Shown here one piece after another: positions 1 to 64,000 of a DNA stretch of 64,000 nt. Each line of letters starts with the position of its first letter. Within the stretch, counting starts at the first letter, position 1. Origin of the DNA: Rhodoferax sp. BLA1 (GTDB lineage: Bacteria; Pseudomonadota; Gammaproteobacteria; Burkholderiales; Burkholderiaceae_C); contig NZ_SZVI01000010.1 in assembly GCF_013416775.1 (NCBI RefSeq), positions 248,001-312,000 on the forward strand. Direction: 5' to 3'. A program made the translations under genes and the position numbers. Below the pieces are notes generated by a model, which saw only the letters and a list, made by a program, of their open reading frames with translations, did not search any database and was not told the origin of the DNA.

Positions 1-44
1 CAAGGCCGGGCAGCGCCTCCACCATTCACGCACAGGGGACTGCT

Positions 45-1133
45 TTGAATACCACTCTTCCCGTCCTGACGGACATCTCTTCGCCTGCTCTGACCACCAC
101 ACTGCAGGCCAAAATCAACAACAAAACCAAGCCACTGGGCTCCTTGGGCCGGATCGAAGATCTGGCGCTCAAGATCGGCCAGATCCTGGACACGACCGAC
201 CCGGTGCTGACCGAGCCACAGATGGTGGTGTTTGCCGCCGACCACGGTCTGGTGGCACGTGGTGTGTCTGCCTTCCCCAAAGAGGTGAGCTGGCAGATGG
301 TCGAGAACTTCCTGGCCGGTGGCGCTGCGGTGAGCGTGTTTTCCAAACAGAACGGCATCGCGCTCAATGTGGTGGACTGCGGTGTGGACCACGACTTTCT
401 GGCCGGTTTGCCATCAGGGGCACAACGCCCGGGTTTGATGGTGCGCAAGGTGGCGGGTGCCGAAGGTGGCACCGCTGATGCATCGGTGCAACCCGCCATG
501 ACCATCGCCCAGTGCAAACAGGCCCTGCAAAACGGCATGGACATCGTCAAAAGCCTGCCCGGCAACGCGGTGTTGCTCGGTGAAATGGGCATTGGCAACA
601 CCTCGGCCGCGTCGCTGTTGCTGGCCCGCTTGACCGGGCTGGACATTGATGTCTGCACCGGCGCTGGCACGGGCCTGGACGCTCCGGCGGTGCAACGCAA
701 GGCAGCGGTGCTGCGTGAGGTGTTGACACGCCATGCGGGTGTGACCGAACCGCTGGAAGTGCTGGCCGCCATCGGCGGGCTGGAGATTGCCACGATGGTG
801 GGTGCGGTGATGCAGGCCGCGCACGAGCGCCGGGTGGTGGTGGTGGACGGCTTTATTGCCACCAGTTCGATTCTGGTGGCCCATGCCTTGCAGCCGTTGG
901 TGTTGCAGCGTTGTGTGTTTGCCCACCGCTCCGGTGAGCGCGGCCATGAGTTCATGCTGCAGCATCTGGGTGTGCAAGCCTTGCTGAACCTGGGTTTGCG
1001 TCTGGGTGAAGGCTCGGGCGGTGCGCTGGCCTGGCCGCTGCTGCAGTCGGCCTGCACCATGTTGCGCGAGATGGCGAGTTTTGCGTCGGCTGGTGTGGCC
1101 GAGCAGGAGAACAAACCCACCGCCAACGTGTGA
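45..1133 (+). CDS. cobT: Nicotinate-nucleotide--dimethylbenzimidazole phosphoribosyltransferase
   Basis: Transfers phosphoribose from nicotinate mononucleotide to 5,6-dimethylbenzimidazole, giving alpha-ribazole phosphate for the lower ligand of cobalamin (cytosolic). At 362 aa it has the normal family length. Visible family motifs are KPLGSLGRIE (residues 29-38), the AADHGL stretch, GEMGIGNTSAA (about 178-188) and, near the C-terminus, LGEGSGG, which carries the Glu that acts as catalytic base in the Salmonella enzyme. The start is TTG at 45, chosen because AGGGG at 34-38 is well spaced and the family N-terminus follows directly. It lies upstream of cobS and cobC on the same strand but is separated from them by a 437-base repeat-bearing gap, so co-transcription is uncertain. 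It must not be confused with the CobT subunit of aerobic cobaltochelatase. Confidence 0.96.
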   Translation: MNTTLPVLTDISSPALTTTLQAKINNKTKPLGSLGRIEDLALKIGQILDTTDPVLTEPQMVVFAADHGLVARGVSAFPKEVSWQMVENFLAGGAAVSVFSKQNGIALNVVDCGVDHDFLAGLPSGAQRPGLMVRKVAGAEGGTADASVQPAMTIAQCKQALQNGMDIVKSLPGNAVLLGEMGIGNTSAASLLLARLTGLDIDVCTGAGTGLDAPAVQRKAAVLREVLTRHAGVTEPLEVLAAIGGLEIATMVGAVMQAAHERRVVVVDGFIATSSILVAHALQPLVLQRCVFAHRSGERGHEFMLQHLGVQALLNLGLRLGEGSGGALAWPLLQSACTMLREMASFASAGVAEQENKPTANV

Positions 1134-1223
1134 TCACGCGTGTTGCGCTGCAAGCTGACCATGAACCATGGGCTGTTTCTTTGGTCACTGGCCATTGGCA
1201 GCGCAACACTCACCACAAAACCA

Positions 1224-1302
1224 GGCGGGGATGGGCTCAAGGTTTGGGCCGATTTTAAAAAGCGAAGCGTCATGAGGCCCGGGCCTTGAGCCCGTCCCCG
1301 CC
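1224..1302. repeat. Palindromic repeat unit 1
   Basis: Outer arms 1224-1242 and 1284-1302 are inverted copies matching at 18 of 19 bases. They enclose a 33-base core (1247-1279) that contains TTTTAAAA and AAGCGAAGCGTCATGAGG. The same 33-base core recurs as a perfect inverted copy at 1395-1427. It could form a long stem in RNA or DNA. Its function is unknown. Confidence 0.85.
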
Positions 1303-1376
1303 TGCGCGTGCTGAGGGTGTTTGTCTTTTTGGAAGCAGGAATACCAACAACCAGTCCGAGGCATAAACCGGGCCGC

Positions 1377-1445
1377 GGGCAGGGCGGACGCCGAGGCCTC
1401 ATGACGCTTCGCTTTTTAAAATCGGCCTCGACATCCGCCCTACCC
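1377..1445. repeat. Palindromic repeat unit 2
   Basis: Outer arms 1377-1396 and 1426-1445 are inverted copies matching at 17 of 20 bases. The inner core 1395-1427 is the exact reverse complement of core 1247-1279 in unit 1. The two units share the core but have different arm sequences. That points to a modular mobile or REP-like element rather than a simple duplication. Confidence 0.85.
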
Positions 1446-1570
1446 ACGACCCTTGGCATGGGTGGACATGATGCTCATCGAAGCCCAAACCTAAACCACG
1501 GTCAGTGTCACAGCTTGCGCATCTGCCACTGCCGCACAATTCTTCACTTCAGGTCACCTTGGACTTTGCC

Positions 1571-2413
1571 ATGACCCAATTCATTCGCCACTACCTGCTG
1601 AGCCTGCAGTTCTTTACCCGCATACCAATCACCGGGCGTTTGTCCGACTGGGTGGGTTACAGCCCTGCCATGCTGCGTGCCAGTGCCGGGCATTTTCCTG
1701 GTGTCGGGGTGCTGGTGGGCGGGCTGGTGGCCGCAGCGACCGCCGGTTTGCTGATGGCCTTGCCTGCCACCGGCTCGGCACCGCTGGTGGCGGCGGCGCT
1801 GGGCACGGTGCTCTCGGTGTTCATCACCGGCGCCTTCCATGAGGACGGCCTGGCCGATGTGGCCGATGGCCTGGGTGGCAGTGCGGACCGGCAACGCGCG
1901 CTGGACATCATGAAGGACTCTCGCGTGGGCGCTTTTGGTGCCATCACCGTGGTGCTGGCGTTGCTCTCCAAGGTGACGCTGCTGGGCCTGCTGGGCGACG
2001 TCAGTGGCCCGCTGATGGTGGTGGCGCTGTTTGTCGCGCATGTGGTGTCGCGCACCTGGCCGCTGCTGACCATCCGGCTGCTCTCACACGTGGGTAACAC
2101 CGCCACCTCCAAGTCCAAGCCGCTGGCAGACCAGATCAGCCTGGGTGCGCTGGTGATCGGGTTTTTATGGTGTTTTGTGGCTCTAGCCCTTACTATGTAT
2201 GGTCAGATAGCTACCGACTTCATAGCGATTGACCTGGAGACAGACAGCCTGCTGCTGGCTTTTGCCAACGGGCTGTTGGCTTCCCTGGTGGCTTGGGGGC
2301 TGATGACACGCTGGTTCTGGCGTCGCCTGCAAGGTTTCACCGGCGACTGCCTGGGTGCCATCCAGCAGGTGTGTGAACTGGCGTTTTACCTCGGGCTGGC
2401 GGTGAGTTTGTGA
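1571..2413 (+). CDS. cobS: Adenosylcobinamide-GDP ribazoletransferase (cobalamin synthase)
   Basis: Integral membrane enzyme of 280 aa that joins adenosylcobinamide-GDP to alpha-ribazole (phosphate), the last assembly step of cobalamin. It has several hydrophobic membrane spans and the acidic family signature FHEDGLADVADGLGG at about residues 86-101. I prefer ATG 1571 over the upstream in-frame start at 1505 because family N-termini begin with a QFIRHYLLSLQFFTRIP-like segment. The stop overlaps the cobC start in GTGA, which suggests translational coupling. A degenerate copy of the dispersed hairpin repeat lies inside the reading frame at 2179-2214, in a segment visibly richer in A+T than its surroundings. 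Confidence 0.95.
   Translation: MTQFIRHYLLSLQFFTRIPITGRLSDWVGYSPAMLRASAGHFPGVGVLVGGLVAAATAGLLMALPATGSAPLVAAALGTVLSVFITGAFHEDGLADVADGLGGSADRQRALDIMKDSRVGAFGAITVVLALLSKVTLLGLLGDVSGPLMVVALFVAHVVSRTWPLLTIRLLSHVGNTATSKSKPLADQISLGALVIGFLWCFVALALTMYGQIATDFIAIDLETDSLLLAFANGLLASLVAWGLMTRWFWRRLQGFTGDCLGAIQQVCELAFYLGLAVSL
2179..2214 (+). repeat. Dispersed hairpin repeat, degenerate copy inside cobS
   Basis: Reads GGCTCTAGCCCTTA then, after a short spacer, ATAGCTAC. These are the two ends shared by the repeat copies found between genes (for example 39146-39188). The second stem half is eroded and the reading frame stays open. Confidence 0.5.
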
Positions 2414-2988
2414 ACCTGATGCTGCTGCGCCACGCCCAGCCGCTGGTGGCGCCCGGAGTGTGTTACGGCGCGCTGGATGTGCCAGCGGATATGGCCGCCA
2501 CCCAGCAGGCGGCGCAGACCCTGGCGCCGGGTTTGCCGCCCGGTGGGCAGTTGTGGGTGTCGCCGCTACAAAGATGCGAGCTACTGGCCCAGACGATCAA
2601 GGGGCTCAGGCCGGATCTGACATGTATCACGGATGCCCGGCTGGCGGAGATCAACTTTGGCTGTTATGAAGGCCAGCCCTGGGCCGATATTCCGGTGGCA
2701 GCCTATGAGACCTGGACAGCTGACTTCTGGCAACACCGTTTTGGCGGGGCTGAGAGTCTGGCCGATGTCATGGCGCGGGTGAGCAGCGCTTGGCAAGAAG
2801 CTTTGGTCGCAGATCCGGCGCCAGTCTGGGTCACCCATGCGGGCGTGATCCGGGTGGCCAGCCTGCTGGCGCAAGGAGTGCAGCGTATAGACCGGGCACA
2901 AGACTGGCCGCAGGCCGCGCCGGGTTTTGGCCAGAGTGTGGTGTTGTCACTGCCGCCGTCGGGCCGTCTTGCGCCTGGTGCACCCTGA
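2410..2988 (+). CDS. cobC: Alpha-ribazole phosphatase / histidine phosphatase family
   Basis: 192 aa histidine-phosphatase fold protein, expected to dephosphorylate alpha-ribazole 5'-phosphate (or adenosylcobalamin 5'-phosphate) in the nucleotide-loop pathway. The catalytic RHAQ motif is at residues 7-10, SPLQRCE near 52, EINFGCYEG near 78 and THAGVIR near 139, which is the usual order. The start is GTG 2410 overlapping the cobS stop; ATG 2419 is an alternative that would leave only three residues before the catalytic motif. The role assignment rests on linkage to cobS as much as on sequence. Confidence 0.88.
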   Translation: MNLMLLRHAQPLVAPGVCYGALDVPADMAATQQAAQTLAPGLPPGGQLWVSPLQRCELLAQTIKGLRPDLTCITDARLAEINFGCYEGQPWADIPVAAYETWTADFWQHRFGGAESLADVMARVSSAWQEALVADPAPVWVTHAGVIRVASLLAQGVQRIDRAQDWPQAAPGFGQSVVLSLPPSGRLAPGAP

Positions 2989-3003
2989 AGTCGATCACCT
3001 CAA

Positions 3004-3837
3004 CTACAAAAACATCGACACGTCGGCCACCGCGCTGGCATCGGGCTGGGTGGCCAACAGAGTGATGCTGTCCAGTGCCAGGGTCTGCAGCAGCAGGTTG
3101 GGCAGTTCTGCCGCACTCTGGCAAGTCACCGCGTTGTTGTCGGCCAGCCGCGCCGCCAGATGCAGCACGGCGGCCAACCGTGACAACTCAGGCGCTGCCA
3201 GCGGCTGCGCACAGTGGCGCAGGCCGCGCACCAGGGCCTGCGGCAGATCCCAGTGTTGTGCCAGTTCGGCGGTCACTTCACCTTCGTCAAAACCGACCAG
3301 ACGACGCTGGAGCTGCCAGCGTTCGGCGCTGGTCATGCCAGGGGTGTCCAGCCCCTGCAGCAGATCCGGGCGGGCCTGCACCACACTCAGGTCTCCCAGG
3401 CGCAGCAGCATGCCGCACAGCCAGGCCTCCTGGTCGTCCACCTCACACAGCTCGGCCAGCCACTGCGCGTAACCAGCACAGCGCAGGCTGTAACGCCAGA
3501 AGGCCATGCGGTCCATACCAATCGGAAACGGACTGGTTTGCGCCATACAGAGTGACAGCGCGCGGGCCCGCACCTTGGCCAAACCCACCACCTTGACGGC
3601 ACGCTCCAGGGTGTCGACCTGGCCCGACAGGCCAAACAGTGCGCTGTTGGCCATACGCAGCAGGTTGGCGGTCAGGGTGGGGTCTTTTTTGATGATGCGG
3701 CAGATCACAAAGGTGTCGGCCTGGTCGTTGTTCAGGGTCTGGATCAGCGCTTGGCCGACCTCAGGCATCACCGGCCACACCACCGATTGGGTCAGGCTGG
3801 TCAGGTCGGCAAACGGGGCACGGTCCGACAGAGACAT
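3004..3837 (-). CDS. HDOD domain protein (paralogue A)
   Basis: 277 aa protein with an HDOD domain, a non-catalytic relative of HD phosphohydrolases that often acts in signalling. Visible hallmarks are PVMPEVGQALIQTLNND near the N-terminus, the DPTLTANLLRMANSA segment, the VVGLAKVRA helix, and GMLLRLGDL where an HD enzyme would carry metal ligands. ATG 3837 follows the nth stop by 5 bases. It is clearly paralogous along its whole length to the HDOD protein at 4486-5286, on the other side of nth. Its function is unknown. Confidence 0.88.
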   Translation of the reverse strand: MSLSDRAPFADLTSLTQSVVWPVMPEVGQALIQTLNNDQADTFVICRIIKKDPTLTANLLRMANSALFGLSGQVDTLERAVKVVGLAKVRARALSLCMAQTSPFPIGMDRMAFWRYSLRCAGYAQWLAELCEVDDQEAWLCGMLLRLGDLSVVQARPDLLQGLDTPGMTSAERWQLQRRLVGFDEGEVTAELAQHWDLPQALVRGLRHCAQPLAAPELSRLAAVLHLAARLADNNAVTCQSAAELPNLLLQTLALDSITLLATQPDASAVADVSMFL

Positions 3838-3842
3838 GGTGT

Positions 3843-4481
3843 TTATCCGCTTTGGGTTTTGGGAGAGAAGTCGCAGCAGGGTGCCACCGCACACTGCCAG
3901 CAGCGCGGTGTGCGCGCCTGGCACACATAACGTCCGTGCAGGATCAGCCAGTGGTGGGCATCGACCAGGAAGGCCTGGGGAATGCGTTTGAGCAACGCTT
4001 GTTCCACCGCCAGCGGGGTTTTGCCGGGTGCCAGACCGGTGCGGTTGCTGACGCGAAAGATATGGGTGTCCACGGCCATGGTGGGTTCACCAAAGGCCAC
4101 GTTGAGCACCACATTGGCGGTTTTGCGGCCCACGCCGGGCAGGGCTTCGAGCGCCTCACGCGTGCGTGGTACCTGGCCGCCATGCTGGTCAATCAGGATC
4201 TGGCAGGTCTGCAGCAGGTGTTTGGCCTTGCTGTGGTACAGGCCGATGGTCTTGATGTAAGCCTCCAGCCCTTCCAGGCCCAGGTCAAGCATCTTCTGCG
4301 GTGTGTTGGCCACCAAAAACAGGCTACGCGTGGCTTTGTTGACACTGACATCGGTGGCCTGGGCCGACAGCAACACCGCCGCCAGCAGCTCAAACACGCT
4401 GGCAAATTCCAGCTCGGTCTGGGGCTGCGGGTTGGCGGCGGCCAGGGTGGCAAAAAAGGTCTGAATTTGAGCGGGCTTCAT
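3843..4481 (-). CDS. nth: Endonuclease III
   Basis: 212 aa bifunctional DNA glycosylase/AP lyase that removes oxidised pyrimidines in base excision repair. The helix-hairpin-helix LPGVGRKTAN carries the catalytic Lys, VDTHIFR carries the catalytic Asp, and the C-terminal cysteines follow the C-x6-C-x2-C-x5-C spacing that binds the [4Fe-4S] cluster. The start ATG 4481 is 5 bases downstream of the paralogue-B HDOD stop, and its own stop is 5 bases upstream of the paralogue-A start. The three genes should therefore be one transcript. Confidence 0.97.
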   Translation of the reverse strand: MKPAQIQTFFATLAAANPQPQTELEFASVFELLAAVLLSAQATDVSVNKATRSLFLVANTPQKMLDLGLEGLEAYIKTIGLYHSKAKHLLQTCQILIDQHGGQVPRTREALEALPGVGRKTANVVLNVAFGEPTMAVDTHIFRVSNRTGLAPGKTPLAVEQALLKRIPQAFLVDAHHWLILHGRYVCQARTPRCWQCAVAPCCDFSPKTQSG

Positions 4482-4485
4482 GGGC

Positions 4486-5286
4486 TTAATGCAACTGCAC
4501 AAAGGTATCGGGCGCTGGGAAGGTGGCTTTCATCCAGCGCACCTCCAGCCCCAAGGTGTTGACAACGTCGTTGGGCAGGGTATCTACCGCCAGCGCGTCT
4601 GCATCCGGCGTGTCGGCCAGCAGCCCGGCCAGGTTCACCACCGCGCCCAAGCGCGAAAAAGCTTGTTCTACCAGCGGGTCGTAGGCACGCTCCAAGGCTT
4701 GGACGATCTGCATCGGAAAGTTCCAGCGGCGCGCCAGCTCGGCGGTGATCTGTCCTTCCGAGAAACCAATCAAGCGCTTTTCGCGTTCCCAGCGGGCGCC
4801 GGGCGGATGGGGCAGGCGTTCGATCTCGGCCAGCGCCTGTGGGTTGGCCTGGCCAATCAGCAACTCGCCCAGGCGCAGCATCATGCCGGTCAACCAAGCC
4901 TGCTGGCTGTCCATTTCCAATGGGGCCGTCAGCCATTGCGCGTAGGTAGCACAGGCCATACTGTGGCGCCAGAAGGTTGGCAAATCCAGCCCCGGCAGCG
5001 GCTCGAAAGCATCACTCAGGCAGGCGCTCAGGGCCAGCGCGCGCACCTGCGCCAGCCCCACCATCTGGATCGCCTCGTCGATGGAATACACACCACGCTG
5101 CAAACCAAACTGGGCGCTGTTGGCCAGACGCAGCAGGCGCGCACTCAAGGCCGGGTCGCGGCTGATGAGGTCACGAACTTCGTGCAGACTGGCGTTGTCG
5201 TCATTGAGCGTCTGAATCAGCCCATGTGCCACCTCGGGCATCGAGGGCAGCCTGACCGTGGCAAAAAAAGCATCAAGACTGTGCAT
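4486..5286 (-). CDS. HDOD domain protein (paralogue B)
   Basis: 266 aa HDOD protein, first gene of the HDOD-nth-HDOD unit. It has the same landmarks as paralogue A: LPSMPEVAHGLIQTLNDDN, DPALSARLLRLANSAQFG, MVGLAQVRALALS and GMMLRLGELLIGQ. The C-terminal half is all-helical with no recognisable output domain. The start ATG 5286 faces the divergent aminotransferase gene across a 133-base promoter region. The partner and signal are unknown. The tight linkage to nth hints at a repair or stress role, but that is inference. Confidence 0.88.
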   Translation of the reverse strand: MHSLDAFFATVRLPSMPEVAHGLIQTLNDDNASLHEVRDLISRDPALSARLLRLANSAQFGLQRGVYSIDEAIQMVGLAQVRALALSACLSDAFEPLPGLDLPTFWRHSMACATYAQWLTAPLEMDSQQAWLTGMMLRLGELLIGQANPQALAEIERLPHPPGARWEREKRLIGFSEGQITAELARRWNFPMQIVQALERAYDPLVEQAFSRLGAVVNLAGLLADTPDADALAVDTLPNDVVNTLGLEVRWMKATFPAPDTFVQLH

Positions 5287-5419
5287 CGGTGTTCCTGTGA
5301 GCGGTGGCTTGCATATCGGTCACAATTTACCCCAATTACGGGTTGCCAAGTGGCGCAAGCTGCGGCGGCCACGGCCACAGAATCATTTTTTGACATCTAT
5401 TTCCTGAAAGTTTTGCGCC

Positions 5420-6613
5420 ATGCAATTTGCCGACCGCCTCCAGAACGTTGAAACCTCTGCCATCCGTGAACTCTTCAAGCTGTTGGGCAAACCCGGCATC
5501 ATCAGTTTTGCCGGTGGTTTTCCCGACCCGGCGCTGTTTGATGCCGAAGGCATTGCCCAGGCCAGTGCCAGTGTGTTAGCCAACAACCCAGGCCCGGTGC
5601 TGCAATATGGCGCGACCGAAGGCTATGGCCCACTGCGTGAAGGCATTGCTGGTTTCATGGCGGGCAAGGGCGCCACGGTGGCGCCCGAGGGGCTGGTTGT
5701 CACCACCGGCAGCCAGCAGGCGCTCGACCTGATTGGCAAATGCATGATCTCGCCCGGCGACAAGGTGATTGTGGAGGCGCCTACCTTTTTGGCCACCATT
5801 CAGTGTTTCCGTCTCTATGGCGCCCAGGTGATTGGTGCACCGATTGATGCCAACGGCGTTGATGTGGACAAACTCGAAGCCCTGATTGAAGAACACCAGC
5901 CCAAACTGGTCTACCTGATCCCGACCTTTGGCAACCCGAGCGGCGCCACCTTGAGCTTGGAACGGCGCAAACGCATTCTGGAGATTGCCGTGCGCACCCA
6001 GACGCTGGTGGTGGAGGACGATCCCTATGGCGAGTTGTACTTTGATGCCGCACCACCACCGAGCCTGCTGGCGCTGAGTAGCCAGGTGCCCGGCAGCCGG
6101 GACTGGCTGGCGCATTGTGGTTCATTCAGCAAGATTTTGAGCCCGGGCCTGCGCGTGGGTTGGCTGATTGCGCCGCCCGAGCTGCTGGCCAAGGCGGTGA
6201 TGTGTAAACAGTTCAGCGACGCCCACACCAGCAACCTGACCCAGGCCATCTGCGCCCAGTACCTGACGATGGACCGGCTGGGCAGCACGCTGGCGGTGGT
6301 GCGCAAGACTTACGCCGAGCGTGCCCGTGTCATGGCGCAGTGTTTGAAGCGTGACCTGGGTGATGCGATTGACTTCAATGCACCCCAAGGTGGCATGTTT
6401 TTCTGGGCCCGTTTGACCGGTGCCAAGGGCAAAACAGCCAACGCTGGCGACTTTGCCAAACGCGCCATCGAGCAGCTGGTGGCCTTTGTGCCCGGCGCGC
6501 CGTTTTACGCACATGACCCGGATCTGGCCACGCTGCGCCTCTCGTTTGCCACCGCCGATGTGGCCAAAATCGAGGAAGGTATTGGTCGTCTGAAGCTGGC
6601 GTTGGGTCAATAA
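5420..6613 (+). CDS. PLP-dependent aminotransferase, class I/II (2-aminoadipate/LysN-like)
   Basis: 397 aa fold-type I aminotransferase. The N-terminal ISFAGGFPDPALF, the LQYGATEGYGPLRE segment, IPTFGNPSG and the PLP lysine in GSFSKILSPGLRVGW (Lys near 238) place it with the MocR-like/2-aminoadipate/aromatic aminotransferase group. It has no GntR-type DNA-binding domain. The amino donor cannot be assigned from sequence. It is a single gene divergent from the HDOD unit and is followed by the convergent amidohydrolase, so it is probably monocistronic. Confidence 0.9.
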   Translation: MQFADRLQNVETSAIRELFKLLGKPGIISFAGGFPDPALFDAEGIAQASASVLANNPGPVLQYGATEGYGPLREGIAGFMAGKGATVAPEGLVVTTGSQQALDLIGKCMISPGDKVIVEAPTFLATIQCFRLYGAQVIGAPIDANGVDVDKLEALIEEHQPKLVYLIPTFGNPSGATLSLERRKRILEIAVRTQTLVVEDDPYGELYFDAAPPPSLLALSSQVPGSRDWLAHCGSFSKILSPGLRVGWLIAPPELLAKAVMCKQFSDAHTSNLTQAICAQYLTMDRLGSTLAVVRKTYAERARVMAQCLKRDLGDAIDFNAPQGGMFFWARLTGAKGKTANAGDFAKRAIEQLVAFVPGAPFYAHDPDLATLRLSFATADVAKIEEGIGRLKLALGQ

Positions 6614-6651
6614 GCCAAGGCGCTTGAGGCGCCCAGGGGCCTGGTGGACGC

Positions 6652-7515
6652 TCAGGCCAGGCCCAGCAGACGCACCGCGTTGTCTTTCAAAATCCCGGGC
6701 ATCACCTCTGGTTTGAAACCTGCATCCTCAAAGTCTTTCATCCAGCGCTCAGGGGTGATCAGCGGGTAGTCGCTACCAAACAGGATACGGTCTTTGAGCA
6801 GGGTGTTGGCGTATTGCACCAGCTGCTTCGGAAAATATTTGGGGCTCCAGCCAGAGAGGTCAATCCAGACATTGGGCTTGTGCGTGGCCACACTCAGGGC
6901 CTCGTCTTGCCACGGAAAACTCGGGTGCGCCATGACGATCTGCATGTCGGGGAAATCCACCGCCACATCGTCCAGATGCATCGGGTTGCTGTAGGCCAGG
7001 CGCAAACCACCGCCGCAGCGCATGCCGCTGCCAATGCCGCTGTGGCCGGTGTGAAAGATGGCGGGCATTTTGTGTTCGGCAATCACCTCGTAGATCGGCC
7101 AGGCCATCTTGTCGTAGGGGTGGTAACCCTGCACCGTCGGGTGGAACTTGAAGCCCTTGATGCCGTACTCCTCAATCAGCTTGCGCGCTTCGCGTGCGCC
7201 CATCTTGCCCTTGTGCGGGTCGATGCTGGCAAAGGCCATCATCATGTCCGAGTTGGCTTTGGCCGCCTCGGCCACTTCTTCGTTGGGCACCCGCCTGCGG
7301 CCCATCTGTGACTCGGCGTCCACGGTGAACATCACCAGGCCAATTTTTCGTTCCCGGTAATAGGCAATGGTCTCCGCAATGGTGGGCCTGCGGCTGTTGC
7401 GAAAGTACTTGTCAGCGGCGCGGTCGTATTCCTCACCATAGTTGTCGAACGGGTTCCAGCAGCTCACCTCGGCATGGGTGTGGATGTCGATGGCAACCAG
7501 GTTTTTGTAGTCCAT
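6652..7515 (-). CDS. Amidohydrolase-2 family hydrolase, likely 4-hydroxyphenyl-beta-ketoacyl-CoA hydrolase (CouO-like)
   Basis: 287 aa metal-dependent hydrolase of the ACMSD-like amidohydrolase family. Metal-ligand positions are visible: HTH at 12-14, His155 in FHTGH, His197 in MAHPSF and Asp249 in FGSDYP. It sits divergently beside the crotonase, feruloyl-CoA synthase and SDR genes. That set matches the CouL/M/N/O route, in which this family cleaves the beta-keto thioester into an aromatic carboxylate and acetyl-CoA. ATG 7515 has a well-placed GGAG. The enzyme family is certain; the substrate is inferred from context. Confidence 0.82.
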   Translation of the reverse strand: MDYKNLVAIDIHTHAEVSCWNPFDNYGEEYDRAADKYFRNSRRPTIAETIAYYRERKIGLVMFTVDAESQMGRRRVPNEEVAEAAKANSDMMMAFASIDPHKGKMGAREARKLIEEYGIKGFKFHPTVQGYHPYDKMAWPIYEVIAEHKMPAIFHTGHSGIGSGMRCGGGLRLAYSNPMHLDDVAVDFPDMQIVMAHPSFPWQDEALSVATHKPNVWIDLSGWSPKYFPKQLVQYANTLLKDRILFGSDYPLITPERWMKDFEDAGFKPEVMPGILKDNAVRLLGLA

Positions 7516-7629
7516 GAAAGTCTCCTGAAATGTTGTCTAACTAGGGGAAACACTTAGAAAAATGGCCGTCAAAGCACTTGATTGTAATTATATTTAATAA
7601 CCATAATCCAGCCATCGAAAGCCCTGACC

Positions 7630-8412
7630 ATGACCAAAAAAGACATCCAACTTGAACTCTACGGCGACACCTCCGAGGTTGCCGTGATCCGCCTGACTCG
7701 GCCCAAAAAACGCAACGCGATCAACGACGGCCTGATCCTGGCGATTCGTGATCTGTTTGAAAAACTGCCCAAGAGTGTGCGCGCTGCCGTGATTGACGGC
7801 GAAGGGGAACACTTCTGCGCCGGCCTGGATTTGAGCGAATTGCAAGAACGCGATGCGGCCCAGGGTGTGTTCCATTCCCGCATGTGGCATGCCGCGCTGG
7901 AGCATGTGCAGTATGGCCCAGTGCCAGTGGTGGCCGCTTTGCACGGTGCGGTGGTGGGCGGCGGCCTGGAGCTGGCCAGTGCCTGCCATATCCGTGTGGC
8001 CGACGAGACCACGTTTTATGCGCTGCCCGAAGGTTCACGCGGCATTTTTGTCGGGGGTGGTGGTGCGGTGCGTATCCCGCGCCTGATTGGCACCGCACGC
8101 ATGACCGACATGATGCTGACCGGGCGTGTTTACAACGCGCAGGACGGCGAGCGTATTGGCCTGGCACAGTACCTGGTGCCCAACGGCACCGCCTTTGACA
8201 AGGCGCTGGAGCTGGCGGTGCGTATTGCCAGCAACGCCACCATGACCAATTTCGCGCTGACCCATGTGTTGCCGCGGATTGCTGACCAGCCCGCCGACCA
8301 GGGCTTCATGACCGAAGCCATGATGGCCGCCATTGCCCAGAGTGCCCCTGAAGCCAAAGACCGGGTGCGGGCCTTTCTGGAAGGGCGGGCCGCCAAGGTG
8401 CAGAAGGCCTGA
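7630..8412 (+). CDS. Crotonase-family enoyl-CoA hydratase (hydroxycinnamoyl-CoA hydratase candidate)
   Basis: 260 aa crotonase-fold enzyme. The oxyanion-hole segment HFCAGLDLSEL lies at about 59-69 and the second one at VVGGGLELASACHIRVAD. A glutamate in ALPEGSRGIF (about 133) occupies a catalytic position. In this cluster it should hydrate p-coumaroyl- or feruloyl-CoA to the 3-hydroxy-3-arylpropionyl-CoA. The presence of an SDR and a CouO-like hydrolase argues against direct lyase (aldehyde-forming) action, but the sequence alone cannot exclude it. The gene begins the plus-strand operon; no strong ribosome-binding site is seen before ATG 7630. Confidence 0.85.
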   Translation: MTKKDIQLELYGDTSEVAVIRLTRPKKRNAINDGLILAIRDLFEKLPKSVRAAVIDGEGEHFCAGLDLSELQERDAAQGVFHSRMWHAALEHVQYGPVPVVAALHGAVVGGGLELASACHIRVADETTFYALPEGSRGIFVGGGGAVRIPRLIGTARMTDMMLTGRVYNAQDGERIGLAQYLVPNGTAFDKALELAVRIASNATMTNFALTHVLPRIADQPADQGFMTEAMMAAIAQSAPEAKDRVRAFLEGRAAKVQKA

Positions 8413-8468
8413 GTCCACATCCGCTGACCTCAAAAAAACTAAAAAACGAGACCCGAGCGAGACCCCAC

Positions 8469-10370
8469 ATGACCCCAGCAAAATACCGTCCTCTGACGTT
8501 TGGCGTGACCCGTGTTGTCTTGCGTGACGGCGCGCCGGGTGTGCGTTATCTGCGTGCCGAACAGCCGCTGCAAGACTACCCGGCACGCATGACGGACCGC
8601 CTCAAACATTGGGCGCAGGTGGCACCAGACCGCACGTTTCTGGCGCGCCGTACCAGGCTGGCGGATGGTCAAACCGGTGATTGGCAACATGTGACGTATG
8701 CACAGGCCTGGGCGGCGGCACGCAGCATTGCCCAGGCGCTGATCAACCGCCATCTGAGTGACAAACACCCGGTGCTGATCCTGTCGGGCAACGACCTGGA
8801 ACATGCCTTGTTGTCGCTGGGTTGTCTGGTGGCGGGTGTGCCTTTTGTGCCTACCTCGCCGGCTTATTCACTCATCGGCTCGGACTTTGGCAAGCTGCAC
8901 CACGTGCTGCGCACGGTGACCCCGGGCTTGGTGTTTGCCGCCGATGCCACGCAGTTTGGCAAAGCGATTTTGGCCGAAGTGGATCTCAACCGGGAGGTGG
9001 TCTTGACCCGTGGCCAGATCGAAGGGCGCAGCAGCACCACCTTTGCCGAGTTGCTGGCCACACCGGTCACCGACCAGGTGGATGCTGCCATGTCAGCCAC
9101 CGGGCCTGACACCATCGCCAAGTTCTTGTTTACCAGCGGCTCCACCAAGTTGCCCAAGGCGGTGATCAACACCCACCGCATGTGGTGCGCCAACCAGCAG
9201 CAAATGGCGCAATCCATGCCGGTGTTAGCCCAGGCCCCGCTGGTGCTGGTGGACTGGTTGCCCTGGAACCACACCTTTGGTGGCAACCACAATTTCGGTA
9301 TGGTGCTCTACCACGGTGGCACGCTCTACATCGATGACGGCAAACCCACGCCCGCCTTGATGGCGGAAACCCTGCGCAACCTGCGTGAGATCTCGCCCAC
9401 GGTGTACTTCAACGTGCCCACCGGTTTTGATGCGATCGCCAACGCCATGAAGACCGATGCCCAGTTGCGCAAAACCCTGCTGTCGAGGGTTCAGATGTTT
9501 TTCTACGCCGGAGCTTCTCTGGCACAACCAATCTGGGATGCCTTGTTTGAGGCGCAAGAGCGGGAAATTGGTGAGCGCATTGTGATGACCACCGGGCTGG
9601 GCATGACCGAGTCCGGCCCGTTTGCGATTATTGTCACCAACCCCCACATCAAGGCGGGGGACCTCGGGGTGCCAGCCCCCGGGGTGGAGCTCAAGCTGGT
9701 GGATGTGGGTGACAAGACCGAGGTGCGTTACCGCGGGCCGAATATCTCGCCGGGCTACTGGCGTGCACCGTTCGAGACCGCCGAGCACTTTGACGAAGAG
9801 GGCTACTTTTGCTCGGGCGATGCGGTCAAATGGATTGACGAGACCGATGTGCACCAGGGGCTGAAGTTTGATGGCCGTATTGCCGAAGACTTCAAGCTCG
9901 CCACCGGTACCTTTGTCAGTGTCGGGCCGCTGCGAGCCAGGATCATCGCGGCTGGCGCCCCCTACATCCAGGACGTGGTGCTCACCGGCATCAACCTCAA
10001 GGAAGTCGGCGCCATGGTGTTTCCGACCCAGAAAGTGCGGGAACTCAGTGGCCTGGCAAACAACGCATCCATGGCCGAGGTGTTGGCCAGTGCGCCGGTG
10101 CTGGCGCATTTTCAGCGGGTGGTGGATGACCTGGCCAAAAGCGCTACCGGCAGTTCCAGCCACATCGCCCGTTTGTGCCTGCTGGCCGAGCCTCCCACCA
10201 TTGAAAGCAGCGAGGTCACCGACAAAGGCTCGATCAACCAGCGGGCAGTCTTGACCCACCGCGCCCAGACTGTGGCGCAGTTGCATGACGACAGCCTGCC
10301 CACCATCCTGAAACCTCAGCCAGTCCAAAGCAAGCACAGGAACCAGCAACAAGTATTGACCAGCCATTAG
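8469..10370 (+). CDS. fcs: Feruloyl-CoA synthase
   Basis: 633 aa ANL-superfamily acid-CoA ligase that activates ferulate, p-coumarate or caffeate with ATP and CoA. It has the AMP-binding motif FTSGSTKLPK at about 221-230, the A5-type TTGLGMTESGP, YRGPNISPGYW, and the C-terminal catalytic lysine in TDKGSINQRAVL (about 583). Long insertions and the RYLRAEQPLQDYP N-terminus are typical of feruloyl-CoA synthases rather than generic 4-coumarate ligases. It is followed by a short intergenic repeat (10381-10420) and then the SDR gene. Confidence 0.92.
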   Translation: MTPAKYRPLTFGVTRVVLRDGAPGVRYLRAEQPLQDYPARMTDRLKHWAQVAPDRTFLARRTRLADGQTGDWQHVTYAQAWAAARSIAQALINRHLSDKHPVLILSGNDLEHALLSLGCLVAGVPFVPTSPAYSLIGSDFGKLHHVLRTVTPGLVFAADATQFGKAILAEVDLNREVVLTRGQIEGRSSTTFAELLATPVTDQVDAAMSATGPDTIAKFLFTSGSTKLPKAVINTHRMWCANQQQMAQSMPVLAQAPLVLVDWLPWNHTFGGNHNFGMVLYHGGTLYIDDGKPTPALMAETLRNLREISPTVYFNVPTGFDAIANAMKTDAQLRKTLLSRVQMFFYAGASLAQPIWDALFEAQEREIGERIVMTTGLGMTESGPFAIIVTNPHIKAGDLGVPAPGVELKLVDVGDKTEVRYRGPNISPGYWRAPFETAEHFDEEGYFCSGDAVKWIDETDVHQGLKFDGRIAEDFKLATGTFVSVGPLRARIIAAGAPYIQDVVLTGINLKEVGAMVFPTQKVRELSGLANNASMAEVLASAPVLAHFQRVVDDLAKSATGSSSHIARLCLLAEPPTIESSEVTDKGSINQRAVLTHRAQTVAQLHDDSLPTILKPQPVQSKHRNQQQVLTSH

Positions 10371-10380
10371 CAATAAAAAG

Positions 10381-10420
10381 TGCCTCTAAACCTTATGAAT
10401 CAAGCGCTTATAGCTATGAA
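10381..10420 (+). repeat. Dispersed hairpin repeat, intergenic fcs-SDR
   Basis: TGCCTCTAAACCTTATGAAT then, after a spacer, ATAGCTATG. It has the GCCTCTA...TAGCTAT ends of the dispersed family, with a degenerate stem, and lies in an 80-base A+T-rich gap between two GC-rich genes of the same operon. Confidence 0.6.
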
Positions 10421-10450
10421 AAATAAAGCAATTCAACCAAGGAAACCCGC

Positions 10451-11236
10451 ATGAAGATGGAAGGACAGGCTGCACTCGTCACGGGCGGCGGCTCCGGTCT
10501 GGGAGAAGCTACTGCATTCGAGCTGGCTCGCTTGGGTGCCCGCGTGGCCGTACTCGACGTGAATCAAACCCATGCCCAACAAGTTGCAGACGCGATCAAT
10601 GCAGCGTATGGCGACGGCCGCGCCATCGCCTGCCCGTGCGACATCACCCACACCGAGAGTCTGCAAGCGGCGCTGGACCAGGCCACAGCGGCCCATGGTC
10701 CGGCCCGGATTCTGATGAGCATTGCCGGCATCGGCACCGCCAAACGCATCATTGCCAAAGACGGCACAGCCGCGCCACTGGAAGACTTTGTGCGGGTGGT
10801 TAACGTCAACCTGGTGGGCAGCTACAACGTGGCGCGCCTGTTTGCCGCTGCCTGTGCCAAGCTGGCGCCGCAAGAAGACGGTGAGCGCGGTGTCATGGTG
10901 CTGACCGCCTCGGTAGCCGCTTTTGACGGCCAGGTGGGTCAGGAAGCCTACAGCGCGTCCAAGAGTGGTGTGGTCGGCATGACGCTGCCGCTGGCGCGTG
11001 ATCTGGCGCAGCACGGTATCCGGGTCTGCACCATCGCCCCGGGCCTGTTTGCCACGCCTTTAATGGCCACACTGCCCGTAGCGGTGCAGCAGTCGCTGGC
11101 CGCCAGCATTCCTTTTCCGGCCCGTTTGGGCAAACCGTTGGAATTTGCCCAGCTGGCGACCCACATCGTGACCAACGGCCATCTCAATGGCGAAGTGATT
11201 CGTCTGGACGGCGCACTGCGCCTGGCACCGCGTTAA
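10451..11236 (+). CDS. SDR-family 3-hydroxyacyl-CoA dehydrogenase
   Basis: 261 aa short-chain dehydrogenase of the HSD17B10-like (type II 3-hydroxyacyl-CoA dehydrogenase) group. It has TGGGSGLG (11-18) for NAD binding, NVNLVGSYNVAR, the active-site YSASK (Tyr near 167) and PGLFATPLM. In the cluster it is the natural enzyme to oxidise the 3-hydroxy-3-arylpropionyl-CoA to the beta-keto thioester (CouN role, though not necessarily the same family). ATG 10451 has AAGGAAA upstream. Confidence 0.88.
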   Translation: MKMEGQAALVTGGGSGLGEATAFELARLGARVAVLDVNQTHAQQVADAINAAYGDGRAIACPCDITHTESLQAALDQATAAHGPARILMSIAGIGTAKRIIAKDGTAAPLEDFVRVVNVNLVGSYNVARLFAAACAKLAPQEDGERGVMVLTASVAAFDGQVGQEAYSASKSGVVGMTLPLARDLAQHGIRVCTIAPGLFATPLMATLPVAVQQSLAASIPFPARLGKPLEFAQLATHIVTNGHLNGEVIRLDGALRLAPR

Positions 11237-11306
11237 CCCCCCGTCAGCACAACAAAAACAGCCTTTTCTTCCTCAGCTTGACAACAGACCCTTTGGAGAC
11301 AAACCC

Positions 11307-12440
11307 ATGAAATTGATCAAAACCCTCATCACTACCGCGACCGCCACCCTGCTCAGCAGTGCCGCCCTGGCCGACATCACCATTGGTGTGAGCCTGCCTT
11401 TGACCGGCCCGGCCTCGGGCCTGGGCATCCCGTTGGGCAACCAACTCAAGCTCTGGCCCAGCAGCATCGCGGGAGAAAAAGTCAAACTCATTGTGCTGGA
11501 CGATGCCTCCGACCCCACCAACGGTGTCAAGAACGCCAAACGTTTTGTCACCGAAGAAAAAGCCGACCTCATCATGGGCTCTGCCGCCACTCCGGTGGCG
11601 ATTCCGATGGCGGCCGTGGCGGCTGAGGCCGACACCGTGCAGCTGGCGTTTTCACCCGCTGTGTTGCCGCCTGGCAAAGACGGCTGGACCTTTCGGCTGC
11701 CGCAGTCCAACAGCGTCATGGCCCACGCCATGGTCAGCCTGATGAAAAAACAAGGGGTCAAAACCGTGGGCTTTCTGGGCTACACCGATGCCTATGGTGA
11801 GAGCTGGCTCAAGGACTTCACGGCCGAGGCTGACAAAAACGGCATCAAGGTGGTGGCCACCGAGCGTTTTGCCCGATCCGATGCCAGTGTGATGGCGCAG
11901 GCCTTGAAACTGACCGCCGCCAACCCGGATGCGATGTTGATCGTGGCCTCTGGCAGCGGCGCGGCCATGCCCCAGATGGCGGTGGTGGACCGGGGCTACA
12001 AGGGCAAGATTTACCAGACCCATGCGGCTGCTTCACGCGACCTGATGCGTGTGGGTGGCAAAGCGGTGGAAGGCGCCTATGTGGTGTCTGGCCCGGCGGT
12101 GATTGCCGAACAGCTTCCCGACAGCCACCCCTCCAAAAAACCGGCCGTCGACTTTGTCCAGCAGTATGAAAAAGCCTATGGCCCGGGCTCGCGCAACCAG
12201 TTTGCGGCCCATGGTTTTGATGCACAGATGGTGCTGGAAAAAGCCATTCCGGTCGCCCTCAAAAAAGCCAAACCCGGCACCAAGGAGTTTCGTACCGCCT
12301 TGCGCGACGCACTGGAGACCATGGGCCGCACGGTGATCTCCCAAGGGGTGCTGAATTGGACCAAGGACGACCACTGGGGTTACACCAACGAAACCGGTGG
12401 GATGCTCAAGGTGGTCAACGGTGACTGGAAGGTTGAGTAG
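11307..12440 (+). CDS. Branched-chain-amino-acid-type ABC transporter substrate-binding protein
   Basis: 377 aa periplasmic binding protein (type I, LivK-like) with a signal peptide (cleavage after ALA, residue 22) and the ITIGVSLPLTGPASGLG start of the mature fold. Within an aromatic-acid cluster it more likely binds a hydroxycinnamate or aromatic acid than leucine, as in the couPSTU-type transporters of Rhodopseudomonas. GGAG lies 8 bases before ATG 11307. It is the first of four transporter genes (11307-16126). Confidence 0.9.
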   Translation: MKLIKTLITTATATLLSSAALADITIGVSLPLTGPASGLGIPLGNQLKLWPSSIAGEKVKLIVLDDASDPTNGVKNAKRFVTEEKADLIMGSAATPVAIPMAAVAAEADTVQLAFSPAVLPPGKDGWTFRLPQSNSVMAHAMVSLMKKQGVKTVGFLGYTDAYGESWLKDFTAEADKNGIKVVATERFARSDASVMAQALKLTAANPDAMLIVASGSGAAMPQMAVVDRGYKGKIYQTHAAASRDLMRVGGKAVEGAYVVSGPAVIAEQLPDSHPSKKPAVDFVQQYEKAYGPGSRNQFAAHGFDAQMVLEKAIPVALKKAKPGTKEFRTALRDALETMGRTVISQGVLNWTKDDHWGYTNETGGMLKVVNGDWKVE

Positions 12441-12448
12441 GTCGTTGC

Positions 12449-12471
12449 CCTCCAGCTCGCAGGGCTGGAGG
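12449..12471 (+). terminator. Intra-operon hairpin after the substrate-binding gene
   Basis: CCTCCAGC (12449-12456) pairs with GCTGGAGG (12464-12471). A weaker CAGCC/GGCTG stem (12478-12482 with 12494-12498) runs into a T-rich stretch at 12499-12513. Such a structure between the binding protein and the permease commonly reduces downstream expression or protects the upstream mRNA end. Confidence 0.45.
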
Positions 12472-12522
12472 CTTTCCCAGCCGGGTGGTGCCGGGCTGTC
12501 TTTTCATTTTTTCTAGGTCGTC

Positions 12523-13560
12523 ATGGACTTTTCAATTGCCAGCATTCTGATGCTTGATGGTTTCACCAACGGTGCGGTGTATGCCTTGCTGGGTTTGGCC
12601 ACAGTGCTTGTGTTTTCGGTGACCCGTGTCATTTTTATTCCCCAGGGTGAGTTTGTCGCCTATGGCGCACTCACCCTGGCGATCTTCCAAACGGGCAAGG
12701 TGCCGGGCACGGTCTGGCTGCTGCTGATCATGGCGGGGTTGGCTGCGCTGCTCGATGCCCGCCTGAGCTGGCAGCACAGCGGCGATGTCAAACGTGCCAC
12801 CAAAGCGGCGCTGGTCACGCTGGCCGCGCCGGTTGTGGTGTCTGGTCTGGCGATCTGGGCGGCGCCCCAGCAGTTGCCCTTGCTGGTGCAGGCCTTGCTG
12901 ACGGTGGCGATCGTCACCGCCTTTGGCCCGCTGGTCTATCGGCTGGCCTACCAGTCGCTGGCCGATGCCAGCGCGCTGGTGTTGCTGATTGTGTCGGTGG
13001 GTGTGCACTTTGCCTTGACGGGCCTGGGCTTGCTGTTTTTTGGCGCCGAAGGTTTTCGCAACCCCTCGTTCTGGGACACCCGTCTGAACCTCGGGCCGCT
13101 GGTCATCAGTGGGCAGGCGATCATCATCATGTTGACCTCGCTGGCCCTGATCGTGTTGTTGTACCAGTTCTTCAGCCGCACGTTGTACGGCAAGGCCTTG
13201 CAGGCGACGGCGGTGAACCGCCTGGGCGCCCGGCTGATGGGCATCTCCACCCATGGTGCGGGTCAGGCCAGCTTGGCCATGGCTGCGCTGATTGGTGCGT
13301 TGTCAGGCCTGTTGATTGGCCCGACCACCACGGTGTTTTACGACTCCGGCTTTCTGATCGGCCTCAAAGGTTTTGTGGCGGCGGTGATGGGTGGCCTGCA
13401 CAGCTACCCGCTGGCGGCGCTGGGTGCGCTGTTTGTGGGCTTGGCCGAGTCCTTTGGCTCGTTCTGGGCCAGCGCCTTCAAGGAGGTGATTGTGTTCACC
13501 CTGGTGCTGCCCATTCTGCTCTGGCGCTCGGTCGCTGACGGCCACTCAGAGGAACATTGA
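12523..13560 (+). CDS. Liv-type ABC transporter permease (LivH-like)
   Basis: 345 aa inner-membrane permease with many hydrophobic spans. It is recognised by [20 protein letters not shown] at the N-terminus and by the [15 protein letters not shown] cytoplasmic loop that contacts the ATPase. It is longer than the roughly 290-300 residues usual for LivH. The excess appears to be an Ala/Val-rich membrane segment between residues about 65 and 125. The stop is 1 base before the next start. Confidence 0.9.
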
Positions 13561-13561
13561 G

Positions 13562-15358
13562 ATGCAGCTCACCACACAACTTCAACACTTGGCGCACAAC
13601 GCCAACATCCAGCGTGTGCTGGTCGTGGTTGGCATGCTGCTGTATGCGGTGTCCCCGGTGCCCGAGTTCTGGATCACCCAGCTCAACTACATCGCGCTCT
13701 ACAGCCTAGTGGTTCTGGGCCTGGTGTTGCTCACCGGCATTGGTGGGCTGACCTCGTTTGGCCAGGCCGCTTTTGTGGGTATCGGCGCCTACACCAGTGC
13801 CTATCTGACCGTCAATATGGGGTGGTCGCCCTGGCTCACGCTATGGGCCGGTTTACTCATCACTGGCATCAGCGCCTTGCTGGTGGGCTGGGTCACGCTG
13901 CGTATGTCGGGCCACTACCTGCCGTTGGCAACCATCGCCTGGGGTTTGTCGCTGTATTACCTGATGGGCAATCTGGACGCTTTGGGTAAGTACGACGGCA
14001 TTTTGGGCCTGCCCGCGATCACCTTGTGGGGCTGGGACGTCAGCCAGGGGCGCAGCTTTTTTGTGCTGGCCTGGGGTTTGGTGCTGTTTGGGGCCTTTGC
14101 ACTGCTGAACCTGATGGACTCTCGCACCGGCCGCGCCATCAAGGCGATGCGCGCCAGTGCTTTGATGGCCGAGGCGATGGGGGTCCATACTTTACGCCAC
14201 AAGGTAGGTATCTTTTTGATAGCGGCGCTGTTTGCCAGCCTGTCCGGCTGGTTGTTTGCCCACTTTCAGCGTTCGGTTAACCCGTCGCCCTTTGGCCTGA
14301 AGATGGGCATTGAGTACCTGTTCATGACGGTGCTCGGTGGCGCCGGTTATGTCTGGGGTGCCATCAGTGGTGCGGTGATGACCAAGCTGCTGGAAGACGA
14401 GTTGCAGGTGTTGCTGCCCAAACTGCTGGGCACCAGCGGCAGTTACGAGGTGATTGTGTTTGGCATTGTGTTGGTGCTGGTGTTGAAGTACCTGCCCGAT
14501 GGGGTCTGGTCGCTGGTCGGTCGCTTTTTGCCCAAACCGGCCCGGGTGCAAGATTGGCACAACGCAGCCCCGCTGCCTGAGCGCAGCAAACCCGCCCCAG
14601 GTGATCTGGTGCTTGAAGTCAAAGATATCCGCAAACAGTTTGGTGGCCTGGTGGCGGTGAAAGACATTGGTTTTTCCATCCAGGCGGGTCAGATCGTTGG
14701 GCTGATTGGCCCCAATGGTGCGGGCAAGTCCACCACCTTCAACCTGATCACCGGTGTGCTGGGCCTTAGCGCGGGTGAGGTCAATTTTCGCGGGCAGACC
14801 ATCAGTGGCCTGTCCTCGCGCGAGATCGCTGCGCGCGGCATGAGTCGTACTTTTCAACACGTCAAGATGATTCCCGAGATGACGGTGCTGGAGAACGTGG
14901 CCCTGGGTGCCCAGCTGCGCGGCCACAAAAATGCCTTGTCGTCGATGCTGCGCCTGGACCGGGCCGAGGAGCAAAGTCTGCTGCGCGAAGCGGCACGCCA
15001 ACTCGAGCGTATTGGCATGGGCCACGCTATGCATGAACTGGCCGGCAACCTGGCCATGGGGCCGCAGCGGCTTCTGGAAATTGCCCGCGCCCTGTGCAGT
15101 GACCCGGCCTTGTTGCTGCTTGACGAGCCCGCCGCAGGTTTGCGCCACAAGGAAAAACAGGCGCTGGTCGATGTGCTGCGGCAATTGCGCAGCGAGGGCA
15201 TGAGCATTTTGCTGGTGGAGCACGACATGGACCTGGTGATGGACGTGACCGACCACATCGTGGTGATGGAGTTTGGCACCAAGCTGATGGAGGGCAGCCC
15301 CGAAGAAGTGCAACAAAGCCCCAAGGTGCGCGCCGCCTACCTCGGCATGGAACATTGA
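13562..15358 (+). CDS. Fused Liv-type permease and ATPase (LivM-LivG)
   Basis: 598 aa. Residues 1 to about 345 are a LivM-like permease ([30 protein letters not shown]; the [13 protein letters not shown] loop). A short linker then leads to a LivG-like ATPase with Walker A GPNGAGKS at about 383-390, a degenerate signature LAMGPQ and Walker [12 protein letters not shown] near 517. The Walker A frame is continuous with the permease, so this is a real fusion rather than two overlapping genes. ATG 13562 is chosen over the upstream frame opening because it directly follows the LivH stop. Confidence 0.92.
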
Positions 15359-15379
15359 ACCCAGCTTGAAAGCCACACC

Positions 15380-16126
15380 ATGAACCCACCTGTTTTAACT
15401 GTCACAGGCCTGCGCGCCGGTTATGGCCGTGCCGAGGTGCTGCACGGCATTGACTTGCAAGCGCCCCAGGGCAGTGTGATCACCGTGATTGGCCCCAATG
15501 GGGCGGGCAAGTCCACTTTCTTGAATGCCTTGATGGGCGTCTTGCCCGCACAAGGTGCGCTGGTCTTCAACGGCCAGCCGATCCATGGCTTGTCACTGGA
15601 AGAGCGTGTGATGCTTGGCATCGCCCTGGTGCCGGAAAAACGTGAGTTGTTTGGCAGCATGTCGGTCGAGGACAACCTGGTGCTCGGTGCGTTTCGCCAG
15701 GTGCGCCTGAACAACCCCAAATGGCGCGATCAGATGGATGTGGTGTACCAGCTGTTTCCACGCCTGAAAGAGCGCAGCCAACAGGCCGCTGGCACCTTGT
15801 CAGGGGGTGAACGCCAGATGTTGGCGGTGGGCCGGGCCTTGATGTCGCTCCCCAGCCTGTTGATGCTCGATGAGCCCAGCCTGGGCTTGGCCCCGCTGGT
15901 GGTCAAAGAGATTTTTCGCACCATCAATACCTTGCGCCAGACTGGGGTCACCACGCTGCTGGTAGAGCAAAACGCCCGTGCCGCCCTGGAGACGGCGGAC
16001 TTTGCCTATGTGCTCGAGATGGGCGAGATTGCCCTGAGCGGTCCGGCGAAAGACCTGGCCACCGATTCACGCGTGATTGACACCTACCTGGGTGCGGCGC
16101 GCAAAAAAGACACAGCGGCTGTATAG
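15380..16126 (+). CDS. Liv-type ABC transporter ATPase (LivF-like)
   Basis: 248 aa cytoplasmic ATPase. Walker [10 protein letters not shown] is at about 38-46, followed by the LVPEKRELFGSMSVEDNL Q-loop region, signature LSGGERQML (about 140), Walker B LMLDEPSLGLAPL and the switch histidine region replaced by VEQN as usual in LivF. It would pair with the ATPase half of the upstream fusion protein to drive import. It ends the transporter genes and is followed by a 138-base gap with the porin promoter. Confidence 0.92.
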   Translation: MNPPVLTVTGLRAGYGRAEVLHGIDLQAPQGSVITVIGPNGAGKSTFLNALMGVLPAQGALVFNGQPIHGLSLEERVMLGIALVPEKRELFGSMSVEDNLVLGAFRQVRLNNPKWRDQMDVVYQLFPRLKERSQQAAGTLSGGERQMLAVGRALMSLPSLLMLDEPSLGLAPLVVKEIFRTINTLRQTGVTTLLVEQNARAALETADFAYVLEMGEIALSGPAKDLATDSRVIDTYLGAARKKDTAAV

Positions 16127-16264
16127 CCCCCACCGATTTCAGCAGAGGCGAGACCAACACGTTCACCGAATGAGACGAGTTTGCTGAAAGACTCAGTTGT
16201 CCAATACAACAAGCATTCAGGGAATTGTTTGGTCAAAAACTACTCTTTTTACCTTGGAGACAAC

Positions 16265-17365
16265 ATGACAATTTCTAAATGGGCCGCCTTGAGTGGATTG
16301 GTTTTGACCAGTGGCGTTTATGCGCAGAGCGTCACCATCTACGGCATGCTTGATGCTGGCATCGAGTCCGTGAGTAACGTCGCCTCTGCCGGTGGCAGCA
16401 TCACGCGCATGCCGTCGAACACCGGCATCATTCCATCGCGCCTTGGCTTTCGTGGCAAAGAGGACCTGGGCGGTGGCCTGAGCGCCATCTACACCTTGGA
16501 AATGGGGTTTGGTGTGGATACCGGCGCTTCAGGGCAGGGTGGCCGCCTGTTCGGACGCCAGTCCACGGTCGGCTTTAGCGGCGATTGGGGTGCGGTGACC
16601 TTGGGCCGCCAATGGACGATGTTGTTCTGGTCCATCCTGGACTCGGATATCGTTGGTCCGTCGGTCTACGGCATTGGTTCGCTGGACAACTACATCCCCA
16701 ACTCCCGCATCGACAACTCCATCGCCTACAAGGGTAAGTTTGGCAATGTCACCGTCGGCGGTACCTACAGCCTGGGCCGCGATACTGTCAATGGCAATAG
16801 CCCCGCTGCAACCGGTTGTGCTGGTGAAAGTGGTACCGACACGTCAGCTTGCCGTGAGTGGTCCGCCATGCTGAAGTACGACACCCCAAGCTGGGGAGCC
16901 GCTTTGGGTTATGACACCATGAAAGGTGGTGCGGGTTCTTGGGCTGCGGCCAACCTGACCTCCAGCGACAAAACCGACAGCCGTTTGATGGTGAATGGCT
17001 ACATGAAGTTGTCCAACGCGAAAGTGGCTGTGGGCCTGATTCGCCGCGACAACGACGGCAGCACGATCAGACCCAAAAGCAATCTTTGGTATGTGGGTGC
17101 GTCCTACCCACTCACGCCGGCTTGGACCATCGACGGCACCTATGCCATGCTGAAATACAAGGATGTCAGCAACTACGATGCCGATCTGCTGGCTGTGCGG
17201 GCGCTGTATGCGATGTCCAAGCAAACCACCTTGTATGCTCAGGTGGGTTCCATCCAGAATGACAGTCTGTCTGCTGTGTCTGTCAGTGGGGGGGCAGCGG
17301 GTAGCAACCCGGCGGCTGGTGGCAGCCAGACGGGTGTGATGTTTGGCGTGAACCACAGGTTCTGA
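16265..17365 (+). CDS. Outer-membrane porin (Gram-negative trimeric type, Omp32-like)
   Basis: 366 aa. The signal peptide ends at VYA (residue 20). The mature protein starts QSVTIYGMLDAGIE and ends in the aromatic-terminated strand FGVNHRF typical of beta-barrel outer-membrane proteins. Alternating amphipathic strands and RLGFRGKEDLGGGLSAIY are typical of betaproteobacterial porins. ATG 16265 is supported by GGAG at 16255-16258; the longer frame from 16181 would spoil the signal peptide. Its place between importer and catabolic genes suggests it passes the aromatic substrate. Confidence 0.92.
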   Translation: MTISKWAALSGLVLTSGVYAQSVTIYGMLDAGIESVSNVASAGGSITRMPSNTGIIPSRLGFRGKEDLGGGLSAIYTLEMGFGVDTGASGQGGRLFGRQSTVGFSGDWGAVTLGRQWTMLFWSILDSDIVGPSVYGIGSLDNYIPNSRIDNSIAYKGKFGNVTVGGTYSLGRDTVNGNSPAATGCAGESGTDTSACREWSAMLKYDTPSWGAALGYDTMKGGAGSWAAANLTSSDKTDSRLMVNGYMKLSNAKVAVGLIRRDNDGSTIRPKSNLWYVGASYPLTPAWTIDGTYAMLKYKDVSNYDADLLAVRALYAMSKQTTLYAQVGSIQNDSLSAVSVSGGAAGSNPAAGGSQTGVMFGVNHRF

Positions 17366-17381
17366 GGGCACGACGTTTGTT

Positions 17382-19091
17382 ATGAACCATCAGCCCACCT
17401 TGTCCGACATCCATTTCATTTTGCACGAGGTGCTCAGGGCGCCTGCGTCCCTGCAGTCCTTGCCCAACTTCGCCGAGGTGGACGCCGACCTGATGCGCCA
17501 GGTGCTTGATGAAGCGGGCAAATTTGTTGGCGAAGTCGTCGCACCACTCAACCGCAGCGGTGATGAGGTAGGCTGCCAGTTCTCCCAAGGTCAGGTCACC
17601 ACTCCGCCAGGTTTCAAAGAGGCCTACCAAGCCTTCTGGCAGGCGGGTTGGCCCGCCTTGGCCTGTGCGCCAGAGGACGGTGGCCAGGGTCTGCCCACCG
17701 TGCTGGAAGCCGTGTTGTACGAGATGCTGAGCGCCGCCAACCACGGCTGGACCATGGCGCCCGGCCTGTTACACGGGGCCTACGAGTGCATCAAACACCA
17801 CGCCAGTGATGAACTCAAGGCGCGTTATCTGGAGAAGATCGCCAGCGGCGAGTGGCTGGCCACCATGTGCTTGACCGAACCTCACGCGGGCAGTGACTTG
17901 GGGCTGGTGAGCACCCGTGCTGTGCCCCAGCCTGATGGCAGCTACCAGTTGAGCGGCACCAAGATTTTTATCTCAGGGGGTGAACACGATCTGAGCGAGA
18001 ACATCGTGCATTTGGTGCTGGCGCGTCTGCCAGACGCGTCGCCTGGGCCGAAAGGCCTGTCGCTGTTTTTGGTGCCGAAATTTTTGCCGGATGGCACGCG
18101 CAGCGCCGTCCATTGCGAGCGTATCGAAGAAAAAATGGGCTTACACGGCAGCGCCACCTGTGTTTTGCGCTTCGATGCGGCCACCGGCTGGATCGTCGGG
18201 GTGCCTGGCCGGGGCCTGAACGCGATGTTTGTCATGATGAACGCGGCCCGGCTGCACGTGGCGCTGCAAGGCATGGGGCTGCTCGAAGCTGCCTGGCAAA
18301 AAGCGCAGGCTTATGCCCAGGAGCGCCGCCAAATGCGGGCGCCCGGTCGTCGCACATCCGCAGCACAAGCGGATCTGATCATCGAACACCCGGCCATGCG
18401 GCGCATTCTGGACACCCAGCGCGCCTGGATTGATGGCGGACGTGTACTGGCCTACACCACCGCGCTGGAGCTGGACATGGTCAAACACCACCCCGATGCA
18501 CAACGCCGCGCCACAGCCGAGCGCTGGTGCAGCCTGGTGACCCCGGTGCTCAAGGCGGCCTGGACCGAACAGGCCTTCAAGGGCAGCAGCGAATGCCTGC
18601 AAGTGTTTGGCGGCCATGGGTATGTGCGTGAATGGGGCATCGAGCAAATCGTGCGTGATTCGCGTGTCAGCATGATTTACGAAGGCACCAATGAAATCCA
18701 GGCGATTGATCTGTTGGTGCGCAAGGTGTTGGCGGACGGCGGGGCCGGCATAACGAGCTTGCTGGCATCGCTGCTTTCTTCTGAAAAAAATAGCAATCAG
18801 CCCTCAGATTCATTGGGCTCGAAGGTGAAAACACTGACAGAGTTGACGCAGCAACTGGTGGCAACCAGTGCGGCAGACCCAACCTTGGCGTATTGGGTTG
18901 CCGACGACTACTTGCGTGCGGTGGCTTTGACACTGCTGCAGTGGGCTTGGCTGCGCATCCAGCAGGCACGGCCAGACGAGGCTGGCACGGCCGATGCCGC
19001 GCGCTGGTTAAACCCCGCAGCGGCGCTGCAGCACTGGATCCTGCCCGAATTTGCCATGAGACTGAGCATCATCCAGGCCCGGCTGGGCTAG
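17382..19091 (+). CDS. Acyl-CoA dehydrogenase
   Basis: 569 aa FAD enzyme of the long acyl-CoA dehydrogenase group. It has MCLTEPHAGSDLG for FAD/substrate binding, the FGGHGYVREWGIEQIVRDSR segment and the catalytic Glu in IYEGTNEIQ (about 434). The C-terminal extension is usual for this subgroup. In the cluster it may convert dihydro-hydroxycinnamoyl-CoA to the unsaturated thioester, letting phenylpropionates enter the same route (inference). A degenerate dispersed repeat lies inside the gene at 18784-18821 and encodes a low-complexity Ser/Lys/Asn stretch before the C-terminal helices. Confidence 0.9.
   Translation: MNHQPTLSDIHFILHEVLRAPASLQSLPNFAEVDADLMRQVLDEAGKFVGEVVAPLNRSGDEVGCQFSQGQVTTPPGFKEAYQAFWQAGWPALACAPEDGGQGLPTVLEAVLYEMLSAANHGWTMAPGLLHGAYECIKHHASDELKARYLEKIASGEWLATMCLTEPHAGSDLGLVSTRAVPQPDGSYQLSGTKIFISGGEHDLSENIVHLVLARLPDASPGPKGLSLFLVPKFLPDGTRSAVHCERIEEKMGLHGSATCVLRFDAATGWIVGVPGRGLNAMFVMMNAARLHVALQGMGLLEAAWQKAQAYAQERRQMRAPGRRTSAAQADLIIEHPAMRRILDTQRAWIDGGRVLAYTTALELDMVKHHPDAQRRATAERWCSLVTPVLKAAWTEQAFKGSSECLQVFGGHGYVREWGIEQIVRDSRVSMIYEGTNEIQAIDLLVRKVLADGGAGITSLLASLLSSEKNSNQPSDSLGSKVKTLTELTQQLVATSAADPTLAYWVADDYLRAVALTLLQWAWLRIQQARPDEAGTADAARWLNPAAALQHWILPEFAMRLSIIQARLG
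18784..18821 (-). repeat. Dispersed hairpin repeat, degenerate copy inside acyl-CoA dehydrogenase gene
   Basis: On the minus strand it reads GAGCCCAATGAATCTGAGGG followed by TTGCTATTTTTTTC. It keeps the AGCCC stem and the GCTATT end of the family. The local A+T richness contrasts with the flanking codons and the frame remains open. Confidence 0.4.
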
Positions 19092-19128
19092 TTGGTTATG
19101 CTCAAGAGTTTTGATCTGCTGCAGTCTG

Positions 19129-19584
19129 ATGGACGACGAAGACCCGATTCCTTTTGTTGACAAGGTCAACACCCGTTACCTGGAAACCCTGGTGGGCTAC
19201 AACGCGCGCCGGGCCGCACTGGTCATCATCGAAGAATTCATGAAACGCATGGCCGTGTATGAGTTGCGCACGGTGGATTTCTCGGTGTTATCGCTGATCA
19301 CCCACAACCCCGGCATCACCTCCAAACAGTTGTGCAACACCCTGGGCATTCAGGCCCCGAATCTGGTCAGCATGGTCAATGCCTTGGAGCAACGCGAACT
19401 GATCAAACGCCTGCCACACCCCAACGATGGCCGCGCCATGGGGCTGCATCTGACCGAGCTGGGTGAACAAACCGTGCGTCGCGCCGAAAAAACAGCGGCT
19501 GAACTGGAGCGCGACGTCACCGCCAAACTCAGCCCACAAGAACGCAAAACCTTGATGGCGCTGCTCAAAAAAATCTACAAATAG
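19129..19584 (+). CDS. MarR-family transcriptional regulator (CouR-like candidate)
   Basis: 151 aa winged-helix repressor. The recognition-helix region GITSKQLCNTLGIQAPNLVSMVNALEQRELI and the wing LPHPNDGRAMGLHLTELGE are clear MarR features. It closes the hydroxycinnamate island. CouR of Rhodopseudomonas is a MarR protein that responds to p-coumaroyl-CoA, so the same role is a reasonable inference here. I take ATG 19129; a TTG at 19111 in frame would add six residues. Confidence 0.85.
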   Translation: MDDEDPIPFVDKVNTRYLETLVGYNARRAALVIIEEFMKRMAVYELRTVDFSVLSLITHNPGITSKQLCNTLGIQAPNLVSMVNALEQRELIKRLPHPNDGRAMGLHLTELGEQTVRRAEKTAAELERDVTAKLSPQERKTLMALLKKIYK

Positions 19585-19627
19585 ACCAGGTGCGGCTGGC
19601 TCAGTTCACTGAGTTTTAAGAAAAATA

Positions 19628-19666
19628 GGCCTCTAGCCCTTTTCTGTACTGGACTTGTAGCTATTG
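19628..19666 (+). repeat. Dispersed hairpin repeat overlapping the 3' end of the GGDEF gene
   Basis: GGCCTCTAGCCCTT (19628-19641) and TAGCTATT (19658-19665) are the family ends. The copy supplies the last dozen or so codons and the stop region of the minus-strand GGDEF gene, at a convergent junction with the MarR gene. Confidence 0.65.
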
Positions 19667-21270
19667 AAAAAATAGTGATCAACGGCCTCGGCGGCGGAGT
19701 GTTCTGAGAAGCAAATGCGGTTGCGGCCTTCGTTTTTGGCCTGGTACATGGCAGCGTCGGCCCATTTGGTGAGGTCCTGGGCGCTGGCGCGGTTGCTGGC
19801 GCTGGCGAACACCACCACACCGATGCTGGCGGTGCAGCGGTGCTCCACCCGCAGCGCCGGGTTGCTGGGGTCCTGCAATGGGAGTGAGTAGGGCTTGGCC
19901 ATGGCGGTCTTGATTTTGAGCGCCACGTTCTCGGCGAACTGGCGTGATTTCTGCCAGTCGGTGTCGAGCTCGGTCAGCAGCACCACAAACTCGTCACCGC
20001 CAAAACGGGCCACCGTGTCCATCTCGCGCACACAAGCTTTGAGGCGCTGGGCCGCTTCCTTGAGCAGCAGGTCACCCACGCCGTGGCCATAGGTGTCGTT
20101 GAGGGGTTTGAAGTTGTCCAGGTCCAGAAACATCAGCGCGCCAAAACCACCGCTGCGCCGGTTGGCGTTGATCGCCTGGCTCAGGCGGTCGTCGAGCAGG
20201 CGCCGGTTGGGCAACTGCGTGAGGGTGTCGTAAAAGGCCAGCAGCCGGATTTCGTGCTCCAGGAATTTGCGCTGGGTGATGTCGCGGATCGAGACATGCA
20301 CCGCCGGTTCACCATCAAACTCGATGGCGGTGCCCTGCACCTCCACATCAATCGGTGAGCCATCCAGTTTGATACAACGTGCCTCGGCCGGGGTGGAGGG
20401 TGGTTCATCGGTGCCCATACGCAACATGCGTGTGCGCTGGCTGTCCAGGTCAACCGGGTGGACCAGGTCGGTGGTGTGTTTGGACAGCAGGCTGTGCAGG
20501 TCGGGCGCGCCAAACAGTTTTAATGCCGCCGGGTTGGCATACATGATCTGGGTATGCCGGTGCACCAGAACCGCATCGGGCGTCCATTCGATCAGGGTGC
20601 GGTAACGTGCCTCGCTGTTTTTCAACGCAATGCGCATGCATTTTTGCTCGGTGATGTCTTGCACAATGCCCAGCGCACTGACCGCCTGGCCGCCTGGCTC
20701 GTACTCCAGTTCACCTTTGTGCCGCACCCAGTGTTGGCGGCCATTGACCAGGATGCGGTGTTCCCCATCAAACGCGCCTTGTTTGAGCGCGTCTTTCCAG
20801 GCGTCTTTGACGCTGGCGCGGTCTTCCTCGTGCACCAGGCCGAGGTAATCCTCAAAACGGATGTGTGCCCCCGCTGGCAGGCCCAGAATCTTGCAACCCT
20901 GGGGTGAGGGCGTGATGTCGTCTGCAGGAATGTCGCTGACCCAGCTGCCCATGTTGGCGACATTTTGGGCGCGTTCCAGCAGATCGGTGTTTTGCTCCAG
21001 CAAGGCGGCGTAGTCGGCAAGTTCCTCGCCCAAAGCATTTAATTGGCTGATCTGGCGCCGGTTGGCGCGGGTGAGGACAGTGGTCAGCAGCCCTGCCAGC
21101 CCCAGCAGCAGCATCGACAGCGGCCCCAGAAAGTCCAGCCTGGGGCTGGTGCTTTGCACTTGCAGCAACAGCAAAACCAGGCCCGACAGCGCCACCAGCG
21201 CGGCCAAGCCATAGGCCAACAAGGCCCAGGTCGATTCGCGCCCAAGGGGTTCGCTAGCCTGGAGGCTCAT
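19633..21270 (-). CDS. Membrane PAS-PAS-GGDEF diguanylate cyclase
   Basis: 545 aa. Two membrane spans lie near the N-terminus (about 15-38 and 47-65). Next come a PAS domain (about 100-210, ending in the DITEQK PAC-like motif), a second PAS (about 220-340, ending DITQRK) and a GGDEF domain. The active-site motif FGGDEF is intact near 422, so c-di-GMP synthesis is expected. No EAL domain is present. I do not see an RxxD inhibitory site five residues before the motif. The C-terminal tail FFNSYKSSTEKG is encoded by a dispersed repeat. Confidence 0.9.
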   Translation of the reverse strand: MSLQASEPLGRESTWALLAYGLAALVALSGLVLLLLQVQSTSPRLDFLGPLSMLLLGLAGLLTTVLTRANRRQISQLNALGEELADYAALLEQNTDLLERAQNVANMGSWVSDIPADDITPSPQGCKILGLPAGAHIRFEDYLGLVHEEDRASVKDAWKDALKQGAFDGEHRILVNGRQHWVRHKGELEYEPGGQAVSALGIVQDITEQKCMRIALKNSEARYRTLIEWTPDAVLVHRHTQIMYANPAALKLFGAPDLHSLLSKHTTDLVHPVDLDSQRTRMLRMGTDEPPSTPAEARCIKLDGSPIDVEVQGTAIEFDGEPAVHVSIRDITQRKFLEHEIRLLAFYDTLTQLPNRRLLDDRLSQAINANRRSGGFGALMFLDLDNFKPLNDTYGHGVGDLLLKEAAQRLKACVREMDTVARFGGDEFVVLLTELDTDWQKSRQFAENVALKIKTAMAKPYSLPLQDPSNPALRVEHRCTASIGVVVFASASNRASAQDLTKWADAAMYQAKNEGRNRICFSEHSAAEAVDHYFFNSYKSSTEKG

Positions 21271-21418
21271 ACTGCAAAAATCGTCAGGATGCGGGAATAT
21301 GTCACGTACTCACCCAATTTCTTGAAACTCCTGAACGAAGCCAACTGACTTTTTGTACTAAAAGCTACCCTTTTTTTGATTCTAAGTGGCAACACCCGCT
21401 GTCGTGTCGGTTTTTGCG

Positions 21419-23212
21419 TCAACCGACCAGCGGGTCCACATGCACCTGCAGCCACCATTCCAGCAGCGCCAGATGCCACAGTTTGCTGCCGTTGATGCGG
21501 GTGAATGCATTGGGGCCTTCGGGCTCGGCCAACAGTTTTTCCACATAGTCGCGCTGGTACAGGCCGCGTTTGAGGCAGGCGTCAGATAGCAAAATCTCGC
21601 GCATCTTGTCCAGAAACGCACCACGCACATACCGCAGCGCCGGCACCGGAAAGTAACCCTTGGGTCGGTCGATCACCGAATCCGGGATCAGCCCGCGCGC
21701 CATGGCCTTGAGCGGGTATTTGCCGCCTTCTTTCAGTTTGAGTGCGGGCGGCATTTTGGCGGCCAGCTCGACCAGTTCGTGGTCCAGAAACGGCGTGCGC
21801 ACCTCCAGGCCCCAGGCCATGGGCATGTTGTCCACGCGTTTGACCGGGTCGTCTACCAGCAGAGTAGTGGCGTCAAAGCGCCAGACCTCGTCCAGAAACT
21901 CATCGGCGTCGGGTTTGGCCAGCTCAGCTGCCACCAGCTCGGATGTCACATCACCCACCTGGAACGCCGGGGTGATCATTTGCAAGTATTCCGCATGGTC
22001 GCGGTCAAAGTAGTGCTGGCTGAAGCGCTCCAGCGGCGTGCCTTGCGCCGCGTCCATCTCGGGGTACCAGAAGTAGCCGCCAAACACCTCGTCGGCGCCC
22101 TGGCCCGACATCACCACCTTGACGTCTTGCGAGACCTTTTCACTCAGCAGGTAAAACGCGATCACGTCGTAGCTGGCCATTGGTTCGGTCATCTGTTCTA
22201 CCGCCTCGGGCAGGCGGGTGAGCACCTCGCTGTTGGGAATGCTGTACTGCTTGTGCCGGGTCTTGAAGTGTGCGGCCACCTGGTCTGAAAACTCAAACTC
22301 GTCAGCCTTCTCAGTCCCGTTGCCCATGTCCTCAAAACCAATCGAGAAGGTGCGCAGGTCCTCGACATGGTCGGCCAGCAGGCCCACCAGCAGGCTGGAA
22401 TCGAGCCCGCCCGAGAGCAACACACCCACTGGCACGTCAGCGGCCAGCAGGCGCCGATCCACACTCTTGGCCAACGCATCGCGGGTGGCGGCCAGCCATT
22501 GGGCCTCGGACACCTCCTGCGCGGGGCGGGTGGCGTCCAGCGTCCAGTAGACCTGCTGGCTCTGGCTGCCGTCCGGGTCGATCAACATCGTGGTGGCGGG
22601 TGGCAGCTTGCGCACCCCCTTGAGCACGGTGCGCGGCGCGGGCACCACGGTGTGCAGCGTGAAGTGGTGGTGCAGCGCCACCGCATCCAGTCTGGTGTCA
22701 ACCCCGCCACCGGCCAGCAGCGCGGGCAGGCTAGAGGCAAAACGCAGGCGCTGCTTGTCCTGGGTCAGGTACAGCGGCTTGATGCCAAACCGGTCGCGTG
22801 CCAGAAACAGCTGGCCGCTGCGCTGGTCCCACAGGCAGAAGGCAAACATGCCTTTGAACCGTGTCACGCACTGGTCACCCCAGGCGTGGTAACTCTTCAA
22901 GATGACCTCGCTGTCACCTTCGCTGAAGAACTGGTAACCCATGCCCTGCAGCTCGGTGCGCAACTCGCGGTAGTTGTAGATGGTGCCGTTGAACACCAGC
23001 GCCAGCTCCAGTGCGCTGTCCACCATCGGCTGGTTGGCGTGGCTGGACAGGTCGATGATCGACAGGCGCCGGTGGCCAAAAGCCAGCGGGCCATGGCAGT
23101 AACTGCCAGCGTTGTCCGGGCCACGGCGCGCCAGCTGGTCCGACATGCGGCTTATGGCGGCCATGTCGGGTTTTAGGCCGTCAAAACGCAATTCTCCACA
23201 GATCCCGCACAT
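21419..23212 (-). CDS. Asparagine-synthase-like glutamine amidotransferase (NAGGN-amidotransferase-like)
   Basis: 597 aa. The N-terminal class-II glutaminase starts [12 protein letters not shown], with Cys2 as nucleophile once Met is removed, so ATG 23212 is the functional start and the in-frame TTG at 23215 is not. The synthetase half has the PP-loop SGGLDSS at about 266-272 and [11 protein letters not shown]. Family-level resemblance ([26 protein letters not shown]) is to the amidotransferase of the N-acetylglutaminylglutamine amide osmolyte clusters rather than to plain AsnB. The start overlaps the stop of the ATP-grasp-like gene by one base (TGATG), so the two are translationally coupled. 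Confidence 0.85.
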
Positions 23213-24522
23213 CAATCGCTCTCCGAATCGGGCACCACAATGACCGGGGCGAAGCCGCCGCCGGGGGTGCGAAAGTTGGTGGTTTGGCCGCTGTACATAC
23301 GTGCGGCCAGCAGCTGCACCTGGCCCGCATAGGCATAGGCGCGAATGTCAAATTTCAAATCGGTGGGCACACCGTCAACCTCGATCTGGCGTGCGGACGG
23401 TGGCACCAGCGCCTGCGCCACAAAGTCGCCCGCCAGAATCTCGGCCCAGACGCGGCGGGTGAGTTTGTCACCCCGGTAAGCGGCTTTGGCGCCGTAACCC
23501 GCCACGGGTTTAAAAAACAGTTGGCGCCGCTGCGCCCAGAGTTCGTCGGCACGCTCGGGCGTCACCAGCCGGGTACTGGGCACGCTGGTGGCCAGCAGCT
23601 TGCGGTCAGCCGCGTTGACGCCCCAGGCGGCCAGCAGGCTGTCTTGGCTGAGCGCAATCAGGTTGCGTTTGTCGGCCAGCAGGGCATGGGTGTTGGGGTG
23701 GGGGGTGAGCACCACCGCACCGGCTTCATAGGCCTGGCGCAGCGCCTGGTGGGCCGGGTCTTCGAGGTAGAAGTCGGTCAGGCGGTTGTAGACCAGGTCG
23801 ACGACTGTGCCCTGGTAGAGCAGTTGGCCACCTTGCCACAGCAGTTCACTCGGGTCGGCCACCATGGCCTGCAAGCCCTGCTGGGCAAACAACTGGCGAA
23901 ATAACTCGAACTCGGGCGCGAGGTACTGCGCCTGCGGTGCGCTGTCGACAATCAGCACGGTGTGCCAGGGCAACGCGCCGCGTTGTAACCGCCATTCGGT
24001 GGCAAACATCTCGAACAGCTCGCCTGTCAGGTTGGCATCCCCGGCGCAAGTGACAAAGGCTGGGTCCAGCTCGGCGCAGCAGGCCTCTTGCGCGCGCGCC
24101 AGCGCGGCACTGAGCAGCAGGCCACCGGCGTTGGTGTTGATCTCGATGAGTTGCGGCCCGCGTTGGCTCAGGTGAAAGTCGTAGCCCATACACACACTCT
24201 GCGGGCCCCAGTGGTGCTGCGCAATCGGGTTGGCGCGACTCAAAGCCTGGGCCTGGTAACCTGGCAGCTTGGCTACACGTTCAATAGCGGCAACCACAGA
24301 AGATATCTGGGCTTGCACCTGTTCTGACACAAAGACCACGCTGCTGGAAAACAGATGTGGCCGCGTCTGCTGGATCTGCGCACTCAGGCCGTGCAGGCTG
24401 GGGTCGGCTTCCAGCTGAACCCGCAGGCGCTGGGTGTTGAGCGTGCGGCAGAAACAGTCGCGGTTCAGCGCTTCGGCGCTGCTTGGGCTCAGGGTGGGAT
24501 CAGGGGGGAGGGTGGTGGTCAT
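23212..24522 (-). CDS. ATP-grasp-like ligase, partner of the amidotransferase
   Basis: 436 aa, not recognised as a named enzyme. The N-terminal half has [18 protein letters not shown]. The C-terminal half has [18 protein letters not shown] (a candidate ATP-binding lysine and glycine loop), [13 protein letters not shown] and [16 protein letters not shown]. Together these resemble ATP-grasp carboxylate-amine ligases. Unlike the synthetase of the N-acetylglutaminylglutamine amide system, no GNAT acetyltransferase domain is visible. Its overlap with the amidotransferase suggests that it builds a peptide or amino-acid conjugate whose carboxyl is then amidated. The substrate is unknown. Confidence 0.65.
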
Positions 24523-24822
24523 GTCAACGCAAACTGCGGGGTGTCACGGCCTGAAGCTTGGTGGCAGGTCGCGCCGCTGGCGAGCCCGGGCTTCAGAAGT
24601 GATCATGGGTCGATTTTGCCTGAGTCCCGATACCCGATGACCCGGCTGCGCCTTGATGACCGTCGCGCCGGGCGGTTTTTGCTGCTGGTCGCCTCAAGGG
24701 CTGCCAAAGCGTCGGCTCGCTATACCAATCATAGTGGTCGACCCTTTTTGTAAAAGGGCTAGAGACCTAAAAGGCTTGTGAAATGCGGCACAATGTCGCG
24801 ATTGACATCATGAGAGACCAGC
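24523..24822. other. Divergent intergenic region with a hairpin repeat
   Basis: These 300 bases separate the ATP-grasp gene (minus) from the phosphatase gene (plus) and should hold both promoters. No gene is supported. The only structured element is a degenerate dispersed repeat with the hairpin CCCTTTT/AAAAGGG at 24742-24758. I do not see convincing promoter hexamers. Confidence 0.5.
24742..24770 (-). repeat. Dispersed hairpin repeat, upstream of phosphatase gene
   Basis: CCCTTTT (24742-24748) pairs with AAAAGGG (24752-24758), followed by CTAGAGACC. On the minus strand this reads GGTCTCTAGCCCTTTTACAA, close to the GCCTCTAGCCCTT end of the family. Confidence 0.55.
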
Positions 24823-25296
24823 ATGCCTTACGGAATTTTGTTTGTGTGTATGGGCAACATCTGCCGCAGCCCCACCGCCGACGGTGTGTTTCGCCAAACA
24901 GTGGCTGAGCAGGGCCTGGGCCAGCAGGTGCGGGTGGACTCCGCCGGCACCCACAACTACCACCCCGGCAGCCCGCCCGATAGCCGCGCCCAGGCGGCAG
25001 CAGCCAAGCGCGGTTATGACCTGTCCAGCCTGCGTGCCCGCCAAATCAACGCTGCCGACTACACGAGCTTTGACCTGATTTTGGTGATGGACCAGGACAA
25101 CCTGGCCGTGCTGCAAGACGACTGCCCGCCCGAGCATGTGCACAAGCTGCGCCTGCTGACCGAGTTTTGCCAAGCCCACAAGGCATCCGTGGTGCCCGAC
25201 CCGTATTACGGTGGCGCGGACGGTTTTGAGCTGGTGCTGGATCTGGTGGAGGACGCGTGTGAGGGGCTGCTGGTGCATGTGCGGCGTCAGCTGTGA
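24823..25296 (+). CDS. Low-molecular-weight protein-tyrosine-phosphatase
   Basis: 157 aa cytosolic phosphatase. The P-loop VCMGNICRSPTA places the nucleophile Cys9 and Arg15 at the N-terminus. The general-acid Asp lies in the VPDPYYGG motif near residue 125, exactly as in the family. No capsule or exopolysaccharide genes are adjacent, so the target is unknown. It is monocistronic, ending before a hairpin repeat that separates it from the convergent gene. Confidence 0.94.
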   Translation: MPYGILFVCMGNICRSPTADGVFRQTVAEQGLGQQVRVDSAGTHNYHPGSPPDSRAQAAAAKRGYDLSSLRARQINAADYTSFDLILVMDQDNLAVLQDDCPPEHVHKLRLLTEFCQAHKASVVPDPYYGGADGFELVLDLVEDACEGLLVHVRRQL

Positions 25297-25350
25297 CAGG
25301 CTGATCCCGGCAGTCTGGGGCATCGCCAGATTCAGCAAAAAGGCAAGTCA

Positions 25351-25391
25351 AATAGCGCTTTGTCCCTTATGAAACAAGGGATGAGTGCTAT
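25351..25391. repeat. Dispersed hairpin repeat, possible bidirectional terminator
   Basis: TCCCTT (25363-25368) pairs with AAGGGA (25376-25381), and the outer TAGCGCT can pair with AGTGCTA. It lies between the convergent phosphatase and the 25394-25951 gene, where a stem-loop could end transcription from both sides. Confidence 0.6.
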
Positions 25392-25393
25392 GT

Positions 25394-25951
25394 TTACTGA
25401 GTTTCCTGCGTGTCGGTCTGCAGCACGGTGATGGCCTCAAACCGCAGGTGGTGCATGAACTCGCGCAGGATCAGCAAGCTTGCGGCAAAGGAGGTGCTGG
25501 TGGGCAAGTTGTCTGACGATATTGGCCGTCCGAGTGAGCGCTGCGCCAGCCGATCAAAACACCGCTCCATCGCCTCCAGTGACAGCTCCATACGCTGCCC
25601 TGCTGTCACACCAGATAGCAGGGCGATCTCTCGGATAGCCGCATCACTGGTGACTAGCTCGGCCCCGGTTGTCATCAGTGGCAGGGCGCGGGTGACCTCG
25701 TCTTCGACGGTCATGATGGCGTTTTCCAGTTCCAGCGGGCTGAGTGGGCTGTGCCGGAAATGTTCACGGGCGGTGGACTCCGCGCCGATGGCCAGCGTCA
25801 GCCGGGCTGCTGGTTCCGCGCCCTGGCCGACGGCGACGCCGGTCTGTTCGTCGCCAATGTGCAGCAGCACCAGGGTTTCCGTAGCGTGTGTCTGGGCGCG
25901 TGCCGCGGCAAACAGGCGGCTCAGGTGGGTGTCAAAGTCAGGGTGAGACAT
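25394..25951 (-). CDS. Protein of unknown function
   Basis: 185 aa, not recognised. It is mainly alpha-helical by composition, with no signal peptide or membrane span. The central part, ENAIMTVEDEVTRALPLM and SGVTAGQRMELSLEAMERCFDRLAQ, looks like a compact domain. The frame is well used and shares the codon style of its neighbours, so it is probably real. It is the last gene after dioxygenase and esterase genes on the same strand, 21 bases beyond the esterase stop, and may be co-transcribed with them. Confidence 0.7.
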   Translation of the reverse strand: MSHPDFDTHLSRLFAAARAQTHATETLVLLHIGDEQTGVAVGQGAEPAARLTLAIGAESTAREHFRHSPLSPLELENAIMTVEDEVTRALPLMTTGAELVTSDAAIREIALLSGVTAGQRMELSLEAMERCFDRLAQRSLGRPISSDNLPTSTSFAASLLILREFMHHLRFEAITVLQTDTQETQ

Positions 25952-25972
25952 GGTTAGCTTTCCGTTCAGAGC

Positions 25973-26659
25973 TCACATGATGCTGGCCAGCCAGGCCAGA
26001 AAGTCGGCATGCACCGCTGGGCTGATGCCGTGGCCGATGGGGTAGAGCCGCAGTTCGTGTTGTACACCCAGTGTGGTCAGCAGCTCGGTGGAACGCTGCG
26101 CCCAGGCCACTGGCAACGTGTTGTCCAACTCGCCATGGCTGACAAACGCGCGGAGCTGTGTGAGTTGCTCGGGGCTGGCTAGGTGCGGCGCCAGCTCGGG
26201 CAGGATGCGCCCGGACAGCAGGCCAAACCCGGCCACCAGGGCGGGTTGGCTCAGGGCCACACTGGCGCTTAGGATGCCGCCCTGGCTGAAGCCGGCGATC
26301 ACTGTGTGGGCCGCTGTGATGCCGTATTGGCGCTGCAGCTGCTGCAACAGTTCGATCAGCGCCAGGCGGCTGCGTTCGGCCGCTTCGGCGTCGATCACGG
26401 GGCCGTTGCCGGTGAAGCTCAGGCGGAACCAGGCAAACTGGCCCGGGCCCAGCGTGATCGGGCCGCGCACCAAGGCCACCAGGGTGTCCGGTGTCATGCC
26501 TTGTGCCAGGTCGGCCAGATCGGTTTCGCGGGTGCCCAGGCCATGTAGCAGGATCACCAGGCGTTGGGGCTGCGAGGGTACTGGCTGCACCAGCCGCAAC
26601 GATAGGCCCGATGGGGCGTCGGTGTGTAGGTCACTCATGTGGGAGGGGGTGGTGTTCAT
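25973..26659 (-). CDS. Alpha/beta hydrolase, phospholipase/carboxylesterase family
   Basis: 228 aa serine hydrolase. It has the LLHGLGTRETDL oxyanion region, the nucleophile elbow GFSQGG, and the Asp (SHGELDNTLP) and His (IGHGI) completing the triad. The start ATG 26659 overlaps the dioxygenase stop in ATGA. The pairing of an extradiol dioxygenase with a small carboxylesterase recalls quinone- or catechol-detoxification operons (for example MhqD/MhqO types). The substrate is not determinable. Confidence 0.88.
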   Translation of the reverse strand: MNTTPSHMSDLHTDAPSGLSLRLVQPVPSQPQRLVILLHGLGTRETDLADLAQGMTPDTLVALVRGPITLGPGQFAWFRLSFTGNGPVIDAEAAERSRLALIELLQQLQRQYGITAAHTVIAGFSQGGILSASVALSQPALVAGFGLLSGRILPELAPHLASPEQLTQLRAFVSHGELDNTLPVAWAQRSTELLTTLGVQHELRLYPIGHGISPAVHADFLAWLASIM

Positions 26660-27438
26660 GCCTGTGCTCCCCAAGCATAAGACGCCATCGACAACACGCC
26701 GTGTTGGATGCTGTCGTCGATCAGCTGCGCCGGATCGTTGTCACGGGCGGCGTGCGCCACCAGCAGGGGCAGGAAGTGCTCCTCGGTCGGGTGGGCGCGC
26801 TGGGCGTGGGGGGCCAGGTCACGGTAGTGGTGCAGGGCCTTGGTGTCCTGGGCCAGCACGGCTGCGTGCACCCAGCTGGCAAAAACCTGCACATAAGGCT
26901 CGGGCTGCGTGGCATAGGGGCTGAACTCGTAGAGGTTGTGGGTCATGCTGCCTGAGGCCAGGATGACGACACCTTGGTCACGCAACGGTGCCAGTGCCTG
27001 GCCGAACTGCAGCGCTTGCGCGGCAGTCAAGCTGCGGGGCATCGAGACCTGAAACACCGGCACATTGGCAGTCGGCAGCAAATGCATCAAGGGCACCCAG
27101 GCGCCATGGTCCAGCCCGCGCTGGTTGTCGGTGCTGGTGGCAAAACCGGCTTCCTTCAGCAGACGGGCCGCCTCCAGGGCGATGTCGGGTTGGCCACTGG
27201 CGGGGTACTGCAGTTTGTAGAGCGCGGCCGGAAAACCACCAAAGTCATGCACCGTGCTCGGCTGAGCTGTGGTCATGACCTGCACATCGCGTGTCTGCCA
27301 GTGGGGGGACACCACCAGCACGGCCTTGACACCGGTGAGCTGCTGGCCAAACGCCTGCAACCGCGGGCCCAGCGTGCCGGGTTCGATGGCAAAGGTGGGC
27401 GCGCCATGTGAAATGAAGAAAACAGGGGCTTGGGTCAT
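26656..27438 (-). CDS. Extradiol ring-cleavage dioxygenase, 4,5-DOPA dioxygenase-like (LigB superfamily)
   Basis: 260 aa class III extradiol dioxygenase of the YgiD/DODA family. ISHGAPT near the N-terminus carries a metal-ligand histidine (His11). SPHW, HDFGGFP, the DHGAWVPL motif and the C-terminal GSMTHNL are further family landmarks. ATG 27438 is chosen because AGGAAG lies just upstream and the motif begins ten residues in; an upstream in-frame start at 27480 lacks support. It is first in a unit with the esterase and is divergent from the LysR gene, which probably controls it. Confidence 0.9.
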   Translation of the reverse strand: MTQAPVFFISHGAPTFAIEPGTLGPRLQAFGQQLTGVKAVLVVSPHWQTRDVQVMTTAQPSTVHDFGGFPAALYKLQYPASGQPDIALEAARLLKEAGFATSTDNQRGLDHGAWVPLMHLLPTANVPVFQVSMPRSLTAAQALQFGQALAPLRDQGVVILASGSMTHNLYEFSPYATQPEPYVQVFASWVHAAVLAQDTKALHHYRDLAPHAQRAHPTEEHFLPLLVAHAARDNDPAQLIDDSIQHGVLSMASYAWGAQA

Positions 27439-27554
27439 GGTGTCTTCCTGAAGGTTCTGGCGCGACCTCGCGTCAGTCATGGGGGAACTTTATTGAGTTT
27501 GAACCAGAAGATAAATAGCGATAATTTAGATAGATTGTTTCACTTGGAGGGATA

Positions 27555-28454
27555 GTGGACCGTTTCCTGGAAATGCAGACCTTTGTTGGAGTGGTGGATG
27601 CGGGCAGTTTTGTCAAAGCGGCAGACACGCTGAACCTGTCCAAGGCCGCTGTGTCGCGTTATGTGGTCGATCTGGAAACCCGCTTGGGTGTGCGCCTGTT
27701 GCACCGCACCACGCGGCGCCTGTCGCTTACCGAGGAGGGGCAGGTGTTTCACGCCCGCAGCAAGGCTTTGCTGACCGGGCTGGAGGAAGCCGAGGCTGAA
27801 ATCACCTCGCGCAGTGACCTGGTCAGCGGCCTGCTGCGTCTGAGTGTGCCGGTGACCTTTGGTGTCCTGCATCTGGCGCCGCTGTGGGGCCTGTTCAAGG
27901 CGCAGCACCCCAAGCTCAGGCTGGACATCACCTTGTCCGACCGGGTGGTGGACTTGGTGGAGGATGGTTATGACCTGGCGGTGCGCATTGGTCGGCTGGA
28001 GAGTTCGACCCTGGTCAGCCGCCAGCTCAGCAGCACCCGGCTGGTGTTATGTGCTTCACCGGCCTACCTGGCGGCCCATGGCACACCCACACATCCGGCT
28101 GAGCTGGCCGGGCATGCGGTGATTGCCTACAGCTACTGGTCGGGTCGGGACGAATGGTCTTTTGATGGGCCTCAGGGAGAGCTGCGTGTCAGCACTCAGC
28201 CCTGTATTCGCACCAACAGTGGTGACACCTGCCGTGCTGCCGCGCTGGCCCACCAGGGGGTGATCCTGCAACCGGCCTTTCTGGTGGGGCCCGATCTGGC
28301 GGCAGGCACGCTGGTGGAACTGATGCCGCAGTACCGTGCCGGGGAGTTGGGCATTTACGCGGTGTATCCAACCCGCCAGCATCTGTCGGCCAAGGTTCGG
28401 CGCCTGATTGATTTTCTGGTGGTGCAGTTGGCCGGACGTGGGCCGACCTGGTGA
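27555..28454 (+). CDS. LysR-family transcriptional regulator
   Basis: 299 aa. An N-terminal winged helix (MQTFVGVVDAGSFVKAADTLNLSKAAVSRYVVDLE) is followed by a periplasmic-binding-like effector domain. It belongs to the large CrgA/DmlR-like subgroup (LVEDGYDLAVRIG). The start is GTG 27555, supported by GGAGG at 27546-27550. It is transcribed away from the dioxygenase-esterase pair across a 116-base A+T-rich gap, the usual layout for a LysR protein and its target. Confidence 0.93.
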   Translation: MDRFLEMQTFVGVVDAGSFVKAADTLNLSKAAVSRYVVDLETRLGVRLLHRTTRRLSLTEEGQVFHARSKALLTGLEEAEAEITSRSDLVSGLLRLSVPVTFGVLHLAPLWGLFKAQHPKLRLDITLSDRVVDLVEDGYDLAVRIGRLESSTLVSRQLSSTRLVLCASPAYLAAHGTPTHPAELAGHAVIAYSYWSGRDEWSFDGPQGELRVSTQPCIRTNSGDTCRAAALAHQGVILQPAFLVGPDLAAGTLVELMPQYRAGELGIYAVYPTRQHLSAKVRRLIDFLVVQLAGRGPTW

Positions 28455-28548
28455 GGTGTGGCGCTGGCAACACCATTCCTAGGGATTTGCGGTGTTTAGC
28501 CCCGATCTGTCATCTGCAAACCGCTAAAAGCCTTGCAAAATCGACCAT

Positions 28549-29943
28549 ATGCACTATCTCGCCACCCCCTCCACCGGATTCCTGCCGCCTGACGCCAGTC
28601 AGCGCGCGGCTTTGCACAACGAGGTGCATGCCCGGCCATCGGCCCGTATCCGCCTGCCTGCGCTGGTGGTGGATGTGGCGGTGTTGCACGAGGGTGTGAC
28701 GCGCGACATGGCCTGGGAGCATCTGCGCCAGCTGCCGGGTCAGTCTGGTTTGGCAGCGGCGTGTTTACAAGACAACTTCTTGCGCCTGCGCCTGGATGGC
28801 TGCACCGTGAAATGGGAGCGCCACAACGAGTTCTCGCGTTACACCATCGTCCAAGCCTTGCCGCAGCACGCTTTGCTGGATGCGGTGGAGCCAGACCTGA
28901 TGTCGCATCTGGCCGTGCCTGCACCGTGGTTGCGGCAGATCCCTGGGCAGACCGTGTCGGCGATCCAGCTGGTGATGCTCAATGCGCCGCTGGACGATGC
29001 CCAGGCGCTGATGGCACAGGCCATGCGCTGGCTGGGTGCCCGCACGGTGGTGGCATCACTCATGGGCAGCAACGCCTTGAACGCAACGGCGGCGCCGGGG
29101 CCCACGGCGCAGGCACGGGGTTACCAACATCCGGCTGGGCACTCCTGGGCCTTGACCCAGTTCAAATTGCAGGAAGACGGGTTCGAGCGCATGCTGGTGA
29201 TTGCCCCCGAGGGCACCAGCCAGACCCGCGCCGGGCGCATTGCCGGGCGTTTGCTGGAGCTGGAGATTTACCGATTGATGGCCTTGCGTGGCCTGCCGGT
29301 GGCCAAGGCGCTGGGGCCGATGTTGACCCAGGCCGAGAACGAGCTGGCCTTGATCACCGCCCGGCTGGAGAACAAGACCGCGTCCGACCAGGAGTTGCTC
29401 GACACCCTGGTGTCGCTGGCGGCCCGTGTGGAGCGGGCCACGGCGGAGCACATCTACCGGTTCTCGGCCAGCCAGGCCTACTACACGCTGGTGGGGCAAC
29501 GCTTGACCGAACTGCGTGAAAAAGCCATACCGGGTACCCAGATGATTGGGGAGTACCTGCAGCACCGCTTGTCGCCCGCGATGGCCACGGTGGCGGCCAC
29601 CGCGCGACGCCTGTCTTCACTGTCCGGGCGGGTGGCACGCGCCAGCGATTTGTTACGCACCCGGGTGGACATTGCCACCGAGGCACAGAACCACGAGTTG
29701 CTGGCCAAGCTCAACCGTGGCCAGGAAATGCAGCTGCATTTGCAAAGCACGGTGGAAGGCCTGTCGATTGCAGCGATTTCCTATTACGTGATCAGCCTGC
29801 TGCTGTACGGTGGCAAAGCGCTCAAGGCCGCCGGGCTGCCGATCAACCCCGAAATGGCCGCTGGTGCGCTGGTGCCGGTGGTGTTGTGGGTGGTGTGGCG
29901 CACCACCCAGAAAATCCACGCCAAGTTGGTGGCCAAGCCGTAA
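28549..29943 (+). CDS. DUF3422 family membrane protein
   Basis: 464 aa conserved protein of unknown function. The N-terminal LHNEVHARPSARIRLPALVVDVAVLHE and KWERHNEFSRYT are characteristic of DUF3422. Two membrane spans lie near the C-terminus (about 408-425 and 435-452) after a helical region that may form coiled coils. It is monocistronic. Nothing nearby suggests a role. Confidence 0.9.
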   Translation: MHYLATPSTGFLPPDASQRAALHNEVHARPSARIRLPALVVDVAVLHEGVTRDMAWEHLRQLPGQSGLAAACLQDNFLRLRLDGCTVKWERHNEFSRYTIVQALPQHALLDAVEPDLMSHLAVPAPWLRQIPGQTVSAIQLVMLNAPLDDAQALMAQAMRWLGARTVVASLMGSNALNATAAPGPTAQARGYQHPAGHSWALTQFKLQEDGFERMLVIAPEGTSQTRAGRIAGRLLELEIYRLMALRGLPVAKALGPMLTQAENELALITARLENKTASDQELLDTLVSLAARVERATAEHIYRFSASQAYYTLVGQRLTELREKAIPGTQMIGEYLQHRLSPAMATVAATARRLSSLSGRVARASDLLRTRVDIATEAQNHELLAKLNRGQEMQLHLQSTVEGLSIAAISYYVISLLLYGGKALKAAGLPINPEMAAGALVPVVLWVVWRTTQKIHAKLVAKP

Positions 29944-30238
29944 CCTGCGTCGGTTCTTGTTGGCTCAGCTCAGTGCAGGACACGGTGGTGGCTGCCCTGA
30001 TGCGAGACATAGCCTCATGAACAAGCCTGCTTACCACGTGGTTGTGTGAGTGCTGGGTATCATGGATTACGCCAAAAATGGCGGTCATTGGTATTGGCTA
30101 TGTCTGGTATCCAGACAATCCATTGGTGTGTTTTGACCTGCCGTCGTAAAGTAGGTCTATGCTGCTTTTGGCCTGTTCTCAGGAAATGCAACTTGACCCC
30201 AACACCTCAGCCCGTGCCTGTGGGCACCGGAACTTCTT
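29944..30238. other. Intergenic region DUF3422-ZIP
   Basis: No supported gene in this 295-base gap. Short frames here lack ribosome-binding sites and family features. A perfect palindrome at 30101-30117 is the only structured site and is listed separately. The region should contain the ZIP promoter. Confidence 0.5.
30101..30117. promoter_or_regulatory. Perfect palindrome upstream of the ZIP transporter gene
   Basis: TGTCTGG (30101-30107), TAT, CCAGACA (30111-30117). The 7-3-7 symmetry and its place 122 bases before the ZIP start suit a repressor operator (GntR-like spacing) more than a terminator, as no T-run follows. The cognate regulator is not in view. Confidence 0.35.
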
Positions 30239-31189
30239 ATGCCTGAACAAACTGCCGTTTTGACACCATCTGTCCCGACTTCTTCCGATTGGCGACTGAG
30301 TTTGTGGGCCCATGTCCGTGCCCACCGTGTGGCGGCTTTGGGCCTGGGTTTGGCGTTGTTTGGTGTGCTGGTGTTGCTGGTACAAAGCCTGTTGCAACTC
30401 GCGACCGTTGAGCTTGGGCCGGGCCTGCGCTACGCCATGCTGGGCGGTGCGGCTGGCTTGGCTGCCACGGCACTGGGCGCCTTGCCCGCCTTGGGTTTGC
30501 GCAGTGTGCCGCAAAAACTCGAAGACAGCCTGCTGGGTTTTGCCGCAGGCATGATGCTGGCGGCCAGTGCTTTTTCGCTGTTGTTGCCCGGCCTGGAAGC
30601 GGGTGCGGACATCCTGGGTAACAAACCGCTGGGTGCTGCGGTGGTGGTGTTGGGTATGGCGCTGGGGGTGTTGCTGATGCTGGGGCTCGACGAGTTCACG
30701 CCCCATGAACATGAACAAACCGGGCGCAGCGGCCCGGTTCCTGAGCGTTATGACCGGGTTTGGCTGTTTGTGTTTGCGATTGCCTTGCACAACTTGCCCG
30801 AAGGCATGGCCATTGGTGTGAGTTTTTCACAAGGCAATATGAGTGTGGGTTTGCCTTTGACCACCGCAATTGCTTTGCAGGACATCCCGGAAGGGCTGGC
30901 GGTGGCCTTGGCTTTGCGCAGTGCGGGCTTGACACCGCGGTTGGCGGTGTTGGTGGCGGCAGCCAGTGGATTGCTGGAGCCGCTGGGTGCATTGCTGGGG
31001 GTGGGGCTGTCAAGCGGATTTGCGCTGGCCTACCCGATTGGACTGGGTCTGGCCGCGGGTGCGATGTTGTTTGTGGTGTCCCACGAAGTGATCCCGCAAA
31101 CCCATCGCAATGGCCACCAGACCCCGGCTACCATCGGTTTGATGATCGGTTTTGCCCTGATGATGGTGCTGGATACAGCGCTGGGTTGA
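30239..31189 (+). CDS. ZIP-family divalent metal transporter
   Basis: 316 aa inner-membrane protein with about eight spans and a hydrophilic His-containing loop ([15 protein letters not shown]). The two binuclear-site helices are intact: [14 protein letters not shown] and [13 protein letters not shown]. The N-terminal extra span (about 30-50) is as in the GufA/ZupT-like group. The substrate may be zinc, iron or manganese. It is followed after 16 bases by dps on the same strand, and the pair may be one transcript linking metal import with iron storage. Confidence 0.9.
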
Positions 31190-31205
31190 TTTTTATAGGA
31201 GAAAG

Positions 31206-31703
31206 ATGATGAGCAAGAAAAAACTGGGTTTGCCCAACATGGACATCGGGATCGATGCCAAACAGCGTGAGGCCATCGCCAAAGGTTTGTCAGCCCTGCT
31301 GGCCGACAGTTACACCTTGTACCTGATGACCCACAACTTTCACTGGAACGTGACCGGGCCACAGTTCAACAGCCTGCACATGATGTTCATGGGCCAGTAC
31401 ACCGAGCAGTGGAACGCGCTGGACATCATTGCCGAGCGCATCCGCGCCCTGGGTTTCCCGGCACCGGGCACTTACAAGGAATACGTCAAGCTGGCGTCAA
31501 TCAAGGAGGTGGACGGTGTGCCCAAGGCCACCGACATGATCCGCCATCTGGTGGCTGCGCAGGAGGCCACAGCACGCACCGCCCGCAAGCTGTTCCCGGT
31601 GGTGGATGCTGCCAACGACCAGCCCACGGCCGATGTGCTGACGCAACGCATCGACATCCACGAAAAAACTGCCTGGATGTTGCGCAGTCTGCTGGAAGAG
31701 TAA
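31206..31703 (+). CDS. dps: Dps/ferritin-like DNA-protecting protein
   Basis: 165 aa four-helix-bundle miniferritin. [18 protein letters not shown] carries the ferroxidase His residues, and the [18 protein letters not shown] helix carries the Asp and Glu ligands of the inter-subunit site. It oxidises and stores ferrous iron and protects DNA. GGAG at 31198-31201 precedes the double ATG at 31206/31209. The position at the edge of the feo operon fits iron management. Confidence 0.94.
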
Positions 31704-31708
31704 GCGTC

Positions 31709-31726
31709 GCAGCGCGAATGCGCTGC
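31709..31726. terminator. Hairpin between convergent dps and feoC
   Basis: GCAGCGC (31709-31715), loop GAAT, GCGCTGC (31720-31726): a perfect seven-pair GC-rich stem just past the dps stop, between convergent genes. There is no T-run, so it may act as an mRNA-end structure rather than as a classic intrinsic terminator. Confidence 0.45.
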
Positions 31727-31753
31727 TACCGCAAACGCGCCTTGTGTTCTTGA

Positions 31754-32053
31754 TCAGCCGTGGCTGGCGCAGGCCCGGATCGGGATGCTCGGGGTCGCCC
31801 GACCATTTGGCGCGGACGGATCGGCTGGGGCCGCGCCCGTCCACTCAAAAATTTCCACCGTGTTTGGCTGGCATTTGCCGCAGCCACCGCTGCAGGGGGT
31901 GCCACTGGGCAGACGGCTGACCCGGCCCTTGCGTTCGAGCACGGCCAGCATGGCGCGCAAGGCCTCGGCATCGGTGTCCAGCCCGAGCGCCATGTCGTGC
32001 AGACTGGCGCGCCGGTGTTGCTGCAAATAAGCACTCAGGCGTGAAATGATCAT
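31754..32053 (-). CDS. feoC: FeoC-like regulatory protein
   Basis: 99 aa. An N-terminal winged-helix domain (SRLSAYLQQHRRASLHDMALGLDTDAEALRAMLAVLERKGRV) is followed by the cysteine motif CSGGCGKC (Cys54, 58, 61), which in FeoC proteins can bind an iron-sulfur cluster. The C-terminal tail is low-complexity. It lies 19 bases after feoB, as expected for feoABC. The role is inferred as an oxygen- or iron-responsive modulator of FeoB. Confidence 0.85.
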   Translation of the reverse strand: MIISRLSAYLQQHRRASLHDMALGLDTDAEALRAMLAVLERKGRVSRLPSGTPCSGGCGKCQPNTVEIFEWTGAAPADPSAPNGRATPSIPIRACASHG

Positions 32054-32072
32054 GGTGTGAGTCTCCGTTGGT

Positions 32073-34412
32073 TCAGGCCGTGCGTGGGCTGGTCAGCGTG
32101 GGGCCAGACTTGCCGGGCGTGCGCCCCAGGTAACGCATCACCGCCAACACCACCGCAAACACCACCAATACACCGCTAATCCAGGCCAGCGAAACACCCG
32201 GGTGGCGCTCGTAGATGGCAGTCTGGTAGGCGATGGTGGACAGGCCGTAGGCCATACCGGTGGTCCAGGCGGCCACAAACAGGGTCCAGCGGGTGCCACT
32301 TTCCTGGTACACCACCGCAATGGCTGCGGTGCAGGGGAAATACAGCAAAATGAACAACAGGTAAGCAAACGCACCGGCAGCACCATCAAAACGCGCAGCC
32401 ATGGCGCCAAAGGTGGCCACAGAGACCTCTTGCTCCTCGGCTACAGCGGCCTGATCGCTGACATCACCAATGTCCAAGCCCAGCGGGTCAGCCCATTTGC
32501 CCAGCGCCTCACTCAGATTGGTGGGCACGGTGTCCCAGGCGGCGGCCAGACCACCCAGCATGTCATAAGGTTCAGCCTCTTCAGGCTCATCACCCGCCGC
32601 TTTGGCGTCACTCTCCGCCAAGGCGCTGTAGGCAGCGTTGAGCGTACCCACCACCGCTTCCTTGGCCAACACCCCGGTGAAGATACCCACCGCAGCGGGC
32701 CAGTTGTCGGCGTTCAGACCCAGCGGTGCAAAGGCCGGGGCAATGGTGCGGCCGACTTCGGCCAGGGCCGATTTGTCGCTGTCTTCGTTGCCAAAGCTGC
32801 CATCGGTGCCCACCGCGTTGAGGAAGTTGAGCACCAGCACCATCGGCACCACAATGCGCCCGGCCTTGACGATGAAGGCCTTGAGCCGGTCCCAGGTGTG
32901 GTGCAGGATGCCTTTGAGTGTGGGCAAGTGGTAGGGTGGCAATTCCATGATGAACGGTGCCACATCACCCTGCAGCAGCGAGTTTTTCAGGATCAAGCCG
33001 GTCAACACGGCCACCGCAATACCAATCAGGTACAGACCAAACACCACGTTTTGCGCGTTGCTCGGGAAAAACGCAGCCGCAAACAACACGTAGACAGGCA
33101 AACGTGCGCCGCAGGACATGAACGGTGCCATGGCAATGGTCAGCAAGCGGTCACGCCGGTTCTCCAGCGTACGGGTGGCCATGACGGCTGGCACATTGCA
33201 GCCAAAACCCACAATCAGTGGCACAAAGGACTTGCCCGGCAGGCCGACCCAGCGCATGAAGCGGTCCATCACAAAAGCGGCGCGTGCCATGTAGCCCGAG
33301 TCTTCCAAGACCGACAGGAACAGGTACAAAAAGCCGATCACCGGGATGAAGGTGGCCACCGTCTGGATACCCCCACCGATGCCGTTGGCGATCAGCACGA
33401 TCAGCCATTCTGGTGAACCCAGGTGGGTCATCAACTCGGTGGTGCCATCCACCAGCACCACCTTGGCGGCTTCGTCAAAGAAGTCGATGAAAGCGCCGCC
33501 GATGTTGATGGTGAACAAAAACATCAGGTACATCAGTACCAGGAAAATCGGGATGCCCAGTGCCCGGTGCAAGACCACGCGGTCAATCCGTTCGGAGGCA
33601 TCACGCGTGAGTTTACTGGTGGTTTTGACCGCTGTTTGCGCGACCCGGTTGGCCAGGCCATAACGTGCGTCGGCCACCAGGATGTCCAGGTCGTCACCGA
33701 GCGCCGCCGCAAACTCGCGGGCCTGCGCCGTGATCTCCGGTCCAGCAGTTTTTTGCGCCAGATCGTCGCCACTGAGCAGTTGCACCGCCAACCATTCAGC
33801 GCGGGCAGGTAATTTGCCAGGCAGGGCACTGATCTGGCGCGCCAGGGTCGTCACTGCCGTTTGCAGGGCGTCTGAATACACCACCTGGGCGCTTGCGCGT
33901 GGCTGTTGTTGTGCCGCCTGGCTGATGGCCGTCTTGAGCTCGGCGATGCCGCTGCCTTTGCTGGCCACCACCGGCAGCACCGGGCAGCCGAGCTGTTCGG
34001 CCAGTTTGGCCGCGTTGACCTGCATGCCTTTGGCGGCGGCCATGTCGGTCATGTTGAGCACCAGCAGCAGAGGCACGCCCATCTCGATCAACTGGGTGGT
34101 GAGGTAGAGGTTGCGCTCCAGGTTGGCCGCATCAACGATGTTGACCACCAGGTTGGCCTCGCCGCTGTGCACGTAGTCGCGGGCGACCCGCTCATCAAGT
34201 GACACCTCGCCGTCCACCACATCGAGTGAATAGGTGCCGGGCAGGTCAATCACCTCTATGTCTGTACTGCCAAGTTTGTAGTTGCCACTTTTTTTCTCGA
34301 CGGTGACACCGGGCCAGTTGCCCACATGTTGGCGTGAGCCGGTCAAGGCGTTGAACAGGGTGGTTTTGCCGCAATTGGGGTTGCCCACCAGGGCCAAAGT
34401 AAATTGCGTCAT
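32073..34412 (-). CDS. feoB: Ferrous iron transporter B
   Basis: 779 aa. An N-terminal G-protein domain (G1 GNPNCGKTT at 10-18, G3 DLPGT near 56, G4 NMTD near 120) is followed by the GDI-like helical region and a polytopic membrane domain with the two gate motifs (FVPLIVGFGCNVPAVMATR; the second in the C-terminal half). A long cytoplasmic loop (about 600-680) holds an acidic stretch. The start overlaps the feoA stop in ATGA. It imports ferrous iron through the inner membrane. Confidence 0.97.
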   Translation of the reverse strand: MTQFTLALVGNPNCGKTTLFNALTGSRQHVGNWPGVTVEKKSGNYKLGSTDIEVIDLPGTYSLDVVDGEVSLDERVARDYVHSGEANLVVNIVDAANLERNLYLTTQLIEMGVPLLLVLNMTDMAAAKGMQVNAAKLAEQLGCPVLPVVASKGSGIAELKTAISQAAQQQPRASAQVVYSDALQTAVTTLARQISALPGKLPARAEWLAVQLLSGDDLAQKTAGPEITAQAREFAAALGDDLDILVADARYGLANRVAQTAVKTTSKLTRDASERIDRVVLHRALGIPIFLVLMYLMFLFTINIGGAFIDFFDEAAKVVLVDGTTELMTHLGSPEWLIVLIANGIGGGIQTVATFIPVIGFLYLFLSVLEDSGYMARAAFVMDRFMRWVGLPGKSFVPLIVGFGCNVPAVMATRTLENRRDRLLTIAMAPFMSCGARLPVYVLFAAAFFPSNAQNVVFGLYLIGIAVAVLTGLILKNSLLQGDVAPFIMELPPYHLPTLKGILHHTWDRLKAFIVKAGRIVVPMVLVLNFLNAVGTDGSFGNEDSDKSALAEVGRTIAPAFAPLGLNADNWPAAVGIFTGVLAKEAVVGTLNAAYSALAESDAKAAGDEPEEAEPYDMLGGLAAAWDTVPTNLSEALGKWADPLGLDIGDVSDQAAVAEEQEVSVATFGAMAARFDGAAGAFAYLLFILLYFPCTAAIAVVYQESGTRWTLFVAAWTTGMAYGLSTIAYQTAIYERHPGVSLAWISGVLVVFAVVLAVMRYLGRTPGKSGPTLTSPRTA

Positions 34413-34642
34413 GCCAGTTTCTCCACCAGCAAGGCCTTGGCCTCGTCCTTGCGCAATGACAGGGCAAAGCCGCGCAGCCGGATTTCCACCGGGTCACCCA
34501 AGGGGGCCAGCCGAGTCAGGCTGATCGACACACCGGGGGTGATGCCCATCGACAGCAGTTTGCGGCGGTAGCTGGCGCCGCCCTCGCCATAACCCAATAT
34601 CCGGGCGGTATCACCGACCTGCAGGTCGCTCAAGCTTGTCAT
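34409..34642 (-). CDS. feoA: Ferrous iron transport protein A
   Basis: 77 aa SH3-like cytosolic protein. SLSDLQVGDTARILGY, RRKLLSMGITPGVSISL and DPVEIRLRGFALSLRKDEA are the FeoA fold landmarks. It is coupled to feoB by a four-base overlap and is needed for FeoB function in other bacteria. It follows the larger FeoA-like gene by 36 bases. Confidence 0.95.
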   Translation of the reverse strand: MTSLSDLQVGDTARILGYGEGGASYRRKLLSMGITPGVSISLTRLAPLGDPVEIRLRGFALSLRKDEAKALLVEKLA

Positions 34643-34678
34643 TGTTTCTGCTCCTAAAAATGAAAAATCGCCACGGGT

Positions 34679-35017
34679 TCAGACGGCAGCCACCAGCACC
34701 CGGTGCGCCAATCCCGCACCCAGGGCATACCGGCTCTCACCACGCTGCACCACCAAACCGCCACCTTGTTGCTGCACCACGCGGATTTCTGCACCCACGT
34801 TGAGTCCGATCTCGGTCATGCGCCGGTCCATGCCGCTGCCACGCAAGGCCGCCACCCGCAGCAACTGGCCCGGTGTGGCCATGCTCAACGGGAAGGTGGC
34901 TTGGGTGCGGTTGCTGCTGGCGTGCGTTGCCTGGCCCGCATCTGCCGACGTTGTCCCGTTGGACGCGGGCTGGAACAGGGCGGCATCGTTGCCTGACAGG
35001 GCGCTGGAAGTGAACAT
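34679..35017 (-). CDS. Second FeoA-domain protein with N-terminal extension
   Basis: 112 aa from the chosen ATG 35017. The FeoA fold occupies the last 70 residues (TPGQLLRVAALRGSGMDRRM and TEIGLNVGAEIRVVQQQGGG). The N-terminal part is Ser/Thr/Ala-rich and looks disordered. Upstream in-frame starts exist at 35050, 35071 and 35083, but 35071 lies inside a Fur-like box, and an FNR-like site at 35077-35090 would place transcription start near 35042. So I favour 35017. Tandem FeoA proteins are common in Burkholderiales feo operons. Confidence 0.8.
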   Translation of the reverse strand: MFTSSALSGNDAALFQPASNGTTSADAGQATHASSNRTQATFPLSMATPGQLLRVAALRGSGMDRRMTEIGLNVGAEIRVVQQQGGGLVVQRGESRYALGAGLAHRVLVAAV

Positions 35018-35053
35018 GGTGCTTTCACGGGCTGGTGGAATGACTGGCATATT

Positions 35054-35072
35054 AATAGGAATGATTCGCATT
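35054..35072 (-). promoter_or_regulatory. Fur-like box, feo operon
   Basis: On the minus strand AATGCGAATCATTCCTATT. It matches the pattern AATGCGAATnATTCnnATT also seen before the tonB operon (53757-53776). It overlaps the expected promoter, so iron-bound Fur would block RNA polymerase. Confidence 0.65.
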
Positions 35073-35076
35073 GTTT

Positions 35077-35090
35077 GTGACAAAGATCAA
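35077..35090 (-). promoter_or_regulatory. FNR/Anr-like site, feo operon
   Basis: On the minus strand TTGATCTTTGTCAC, matching TTGAT-N4-ATCAA at eight of ten defined bases. Ferrous uptake is commonly FNR-activated under low oxygen. Its centre lies about 41 bases before the inferred start of transcription near 35042. Confidence 0.6.
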
Positions 35091-35170
35091 ACAAGCCACA
35101 ACTATTGACCCGGCTCAAGGTGGTTTGGGGCCCGTGCCGGGCCCCCTGCTCAAAGCTGCTGTTTGAGCGC

Positions 35171-36379
35171 TCAGGCGTGGAGCCAGTGGTTGTCGACCCG
35201 GCCGCTGGCCCAGGCGTGCAACTGGCCGGGCAGGGTGGTGTTGGCCTGATTGACCTCTGCCCCGGTGGCCACCTGCATCACACCCGCACGCCCACCGACC
35301 CAGACCGAACTGGCGTCTACCGCCAGGGCACCGGCCTCGGCCAGGGGGGTGCTGCCCAGATACTGACCATCCAATGCATACCGAGCCACCACCTGGCCCC
35401 GGGTGGCGCTGACCAGAAACTGCGCGTGTTGACCCCGCCCGGCCACGGTGACGTCCCCGCCGTAACCCGCGAGTGCTGGTTGGCCAGTGGCCAGAGACAA
35501 GGCGCCTTCGGCTTGATCGGCCCAGCTCAGCCGGGCCAGCAGCGGTGCGGCGGCTTTGAGGGCTGGGTCGTCATGTTCGGCCTGCAAGGCAATGCCCAGG
35601 GTGGGTGTGTTGCTGGCCTGGCTGGGGTCGGGCTGCGCCCAAGCCAGGTGGCGCAGGCTCAGGCGCGGGTCTGGCAAACGCCACTGGCCCAGCCACTCAC
35701 CGGTATCGGGGTGCAGGCAGCAGATGCTGGGGTCCATCTGCTGCAGTTGGCGTTTGACACGCCCGGTTTCGATGCTGGTGTCGATGCCACCATTGGCGAC
35801 AAACAACATGCCAGCCAGAGGATGTGTCTTTGCTATTGAATGGGTAGCTGGTAGCCCAAGTAGAGCATGGGGATCCAGCCCAAAAGTCTTGTATTCTGTC
35901 TGCAGCTGCAGGGTGCGGGCGTCACGCACCCCCAGCAGGCCCTGGCCGTTGTTGGTGTCGATTTCGGTGGTGTAGATGCGCAAGCCGTCCGCACTCACCA
36001 ACACATGGCCGCTGAACACCCGGTCACTGGCTTGCCACAACCACTGGGCGGGTTGGCCGGGCGTCAGTCGGATCAGCCAATCGCCCGGGCGGCGTGCGGC
36101 CACCAGCAGGCTGCCGTCGGGCAGCAGGGCCAGGCCGTGGCCCCGTGTGGGCAGTTCCAGCTGGTGCAGCGTTGTCAGTTGGCCGCTGGCATCGAGCTGC
36201 AGCCAACCGGCGAAATGCTGGCTCTGTGAGTTGTCCCAGCAGGCGGCAAAACGCTGCCCGCTGGGGCGCTTGCGTGTTGTGTGGCTGACCGTGGCGCCAA
36301 GTGCTGACCCCAGCGGCAGCAGTGTCAGGGCGCTCAGGCCCAGGCTTTGTAAGGCGGCGCGGCGTGTCAGCGTCTGCAT
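35171..36379 (-). CDS. DUF1513 domain-containing exported protein
   Basis: 402 aa. The N-terminus MQTLTRRAALQSLGLSALTL has a twin-arginine-like signal. The rest (GHGLALLPDGSLLVAARRPGDW, HPLAGMLFVANGGID, repeated beta-rich blocks) suggests a beta-propeller as in DUF1513. It is the last of three genes after the di-heme oxidoreductase and imelysin genes, an arrangement like PA4371-PA4373 of Pseudomonas. ATG 36379 is preferred over ATG 36397, which overlaps the imelysin gene. A degenerate dispersed repeat lies inside the frame at 35831-35881. Confidence 0.88.
   Translation of the reverse strand: MQTLTRRAALQSLGLSALTLLPLGSALGATVSHTTRKRPSGQRFAACWDNSQSQHFAGWLQLDASGQLTTLHQLELPTRGHGLALLPDGSLLVAARRPGDWLIRLTPGQPAQWLWQASDRVFSGHVLVSADGLRIYTTEIDTNNGQGLLGVRDARTLQLQTEYKTFGLDPHALLGLPATHSIAKTHPLAGMLFVANGGIDTSIETGRVKRQLQQMDPSICCLHPDTGEWLGQWRLPDPRLSLRHLAWAQPDPSQASNTPTLGIALQAEHDDPALKAAAPLLARLSWADQAEGALSLATGQPALAGYGGDVTVAGRGQHAQFLVSATRGQVVARYALDGQYLGSTPLAEAGALAVDASSVWVGGRAGVMQVATGAEVNQANTTLPGQLHAWASGRVDNHWLHA
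35831..35881 (-). repeat. Dispersed hairpin repeat, degenerate copy inside DUF1513 gene
   Basis: On the minus strand it includes GCTCTACTTGGGCTACCAGC followed by TACCCATTCAATAGC. Only loosely related to the family consensus, but A+T-rich in GC-rich surroundings and open in frame. Confidence 0.35.
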
Positions 36380-36386
36380 GAGCGGT

Positions 36387-37595
36387 CTAATCCCCATCGG
36401 CATCGGAAAAGCCCAGCGCAATGTCGAGGGCACTGGCCACCTCGCTCTGGAACAACACCGTCACCGCTTTGAGTGCGGCGGTCAGCGCCAGCAGCTCACG
36501 CTGTTCGGCTGCACGCGAGCTGGTCTGGGCGGGCAACTGGTTGATGCGGGTGTTGACCGCATCCAGCGCCTGGGCCCAGCGTTGGGCCAGCGCGATCTGG
36601 CCCTGGCCCAGCAACAGCGCCTCAATCGGCACCAGTGCCTGGCCTGGTGTGGGTGGCTGGCTCCGTTGCGCCTCGCTCAGCCGTCCTTGGGCCAGCAGGC
36701 TGTGCCATTGGGCGCGCCAGCCTGCCAGATTGGTCTCGCGCCCCATGCGGGCGAATTGAGGGAGGCTGTTTTTGCGTGTCTCACCCAGGGTTTGTGCGGT
36801 TTTGAGGGGTTTATCCAGATGGGCCCAGCGCAGGCGCTCCAGCCCGCCCAGCCACTGGTTGACCCACTCGGCCATCGCGATGGCAGTGTCGTCCGGGGTC
36901 TGCTCCCAGTCTTTGGCTGCCCAGGTGGTCAGTTCCGTACCCAGCTCCGTGGCCTCGACCTGCACGCCCTGCGCCAGCAGGCCCAGGTAGCGGCAGCTGG
37001 CCTCAGAAGGGGTGATCGACCCGCTGCGTTGGCCTGCTGCCACTGGCCGCCACTGTGTCATCAGCAGCTCCATGGCGGGCAAACCTTTGGCGAGGGTGCC
37101 CACGGTTTCCATGTCGGCCAGGGTCTGCGGCGCTTTGGCGAGCGCTTTGGTAAGCAGCTCTGGGCGGGTTGGCCAGAAGTCGATCTGGCGTTGTGAGCGG
37201 CGGGTCAACATCGGCCCGACCGCCGGGGTGGACAGGCTTTCCCAGGCCAGCATGGTGTGTTGCCATTGGGTGTGCAAGCGGGTCCAGGCGGCTTGCCGGG
37301 CAGGCAACGGAGTCCCAGGTGTGGGCAAGCTCTGGCAATACTGCTGGGTGGCAGTCACCAGGGCGTCTGCCTCGGCGGCAAAGCGCTGTGACAGCGGTGG
37401 TAAATGTTGGCTGTACAGGCCTTGCATCACCTCGGCGGGGGAATACATGGGCATCAGTACCTGGGTGGCTGATGGTGTGGCTGCGTGGCTGGCCACCGTC
37501 AGCAGGGCGCTGCCGAGTGCCAGCGCCAGTCTGCGCGCAGGCCCGCTGCCTGGTGTCAAGGGCAGACCTTGATGGGGTGTGGTTTGATGCGTCAA
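36387..37595 (-). CDS. Imelysin-like exported protein (second imelysin)
   Basis: 402 aa. The signal peptide (ARRLALALGSALLTVASHA) is followed by an imelysin-like helical fold. Where classical imelysins have GxHxxE, this one has GLPAMELL, so the metal-type histidine is missing, as in the PA4372-like subgroup. The start is assigned to TTG 37595 because GGAGG precedes it by five bases; the upstream ATG at 37649 abuts the previous stop and would prepend residues encoded by a hairpin repeat. Likely a periplasmic iron-related protein; the mechanism is unknown. Confidence 0.82.
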   Translation of the reverse strand: MTHQTTPHQGLPLTPGSGPARRLALALGSALLTVASHAATPSATQVLMPMYSPAEVMQGLYSQHLPPLSQRFAAEADALVTATQQYCQSLPTPGTPLPARQAAWTRLHTQWQHTMLAWESLSTPAVGPMLTRRSQRQIDFWPTRPELLTKALAKAPQTLADMETVGTLAKGLPAMELLMTQWRPVAAGQRSGSITPSEASCRYLGLLAQGVQVEATELGTELTTWAAKDWEQTPDDTAIAMAEWVNQWLGGLERLRWAHLDKPLKTAQTLGETRKNSLPQFARMGRETNLAGWRAQWHSLLAQGRLSEAQRSQPPTPGQALVPIEALLLGQGQIALAQRWAQALDAVNTRINQLPAQTSSRAAEQRELLALTAALKAVTVLFQSEVASALDIALGFSDADGD

Positions 37596-37598
37596 ATT

Positions 37599-37647
37599 GG
37601 CCTCCAGCCCTTTTTTAATAAGGGGATATAGCTCTGAAATAAAGAGC
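37599..37647 (+). repeat. Dispersed hairpin repeat between the di-heme and imelysin genes
   Basis: GGCCTCCAGCCCTT (37599-37612) with an AAGGGG half (37620-37625), then TATAGCTCT and a second small hairpin GCTCT/AGAGC (37631-37647). Its minus-strand GGAGG supplies the apparent ribosome-binding site of the imelysin gene. Confidence 0.65.
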
Positions 37648-37649
37648 AT

Positions 37650-39122
37650 TTAAAGCGATTCCACAAACTTCACCAGCGCCGCACGTTGGGTGCGGCTCAT
37701 CTGCAGGACCTGCTGTTGCGCCGCCTGCGCCTCGCCGCCATGCCACAACACCGCTTCGAGCACCCCATTGGCGCGGCCATCGTGCAACAGCCGGGTGTGT
37801 CCGTTGACCGCCTGGATCAGGCCGATGCCCCACAGCGCCGGGGTTTTCCACTGGCTGCCACTGGCGGCAAAGTCGGGCCGTCCGTCGGCCAGGCCCGGGC
37901 CCATGTCATGCAGCAGCAAGTCGGTATAGGGCCAGATGGTCTGGCCGTTGAGGGTCGGGCTGCTCATGCTGGGGTTGGGCCCCTGGTGGGTGGTGTAACT
38001 CGGGCGGTGGCAGCTGGCGCAACCGGCCTGCTCAAACAGCGCCTGGCCCTGGCGCACCTGCGGGTTGTTGATCTGGCGCCGTGCCACCGGGGCCAGCACC
38101 GCCTGGTAAAACACCACGTCTTCCAGCGTGGACTGGTCGATCTCAAAAGCGCCGCCGTGGCCGCCACTGGCCGCTTGCAGGCAATCTTTCTGCACCGGGG
38201 TACAGCCCTCACCGGGTGCCCAGACCGAGGTGATGCCGATGTCACCGCGGAAGGCGCCCGCCGTCTGGTGGGCGATGCTGGCCACATTGGCCTTCCAGCC
38301 GAAGCGTCCTACCATTTCTTTTTGCGCCACCGCGTCCCACACTCGGTTGACTTGGCCTTTGATGGGGCCGGGGCTGGCCGCCTGGTCGGCGGCGTTTTGC
38401 AGGATGTCGGCCTCGGCAATCGCCTCCAGCAGGCCAATGCCCATCAGCTGCGGCGCCACACGCGGGCTGACCAACACCTTGGGTGACATCGGGCCATAGG
38501 CCAGTTGCCTGAAGCCATACACCGGCTGCTGCAGGGTGTAGCGGCTGCCGTCGGTAAAACGGCCACGCACGGGTGTGGTGCGCAACGTGACCTCACCCTC
38601 GGGGCGCACGCCTTGCACGGCGGCATTGTTGAACTGGCCGCCATAGGTCGGCTCGGGCAATACACCTTCGTGCGGGTCGGCCACACCGGGTACCGACAGG
38701 CGCATCAGCAAGCCCACCGGCTGCTCATGGCGGCCAGCTTTGACCTCGGGCGGGCGGCCCCGGCCATCGAGCGCGTGGCAGCCGCCGCAGGAGCGCGCGA
38801 TGAAATGCGGGCCCAGACCGTCGCGCACCTTGGTGGAGGCGGGTGCCTCGACCCAGTTGCGTTTGAAAAACGAGTTGCCAATCGCAAACCGGGTGCGTTC
38901 CTCGTCGCTCAGGTTGGCGGCGGGCAAAGAGAACGCGTTTTTGCCATCCACCCACACGGTGGTGGCGCCACCCGTGAGTTCTCCGGGGGGCGGGCTCGTC
39001 TCGGCCGCGTGCAGGGGTGTGGCCAGCAGCAGCCCAAGCGTCGCCGTGAGTAGCAGAGGCTGGGCCCCGGTGGTGAACGGCCAGCGCGTGGCTGGAGCGG
39101 AGGAGGTCAGAGAAAGCTGCAT
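37650..39122 (-). CDS. Di-heme oxidoreductase (DHOR family, thiol-oxidoreductase-like)
   Basis: 490 aa periplasmic protein. The signal peptide ends near LHA (residue 39). Two c-type heme motifs are visible: CGGCH at about 112-116 and CASCH at about 367-371. FSLPAANLSDEERTRFAIGNSFFKRNWV and DGLGPHFIARSC are typical of the family that accompanies imelysins. ATG 39122 is chosen; a TTG at 39146 would add eight residues without a ribosome-binding site. First gene of an operon behind a Fur-like box at 39356-39374. It probably performs an electron-transfer step linked to iron uptake. Confidence 0.9.
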   Translation of the reverse strand: MQLSLTSSAPATRWPFTTGAQPLLLTATLGLLLATPLHAAETSPPPGELTGGATTVWVDGKNAFSLPAANLSDEERTRFAIGNSFFKRNWVEAPASTKVRDGLGPHFIARSCGGCHALDGRGRPPEVKAGRHEQPVGLLMRLSVPGVADPHEGVLPEPTYGGQFNNAAVQGVRPEGEVTLRTTPVRGRFTDGSRYTLQQPVYGFRQLAYGPMSPKVLVSPRVAPQLMGIGLLEAIAEADILQNAADQAASPGPIKGQVNRVWDAVAQKEMVGRFGWKANVASIAHQTAGAFRGDIGITSVWAPGEGCTPVQKDCLQAASGGHGGAFEIDQSTLEDVVFYQAVLAPVARRQINNPQVRQGQALFEQAGCASCHRPSYTTHQGPNPSMSSPTLNGQTIWPYTDLLLHDMGPGLADGRPDFAASGSQWKTPALWGIGLIQAVNGHTRLLHDGRANGVLEAVLWHGGEAQAAQQQVLQMSRTQRAALVKFVESL

Positions 39123-39145
39123 GGGGACTGGCTTGATGTTCTTCA

Positions 39146-39188
39146 AAATAAATAGCTGCTAGCCCTTTTTAAATAAGGGCTAGAGGCA
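39146..39188. repeat. Dispersed hairpin repeat, best-preserved copy
   Basis: CTAGCCCTT (39159-39167) pairs with AAGGGCTAG (39175-39183), flanked by ATAGCTG on one side and AGGCA on the other. It lies in the leader between the Fur-like box and the di-heme gene, so it would be transcribed as a stem-loop in the 5' untranslated region. Confidence 0.75.
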
Positions 39189-39355
39189 CTTTTGGCTTGT
39201 AACTCTGGCAGACCTGCACGGCGCCCGACCACGTGTCTGGTGTGACGGTGGGGCAGCAACGCAGGTTGTGAGATTTCATGCGGGTGGGTGTGATGAGGGT
39301 GACAAAGCTGTCTGCAGGCCACAACTGGCAAGAAGCGGCTTGGCCACAGTATACA

Positions 39356-39374
39356 AACAAGAACCGTTCTCATT
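39356..39374. promoter_or_regulatory. Fur-like box, di-heme/imelysin/DUF1513 operon
   Basis: Plus strand AACAAGAACCGTTCTCATT, with the perfect inner palindrome AGAAC-C-GTTCT. It lies about 235 bases upstream of the di-heme gene and downstream of the DUF2149 gene stop, so it serves the former. Confidence 0.6.
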
Positions 39375-39438
39375 GAAGTGGCATCAAGGTGGTCGGCAAA
39401 CCCTGGCACCACCATTCGGGCGCTTGTCAACCCGAGGC

Positions 39439-39753
39439 TTACTCCGGCACGTAGACGATGCCGCCGTCCTTCATCCGGTAGGCGGTGCCAGCCTTGGCGC
39501 CTTCACCCTGACCGATCTGGCCGCTGGCTTTGTAGCGCTCGATTTTTTCGCCCTTTTTCACCATCATTTCCATGGTCGGTTTGCCTGCATCGGTGATCAC
39601 GGTCACGTCACGCTGGCTGAAGCTGTTGAGCATCGGGTTTTGCGCCACGGTGATCAACAAGGCGGCGATGATCACCAGAAAGATGTCGATGATGTTGACC
39701 ACCGACAGGATCGGGTCGTCGTTCTCGGGTTCGTGGAGCAATTTCAGGCTCAT
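39439..39753 (-). CDS. DUF2149 protein, ExbD-like
   Basis: 104 aa. One membrane span near the N-terminus (SVVNIIDIFLVIIAALLI) places Asp23 at its start, exactly where ExbD has its proton-path Asp (PLVDVML, also Asp23 in the ExbD of this window). A short periplasmic domain follows. The start overlaps the ExbB-like stop in ATGA. DUF2149 accompanies CobN-like proteins and MotA/TolQ/ExbB proteins in heme-acquisition operons of the Hmu type. Likely half of a dedicated proton-driven motor. Confidence 0.85.
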   Translation of the reverse strand: MSLKLLHEPENDDPILSVVNIIDIFLVIIAALLITVAQNPMLNSFSQRDVTVITDAGKPTMEMMVKKGEKIERYKASGQIGQGEGAKAGTAYRMKDGGIVYVPE

Positions 39754-40241
39754 GCTTTGGCCCTTTGCTGCAGGATCACCATTTCTTCGGCCAGCCAGCG
39801 GCGGCGCACATTGGCCACCCAGTAGGTGATGCTGGCCGCAATCAGCGCCAGAATCACCGCCGAAAACGCCACCGTGAGGCTGCCCGACACCTGCGCCAGG
39901 TTGCCATCGGACAAGGATTTGAGGGCTGGCCCCATCGGGATCATGGTGCCGACCAGGCCCAGCATGGGGGCAATCCGGCTGGCCAGGCATTCGGGCTCCA
40001 GCAGCTTGTGGGCAAACAAGTCCAGCTCATCTTCACTGGCCTGCGGGAACTTCTCGGCGTGGCGCAGCAGCGGGAACCCCCGGCCCTGCTGGGGCTGGCG
40101 CCGCTGCAAAGCCTGCACCACAAAGGCACCCAGCGCGTAGAGCGCGTAGACAAACAGCAGGGCGACCAGCCCCAACACCGGCAGCAAAAACAGCTGGCCC
40201 ACCTGGTACATCAACAATTCAATCATGGAACTTTCTTTCAT
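39750..40241 (-). CDS. MotA/TolQ/ExbB-type proton-channel protein
   Basis: 163 aa. Three membrane spans: LFLLPVLGLVALLFVYALYAL near the N-terminus, then the pair in IAPMLGLVGTMIPMGPALKS and GSLTVAFSAVILALIAASITYWV, which matches the TolQ/ExbB core. The start ATG 40241 overlaps the ChaN gene stop in ATGA; ATG 40226 (five residues in) is the alternative. It is much shorter than the canonical ExbB at 54596. It would form an energising complex with the DUF2149 protein. Confidence 0.85.
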   Translation of the reverse strand: MKESSMIELLMYQVGQLFLLPVLGLVALLFVYALYALGAFVVQALQRRQPQQGRGFPLLRHAEKFPQASEDELDLFAHKLLEPECLASRIAPMLGLVGTMIPMGPALKSLSDGNLAQVSGSLTVAFSAVILALIAASITYWVANVRRRWLAEEMVILQQRAKA

Positions 40242-41158
40242 TTGGATTCTGGGGGCTGGGCTGGTGCGGCGGCAGGGGCCACCAGGCCGGTCAGCGGTTT
40301 GGCGCAGGCATCGGGCCGGGGTGTGGCGGCGGTGAACCACAGCAGGTCAAACCCGGCGCTGTCGTAGTCACGGGGGTTGAGCCTGCCGTCAAGCACCTCC
40401 ACAAAAGCGATGCTCAGAGCCCGGCTGGGTTCGGCCAGGTACTGGGGCACAGCGCGGTCGCTGCGCAAATGGCCGGCGCCAGCCACCAGCACCACCGGGC
40501 CGGGCACGCTGTCCAGCACCTGGGCCATCTGCAGGTCACGTGCCCGTTGTGCCGCCACGATGCGGGTCAGCAGTTGGGGGTTGGGGCGGTGACCACAGTG
40601 GCCTTCAACCACGTCGTCTTCCAGGTGGGCCATCTGGGTTGCAGACAACACCGGCAACTCGGGTGCCACTTTGCCCAGGGCGATGTTGCGTGCGTCAGCG
40701 CGCGACAGGTTGGCCGCCAGCAAGGGCCAATGCTGCTGCGCGGCGTGGCTGATGAGAGCCTTGTACATCGGCCAGCGCCAGCCCTCGCGATGGAGTTGGC
40801 CCGCGTCGGCCAGGGCTTCGGCATCGGTGGTGCCGCTGTGTTGCGCAGCGCTCAGGGCGCTCTGGTGTTGGACATCGAATTGCTCCAGCGCCAGGGCGGG
40901 TTGTCGCCCCTGGTCTGCCAGCGCTTGCAGCACCTGCAACTGGCGTGCATGGTGGATGGCACTGTCGTGTTTTTCACCGAGCAAGACATAACGGCTGGCG
41001 CCTGCGCGCTGAAACGCTTGTTGGGAGCTGATGAACTGACCCGAACGCACATCCCAGATGCGGTCCGTCAACGCATGGCTTGGCGTGGTGTCGGCGGGTG
41101 GGCTGGCACAGGCCGTCAGTATCAGGCTCAAAGTGAGCAGGGGTAACCAGGGTCTCAT
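40238..41158 (-). CDS. ChaN-family heme-binding lipoprotein
   Basis: 306 aa. The lipoprotein signal MRPWLPLLTLSLILTAC has Cys17 as the lipidated residue. The Cofac_haem_bdg/ChaN landmarks LLGEKHDSAIHHARQ and VLVAGAGHLRSDRAVPQYL are present. ChaN of Campylobacter binds cofacial heme, so heme handling is supported by family. ATG 41158 overlaps the CobN-like stop in ATGA and has GGAG upstream; ATG 41170 would add four residues. A proline/alanine-rich tail ends the protein. Confidence 0.87.
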   Translation of the reverse strand: MRPWLPLLTLSLILTACASPPADTTPSHALTDRIWDVRSGQFISSQQAFQRAGASRYVLLGEKHDSAIHHARQLQVLQALADQGRQPALALEQFDVQHQSALSAAQHSGTTDAEALADAGQLHREGWRWPMYKALISHAAQQHWPLLAANLSRADARNIALGKVAPELPVLSATQMAHLEDDVVEGHCGHRPNPQLLTRIVAAQRARDLQMAQVLDSVPGPVVLVAGAGHLRSDRAVPQYLAEPSRALSIAFVEVLDGRLNPRDYDSAGFDLLWFTAATPRPDACAKPLTGLVAPAAAPAQPPESK

Positions 41159-44100
41159 GTTGTTCTCCATTGTTGCCAGGCACCTGCCAGCGGTGCCAAA
41201 AATAATAGCGATAGTGCGAGCAATAACAAGGGCTCCAAGGCATTTGGAGTCTCAGGCTGCACAGACTCCAGTTTCAAACCGGTGATCTGGGGTGGCACAG
41301 GCGCTGGCGCCGGTTGGGGAACGGGGGCCGCAGCTGGCGCAGCGACGGGCCGGTTGACAGCGCGAGGGGCTGAGGGGCTCATCAAGGCCTCCTGGGGCAC
41401 CTGTGATTGGCTCAGGCCGTAACCTGGCAAACCGACAAATTCCTGCAGGCTGCGGTTGTCGGTGCGCACGTCAAAGCGTTGGGCCAGGTCCTTGTAGCGT
41501 GCTTTCAACTCGTCGACGGTGGCGCTATCGGCTTGCCAGTAACCCTGGCGTGCCATCTCCAGCATGCGTTCCATCATCTGCGCCAGGGCATGCGGATTGT
41601 TGCGCTCCATCCACTGCGTGATGCCCAGTTGGTGTTTATCGCGCACATACACGTCGGCAAACTCCTGCCACTGGTCATCACGCACGATCTCGCGTGCCAC
41701 CGTGGTCCAGCCGGTGAAGTTGTTGAGGCTGTCGAGCATCTGGGTGGTGCCGGCATAACCCTCTTTCATCAGCGCCTGGATATGGCCTGGGTGAAAGTTG
41801 CGTGTGGCCAGTTCCTTGGCCAAAAAGCTGGCGGCATCTTCCGCCTTGCCTGAGCCCGTGCCACGCAGGTTCGAGATCAACAGCTCCGGCGCTTTGCCGT
41901 CGATGTAACGCACCGCTGCGGCAATGCCACCCAGGTACTGGAACGGGTCGTCGGTGGTGAGCATGCCGTACAGGTTGGAGCTGCGCGCCAGCACCGCCGC
42001 CTGAGTGCCTTTGAGCTGGGTCGCGTACAGGTTGACAGCTGTGCTGCCATCGGCTCCGGCCGCACTGGCCAGATCGGCGCCACTTTTGCCCCAATCGGCC
42101 TCATCCGGGCCATAGGCAAACTGCATTTTGCGCAGGTACAGCTCGGCCATTTTGCGGTCACCTTCGGCCTTGCTCTTCCAGGTGTCGGTGGCCAGGGCCG
42201 CATCGTCCAGGCCGGAGCCGTAGTTGCCTGATGCGCTGGCGAAAATCCGGGTTTCGCCAGCTTTCTGGGCGGCCTCGGTGCGCCAGCCCTGCGCTGCCAG
42301 TTGCCCCGCCACCGTGCGGGTGTTGTGGGCCACCGCGTTGTCGGCCTCGTTGGTGGCCTGTGCGGCCAGTTGCGCCGCCCGCGCCAGCTGTTTCAACACG
42401 TTGGGAAAGTGGTCGCGGTACAGGCCGGTGGCGGACAACACCACGTCAATGCGCGGTCGACCCAGGGTCTGGCGTGGCACCAGCTTGACGTCCACCACCC
42501 GTCCGCCTGCATCCCAGACCGGCTCGACACCCATCGCCCAGAGTGCCTGTGCTTCGAGCAGGCCCTGGTGGCGCATGGTTTCGACCGACCAGAGAGAGAA
42601 GGTGAATTTGGATGGCATCACACCGGTTTTCTGCCGGTGCGCCGCCACCAGTTTGTCCAGCGCTTCCTGGCCTGCCTTCCAGGCGGCCTGGGTCGGCACA
42701 CGGGACGGGTCAAAGCCGTACAGGTTACGCCCGGTGGGCAGGCTGTCGGGGTTTTTGATCGGGTCACCGCCGTAAGACGTGGGGATGTAGCGGCCGTCCA
42801 GCGCCGCCAGCAGACCACGGGTTTCACCTTCCGCCTGCAGGTCGGTGAACCAGCGTTGGCCTTGGGCCACCATGGCCCGGAGTTTGGGTGGCAGGGTGTC
42901 CACGGCTGCGCCTTGCACCAGATGGCGGCGCAACAGTTGGTAGGGCGCGGTCTGCGCGATTTTGCTGAAGTCCGTCACGACGGCTTCATCCGCCTGTTTG
43001 TTGTTGCCGTCCACAAACACCGCCGTGGCTTCCCAGAATGGTGCCCCGAGCATCATCAACACGGTGGCCAGTTGGCCGTGTTCGCCCGCACCTTTGCCAA
43101 AGGTGTGCAAACCCAAGGGTTGCGCGGTCTGGGCCAGTTCGTGCAAATGGTCGTGCAGGGCGTTGACAAAGGTCGGAAATTCCTGCGCCATGCGCGTCTG
43201 GCTCCAGCCCATGTCCAGGTCAATGCGTTCCTTGGCCACGGTTGCCATAAGCTGGGCGCGCAACTGCTCTTTGACCACACCTTCATCCTGGGCCAGCCAG
43301 GCGTGTAAATCGTCGTGCAACTGGGTCAGCACCGAGTGCAGCCCGGCCGGGGCAAATGGCGGGGTCTGGTAGCTGATGTTGACCGCACGGCCACGCCGTT
43401 TGGTCTGCACCGCCTCGCCAATGTTGTCAACGATGTAGGGGTAAATCACCGGCACGTTGCCAATCGCCAGCAAGGCGTAGTCGGTCACCGACAGGCCGCG
43501 CTCTTTGCCGGGTAGCCACTCTTGGGTACCGTGGGTGCCGTAGTGGATCAAGGCATCGGCCTTGAACTGCTCACGCATCCACAAATAGCCTGCCATGTAG
43601 GAGTGTGGCGGTGCCGCGCTGCTGGAGTGGTAGATGGCTTTGTTTTTGGCATACACACCACCCCCCGCGGGTTCACCACGAGGTGGTTGCGGCAGGATGC
43701 TGATGTTGCCGAGTTTCAGGCGCGGAATCGCAAAGTAGGTTTTGCCATCCCTCTGCACCAGAAATACCGACTTGTCAGGGTGACCCACAGCCGTTACCCA
43801 GGCCTCGCGCTGCGCGTCGGGCAGGCTGGCCAGCCAGGTTTTGTAGGTGGCCAGCGGCATCAGTTCAGCCAGGCCGTCACGTACCAGTGCGTCCATTTCA
43901 TCGGCCACGGTGCCGGGACGGTAAAAGGGTTTGAGCAGGCGCTGCATCTGGCGCGTCAGTGTGGCCGCATCGGGTGTCTCAGTGCGGTAACCTGCTGCCT
44001 TCATGGCCGCCAGCGTGGCCTCCAGGCTGGTGGGCAGGTTCATGAAGGAGGCCCCCAGGTTTTTCTCGCCCGGCGGGTAGTTCCAGAACATGAAGGCCAC

Positions 44101-45207
44101 CTTTTTGTCGGCATTGGCCAGCCGGTTCAAGCGGGCCAGGGCCAGGGCTTTGCCGACCACCGCCGCCGTTTGCTCGGGAATGGCTTGAACCTGTTCGCTG
44201 GCTTTGTTGGTGGCAGCGGCCACCATCACATCCAACACACCGGCATATTCAGGTTGCGACAGGTAGAAGGGTACGTCCATGAGGCTGATGCCCACCGGAT
44301 CTTGCGCCCACACATCGGCATCCGCTTTTCGGTAAGCCATGGCCTGGATCACCGGGATGCCCAGCTTGTCAAACTCGGCGCGGCGGCCTTCTGGATTGAG
44401 CAAAATCTGGGTGCTGATCAGCACGTTGGCCAGCGCTTGGCCTTCGGGAGCCAGCAGCCGGGTGATGGCGCTGTTGTCCATCACCGGGCTGTAAAAAGCC
44501 AGAGGCACCGCGCCAGCGGCCTCGATGCGGGTGATCAGGTCGTCGATCAGGCCGGTTTGTTCTGCGGCGATGGCCTGTTGGTGAAAGGCGATGGCCACCA
44601 CTGGTTTGCCCCGCACATCACCCCTCCAGCGCAGGTAGGCTGCGGTGTTGTCAAACACCAGTTGGGGCGCCTTGGGGTGGTAGATGGCTGTGGCGGCAAA
44701 CACCTGGGGTGGGGCCAGGTGTTGCCAGGGTTGGCGCGCCAGATGGGCGGCCAGGGTGGCAAAAAAGCCCGCGTTGTTGGTGCGCCCACCATTCACGTAG
44801 TAGGCGTGCAGGCGTTTTGCCAGGTCGTCGGGTAGGTGTTGCCATTGCGGCTGGCTGGTGTGTAACCACAAAACGGGTGTTCTGGCCAGCGCCAGGGCGG
44901 GCAGTGCGTCTTTCACTTTGGCGGATATGGCCTCCTGGATGTGGTCGCGCGGTGCGTCAAACATCACCGCGTCAAACCCTTGCCAGAGGCTGGCGTCGAC
45001 GTTGCCGAGTTTTTCAACAAACCTGGCTTCGACCTGGATGCCATAAGGCGCTGCCACCGCCGACAAAACCCGAAACTTGCCGGGTGTGATCGGGCTGGTG
45101 GTGACAAACAGCACCGATGCGGCGAAGGATGTCAGTGGCAAACACAGCAAACAACACCAAGCCAGCAGCCGCAGCGCAAAGCGCTGGGCAAGTGATAAAC
45201 AACACAT
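41155..45207 (-). CDS. Exported, membrane-tethered CobN/Mg-chelatase-H-like protein (HmuS-like)
   Basis: 1350 aa. An N-terminal signal peptide (cleavage about residue 29, TSFA) sends the chelatase-H fold to the periplasm. The conserved family block HYGTHGTQEWLPGKE lies near residue 553. A Pro/Ala-rich linker (about 1285-1315) leads to one C-terminal membrane span (LLLLALSLLFLAPLAGAW). Cytosolic cobaltochelatase CobN has neither signal nor anchor, and no CobS/CobT-type AAA subunits are present, so vitamin B12 chelation is unlikely. The context (heme-type receptor, ChaN, ExbB-like, DUF2149) fits removal of metal from heme or passage of a porphyrin, as proposed for HmuS. Confidence 0.82.
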   Translation of the reverse strand: MCCLSLAQRFALRLLAWCCLLCLPLTSFAASVLFVTTSPITPGKFRVLSAVAAPYGIQVEARFVEKLGNVDASLWQGFDAVMFDAPRDHIQEAISAKVKDALPALALARTPVLWLHTSQPQWQHLPDDLAKRLHAYYVNGGRTNNAGFFATLAAHLARQPWQHLAPPQVFAATAIYHPKAPQLVFDNTAAYLRWRGDVRGKPVVAIAFHQQAIAAEQTGLIDDLITRIEAAGAVPLAFYSPVMDNSAITRLLAPEGQALANVLISTQILLNPEGRRAEFDKLGIPVIQAMAYRKADADVWAQDPVGISLMDVPFYLSQPEYAGVLDVMVAAATNKASEQVQAIPEQTAAVVGKALALARLNRLANADKKVAFMFWNYPPGEKNLGASFMNLPTSLEATLAAMKAAGYRTETPDAATLTRQMQRLLKPFYRPGTVADEMDALVRDGLAELMPLATYKTWLASLPDAQREAWVTAVGHPDKSVFLVQRDGKTYFAIPRLKLGNISILPQPPRGEPAGGGVYAKNKAIYHSSSAAPPHSYMAGYLWMREQFKADALIHYGTHGTQEWLPGKERGLSVTDYALLAIGNVPVIYPYIVDNIGEAVQTKRRGRAVNISYQTPPFAPAGLHSVLTQLHDDLHAWLAQDEGVVKEQLRAQLMATVAKERIDLDMGWSQTRMAQEFPTFVNALHDHLHELAQTAQPLGLHTFGKGAGEHGQLATVLMMLGAPFWEATAVFVDGNNKQADEAVVTDFSKIAQTAPYQLLRRHLVQGAAVDTLPPKLRAMVAQGQRWFTDLQAEGETRGLLAALDGRYIPTSYGGDPIKNPDSLPTGRNLYGFDPSRVPTQAAWKAGQEALDKLVAAHRQKTGVMPSKFTFSLWSVETMRHQGLLEAQALWAMGVEPVWDAGGRVVDVKLVPRQTLGRPRIDVVLSATGLYRDHFPNVLKQLARAAQLAAQATNEADNAVAHNTRTVAGQLAAQGWRTEAAQKAGETRIFASASGNYGSGLDDAALATDTWKSKAEGDRKMAELYLRKMQFAYGPDEADWGKSGADLASAAGADGSTAVNLYATQLKGTQAAVLARSSNLYGMLTTDDPFQYLGGIAAAVRYIDGKAPELLISNLRGTGSGKAEDAASFLAKELATRNFHPGHIQALMKEGYAGTTQMLDSLNNFTGWTTVAREIVRDDQWQEFADVYVRDKHQLGITQWMERNNPHALAQMMERMLEMARQGYWQADSATVDELKARYKDLAQRFDVRTDNRSLQEFVGLPGYGLSQSQVPQEALMSPSAPRAVNRPVAAPAAAPVPQPAPAPVPPQITGLKLESVQPETPNALEPLLLLALSLLFLAPLAGAWQQWRTT

Positions 45208-45216
45208 TGGTTGAGC

Positions 45217-47448
45217 TTAAAAGCTATGGGTCAGGCTGACCGTGAAGTTGCGACCGGGCTGGCTGTAGGCATCCACCACATTGCTGCTGGCACTCAGACT
45301 GCGGACATCGGCCCATTCGACGTATTTACGGTCAAACAGGTTGTTGATGCCTGCTGTCAACCGGGTGGCTTTGCTGAACGCGTACCAACCAGAGACATCC
45401 ATCACCGAGTAACCGCCGGGTGTGTAACCGCTGGCGTTGGGGTTGCGTTTTTTGCGATCAACGGCTTTGAACACACTCTCCACACCCCAGCTGGCGCCAT
45501 GGGTGTAGCGCAGCCCCAGCACCAGTTTGTCTGGGTCAATGGTGTCCAGAGGTTTTTTCACACCATTGTTGATCGAGTCACCTTCGGCATGGGCGTAGGC
45601 CGCTGAAACTGTCCAGCCTTTGGCAAAGGACCAGTCCCCACGGAATTCGACACCTTGGATGGTGACATTGTTGAGGTTGATGCTTTGGTACACGTCGGGT
45701 GTAGGCCTGGTGTTGTCCGTGATCAGCACATTGCTGGCGATGAAGTCCTTGTATTTGCCGCGAAAAGCACTGACGCTGTAGCGGCGCGTGGCATCACCGC
45801 CGCGCAGGCCCACTTCAAGGGTGTCACTGGTTTCGGCCTTGAGGTTGGGGTTGCCGATGGAGGTGTAGGGATCTGTCGCTGTCAGGTTGGTTACACCACC
45901 ATTGACCTGGCTGGCTTTGGGTGCACGAAAGCCGTGGGCGTACTGGGTGAAGAAGTTGGTCATGGGTGCCAGTCGCCACACCATACCGAGTTTGGGTGAA
46001 AGCGCGGAGTCACTCAGTTCGGACGGTGTGGTCTGGTTGTTGACCTGGTAGAGCGCGCTGGTTTTGGGTGAGAGCTTGAAGCTGTCGAAGCGCAAACCGG
46101 GGGTCACACTGACCGCGCCTAAGTTGATCTCGTCCTGCACGAAGGCGCCAAAGGTGCTGTAGTCGGTGTCCGGGAAACTGGTGTTGTTGACAAACGCGGT
46201 GCCACTGCTGTTGTAGCCCTCTTTGACCAAGGCCACCTGCGTCCGCGCCACATCCAGCCCATACACCATTCTGTGGGGAATGTCGCGCCCGGCGCTGCTT
46301 TCAAACTGGATGCTGCCACCCACCGTGTCTTCCGAATAGTCGGTGTCGCGGGTGCGCACCAGCGGATTGGTGGAGCGGGCCTCAAAGCCGTATTGGTGGT
46401 TGACGGAGCGCTGGCCGTAGACGCTGGTGAGCAGAACATCAAACCAGGTCGCTTGGGTGGGGATGTACTGGTAATCGATCTTGGCCAGATCGCGGGAGAT
46501 GTTTTCCCGCGCGTCCACTTTGGTGAGTGTCGCTACGGTGAACGGGTCACCAAAAAAGCTCAGGATGTTGGTGTCGTTCTGCCGGTCCAGTGTTTCCATG
46601 GTCAGTTTGACCTGATGACCACCGCCCGGGTTGAAGATCAGTTTGGACAGCAGGTAGTCCACCTCGGTGTCGGACGGGTTGGGCGTGGTGCGGTTCAGGT
46701 TGGCCACATCGTTGGTGCCCATGTTGTCGGTTTCGTGGCCACGCCGGAAGCTGGTCAGGATCATGCCTTGTACGGTGTCACCCTTGAAGGCAAAACTGGG
46801 CGCGACTTGCACCGAGTGGTCGGCCGACGCATAGGCAGTTTTCAGGTTGAACTGGGTCGTATTGCCCAGGGTCAGCAGGTCGGACGGGTCCTTGGTCAGG
46901 AAACTCACCGCACCGGCCAGCCCGTCGGAGCCAAATTGGGTGCTCGATGCACCGCGCAAGATCTCCACACGTTTGTAACCTTCTGACTCCAGTGTGTCGC
47001 CACGTCCGGCGGCATAAGGGCCACTTTCGTAGGTGGCGGGCAGACTCACACCGTCCACCTGCAGACGCACCTGGTCACCCTCCAGGCCTCGGATGTTGAC
47101 CCCCTCGTTGCCACCGCGGCCGGTGTTGTAGAACACGCCAGAGGCTCGGTTCGGCTGGGCCCGCACCGAGACACCCACTTCGTTTTTGAGCAAATCCTCC
47201 AGATCGGTTGGATTCTGGTTGGCGATATCTTGCGCGGTGATGGTGGTGATGGTGGCTGGCACATCATCGAGTTCTTGCTCCACACGGCTGCCGCTGACCA
47301 CCACCACTTTGAGTGTGGCAGAGGTTTGTGCCTGTGGTTCGTTCGCCAGTGCGGTTTGCCCCCAGCTTGCGGCCGTGCCCCAAGCAAGCCCCAGGCACAG
47401 GGAGAGTTTGGTCAGAGAAAAATCACCAGAAGTACGCCAATTCGCCAT
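45217..47448 (-). CDS. TonB-dependent heme/hemoglobin-type receptor
   Basis: 743 aa outer-membrane barrel. The signal peptide is followed by a TonB-box-like segment (TLKVVVVSGSR), a plug domain (VPATITTITAQDIANQNPTDLEDLLKNEVGV; VEILRGASSTQFGSDGLAG) and a barrel ending in VSLTHSF. The heme-receptor boxes FRAP (YAHGFRAPK, about 503) and NPNL (IGNPNLKAET, about 532) are visible. ATG 47448 is preferred because GGAT lies upstream and an upstream in-frame start (47508) precedes a hydrophilic stretch. First gene of a five-gene operon with 9 bases or overlap between members. Confidence 0.92.
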   Translation of the reverse strand: MANWRTSGDFSLTKLSLCLGLAWGTAASWGQTALANEPQAQTSATLKVVVVSGSRVEQELDDVPATITTITAQDIANQNPTDLEDLLKNEVGVSVRAQPNRASGVFYNTGRGGNEGVNIRGLEGDQVRLQVDGVSLPATYESGPYAAGRGDTLESEGYKRVEILRGASSTQFGSDGLAGAVSFLTKDPSDLLTLGNTTQFNLKTAYASADHSVQVAPSFAFKGDTVQGMILTSFRRGHETDNMGTNDVANLNRTTPNPSDTEVDYLLSKLIFNPGGGHQVKLTMETLDRQNDTNILSFFGDPFTVATLTKVDARENISRDLAKIDYQYIPTQATWFDVLLTSVYGQRSVNHQYGFEARSTNPLVRTRDTDYSEDTVGGSIQFESSAGRDIPHRMVYGLDVARTQVALVKEGYNSSGTAFVNNTSFPDTDYSTFGAFVQDEINLGAVSVTPGLRFDSFKLSPKTSALYQVNNQTTPSELSDSALSPKLGMVWRLAPMTNFFTQYAHGFRAPKASQVNGGVTNLTATDPYTSIGNPNLKAETSDTLEVGLRGGDATRRYSVSAFRGKYKDFIASNVLITDNTRPTPDVYQSINLNNVTIQGVEFRGDWSFAKGWTVSAAYAHAEGDSINNGVKKPLDTIDPDKLVLGLRYTHGASWGVESVFKAVDRKKRNPNASGYTPGGYSVMDVSGWYAFSKATRLTAGINNLFDRKYVEWADVRSLSASSNVVDAYSQPGRNFTVSLTHSF

Positions 47449-47562
47449 GAAACATCCTTTAAGAAGTGTGTGATGTGGCTGGCTCTGCTGGTGTTCAACG
47501 CTGGGCAATCTGTGTGCGATGAACTGGTCTGGCTTGGCTTGCTAGATAAGCCTTTCATTCTA

Positions 47563-47582
47563 TATGAGAAGCATTCGCATTT
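47563..47582. promoter_or_regulatory. Fur-like box between the heme receptor and cytochrome c genes
   Basis: TATGAGAAGCATTCGCATTT, in the divergent gap between the receptor operon (minus) and cytochrome c gene (plus). A second GATAA-N5-TTATC palindrome follows at 47585-47599, so two adjacent Fur dimers are possible. Confidence 0.65.
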
Positions 47583-47584
47583 AA

Positions 47585-47599
47585 GATAAGATGGTTATC
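47585..47599. promoter_or_regulatory. GATAA-N5-TTATC palindrome, possible second Fur site
   Basis: GATAAGATGGTTATC, three bases beyond the first Fur-like box. The outer half-sites equal those of the classical Fur consensus, with a shorter spacer. Confidence 0.45.
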
Positions 47600-47645
47600 C
47601 GATGCTCAGACGGAGCGTTTTCTTTCATGAATGGAGAGACACACA

Positions 47646-47987
47646 ATGAAGTCAATCAAGCTATCTCTGTTGTTTGGTGCTGGTCTGTTGTTGGCCGGTG
47701 CGGCGCAAGCAGACGAAGCGCTGGCCAAAGCCAAGGGCTGCCTGGCCTGCCATACGGTCGAAGCCAAGGTGTTGGGGCCGGCCTACAAGGCGGTGGCCAA
47801 AAAATACAAAGGTAAAAAAGACGCAGAGGCCACATTGGCGCAACACATCCTCAAAGGCACACCGATGCCTGCGGGTATGGGTTGGCAAAAGGAAGGTCAG
47901 GCCAGCTTGCCGTTTATGCCGGCCAATGCCTCGGTGAGCCCGGCCGATGCCAGCAAACTGGCCAAGTGGATTCTCAGCCTTCAGTAG
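47646..47987 (+). CDS. Small class I cytochrome c
   Basis: 113 aa periplasmic monoheme cytochrome. The signal peptide ends at AQA (residue 22). The heme motif CLACH is at 32-36 and the likely Met ligand is in LPFMPANASV near the C-terminus. It resembles cytochrome c-551/552. ATG 47646 with GGAGAG upstream is chosen over ATG 47631. Its place beside iron-uptake genes and a Fur-like box suggests iron-dependent control; its redox partner is unknown (perhaps the di-heme protein). Confidence 0.92.
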   Translation: MKSIKLSLLFGAGLLLAGAAQADEALAKAKGCLACHTVEAKVLGPAYKAVAKKYKGKKDAEATLAQHILKGTPMPAGMGWQKEGQASLPFMPANASVSPADASKLAKWILSLQ

Positions 47988-48099
47988 GGGGTATTGAACA
48001 CCCGCCCATGAACTGGCGCGGATGTTGCTGAAAGCGTCAGGGGCAGGGCGCTTGGTTGGGCAACTGCACTCGACTGCCGGTGCAGATATATTAAAAACA

Positions 48100-48136
48100 A
48101 TAGCTATCATCCCTTATGGAATAAGGGATGGAGGCC
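48100..48136. repeat. Dispersed hairpin repeat, probable bidirectional terminator
   Basis: CATCCCTTAT (48108-48117), loop GGA, ATAAGGGATG (48121-48130): a perfect ten-pair stem, flanked by TAGCTAT and GGAGGCC. It lies between the convergent cytochrome c and imelysin genes, 45 bases past the end of the imelysin frame. Confidence 0.75.
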
Positions 48137-48180
48137 AATTTCTTACATAATGACCAGTTGCGTTGGCAACCGGGTCAGCT

Positions 48181-49386
48181 TCACGGCTCGACCAGGGTCA
48201 GCTTCTTGATGCCCACCGCGCTGGCAGCGGCCACCAGGTCTTTGCTTTGTTGGGTCAGGCTGGCGATGGTTTTCTGGATACGCTGGCGACCCGGGGCGTC
48301 TTTGGCGCCCATGATTTCGCGGTCAAACGGGGCCTGGATGGCCTCGGCAGCGGCTACCGACTGGGCGATTTGCTGTGAGGTTTTTTCGGCCAGAGCCGCG
48401 TCGGTCAGCGCGGTCAGGTCGCGTAACGAGGGGCCGCTGACCACGGTGCCGTCCAACCGTTTGTAGCTGCCGAGCCAGACGTTCTGGATGCCTTTGGCGT
48501 TGGTGGCGGCATCGCGATGGGTGTTGTCTGAGAAGCAGGAGTGTTCGTCTTCCTGGTCCTGGCTGTTGAGCGCCACTTCCAGCCGCTCACCGGCGAGTTC
48601 ACCGCGTGACAGTGAACCCAGACCAACCAGCATCTTGCGCACAGACTCCTTGCCACCTTTCTCGAACTTGGCGCGGTAGTTGCCCTTGACATCGGGTGCC
48701 CAGGCCTTGACCAGGCTGGCGCTGTCATCCACCAGCAGGTCCGTCACCGTTTTCAGGTACAGGCGGCGGCGCTCGGCGTTGGGTGCTTTGCCGTCGACAA
48801 AGTCTTCAAAACTGCGCGCACCGGGACCGGTTTCGGACAAGTCCTGGCCCCACAGGAAGAACTCGACGGCGTGCCAACCGGTGGCAATGTTTTCTTCACC
48901 ACCACGCTCGTTCTGGGCGATCAGGCTTTTGCGGTTGATGGCAAATTTTTTGTTGTTGATCAGGCCCGCGTTGGGTTTGTCTTTGACCGAGTCCACAAAG
49001 GACTCGTCCATCGGCCAGGCGTTCATGCGGCCTTCCGGGCCACTGTCGCTGTCGATCGGACCGCCGTAAAAACGGAAGGCCTCGGTCTGGCCATAAGCCT
49101 CACGGGCGTTCAGCCAGGCTTGTTTGGCGGCATCCTGCGTGGCGCTGGAGGGATTGGCCAAAAAGCTGTTGACAGCGGTCTGCAGTGCGACGGCCGCCTG
49201 GTGCACGTCCTGGTAGTTGGCGTGCACCAGTGTGGCGTATTGCGTCACCACGGCGGCGTGGGTCACGCTGGTTTGGTTGCTGGCGGCGGCGACCGAGGTC
49301 TGGGCTGATGCGCTTGGCAAAAGCGCGGGCACGGTCAAAGAACCGAGGGCGAGGGCGGTTGCCAAAGACAGGGAGTGAAGTTTCAT
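48181..49386 (-). CDS. Imelysin-family iron-regulated periplasmic protein (IcmP/IrpA-like)
   Basis: 401 aa with a signal peptide ending near SASA (residue 28). The full imelysin motif GWHAVEFFLWGQD is present near 171-183, and the downstream SFVDSVKDKPNAGLINNKKF and EDEHSCFSDNTHRD segments match the IcmP/IrpA group. It is divergent from the siderophore receptor with a Fur-like box in between (49427-49446). In Pseudomonas the related gene is directly joined to the di-heme/imelysin/DUF1513 genes; here the heme operon and cytochrome lie between. Confidence 0.93.
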   Translation of the reverse strand: MKLHSLSLATALALGSLTVPALLPSASAQTSVAAASNQTSVTHAAVVTQYATLVHANYQDVHQAAVALQTAVNSFLANPSSATQDAAKQAWLNAREAYGQTEAFRFYGGPIDSDSGPEGRMNAWPMDESFVDSVKDKPNAGLINNKKFAINRKSLIAQNERGGEENIATGWHAVEFFLWGQDLSETGPGARSFEDFVDGKAPNAERRRLYLKTVTDLLVDDSASLVKAWAPDVKGNYRAKFEKGGKESVRKMLVGLGSLSRGELAGERLEVALNSQDQEDEHSCFSDNTHRDAATNAKGIQNVWLGSYKRLDGTVVSGPSLRDLTALTDAALAEKTSQQIAQSVAAAEAIQAPFDREIMGAKDAPGRQRIQKTIASLTQQSKDLVAAASAVGIKKLTLVEP

Positions 49387-49426
49387 GAGGGTCCTTGTGG
49401 TGAGTGAACAACGTATGATATTTCAC

Positions 49427-49446
49427 AATAAGAACGATTCGTATTT
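49427..49446. promoter_or_regulatory. Fur-like box between imelysin and siderophore receptor genes
   Basis: AATAAGAACGATTCGTATTT, with the inner palindrome ACGA-T-TCGT at 49434-49442. It is well placed to control both divergent genes. Confidence 0.65.
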
Positions 49447-49576
49447 GTGATAGACTAAATTTTCGGCGGCTGCCTTCACCCCACTGCAGCCAGCCTTCAC
49501 CAGCCAGTCAAGTCACGTCACCGTTCTACGGTGCCTGTGTCCTAGCCAGCCAACACCCAACCAGGTACCAAACGCT

Positions 49577-51895
49577 ATGACACAACCACATCCAAAATTT
49601 ACTAAAAAAATGCCTGTAGACCTTATGGTAAAAGGGTGTAGTGCTACTAAATCAATAGTTAACCCGCAATTGCTGCCGATTGGTGCCATGTTGTTGGCGG
49701 GCTCCATGAGTGCGCTGGCGCAAGAAACCACCACGGCCTATGACAAAACCCTCAAGCCGGTGGTGGTCAAGGAGAAGGCGGAGGCGCCTGAAGGCCGTGA
49801 CTCGGTTCGCGCCACCCAGACCACCATCGGCAAGGGTGTGCAACAACTGCGCGACATCCCTCAGTCAGTCACCGTGGTGACCGAGCGGCTGATTGATGAG
49901 CGCAATCTGGACACTGTCAAAGAGGCCTTGAAAGTGACTGCTGGCATCTCGTTCCAGGCGGCGGAGGGCGGTGAGGAAGACATCAAGCTGCGCGGTTTTT
50001 CGTTGGCCTCCACTGGCGACATTTTTGTGGATGGCATGCGTGACCCGGCTTTTTACGAGCGTGACACCTTCAGCCTGGACCGTATGGAGGTGATGCGTGG
50101 TTCCGCCTCGATGTTGTTTGGCCGTGGCTCCACAGGTGGCGCAGTGAACCTGGTCAACAAGGCGCCGACCCTGTTTGGTGACAACCAGGTGGATGTGACT
50201 GTCGGCAGCCACAACCACCGCCGTGTGGTGGGTGACTTCAACATCCAGACGGCCGACGATGCCGCCTTGCGCATCAACACCATGGTCACCGAGGCCGACA
50301 ACAACGGTGCGGGCAGCAGCCTGGACAAGAAGGGTATTTCAGCCACCTACCGCTGGAACATTGGTGAAAAAGACGAGTTCTCGGCCAGCCTTTACCACCT
50401 GGATAACAACAATGGCATGAACTACGGCATGCCGTGGATTCGGCCGACTGCGTCATCCCCTACCAGCGCTACCACCACCTTGCCGCTGGACCCGACCGCG
50501 TATTACGGCATGGCCAGCGACTACAACGCGGGCACCGCCACCACCGGCACCTTCACCCACACGCACCGTTTTGATGCTGACAGCACGCTCAAAACCCAGA
50601 TTCGCAAGGGTGAATACACCCGTGATCAGCGGGCGGGTACGGTGCGCTTGTGTCAGGGCAGCACCAACCAGGCAGGTGTTTACGCCCCTAACGCCGCTTG
50701 CCCGACGGTGACCAATGCCAACCTGAGCAATTTCAGCAATGCCACGGTGTTGACGCGTGGCACCCAGCTGAAGATTCAGGATATGGACACCCTGTATGCC
50801 CAAAGTGATTACCAGACCAAGTTCCAGGCCTGGGGTTTGCAGCACGAGTTGTTGACCGGTGTTGATGTGGCGCGTGAAACCAAAACGGTCTACGGTGCCC
50901 GCTCGGCCACGCAGGGTGGGGTGGTGCCAACCAAACCTGCCACCACCGTGGGTGCTCCCAACGATGGTGCCTGGGTGAATGAGTCTTCTCGTGTGCTGCG
51001 TACAACCAGTGACTACACCTCCAGCGGCTGGGGTGCCTACATGCAGGACTTGGTTGAAGTAGCGCCACACTGGAAAGTGCTGGCAGGGCTGCGGTTTGAC
51101 CATCTGAGTGGCGACTACACCAGTTACAACCTGTCCAACTCCAATGTGGCTTCGCAAGCCAGCTATCAGATGAAGGTGTCGGAACTCAGCAAGCGTGTGG
51201 GTGTGTTGTACCAACCCAATGATCTGCATTCTTACCACTTCTCGGCAGCCACCTCGTTCAACACCTCCGGTGATGCCTATTCGCTGGGGGCGACCAATGC
51301 CAACATCCCGCCCGAGCAGAGTGTCAACATCGAGTTGGGTGCCAAACTCGATACCGAAGACCAGCGCTTCACCACCCGGGTCGCGGTCTTCCGATCTACC
51401 AAACTGCATGAGCGCAACACCGATCCACTGGTCGATCTGGTCACGCTCTCAGGCAAACGCCATGTGGCCGGGGCAGAGATTGACATCGCTGGCAGGCTCA
51501 CGCCGCAGTGGGAAATTTATGCCTCGTACATGTGGATGCCGGTGGCGAAGATTGACGTCGGTGTGGCTGGCTCGGAAGGTGAGGGCACACGCCCCTCCAA
51601 TACGCCTTACCACAGTGGCTCGTTCTGGAACACCTACCAACTCAACGCCCAATGGCGTGTGGGGGCAGGCATCAACTTCCGTGGCCGCCAGACACCTATT
51701 CGCAACCCCGGCTGGGAAGTGCCCAGCTGGGTCACGGCGGATGTGATGGCCGAGTACAAGATGAACGAGAAGGTCACCTTCAAGGCCAGTGTCAGCAACA
51801 TCACCAACAAGCTGTACGCTGACCAGCTGTACTCGGGGCATTACATCCCGGGTGCGGGGCGCTTAGTTCAAGTCACGGGCAGCTTCAAGTTCTGA
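49577..51895 (+). CDS. TonB-dependent siderophore receptor (Fiu/PiuA-like, catecholate type)
   Basis: 772 aa. It has a long N-terminal leader with the hydrophobic stretch [17 protein letters not shown], then a plug ([54 protein letters not shown]) and a barrel ending VTGSFKF. The siderophore-receptor plug signature and the adjacent piuC gene support catecholate siderophore uptake. Starts at 49577, 49610 or 49625 are possible; the leader between them is encoded by a dispersed repeat (49611-49659), so the N-terminus is uncertain. Confidence 0.92.
49611..49659 (+). repeat. Dispersed hairpin repeat inside the receptor signal region
   Basis: TGCCTGTAGACCTTATGGTA followed by AAAGGGTGTAGTGCTACTAA. 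It keeps the GCCT(C/G)TAG...CCTTAT...GGG...GCTA pattern. It encodes the polar part of the signal peptide, showing that copies can be tolerated in reading frames. Confidence 0.5.
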
Positions 51896-51900
51896 GCACC

Positions 51901-52581
51901 ATGTTGTTGACGCTACCTCATATCCTGACGCCTGACGAGGTCAACAACGTGAGCGCGCTGCTGGCCAGCGCGCCCTGGGCTGATGGGCGCGCCAGTGCAG
52001 GCGAGCAGGCGGCGCTGGTCAAAAACAACCAGCAATTGCCGCATGAGTGTGAGGCAGCGCAGCAAATTCGGGCAATGGTGCTGCGCGGCTTAGACCGCAG
52101 CAGCACCTTTTTCTCAGCGGCCTTGCCCAAACGGGTGTTCACACCCCGTGTCAACCGTTATGGTGGTGAGAGCAACTATTACGGTAACCACATCGACAAC
52201 GCCATCCGGGCGCTGCCCAACGGTCAAAAGGTGCGCACCGATGTGTCTTGCACGGTGTTCTTGAACGACCCGGACGACTATGACGGTGGTGAACTCACCA
52301 TCGCCGACACCTATGGTCAACAAGCGGTGAAGCTGCCTGCAGGGCACGCGGTGCTTTACCCAGGCACCAGCCTGCATCAGGTCAAGCCCGTCACACGTGG
52401 TCACCGGGTGGCCTGTTTTTTGTGGATCGAGAGCATGGTGCGCAGTGATGAACAGCGTCGTCTGTTGTTTGAGCTGGACATGAACCTGCTGCGCCTGCGC
52501 CAGCAACATGGCGAAAGTGACGAAACCACCGCGCTCACCGGGGTCTACCACAACCTGCTGCGCGGCTGGGCGGACACATGA
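51901..52581 (+). CDS. piuC: Fe(II)/2-oxoglutarate-dependent PKHD-type hydroxylase
   Basis: 226 aa. The facial triad is visible as His97 and Asp99 (NHIDN) and His159 (SLHQV), with Arg169 for 2-oxoglutarate (TRGHRVA). [13 protein letters not shown] and [10 protein letters not shown] are typical of PiuC. It is five bases after the receptor stop, the usual linkage. It probably modifies the siderophore or another iron-limitation target in the cytosol; the substrate is not established. The stop overlaps the next start in ATGA. Confidence 0.94.
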
Positions 52582-53729
52582 GTGAACAAACGCCTGCGCT
52601 GGCAGGGTTGCCTGCGGGTGTGGTGAGTCTGGCAGACCACGAGGTTTTGGCGCGCAGCCGACTCGATGCCAATGCTTGGGCTTATTTCAGCGGTGGTGCT
52701 GCCGACGAGTTGAGCTTGCAAGCCAATGTGGTCGCGTGGCAACAACAGCTGCTGCAACCCCGGGTTTTGCGTGATCTGAGCGGCGCACATACCCAGGTGG
52801 CCTTGCTGGGGCGCACCCTGGCACACCCGATTTTTTTGGCCCCAGTGGCCTACCAGCGTATGGCGCACCCGGACGGCGAAGTGGCCACCGCCTGCGCTGC
52901 TTCGGCCCAGCAGGCGGGTTTGGTGCTGAGTACCCAGGCCAGCATCCGGCTCGAAACCGTGGCCCAGTCGGTGGTGAGCGACCCGGAGCGTGGCCCCTTG
53001 TGGTTTCAGTTGTATCTGACGCCAGATCGGGCTTTTAACCGTGAACTGGTGCAGCGCGCCGAACGGGCAGGGTATGAGGCGCTGATGGTGACCGTGGATG
53101 CCCCGGTGAATGGCGCCCGTGACCGAGAGCGGCGTGTCGGCTTTCGCCTGCCACCCGGCGTGTCGGCGGTGAATCTGGCCGGTTTGCCACCCGTACCCGC
53201 CTCGACTCAAGTGCCGGGGCAAAGTGCTTTGTGTGGTGGCTTGTTACAAGTCGCCACAAGCTGGGCCGACATCGACTGGCTGCTGTCCCAAACCAAATTA
53301 CCGGTGTTGCTCAAAGGTGTGATGCACCCGGACGATGCACGCCAGGCCGTGCAACTGGGTGTGGCGGGTCTGGTGGTGTCCAACCACGGTGGGCGCACGC
53401 TGGACACCGCACCCGCAACCGCTGCTGTGCTGCCGCGCATTCGCCAGGCGCTGGGCGCCGATGTGCCCCTGTTGGTGGATGGTGGCATTCGCCGTGGCAC
53501 CGATGTTCTCAAAGCCGTGGCGCTGGGTGCCAACGCGGTGTTGATTGGTCGCCCCTACATCTATGGCCTGGCCAATGCCGGTGCTTTGGGCGTGGCACAT
53601 GTGCTGCGTCTGTTGCGTGATGAACTGGAAATGGCCATGGCTTTGTGTGGCTGCGACCGTTTGGTGCCGGGCTGTGATTGCCTGTTCTCGACGGAGAGAG
53701 ATGTGTCTGCTGCTTGGGCCAGCAAATAA
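52578..53729 (+). CDS. FMN-dependent alpha-hydroxy-acid oxidase/dehydrogenase
   Basis: 383 aa TIM-barrel flavoprotein of the lactate/mandelate/glycolate oxidase family. It has the active-site His in SNHGGRTLD (about 269), the FMN-phosphate segment [21 protein letters not shown] and [10 protein letters not shown]. It lacks a membrane-anchoring loop insert, so it is probably soluble. Overlap with piuC by four bases ties it to siderophore uptake. It could act on a hydroxy-acid siderophore fragment or supply reductant, but that is inference. Confidence 0.9.
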
Positions 53730-53756
53730 CAAGAAAATGATTGATCGACGTCATGT

Positions 53757-53776
53757 AATGCGAATTACTCGTATTT
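53757..53776. promoter_or_regulatory. Fur-like box, tonB operon
   Basis: AATGCGAATTACTCGTATTT, just downstream of the hydroxy-acid oxidase stop and about 40 bases before the 24-codon ORF. Its first ten bases equal the feo box (35054-35072 minus strand) at nine positions. Confidence 0.7.
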
Positions 53777-53813
53777 ATAATAAAGAATGTATTCACTTCG
53801 AAAGGGCTGTTTC

Positions 53814-53888
53814 ATGAACACACTTTTCATTCTCGGGGGCAGTGCGGTCATGGTTTTTGTGGCGGCTGCCTGGGTTTTGCGCAAATGA
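53814..53888 (+). CDS. 24-residue putative membrane peptide upstream of tonB
   Basis: ATG 53814 to TGA 53886-53888. It has a single hydrophobic segment (TLFILGGSAVMVFVAAAW) ending in positively charged residues (LRK), as expected for a small inner-membrane peptide. AAAGGG lies about eight bases upstream. The stop overlaps the tonB start in ATGA (53885), so it is translationally coupled to tonB. It could be a leader peptide or a small subunit of the TonB complex. Confidence 0.6.
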   Translation: MNTLFILGGSAVMVFVAAAWVLRK

Positions 53889-54568
53889 GGTCTCTGACAC
53901 AGCGACGCTCAACCTGGCTGTCGATGTCGGCCGCAGACCGGCGTCCTTTTGTGGTGGTGGCCTATGTCCTGGTGTTCCACGCCCTGGCGCTGTGGGCGCT
54001 GCAAAGTGGGCTGTTGCGCCAGGCGGTCGAGATGGTGGTGCCGGTGCAGATGCTGAGCGAATTTATTGAGCCACCTGCGCCCCGTGTGATGCCGCCTGCG
54101 CCGCCAGTGGTGGTCAAGCGCCCAGTAACCCAACCCAAAACCCCGGTTGTGCCACAGACACTGGCGGTACGGACCGAAACCCCGGCGCCCGAAGCCTGGA
54201 CGGTGCCGGTGGTGCCGGTTGCGCCACTGGCACCCATCGCAGCACCCGTGGAGTCGCCGACACCGGCGCCTCCTGCACCTGTGAGTGTGGTGCTGCCTTC
54301 CAGTGATGCGGACTATTTGCAGAACCCCAAGCCGGTGTACCCCTCGGCCAGCAAACGTCGCGGTGAGCAGGGTTTGGTGATTCACAGTGTGTTGATTGGT
54401 ACCGATGGTTTGCCGGTGAGTGCCCGATTGGTGAAGTCCAGCGGTTTTGATGCACTGGATCAGGCTGCTCTGACCGCTGTGATGCGCTGGCGTTACATCC
54501 CGGGCAAACGCAACGGCGTGCCCACCACCATGTCTTTTAACGTGCCCATCAATTGGGTGCTTGAGTAA
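53885..54568 (+). CDS. tonB: TonB energy-transducing protein
   Basis: 227 aa. N-terminal membrane anchor (VVVAYVLVFHALALWALQSG, about 23-42), a Pro/Val-rich periplasmic linker (about 60-140) and a C-terminal TonB domain (KPVYPSASKRRGEQGLVIHS to NGVPTTMSFNVPINWVLE). It carries the proton-motive-force signal from ExbB-ExbD to the outer-membrane receptors encoded nearby. ATG overlaps the stop of the small peptide ORF. Confidence 0.95.
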   Translation: MRSLTQRRSTWLSMSAADRRPFVVVAYVLVFHALALWALQSGLLRQAVEMVVPVQMLSEFIEPPAPRVMPPAPPVVVKRPVTQPKTPVVPQTLAVRTETPAPEAWTVPVVPVAPLAPIAAPVESPTPAPPAPVSVVLPSSDADYLQNPKPVYPSASKRRGEQGLVIHSVLIGTDGLPVSARLVKSSGFDALDQAALTAVMRWRYIPGKRNGVPTTMSFNVPINWVLE

Positions 54569-54595
54569 CTTATTTTTTAATCAGGAGTGTTATCA

Positions 54596-55312
54596 ATGGA
54601 ATCGCAATTCGGCATCGTCAATGTCTGGACCCAGGGTGACTGGGTGACCAAGGGGGTGGCTGTGCTGTTGCTGCTGATGTCAATGGCCAGTTGGATCGTG
54701 ATTGCACTCAAAACCTTGGACATCATCAAATACCGCAAGCAGGCCAGACAGGCGGCGGACTTCTGGCACAGCGAAGACTTTGCTGCGGCCTTGGACAAAC
54801 TGGGCTTGGATCCGTCGGACCCGTTCCGCCAGATCGTTCTTGAAGGTCGGGAAGCTGCCGCACACCACCGCAACAGCAAGGTACATCTGCATGACAGCCT
54901 GGATGTCAGCGACTGGGTGACACGTTGCCTGCGCAATGCCATGGATGAGATCACCGCACGCCTGCAGTCTGGCTTGGCGATCCTGGCGTCGGTGGGGTCA
55001 ACCGCACCTTTTGTGGGTCTGTTTGGCACGGTGTGGGGCATCTACCATGCGCTGCTCAGTATTGGTATGTCGGGTCAGTCGACCATCGACAAAGTGGCCG
55101 GTCCGGTGGGTGAAGCCTTGATCATGACGGCGCTGGGCCTGGCGGTGGCGATTCCGGCGGTGCTGGGTTACAACGCCCTGGTGCGTGGCAACAAGGCGAT
55201 CCTGAACAAGCTGGGCAGCTTTGCCCATGATCTGCACGCCTTCTTTGTTACGGGGGCACGGGTGAATTCGACCGGTGCCAGCAATGTTGTGGTGATGAAG
55301 AAGGGGGCCTGA
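54596..55312 (+). CDS. exbB: ExbB proton-channel subunit
   Basis: 238 aa. Three membrane spans with the core LGLAVAIPAVLGYNAL and the preceding ASVGSTAPFVGLFGTVWGIYHAL, as in ExbB/TolQ. AGGAG (54583-54587) before ATG 54596 decides the start. It is 2 bases before exbD. Forms the inner-membrane motor with ExbD and TonB. Confidence 0.96.
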   Translation: MESQFGIVNVWTQGDWVTKGVAVLLLLMSMASWIVIALKTLDIIKYRKQARQAADFWHSEDFAAALDKLGLDPSDPFRQIVLEGREAAAHHRNSKVHLHDSLDVSDWVTRCLRNAMDEITARLQSGLAILASVGSTAPFVGLFGTVWGIYHALLSIGMSGQSTIDKVAGPVGEALIMTALGLAVAIPAVLGYNALVRGNKAILNKLGSFAHDLHAFFVTGARVNSTGASNVVVMKKGA

Positions 55313-55314
55313 GC

Positions 55315-55725
55315 ATGGCTTTTGGAACCCAATCCGATGCCGACGATGTGATGAGTGAGATCAACATGACACCGCTGGTGGATGTCATGCTGGTGTTGCT
55401 GATTATTTTCATCATCACCATTCCGGTGATGAAGCACTCGGTCAATGTGGACTTGCCGGTGGCAGCCAACCAGCCGCAAGTGGTTTTGCCGCAGACCATC
55501 CGGCTCAGTGTGGACGCGCAGGGCCAGTACTACTGGAACGAAGCCCTGGTAAGTGAGTCTGCTTTGCCGGGGTTGTTACAAACCGAGGCCGCGCGTGAGC
55601 CGCAACCCGAGTTGCACTTGCGGGGTGACAAGGCGGTGCGTTATGAACGTGTGGCGCAAGTTATGGCGGCCGCACAGCGGGCAGGCTTGCGCAAAATCGG
55701 TTTTGTCACGGAGCCCGGGCAGTGA
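55315..55725 (+). CDS. exbD: ExbD proton-channel subunit
   Basis: 136 aa. One span with the essential Asp23 (MTPLVDVMLVLLIIFIIT) followed by a periplasmic domain (LHLRGDKAVRYERVAQVMAAAQRAGLRKIGFVTEP). Stop and hemP start overlap in TGATG. Confidence 0.96.
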   Translation: MAFGTQSDADDVMSEINMTPLVDVMLVLLIIFIITIPVMKHSVNVDLPVAANQPQVVLPQTIRLSVDAQGQYYWNEALVSESALPGLLQTEAAREPQPELHLRGDKAVRYERVAQVMAAAQRAGLRKIGFVTEPGQ

Positions 55726-55934
55726 TGGCACAGCAGTCTGCTCACGATACCCAAGCAGGGGTTGCCGCCCAGCCTTTGGCGGCACAGTCTGCCAACCTGC
55801 GTGGTCTGGCCTCGCCATCGCCTGTGTCCAGCGCCGCAGTATTGCGTGGTTTCAGGTCGGTGCCGATCGAGCACGAGGGTGTGATTTACCGCCTGCAGGT
55901 CACCAAACTGGGCAAACTCATCCTAACCAAATAA
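55725..55934 (+). CDS. hemP: Hemin uptake protein HemP
   Basis: 69 aa. The conserved C-terminal HemP block is present: VPIEHEGVIYRLQVTKLGKL ending ILTK. The first 45 residues are Ala/Ser-rich and poorly conserved. ATG 55725 overlaps the exbD stop. HemP homologues activate heme-uptake genes in Burkholderia and Bradyrhizobium, which fits a link between this operon and the heme operon at 39.4-47.4 kb. Confidence 0.9.
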   Translation: MAQQSAHDTQAGVAAQPLAAQSANLRGLASPSPVSSAAVLRGFRSVPIEHEGVIYRLQVTKLGKLILTK

Positions 55935-55996
55935 GCCAGCACCAAACCCAGGCCGTCAACGGTCTGGGTTTGGTCAATCCATCTGGGTGCAGCAAC

Positions 55997-57247
55997 TCAT
56001 GCCACAGCGGTGTGTTGTAACTCCGACAGGGCGCGTTTGAGGCTGGCAGTACCTGGGTTTTCCACAAACAGGCATTGTTTGCCGGTACGTTTGCAGTGGT
56101 CTTTGACGCGCCAATAGGCGTTGTGGCTGATACAACCGGTCTGGCAGATCACCAGATCGGCCGCTGCCAGCGTGGTGTCGAGTTTGGTCAGGCTTTCTTC
56201 TTCACCACCATCGTGGTGGGCAAATCGGGCGCCAACACTTTCAATGATGTCGCGGTACTGCGGCACACTGGCTGTGCGCCCACCCACACACAACACGGCA
56301 CGGTCCTCCAGTTGGACGGGTTTGAGAGGGGCAGATGCTTCATCCGTGAGCGCTGCGTCGGTCTGCGGCGCCAGGCGTTTGAGTTCAGCAGCTTGAATGT
56401 CGATCACGCGGCTGTTGCGCTCATTGTCCTGTTGTGCCTGCTGCAAGGCACGTTCCAGGGCCTGGATCTGTTTGGTTTGTTGGGCCAGGTCGGCCGCCTG
56501 TTTGGTGCGGCATGCCAGGTCTGGCACCGAGGCCTCCAGGGCGCTCAACTGTTGTTGCAAGTTGGCCAGGCGAGTGTCACGGCTGATGACCTCGGTGCGC
56601 AGATGTAAAACCTGGTCTTGCAGCATCTTGAGGCGGTTCGCCCCCTCGTTGGCCAACTGGTTGATGCGTTGTTGCGCATTGGCCAGCTCACGTGTCAGCG
56701 TAGTGTTGTGATCTGTCAGGGTTTGCAGGCGTTGCAGGTCAGCGCGTTGTGCAGCACCCACCTGGTGTTGCAGCATGTGCACTTCACCGAGGATCTGACG
56801 CTCCAGGTCGGTACTGCAGCGCGGATGTGTCAATGTGGCCCAGAGCGGACCAGCCAGGTCTTTTTGTGAAGCCTCATTCCACCAGTGGCCCAGCGCCTCG
56901 GTGGTTTTGACGCTGGTGGCCTGGCGTATTGCCAGGGCATACCGCTGCTCCAGTTCGCGCTGCATGCCTTCGGCCAAGGGAGTGCGACTGCCACATTGCC
57001 CCACGGCGCCGGAATGCAGGGCGTAGTCGGTGTCGACGTTGTGCCCGCGAAACGTCTTGTTCACCACCCGCCGCAGGACCGGAATCGGCAAGCAGACACC
57101 AATCACCGGGCAAAATGCGCGGTCTTCCAGTTCCCACAGCTTGCGTCGGCGCGAGCCTGTGGTGGTCTGAACGACCGCAGGTGACGCTGCGGCTGGACTG
57201 ATCGGCTTGGTGGCGGTATGGTCAGCGATGGCGTGGGTTTGGCACAC
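55997..57247 (-). CDS. DUF2325 protein with central coiled coil
   Basis: 416 aa. Basic N-terminal region (GSRRRKLWELEDRAFCPVIG), a globular part, a long coiled-coil-like stretch (about 160-300, rich in Gln/Leu/Arg heptads) and a C-terminal DUF2325 domain (VLCVGGRTASVPQYRDIIES to CLFVENPGTASLKRAL). GTG 57247 is chosen because AGGAG lies six bases upstream. It has a Fur-like box upstream (57323-57341) and is divergent from fbpABC. Its function is unknown; DUF2325 genes often lie near iron-uptake genes. Confidence 0.85.
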   Translation of the reverse strand: MCQTHAIADHTATKPISPAAASPAVVQTTTGSRRRKLWELEDRAFCPVIGVCLPIPVLRRVVNKTFRGHNVDTDYALHSGAVGQCGSRTPLAEGMQRELEQRYALAIRQATSVKTTEALGHWWNEASQKDLAGPLWATLTHPRCSTDLERQILGEVHMLQHQVGAAQRADLQRLQTLTDHNTTLTRELANAQQRINQLANEGANRLKMLQDQVLHLRTEVISRDTRLANLQQQLSALEASVPDLACRTKQAADLAQQTKQIQALERALQQAQQDNERNSRVIDIQAAELKRLAPQTDAALTDEASAPLKPVQLEDRAVLCVGGRTASVPQYRDIIESVGARFAHHDGGEEESLTKLDTTLAAADLVICQTGCISHNAYWRVKDHCKRTGKQCLFVENPGTASLKRALSELQHTAVA

Positions 57248-57322
57248 AAGGCTCTCCTGTTTCTGGTTTCACGAAGCGGATGGCTGGCACCTTGCACCTG
57301 AGGGGCAGGTTGCATTGGTTTA

Positions 57323-57341
57323 AATGAGAGTTATTCCCATT
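57323..57341. promoter_or_regulatory. Fur-like box, DUF2325 side
   Basis: AATGAGAGTTATTCCCATT: AATG(A/G)GA and TC(C/T)CATT half-sites form a 19-base near-palindrome upstream of the minus-strand DUF2325 gene. Confidence 0.65.
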
Positions 57342-57373
57342 GGTGATGGATTATGCATGATTTCCCCACAAGT

Positions 57374-57392
57374 GATAACTATTCGCATTCGA
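57374..57392. promoter_or_regulatory. Fur-like box, fbpA side
   Basis: GATAACTATTCGCATTCGA, 47 bases before the fbpA start. With the box at 57323-57341 it covers both divergent promoters. Confidence 0.6.
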
Positions 57393-57438
57393 TGTAAGAT
57401 GACTGTTCTGTCAACAACTTGCTGAAGGACCTTCCGAC

Positions 57439-58446
57439 ATGACATTTCCGCCACTGATGGCCGCCCTTGTTCTGGCCGCTACCGCATTGAGTGCATCCGC
57501 CGAAGACGTGGTGGTGTATTCCGCCCGCGCCGAGCAGTTGATCAAACCGCTGTTTGATGCCTACACCCGCGATACCGGTGTCCAGATCAAGTTCATCACC
57601 GGCGCCGAAGGCCCGCTGATGGAACGCCTGAAAGCCGAGGGTCAGAACACACCCGCCGACATGTTGCTCACGGTCGATGCCGGTAACTTATGGCAAGCCT
57701 CGCACCAGGGGCTGTTGCGCCCGATCCAGTCCAAGGCCTTGCAAGACAACGTGCCAGCCCACCTGCGCGACCCGGGCAACGAGTGGTTTGGTTTGTCGGT
57801 GCGCGCGCGCACCATCGTGTACAACACCACCATGGTGAAACCGTCCGAGTTGTCCACCTACGAAGACTTGGCTGACCCCAAGTGGAAAGGTCGTTTGTGC
57901 CTGCGCACCGCCAAGAAGGTCTACAACCAGAGTCTGGTGGCGATGATGATCACCGAGCACGGTGAACCCAAAACCGAGGCGATTGTCAAAGGCTGGGTCA
58001 ACAACCTGGCCACCGCGCCTTTTGCCGATGACAACAAAGCCATGGAGGCGGTGGCCAACCGCCAATGTGCGGTCACCGTGGTCAACACCTATTACTATGG
58101 CCGCTTGATGGCGACCCAACCCAAATACCCGCTGGCCATTTTCTGGCCCAACCAGAACCTGACGTCCAAAGACGCCGGTGTACACGTCAATGTGTCCGGC
58201 GCGGGTGTGACACGGCATGCCAAAAACCCGGCTGGCGCGCAAAAGCTGATCGAATGGTTGTCGTCTGATCTGGCGCAAAACCAGTTTGCCGACAACAACC
58301 TGGAGTACCCGGTGAACCCCAAGGTCAAGCCCGCTGCCACGGTGGCCGCCTGGGGCAGCTTCCAGCCGAACCTGATCAATGTGAAAGACGCGGGCAGTCT
58401 GCAGGCGCAGGCCGTGAAGCTGATGGACCGCGTCGGTTACAAGTGA
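57439..58446 (+). CDS. fbpA: Ferric iron ABC transporter substrate-binding protein
   Basis: 335 aa periplasmic binding protein. The signal peptide ends at ASA (residue 21) and the mature protein starts EDVVVYSARAEQ. The tandem tyrosines in VNTYYYGRLM are the iron ligands of the FbpA/FutA family. It binds free ferric iron in the periplasm. AAGGA lies upstream of ATG 57439. Confidence 0.95.
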   Translation: MTFPPLMAALVLAATALSASAEDVVVYSARAEQLIKPLFDAYTRDTGVQIKFITGAEGPLMERLKAEGQNTPADMLLTVDAGNLWQASHQGLLRPIQSKALQDNVPAHLRDPGNEWFGLSVRARTIVYNTTMVKPSELSTYEDLADPKWKGRLCLRTAKKVYNQSLVAMMITEHGEPKTEAIVKGWVNNLATAPFADDNKAMEAVANRQCAVTVVNTYYYGRLMATQPKYPLAIFWPNQNLTSKDAGVHVNVSGAGVTRHAKNPAGAQKLIEWLSSDLAQNQFADNNLEYPVNPKVKPAATVAAWGSFQPNLINVKDAGSLQAQAVKLMDRVGYK

Positions 58447-58458
58447 TCCGGGCTGTCT

Positions 58459-60129
58459 GTGCCTGAGGGCAGTATCTCCTTGCCGGCAGCAGCAACTGCG
58501 GTCGCTGCCCCCCAAAAGCGCTTTCGGGTAGACGGTTGGGTCCTGTTTGCGCTGCTGCTGGCCGCGCTGGTCTTGGTGCCGGTGGTGGTCAGTCTGTCGT
58601 CGTTCGCCCGGATCGACGGCTCAATCCTGTCGCACCTCAGTGAGTTTGTGTTACCGGAGTTGCTGGTCAACACCTTCTGGCTGTTGCTGGGCGTTGGCTT
58701 CGGGGTGACGCTGCTGGGGGTGTCACTGGCCTGGCTGGTGGCCATGTGTGAGTTTCCGGGGCGTCGCCTGTTTGACTGGGCGCTGCTCTTGCCCCTGGCT
58801 TTGCCCGCCTATGTGACGGCCTTTGTCGCCATCGACTTGCTGGACTTCAGCGGCCCGTTGCTGAGTTGGTTGCGTGAAAGCTGGGGCATCACCGGCCTGC
58901 CTGAAGTGCGTTCACGTGGTGGGGTGGTGATGGTGCTGTCGCTGGCGCTGTACCCCTATGTTTACCTGATCTCGAAAAACGCTTTTGCCACTCAGGGCGC
59001 GATGGCACTGGAGGCGGCGCAGTCGCTGGGTTTGTCGCGCACGCAAGGTTTTGTCCGGGTGGCGCTGCCGATGGCGCGGCCATGGATCGTGGCGGGTCTG
59101 ATGCTGGCGCTGATGGAGACCCTGGCCGACTTCGGCACCATGGCGATTTTCAACATCGACACCTTCACCACCGCCATCTACAAGGCCTGGTACAGCTTGT
59201 TTTCTTTGCCAGCAGCCGCCCAACTGGCCTCGGTGTTGATCCTGTTTGTGCTGGTCGTGGTGGTGCTGGAGCAGCGTTCACGCGCCCAGATGCGTTATGC
59301 GGCGGTGGGGCGCAGTGGTGTATCGCGCCGCATTGTGTTGTCACCGGTCATGGCTGCGCTGGCATCCCTCTACTCGGGGCTGGTGCTGTTGCTGGCGTTT
59401 GGGGTGCCGGTGGCCCAACTGGTGGTGTGGACGCTGGATGTGGCGGTGCAAGACCTGGACGCCCGTTATTGGTCTTTTGCCTGGCACTCCCTTATATTAT
59501 CTGGGCTGGGTGCTCTGTTAGTTGTAGTGTTCTCGGTGCTGCTGGCGTATGCCGGTCGCCAGCGGCCCAGCGCCTTGATGCGCTGGACGCAGCGCCTGGC
59601 CACGCTGGGTTACGCCTTTCCGGGTGCGGTGCTGGCGGTGGGGCTGTTCATCCCGGTGGCGGCCCTGGACAATGTCCTGATTGACCTGGCGCGGGATTGG
59701 TTTGGTTTTCAGGGCACCGAGGTTTTCAAAGGCTCTCTGCTGGTGATGTTGCTGGCCTATCTGGTGCGTTTCTTGGCGGTGGGTTTTGGCCCGATGGACA
59801 GTGGGCTGCAGCGCATCACCCGCAATGTGGACGAGGCCGCCCGCAGCCTGGGCACGCGCACCAGCCGATTGTTGGGGCGGGTGCACCTGCCGATGTTGCG
59901 CGCCAGCCTGAGCACCGCCGCTGCGCTGGCTTTTGTTGACATCATGAAAGAAATGCCGATCACCCTGATGACCCGGCCGTTTGGCTGGGACACGCTGGCG
60001 GTGCGGGTGTATGAGATGACCTCCGAAGGCCAGTGGGAGCGCGCGGCGCTGCCGTCGCTGGCGATTGTGCTGGTGGGGCTGGTTCCAATTTTGTTTTTGA
60101 CCTGGCGCGCGGATAAGCTGCGCTGTTGA
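58459..60129 (+). CDS. fbpB: Ferric iron ABC transporter permease
   Basis: 556 aa inner-membrane permease made of two repeated halves of about six spans each, as in FbpB/SfuB. EAA-type loops: EAAQSLGLSRTQGFVRVALPM in the first half and EAARSLGTRTSRLLGRVHLPM in the second. GTG 58459 is the start; the gene is 12 bases after fbpA. The stop overlaps an in-frame TTG upstream of fbpC. Confidence 0.95.
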   Translation: MPEGSISLPAAATAVAAPQKRFRVDGWVLFALLLAALVLVPVVVSLSSFARIDGSILSHLSEFVLPELLVNTFWLLLGVGFGVTLLGVSLAWLVAMCEFPGRRLFDWALLLPLALPAYVTAFVAIDLLDFSGPLLSWLRESWGITGLPEVRSRGGVVMVLSLALYPYVYLISKNAFATQGAMALEAAQSLGLSRTQGFVRVALPMARPWIVAGLMLALMETLADFGTMAIFNIDTFTTAIYKAWYSLFSLPAAAQLASVLILFVLVVVVLEQRSRAQMRYAAVGRSGVSRRIVLSPVMAALASLYSGLVLLLAFGVPVAQLVVWTLDVAVQDLDARYWSFAWHSLILSGLGALLVVVFSVLLAYAGRQRPSALMRWTQRLATLGYAFPGAVLAVGLFIPVAALDNVLIDLARDWFGFQGTEVFKGSLLVMLLAYLVRFLAVGFGPMDSGLQRITRNVDEAARSLGTRTSRLLGRVHLPMLRASLSTAAALAFVDIMKEMPITLMTRPFGWDTLAVRVYEMTSEGQWERAALPSLAIVLVGLVPILFLTWRADKLRC

Positions 60130-60134
60130 TCTTT

Positions 60135-61202
60135 ATGCCTGAATTGTTGCTTCAAGGGGTGTCGCAGTCTTACGGCACCCGACCCGTCATCACCGACCTG
60201 AGTTTTTCGCTCGAGAAGGGGGACATCGGCTGCCTGCTCGGGCCATCGGGCTGTGGCAAAACCACGGCACTGCGCTGTATCGCGGGTTTTGAGGCGATCC
60301 AGCAGGGTGAGGTGGCCATTGGCAACACCCTGGTCAGCCGACCGGGCTGGATGTTGGCCGCCGAACAGCGCGGTGTGGGTATGGTGTTCCAGGACTATGC
60401 GTTGTTCACCCATTTGACGGTGGCCAACAACGTGGCTTTTGGCCTGCACGGCCAGTCCAAGGCAGTGGCTGCGGCGCGGGTGGCAGAGCTGCTGGCGCTG
60501 GTGGGGCTGAGCGGCCAGGCCAAGCAGTTCCCGCACCAGCTTTCGGGCGGGCAGCAGCAGCGTGTGGCCCTGGCTCGCGCACTGGCGCCACGCCCGCGCC
60601 TGATCCTGATGGACGAGCCGTTTTCCAACCTGGATGTGGAATTGCGTGAGCGCTTGTCGATTGAGGTGCGTGACATCCTCAAACGCGAAGCCAGTACCGC
60701 GCTGATCGTCACCCACGACCAGCACGAAGCGTTTTCCCTGGCGGATTGGGTGGGTGTGATGCACCAGGGCCGCATCCAGCAGTGGGACACGCCCTACAAC
60801 CTGTACCACCGACCGGTCAACCGTTTTGTCGCCGACTTTGTCGGGCAGGGCGCTTTTTTGCCGGGCGAGGTGCTGGGCCAGCAGCAGGTGTCGATTGAAC
60901 TGGGTGTGCTGGACGCCCGGGTGCCGGTGTCATGCCGCCCAACGGTCAGCCCGGACGGCACCCACAGTTGTCTGGTCGACGTGTTGCTGCGGCCGGATGA
61001 CATCGAGCACGACGACAGCAGCCCGTTGTTGGCCAGGGTCGAGAGCAAGGCGTTTCGCGGGGCCGAGTTTTTGTACGGCTTACTGCTGCCCAGCGGCCAA
61101 CGCGTGTTGTCGCTGGTGCCCTCGCACCATAACCATGCGGTGGGTGAGCAGATTGGCATCCGCCTGGCGGCGGACCATGTGGTGGCTTTCCCTGCTGAGT
61201 GA
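60135..61202 (+). CDS. fbpC: Ferric iron ABC transporter ATPase
   Basis: 355 aa. Walker A GPSGCGKT at 36-43, LSGGQQQRVALARAL signature, Walker B LILMDEPFSNLD and switch His in VTHDQ. The C-terminal TOBE-like regulatory region (about 240-355) is as in FbpC. ATG 60135 is preferred over TTG 60126. Completes fbpABC. Confidence 0.95.
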   Translation: MPELLLQGVSQSYGTRPVITDLSFSLEKGDIGCLLGPSGCGKTTALRCIAGFEAIQQGEVAIGNTLVSRPGWMLAAEQRGVGMVFQDYALFTHLTVANNVAFGLHGQSKAVAAARVAELLALVGLSGQAKQFPHQLSGGQQQRVALARALAPRPRLILMDEPFSNLDVELRERLSIEVRDILKREASTALIVTHDQHEAFSLADWVGVMHQGRIQQWDTPYNLYHRPVNRFVADFVGQGAFLPGEVLGQQQVSIELGVLDARVPVSCRPTVSPDGTHSCLVDVLLRPDDIEHDDSSPLLARVESKAFRGAEFLYGLLLPSGQRVLSLVPSHHNHAVGEQIGIRLAADHVVAFPAE

Positions 61203-61274
61203 CTGGGGACGGTGTCAGGGCGCTGCCTGCTACATTTGGCCCAGCTGTTGCCCACAACTTTTGCAGGATGCCCC

Positions 61275-61742
61275 ATGAAAGCTTTTCAAGAGTATTACCC
61301 TGATAACCTGTCGCATTGTTATGGCTGTGGTGCCAACAACGAGCACGGCCACCGCATCAAGACCTATTGGGATGGGGACGAGACGGTGACCCGTTTCACC
61401 CCCGAGCCTTACCACACCGCTGTGCCCGGCTACACCTACGGCGGTTTGCTGGCCTCGCTGATCGACTGCCACGGCACCGGCACTGCTGCAGCGGCGATGT
61501 ATCGGCAAGAGGGGCGGGCGATGGACAGTTTGCCCGCGTTCCGGTTTGTCACCGGCTCATTGCATGTGGACTACCTCAAGCCCACACCGATCAACGTCAC
61601 GCTGGAGATTCGTGGCCGCATCAAGGAGATCAAGGGCCGCAAGGTGGTGGTGGAGGCGACGGTCTACGCCGATGGTGTAGCCACCGCACGGGGTGACGTG
61701 GTGGCGATCCAGATGCCGGACAACTTCGGCGCAGCGGCTTGA
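61275..61742 (+). CDS. PaaI-type hotdog-fold thioesterase
   Basis: 155 aa. Family landmarks are CYGCGANNEHGHRIKTYWDG (the Cys pair and Asn/His region), YGGLLASLIDCHGTGTAAAA for the catalytic helix and SLHVDYLKPTPIN. AGGATG precedes ATG 61275; a longer in-frame opening at 61212 has no support. The acyl-CoA substrate is unknown. Possibly transcribed from its own promoter after fbpC. Confidence 0.88.
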   Translation: MKAFQEYYPDNLSHCYGCGANNEHGHRIKTYWDGDETVTRFTPEPYHTAVPGYTYGGLLASLIDCHGTGTAAAAMYRQEGRAMDSLPAFRFVTGSLHVDYLKPTPINVTLEIRGRIKEIKGRKVVVEATVYADGVATARGDVVAIQMPDNFGAAA

Positions 61743-61752
61743 CACACAGCAC

Positions 61753-62721
61753 TCACTGGTTCGGGGCCAAAGCCCCACGCGCAGTGGCATACAGGTTGGC
61801 CTGCGCTACAAAGTGGCGCAGCGCCGGCGTGTTGCTTTTGTCCCGGTGGACCACCAGGTAACATTGGCGACGCATGCTTGGCAAGGGGCTGGCGACCACC
61901 TGCAGCCGCCCGGTCGCGATGAAGTCTGCCACCACCCAGTGTGACAGGCAGGCCACGCCCAGGCCCTCGGCAGCAGCCAGCTTGATGGCTTCTGAGCTGC
62001 CCAGCACCATGCTGCGCTGGTAAGCATGCAGGTAGGGCAACAGCAGCTGGTCGGTGCTCTCGCGGGTGCCTGAGCCCTGTTCACGCAGTAACCAGACCCG
62101 CTCGCGCAAGGCGTCGAGCGACACGGTGGACACCTTGGCTGTTTGGGCATTTGCTTCTTGCGGGTCAATCTCGCGCGGGGTGTCCGGGGCGCTCACCAAC
62201 AGCAGTTCATCCTGCAGCCAGGGGGTCATGCTCAATGTGGGTTGGTGTGCGGGTCCTTCGATCAGACCCACATCCAGCTCAAAGGCCGCGACCGCCTCAC
62301 ACACCACCTCGGTGTTGCCAATCAGCACATGCGACTGCCAGGCGCTGCTTGGCGCGGCTGACGGTTGCAGAAACTGGCGCAGCAAGCTCGGCAGCACATA
62401 GTTGCCAATGGTGGTGCTGGCGCCAATACGCAGGGTGTGTGCCTGGGCCAGGCCGTCCTGGGCGCTTTGCTCGATGGTGATGGCTGCATCCAGCAGGGCT
62501 TGTGCACGCGGCAGCAGGTCGCGGCCATTGTTGTTGAGCAGCAGGCGCTTGCCACTGCGGTCGAACAGGCTTTGAGACAGCAGGCGCTCCAGTTCGTTGA
62601 TGGCCGAGCTGGTGGCTGACTGCGACAGTGCCAGTTGTGTGCTGGCCGCCGTGGTGCTGCCACAGCCCGCCACCGCAGCAAAAATCTGCAATTGGCGCAG
62701 GGTCAGATGCAAAACAGGCAT
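61753..62721 (-). CDS. LysR-family regulator, probably controls the adjacent YeiH gene
   Basis: 322 aa. Winged helix TLRQLQIFAAVAGCGSTTAASTQLALSQSATSSAINELE, then an effector domain of the CysB/YeiE-like type (LRIGASTTIGNYVLPSLLRQF). ATG 62721 starts the canonical N-terminus; the frame extends upstream to 62811 without family similarity. The gene is divergent from yeiH across 113 bases. YeiE-like regulators respond to sulfite, so a sulfite link is a reasonable inference. Confidence 0.92.
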   Translation of the reverse strand: MPVLHLTLRQLQIFAAVAGCGSTTAASTQLALSQSATSSAINELERLLSQSLFDRSGKRLLLNNNGRDLLPRAQALLDAAITIEQSAQDGLAQAHTLRIGASTTIGNYVLPSLLRQFLQPSAAPSSAWQSHVLIGNTEVVCEAVAAFELDVGLIEGPAHQPTLSMTPWLQDELLLVSAPDTPREIDPQEANAQTAKVSTVSLDALRERVWLLREQGSGTRESTDQLLLPYLHAYQRSMVLGSSEAIKLAAAEGLGVACLSHWVVADFIATGRLQVVASPLPSMRRQCYLVVHRDKSNTPALRHFVAQANLYATARGALAPNQ

Positions 62722-62834
62722 GGTGCGGGGGGTATAGCGATTGGATGGGTAATTATTAGCTGAATAAGCTGTTTTACAAATAAGTAGCAGCAACCTACAG
62801 TCGCTGAACACTTGTTTTCCCGTTCAGCAACACC

Positions 62835-63950
62835 ATGACCCGCAGCGACTTGGCACAGCTTGCCTACCCCCAGATAGCCATGACACATACACGCGCAGTT
62901 CTGCAGCGTTATGCACCGGGTGTGTTGCTCAGTGGCGTTTTGGCCAGTGTGGCGATGGCACTGGGTCAGCTGGACTGGCTGCGCAAGCATGGTCTGAGTG
63001 CCCTCAGTCTGGCGATCTTGCTGGGGATCTTGCTCGGCAACACCGTGTATGGGCGCCTGGCTGCACCCTGTGCGCCCGGTGTGACGTTGGCCAAACAGCG
63101 GCTGCTGCGCCTGGGCATTGTCCTGTACGGACTGCGCCTGACGTTGCACGACATCGGCCAGGTGGGCCTGGCCGGTGTGCTGATCGATGCGCTGGTGCTG
63201 GGCTCGACCTTCACGCTGGCTTACCTGCTGGGCACACGCTGGCTCAAGCTGGAGCCCAAAGCGGCCATCTTGATCGGTGCTGGCAGTTCGATTTGTGGTG
63301 CGGCAGCGGTTATGGCGACCGAGCCGGTGCTGCGCGCCCGCGCCGAACATGTCACCGTGGCGGTTGCCACGGTGGTGGTGTTTGGCACGCTGGCTATGTG
63401 GCTGTACCCGTGGCTGTTTGTGCTGAACCAGCACTGGCCGGTGGTTGGCGGAGGTGTCCATGGTTTTGGCATGTACGTCGGTTCGACCATTCACGAAGTG
63501 GCCCAGGTGGTGGCCGCCGCCCACTCGGTGGACAGCGCAGCAGCCGACACGGCCGTCATCACCAAAATGGTGAGGGTGATGATGCTGGCCCCGTTTCTGA
63601 TGGGGTTGTCAGCCTGGCTGGCGTGTCATCAGCGCCCTGCACAGTGGCCCGTCCCACATCGTGGAGCGAGGAGCAGGTGGTCAAACATCCGCATGCCGTG
63701 GTTTGCCTTCGCCTTCATCGCCATGGTGGCCTTCAACTCCCTGCAGTGGCTGCCGCACCCGGTGGTGGTGTGGGTCATCGATGTCGACACGGTTTTGCTG
63801 GCCATGGCGATGGCCGCCCTGGGTTTGACCACCCACCTGTCGGCTGTTCGCCATGCGGGCGTCAAACCTTTGCTGCTGGCGGGTGTGCTGTTTGTCTGGC
63901 TGGTTGTAGGCGGTGCGTTGATCCATCGCGCGGTGTTGTCACTGCTGTAG
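62835..63950 (+). CDS. yeiH: YeiH-family putative sulfate/sulfite exporter
   Basis: 371 aa with about ten membrane spans. UPF0324 signatures: LAILLGILLGNTVYG, KQRLLRLGIVLYGLRLTLHDI, GAGSSICGAAAV and GSTIHEVAQVVAA with ITKMVRVMMLAP. The start is ATG 62835, or possibly ATG 62880, which would remove a hydrophilic 15-residue lead. Divergent from the LysR gene that probably regulates it. Confidence 0.92.
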   Translation: MTRSDLAQLAYPQIAMTHTRAVLQRYAPGVLLSGVLASVAMALGQLDWLRKHGLSALSLAILLGILLGNTVYGRLAAPCAPGVTLAKQRLLRLGIVLYGLRLTLHDIGQVGLAGVLIDALVLGSTFTLAYLLGTRWLKLEPKAAILIGAGSSICGAAAVMATEPVLRARAEHVTVAVATVVVFGTLAMWLYPWLFVLNQHWPVVGGGVHGFGMYVGSTIHEVAQVVAAAHSVDSAAADTAVITKMVRVMMLAPFLMGLSAWLACHQRPAQWPVPHRGARSRWSNIRMPWFAFAFIAMVAFNSLQWLPHPVVVWVIDVDTVLLAMAMAALGLTTHLSAVRHAGVKPLLLAGVLFVWLVVGGALIHRAVLSLL

Positions 63951-64000
63951 TGCTTGATCTCGTTGCTGCTCAAGGCCTTCGCGGGTGGGGGGGAGAGTCC

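Follow-up and report, generated by a model that had tools for sequence, protein, structure and literature searches.

A probable ChaN-containing variant of the hmu operon with a separate exported CobN-like lineage in Rhodoferax

De-chelation of heme by HmuS of one gut Bacteroides was demonstrated in 2025, the criterion given in the accessible part of that source being the NADH-dependent conversion of heme to PPIX (PMC12583661). The hmu operon of Bacteroidota is induced by iron starvation, as stated in the available portion of PMC10434189. PMC6460266, citing Rodionov et al. 2003, counts BtuS proteins as a third type of CobN, and its accessible sections report that use of heme iron by B. fragilis needs FeoAB together with the CobN-like BtuS proteins. 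In a metronidazole-resistant B. fragilis strain, a ChaN lipoprotein decreases along with HmuY proteins and their receptors, according to an excerpt of PMC10102347. Pseudomonas aeruginosa possesses, in PA1922-PA1925, a set consisting of a TonB receptor, a CobN-like protein, an ExbD/ExbB-family protein and a DUF2149 protein, which is regulated by Zur and whose expression rises strongly when zinc is lost (PMC4542158, PMC9431628, PMC8531726).

Here, we computed gene content, gene order, the conserved Fur box, the association with ChaN, clade placement and residue losses for an operon in a 64,000-nt stretch of Rhodoferax sp. BLA1 (GCF_013416775.1, NZ_SZVI01000010.1, positions 248,001-312,000, forward strand), referred to as the window; all positions are counted from its first letter. 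As claimed in an earlier note on this DNA, five genes follow each other on the minus strand. These encode, in order, a TonB-dependent receptor of the heme/hemoglobin type (45217..47448; 743 aa, start ATG at 47448), a BtuS-like protein of the CobN/ChlH/HmuS superfamily (41155..45207; 1350 aa), a ChaN-family heme-binding lipoprotein (40238..41158), an ExbB/TolQ/MotA-family protein as counterpart of HmuU (39750..40241) and a DUF2149 protein as counterpart of HmuV (39439..39753; 104 aa, the longer ORFs at this place starting too early). Receptor and CobN-like genes are separated by a 9-base gap, and the remaining three junctions are ATGA overlaps. Within the operon, the curated cut-offs of PF00593/PF07715, TIGR01786, TIGR01785, PF02514, PF04187, PF01618 and PF09919 are exceeded. 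The survey of related loci (numbered L) covered 84 DUF2149 places besides the window's own, with G155, G288, G294 and G333 left out. The complete five-gene order is not due to chance, as it recurs in seven further loci, in six of which (Rhodoferax, Curvibacter and one Burkholderiales MAG) the CobN-like protein is 73-95% identical.

The receptor carries the FRAP and NPNL boxes that had been noted before, and its earlier assignment to the heme type rather than to BtuB is borne out by both heme-receptor models, which score above cut-off (TIGR01786, 395.3 vs 323.75; TIGR01785, 366.4 vs 316.85), and by the nearest PDB chain, which is PhuR (8the; E 2.1e-88, next match 2.4e-23). The siderophore model TIGR01783 stays below its cut-off (143.6 vs 223.5). 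A second receptor lineage, about 35% identical to that of the window, is found with the same downstream genes in L140, L141 and L143; the L140 receptor, the one tested of these three, also exceeds both heme cut-offs. In the alignment, the positions of the axial His and Tyr ligands of PhuR, presumably residues 137 and 532 of the 8the chain, are occupied by Arg and Asn, and no conserved His exists across 19 aligned heme-type receptors. Loss of the ligand positions would fit the uptake of a non-heme, siderophore-type iron chelate with reductive or chelatase-assisted release, as would Fur control and the sister clade B, where the receptors are CirA-like (two tested) and 11 of 23 rows carry a Fur-type box (L053/L149 and L083/L151 being identical rows, each counted twice). 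Since both heme models are over cut-off while TIGR01783 is below, and ChaN was, among the rows examined, recruited only in the heme-receptor clade, we regard this reading as improbable.

The Fur-like box that had been described ahead of the operon is present (TGCGAATGCTTCTCA; 47565..47579, minus strand), located in the spacer from which the genes for the receptor and a cytochrome c diverge. It agrees at 13 of 14 positions, which was reached in none of 100 shuffles, a score that is not independent because the pattern was relaxed after the box had been seen. Genome-wide, the pattern with at most one mismatch gave seven matches at six places, compared to one for the reversed control. Judged by eye, four of the six are iron-type promoters, namely that of the operon and those before FecI/FecR-like, FecB-like and FbpA-like ORFs, whereas for the other two (L134, L136) this is not evident. 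The window's clade in the CobN tree comprises 16 rows, 14 of which, the window included, keep the box with at least 12 of 14 positions. Zur-like sites never scored above 10/14 across the 77 promoters scanned (18 of 95 loci, in which the receptor was not found in the stretch, were left out); the best, 10/14 with p 0.03, occurs in L131 outside the window's clade, and the window itself reaches 9/14 (p 0.51). For lack of a Zur-like site above 10/14 in the promoters scanned, zinc control of the operon is regarded as improbable. A zinc or cobalt system as in PA1922-PA1925, in which metal would come from another chelate and the CobN-like protein would handle Zn or Co, could appeal to the Zur regulation of that similar gene set. 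It appears quite improbable in light of the conserved Fur box and the scan for Zur-like sites, of a receptor over both heme cut-offs and unlike the CirA-like receptors found in L082, L090 and L121, and of the association with ChaN and Feo.

In the CobN-like protein, the N-terminus is hydrophobic and a second hydrophobic stretch spans part of the C-terminus, both recognised by eye where an export signal and a membrane span had been proposed, which makes the protein a candidate for export and C-terminal anchoring in the inner membrane. Its NCBIfam label is CobN (NF004644, 1360.7 vs 1248), it contains the DDxFQYxGG motif, as does MtCobN, and a related clade includes BtuB/CobU-type operons; B12-type operons, of which L071 and L102 were tested, also contain related exported CobN-like proteins. 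These features would suit a true cobaltochelatase for B12 synthesis, or corrinoid salvage, a reading that is already disfavoured and very improbable: the protein is exported and membrane-anchored by sequence, the operon is devoid of cob genes, and the receptor is of the heme type, not BtuB. In the tree, the six true, cytoplasmic CobN rows stand apart from the 37 rows containing the window, and the chelatases linked to ExbB/DUF2149 split from cytoplasmic CobN and ChlH/BchH with a support of 98; rows without a CobN ORF longer than 900 aa (e.g., L059 and L146) were left out. Support for the window's clade drops to 83 in a second tree. Based on the trees and the export signals, true CobN was ruled out. 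The genome's other PF02514 protein is not a true CobN either but the Mg-chelatase subunit BchH.

The expected grouping with HmuS was not found. BtHmuS and L064 form a branch of their own (100) in a tree with only one Bacteroidota sequence, and the window protein lies elsewhere. L064, one other genome of the family, contains a true HmuS, which itself carries Arg at position 79. The superfamily motif HFG(T/A)HG is present in the window protein as HYGTHG, its His559 corresponding to His538 of HmuS. The heme ligands of HmuS at the head/neck site (site 1), Met79 and His254 (HGR), are replaced by P and I, with no HGR present, and LSLDHxxEFMGG of HmuS (His1209, Glu1212) reads LTTDDPFQYLGG with Asp1087 and Gln1090, an Asp/Gln pair common to clades A, B and C, whose receptors differ. 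Also missing is the Met-rich insert: in the window protein, the segment separating the two motifs is 252 residues long and contains 6 Met, compared to 331 residues with 17 Met in an HmuS fragment that lacks residues 771-851. Residues, missing insert and tree together rule out HmuS membership. Thus, of the earlier description as an hmu-like operon, the receptor-S-U-V architecture stands and the identity of the chelatase as HmuS does not; likewise, the protein falls outside true CobN and not with HmuS. The structure model (mean pLDDT 63.8; below 50 from model residue 1040 onward) does not discriminate between the two, as Foldseek matched it about equally to CobN (7c6o, 1.2e-47) and HmuS (9d26, 2.8e-47). 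Candidate active-site residues are His559, Glu598, Asp1086 and Asp1087, and neither the catalytic His nor the equivalent of Glu577 is lost anywhere in the window's clade.

ChaN proteins bind heme in a cofacial manner. The window's ChaN scores 122.7 bits with PF04187 (cut-off 27.7), has a lipobox, LTAC, by eye, and shares the LLGEKHD motif with its nearest solved chain, 2g5g (E 1.2e-13), which we take to be C. jejuni ChaN. ChaN occurs in 14 of 16 operons of the window's clade and in none of the 68 other rows with usable flanks. For this count, extra flanks were fetched for 29 of the loci in a group made up of clade C, L117, L118 and L124, whose stretches reached no further than CobN; BtHmuS, L113 and L145, with no downstream flank, were left out, and the flanks of L248, L254, L266 and L271 are short owing to contig ends. 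The core-domain ChaN model recovered the 15 loci counted and a weak match in L116 (E 0.011). Matches of 20-46 bits in L061, L062, L083, L087, L088, L091, L144, L147 and L151 arose with the untrimmed-ORF model only and were rejected, as were second matches in L060, L141, L143 and L150, which were gone with the core-domain model. The heme-receptor operons outside the clade (L144 and L058) contain no ChaN. The lipoprotein pointed out in the earlier note is hence a real and recurrent component, and the neighbourhood survey it called for limits the association, among the rows examined, to the window's clade. In all eight relatives that share the window's arrangement, CobN and ChaN genes overlap by ATGA, and six of the eight relatives whose operon encloses ChaN show, by eye, no clear lipobox. 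Across 200 bootstrap replicates of the ChaN tree, no branch had the two operon arrangements together as one of its sides, which indicates, at the level of sequence, that ChaN was recruited into the operon twice, separately. A search of open-licence full texts found no paper joining ChaN with a CobN-like operon, a provisional result.

The DUF2149 protein has one membrane helix and a conserved N-x-x-D. It matches ExbD weakly in hhalign (21 columns around the conserved Asp, probability 64%), and its structure model is poor (pLDDT 54.7; confident only in helix 14-38); it is a candidate ExbD-like partner of the ExbB-like protein. Downstream of the operon, also on the minus strand, lies a flanking cluster of a di-heme oxidoreductase (PF06537; 37650..39146), which our model does not require, a second protein (36387..37649; no Pfam match at E 0.01) and a DUF1513 protein (35171..36433), followed by FeoABC, i.e. 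a FeoA-domain protein (34679..35083), FeoA (34409..34642), the ferrous-iron importer FeoB (32073..34412), which we propose as the entry route of released iron, and FeoC (31754..32053). FeoA/FeoB are near the operon in the window, in L139 and, on the opposite side, in L146; with flanks of up to 10 kb, FeoB is close by in only three of nine loci of the arrangement.

So far, our findings give a slight preference to Fur-controlled, hmu-like removal of iron from heme outside the cytoplasm, by a separate exported CobN lineage of the BtuS type with ChaN as carrier and FeoB as importer. By family, the PhuR-like receptor would bring heme or a similar metalloporphyrin across the outer membrane. In the periplasm, ChaN would bind the heme and pass it onward, as its family and two independent recruitments suggest. 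The exported CobN-like protein, held C-terminally in the inner membrane, would accommodate the tetrapyrrole in the superfamily cleft, where His559 with Asp1086/Asp1087 might remove the iron, HmuS having Asp1208 and a second His there. Fe(II) may then enter via the neighbouring FeoABC, as adjacency and B. fragilis genetics suggest, while ExbB and DUF2149 could form a proton-driven motor for receptor or chelatase.

Alternatively, the CobN-like protein may be a periplasmic tetrapyrrole hub that transfers heme or porphyrin without de-metallation, the iron being removed elsewhere or the heme used intact. This would agree with the missing HmuS diagnostic residues, with two PF01126 matches in the own genome, with a BchH-containing genome that could use porphyrins, and with a B. 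fragilis btuS double mutant that still made and released protoporphyrin, as reported in the accessible part of PMC6460266. We consider it unlikely, as the genome has no HemS and no heme ABC ATPase over cut-off (HmuV at best 245.3 vs 261), the catalytic His and Glu577 equivalent persist in the clade, and FeoABC is nearby. Another heme-iron route may exist, since one gene with a heme-oxygenase domain lies next to a phytochrome-like gene in this genome, which also encodes one iron-containing redox enzyme.

Gene content alone does not fix the substrate, because a similar set is zinc-regulated in P. aeruginosa and relatives reside in B12-type operons. A wider reading, which we put forward tentatively and with some doubt, is that exported CobN-like proteins and the ExbB/DUF2149 motor form a periplasmic demetallation platform programmed by its receptor (heme receptors with ChaN and Fur, CirA-like ones for zinc or iron, BtuB-like ones for B12). 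Such a platform would act on any metallo-tetrapyrrole supplied, through a His/Asp-Asp site unlike that of HmuS, with ChaN recruited twice as heme shuttle, and would give proteobacteria a heme-iron route without heme oxygenase. Our results suggest that heme de-chelation in betaproteobacteria relies on an exported chelatase lineage that is related to HmuS but distinct from it. ChaN, a heme-binding lipoprotein family, would gain a concrete job in such an operon, and the findings bear on how the zinc link of PA1922-PA1925 is interpreted. As this lineage supplies natural variants without His1209 and the head/neck heme site, the roles proposed for both become testable.

Compared to known systems, the operon is probably a variant, with ChaN, of a type of system described chiefly in gut bacteria. 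It shares with hmuYRSTUV of Bacteroidota (HmuS, 9d26) a receptor, a large membrane-anchored CobN-superfamily protein, an ExbB-type protein and DUF2149 in the same order, and the active-site His of the superfamily. It differs in its order R-S-ChaN-U-V without counterparts of HmuY and HmuT, and in a chelatase of a separate lineage without Met79, His254, His1209 and the Met-rich insert. Among solved structures, PhuR matches the receptor best and along almost its full length, but at 33% identity and with neither ligand position kept. The ChaN of C. jejuni (2g5g) belongs to the same PF04187 family with LLGEKHD, whereas that of the window sits in a receptor/chelatase operon. PA1922-PA1925 resembles the window in its gene set, a likeness by gene content with PA1923 outside the tree, but differs by Zur instead of Fur control, a CirA-annotated receptor and no ChaN listed. 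The BtuS proteins, as described in the available part of PMC6460266, are exported, membrane-anchored and CobN-like, as is that of the window, but are Bacteroidota proteins, and ChaN is not mentioned in that part.

All five genes of a minus-strand operon, which an earlier note had described as an hmu-like heme system with three ATGA overlaps and one 9-base gap, were found at positions 47448-39439. A TonB-dependent receptor gene comes first and is separated by the 9 bases from the gene for a CobN-like protein of 1350 residues; a ChaN-family lipoprotein, an ExbB-like protein and a DUF2149 protein of 104 residues follow, each joined by an ATGA overlap. Between the receptor gene and a divergent cytochrome c gene lies a Fur-type box (TGCGAATGCTTCTCA, 47565-47579). 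Within the genome, the Fur-type pattern with at most one mismatch gave seven matches at six places, compared to one for the reversed control. By eye, three of the five other places have FecI/FecR-like, FecB-like or FbpA-like ORFs behind them, and two (L134, L136) have no evident iron gene. A second Fur-type box in the window (57373-57387, one mismatch) is located upstream of a gene that by eye encodes an FbpA-like iron binding protein. Flanking the operon at its other end, positions 47631-51895 hold genes for cytochrome c, imelysin (PF09375) and a TonB siderophore-type receptor, and together with the operon these form a larger iron-gene island.

The CobN-like protein matches PF02514 from end to end. 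Among solved structures, HmuS, the heme de-chelatase of Bacteroidota hmu operons, scored best (9d26, 388.2 bits), followed by CobN (7c6o, 339.9 bits). In a 90-row tree, the protein fell within a 16-row clade (clade A, support 98) near the 23-row clade B (100). A second tree of 48 rows, built with additional anchors under a richer model, split (98) the 37 rows of proteins linked to ExbB/DUF2149 genes from six cytoplasmic CobN and five ChlH/BchH rows; its nine clade-A rows held together at 83 only. The HmuS branch (B. thetaiotaomicron and locus L064) was separate in both trees. The trees thus do not show the outcome that the earlier note had set as refuting, a position inside true CobN, but the protein is not an HmuS either. 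The export assignment was made by eye, for the window protein and a sample of relatives. The CobN of a 0.4-Mb genome from the same class (L199, G018) groups with true CobN. L125-L132 form a distinct CobN-like branch in which HLGRHS and NNDxFDY replace the usual motifs and ExbB-like genes adjoin.

HmuS is defined by Met79, His254-Gly-Arg, Gln299, a Met-rich insert and LSLDHxxEFMGG (PMC12583661), and a 2026 P. gingivalis paper names the two equivalent sites (PMC13227078). In the window protein, His559 of HYGTHG corresponds to HmuS His538, Glu598 to Glu577 and Asp1086 to Asp1208. Pro, Ile and Phe occupy HmuS positions 79, 254 and 299, Asp1087 and Gln1090 stand at His1209 and Glu1212, and the Met-rich insert is absent. 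The Asp/Gln pair is kept in every examined row of clades A, B and C and, because these clades have different receptors, is no marker of heme specificity. The His1209/Glu1212 pair of HmuS (LDTDHPFEYLGG) is present in L065, L092, L099, L100 and L123, though these lie outside the HmuS branch; L065 also has its own TonB-C gene. L064 (2286-6911), from a genome of the window's family, is a true HmuS (1114 bits to 9d26), yet carries Arg at the Met79 position.

Both TIGR01786 and TIGR01785 were passed by all seven heme-type receptors tested (window, L060, L086, L140, L144, L148 and L058). The receptors of L082 and L090 (clade B) and of L121 (outside clade B) matched the CirA model best, below its cut-off. 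In L140, L141 and L143, the receptor is about 35% identical to that of the window and the downstream genes are the same, which amounts to a receptor swap within the family. At the PhuR positions which we take to be heme ligands, the window receptor has Arg and Asn, and no conserved His occurs across 19 aligned heme-type receptors; both points count against a simple heme reading. Overall, we consider heme quite likely to be the substrate. For the 27-row clade C, family assignment was tested at two loci, L071 and L102, each with an operon of CobN-like, ExbB, DUF2149 and further genes. The L071 operon also encodes a BtuB-like receptor, which matched the B12 receptor model best, below cut-off, as well as CobU and a CobB/CobQ-type protein; that of L102 also encodes a periplasmic binding protein and an ABC ATPase. 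In both cases this looks like a B12 setting for an exported chelatase. Further insertions are a second TonB-dependent receptor between CobN and ExbB in L090 (8606-10735), with gaps of similar size in L061, L087 and L091, and a TonB-C-domain gene between the heme-type receptor and CobN-like gene of L144 (7130-7930).

The co-occurrence of ChaN with the operon, raised in the earlier note, was borne out by a neighbourhood survey: ChaN is present in 14 of 16 clade-A operons (missing from L088 and L148). None of the other 68 rows whose flanks could be used has it, and these include L144 and L058 with their heme-type receptors; three further rows lacked a downstream flank. ChaN itself is commoner in the family than the operon (118 of 200 genomes), and the operon copy is the only one in the window's genome. 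In the window, seven relatives and L146 its gene stands between those of CobN and ExbB; it stands directly 3' of DUF2149 with overlapping junctions in L059, L063, L066, L086, L093, L097 and L098. In a tree with 25 non-operon ChaNs (29 fetched; four without the trimming motif dropped), the two arrangements formed separate groups (100/100 and 100/99) and were jointly on one side of a branch in none of 200 bootstrap trees. This leaves two independent recruitments into one operon clade, or one recruitment and later replacement by a different ChaN; since either history points that way, a functional link between ChaN and the operon is likely. A lipobox was seen by eye in the window, L139 and L146 and was not clear in the other six inside-operon copies, which makes anchoring non-essential. 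Some free-standing family ChaN genes (L153-L182) are adjoined by a PurU-like gene (by eye, two clusters of five loci each of 30).

The best marker of the operon, DUF2149, turned up in 58 of 399 family genomes and 21 of 369 class genomes (each count includes the window's own genome); the four same-genus genomes among those listed lack it. Stretches around 80 of 84 DUF2149 places besides the window's own were compared, and querying genome contigs with the window protein identified 14 named loci. Among named relatives, Rhodoferax sp. U11-2br is the closest (95% identity across the CobN-like protein). The exact gene order is common to L060, L139-L143 and L150; L146 (Rhodoferax antarcticus) shares it, but CobN and ExbB are split between frames, so this copy may be decaying or misassembled, and DUF2149 was not found there. 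All eight have CobN and ChaN joined by an ATGA overlap. Only one other PF02514 protein exists in the window's genome; scoring 932.6 bits to ChlH, it is the H subunit of a Mg-chelatase, and the host therefore probably makes bacteriochlorophyll.

Downstream of the operon, the same strand carries genes for DHOR, a protein without a Pfam assignment, DUF1513 and two FeoA-domain proteins, followed by FeoB and FeoC. The DHOR-to-FeoB series recurs in L139, FeoA/FeoB lie on the opposite side of the operon in L146, and DHOR/imelysin genes occur within 10 kb in L140, L142, L143 and L150. In B. fragilis, normal growth on heme iron requires both FeoAB and the CobN-like BtuS proteins, although a btuS double mutant still forms protoporphyrin (PMC6460266), and a metronidazole-resistant strain has a ChaN lipoprotein down along with HmuY proteins and receptors (PMC10102347). 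The window's genome has no HemS and no HmuV over cut-off; of its two PF01126 matches, one is an iron-containing redox enzyme and the other lies beside an apparent phytochrome. The ExbB-like protein scored 36.5 bits with PF01618, and the DUF2149 helix aligned to the ExbD helix around the Asp over 21 columns (hhalign probability 64%; 82 DUF2149 vs 25 ExbD sequences); this pair is taken as a putative ExbB/ExbD-like channel, which may serve either the receptor or the chelatase. A classical ExbD gene lies at 55351-55716, so ExbD proteins occur in this genome in addition to DUF2149. Given heme as substrate, de-chelation would be the favoured reaction, which overall puts it marginally above even chances in our estimation.

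Fur-type boxes also occur in relatives: a box with at least 12 of 14 positions precedes the receptor gene in every clade-A row but L066 and L148 (14 of 16), in 11 of 23 clade-B rows and in none of the 21 clade-C rows scanned. No Zur-like site above 10/14 was found among 77 promoters scanned. On sequence grounds, we read the operon as Fur-controlled and hmu-like, with a CobN-like protein from a separate exported lineage and with ChaN as an extra component that recurs. Systems of this general type are already known. In P. aeruginosa, PA1922-PA1925 combine the same core genes with control by Zur (PMC4542158, PMC9431628, PMC8531726); the Fur-type boxes and the lack of Zur-like sites above 10/14 set the window operon apart. 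New here are ChaN, the non-HmuS active site and the host.
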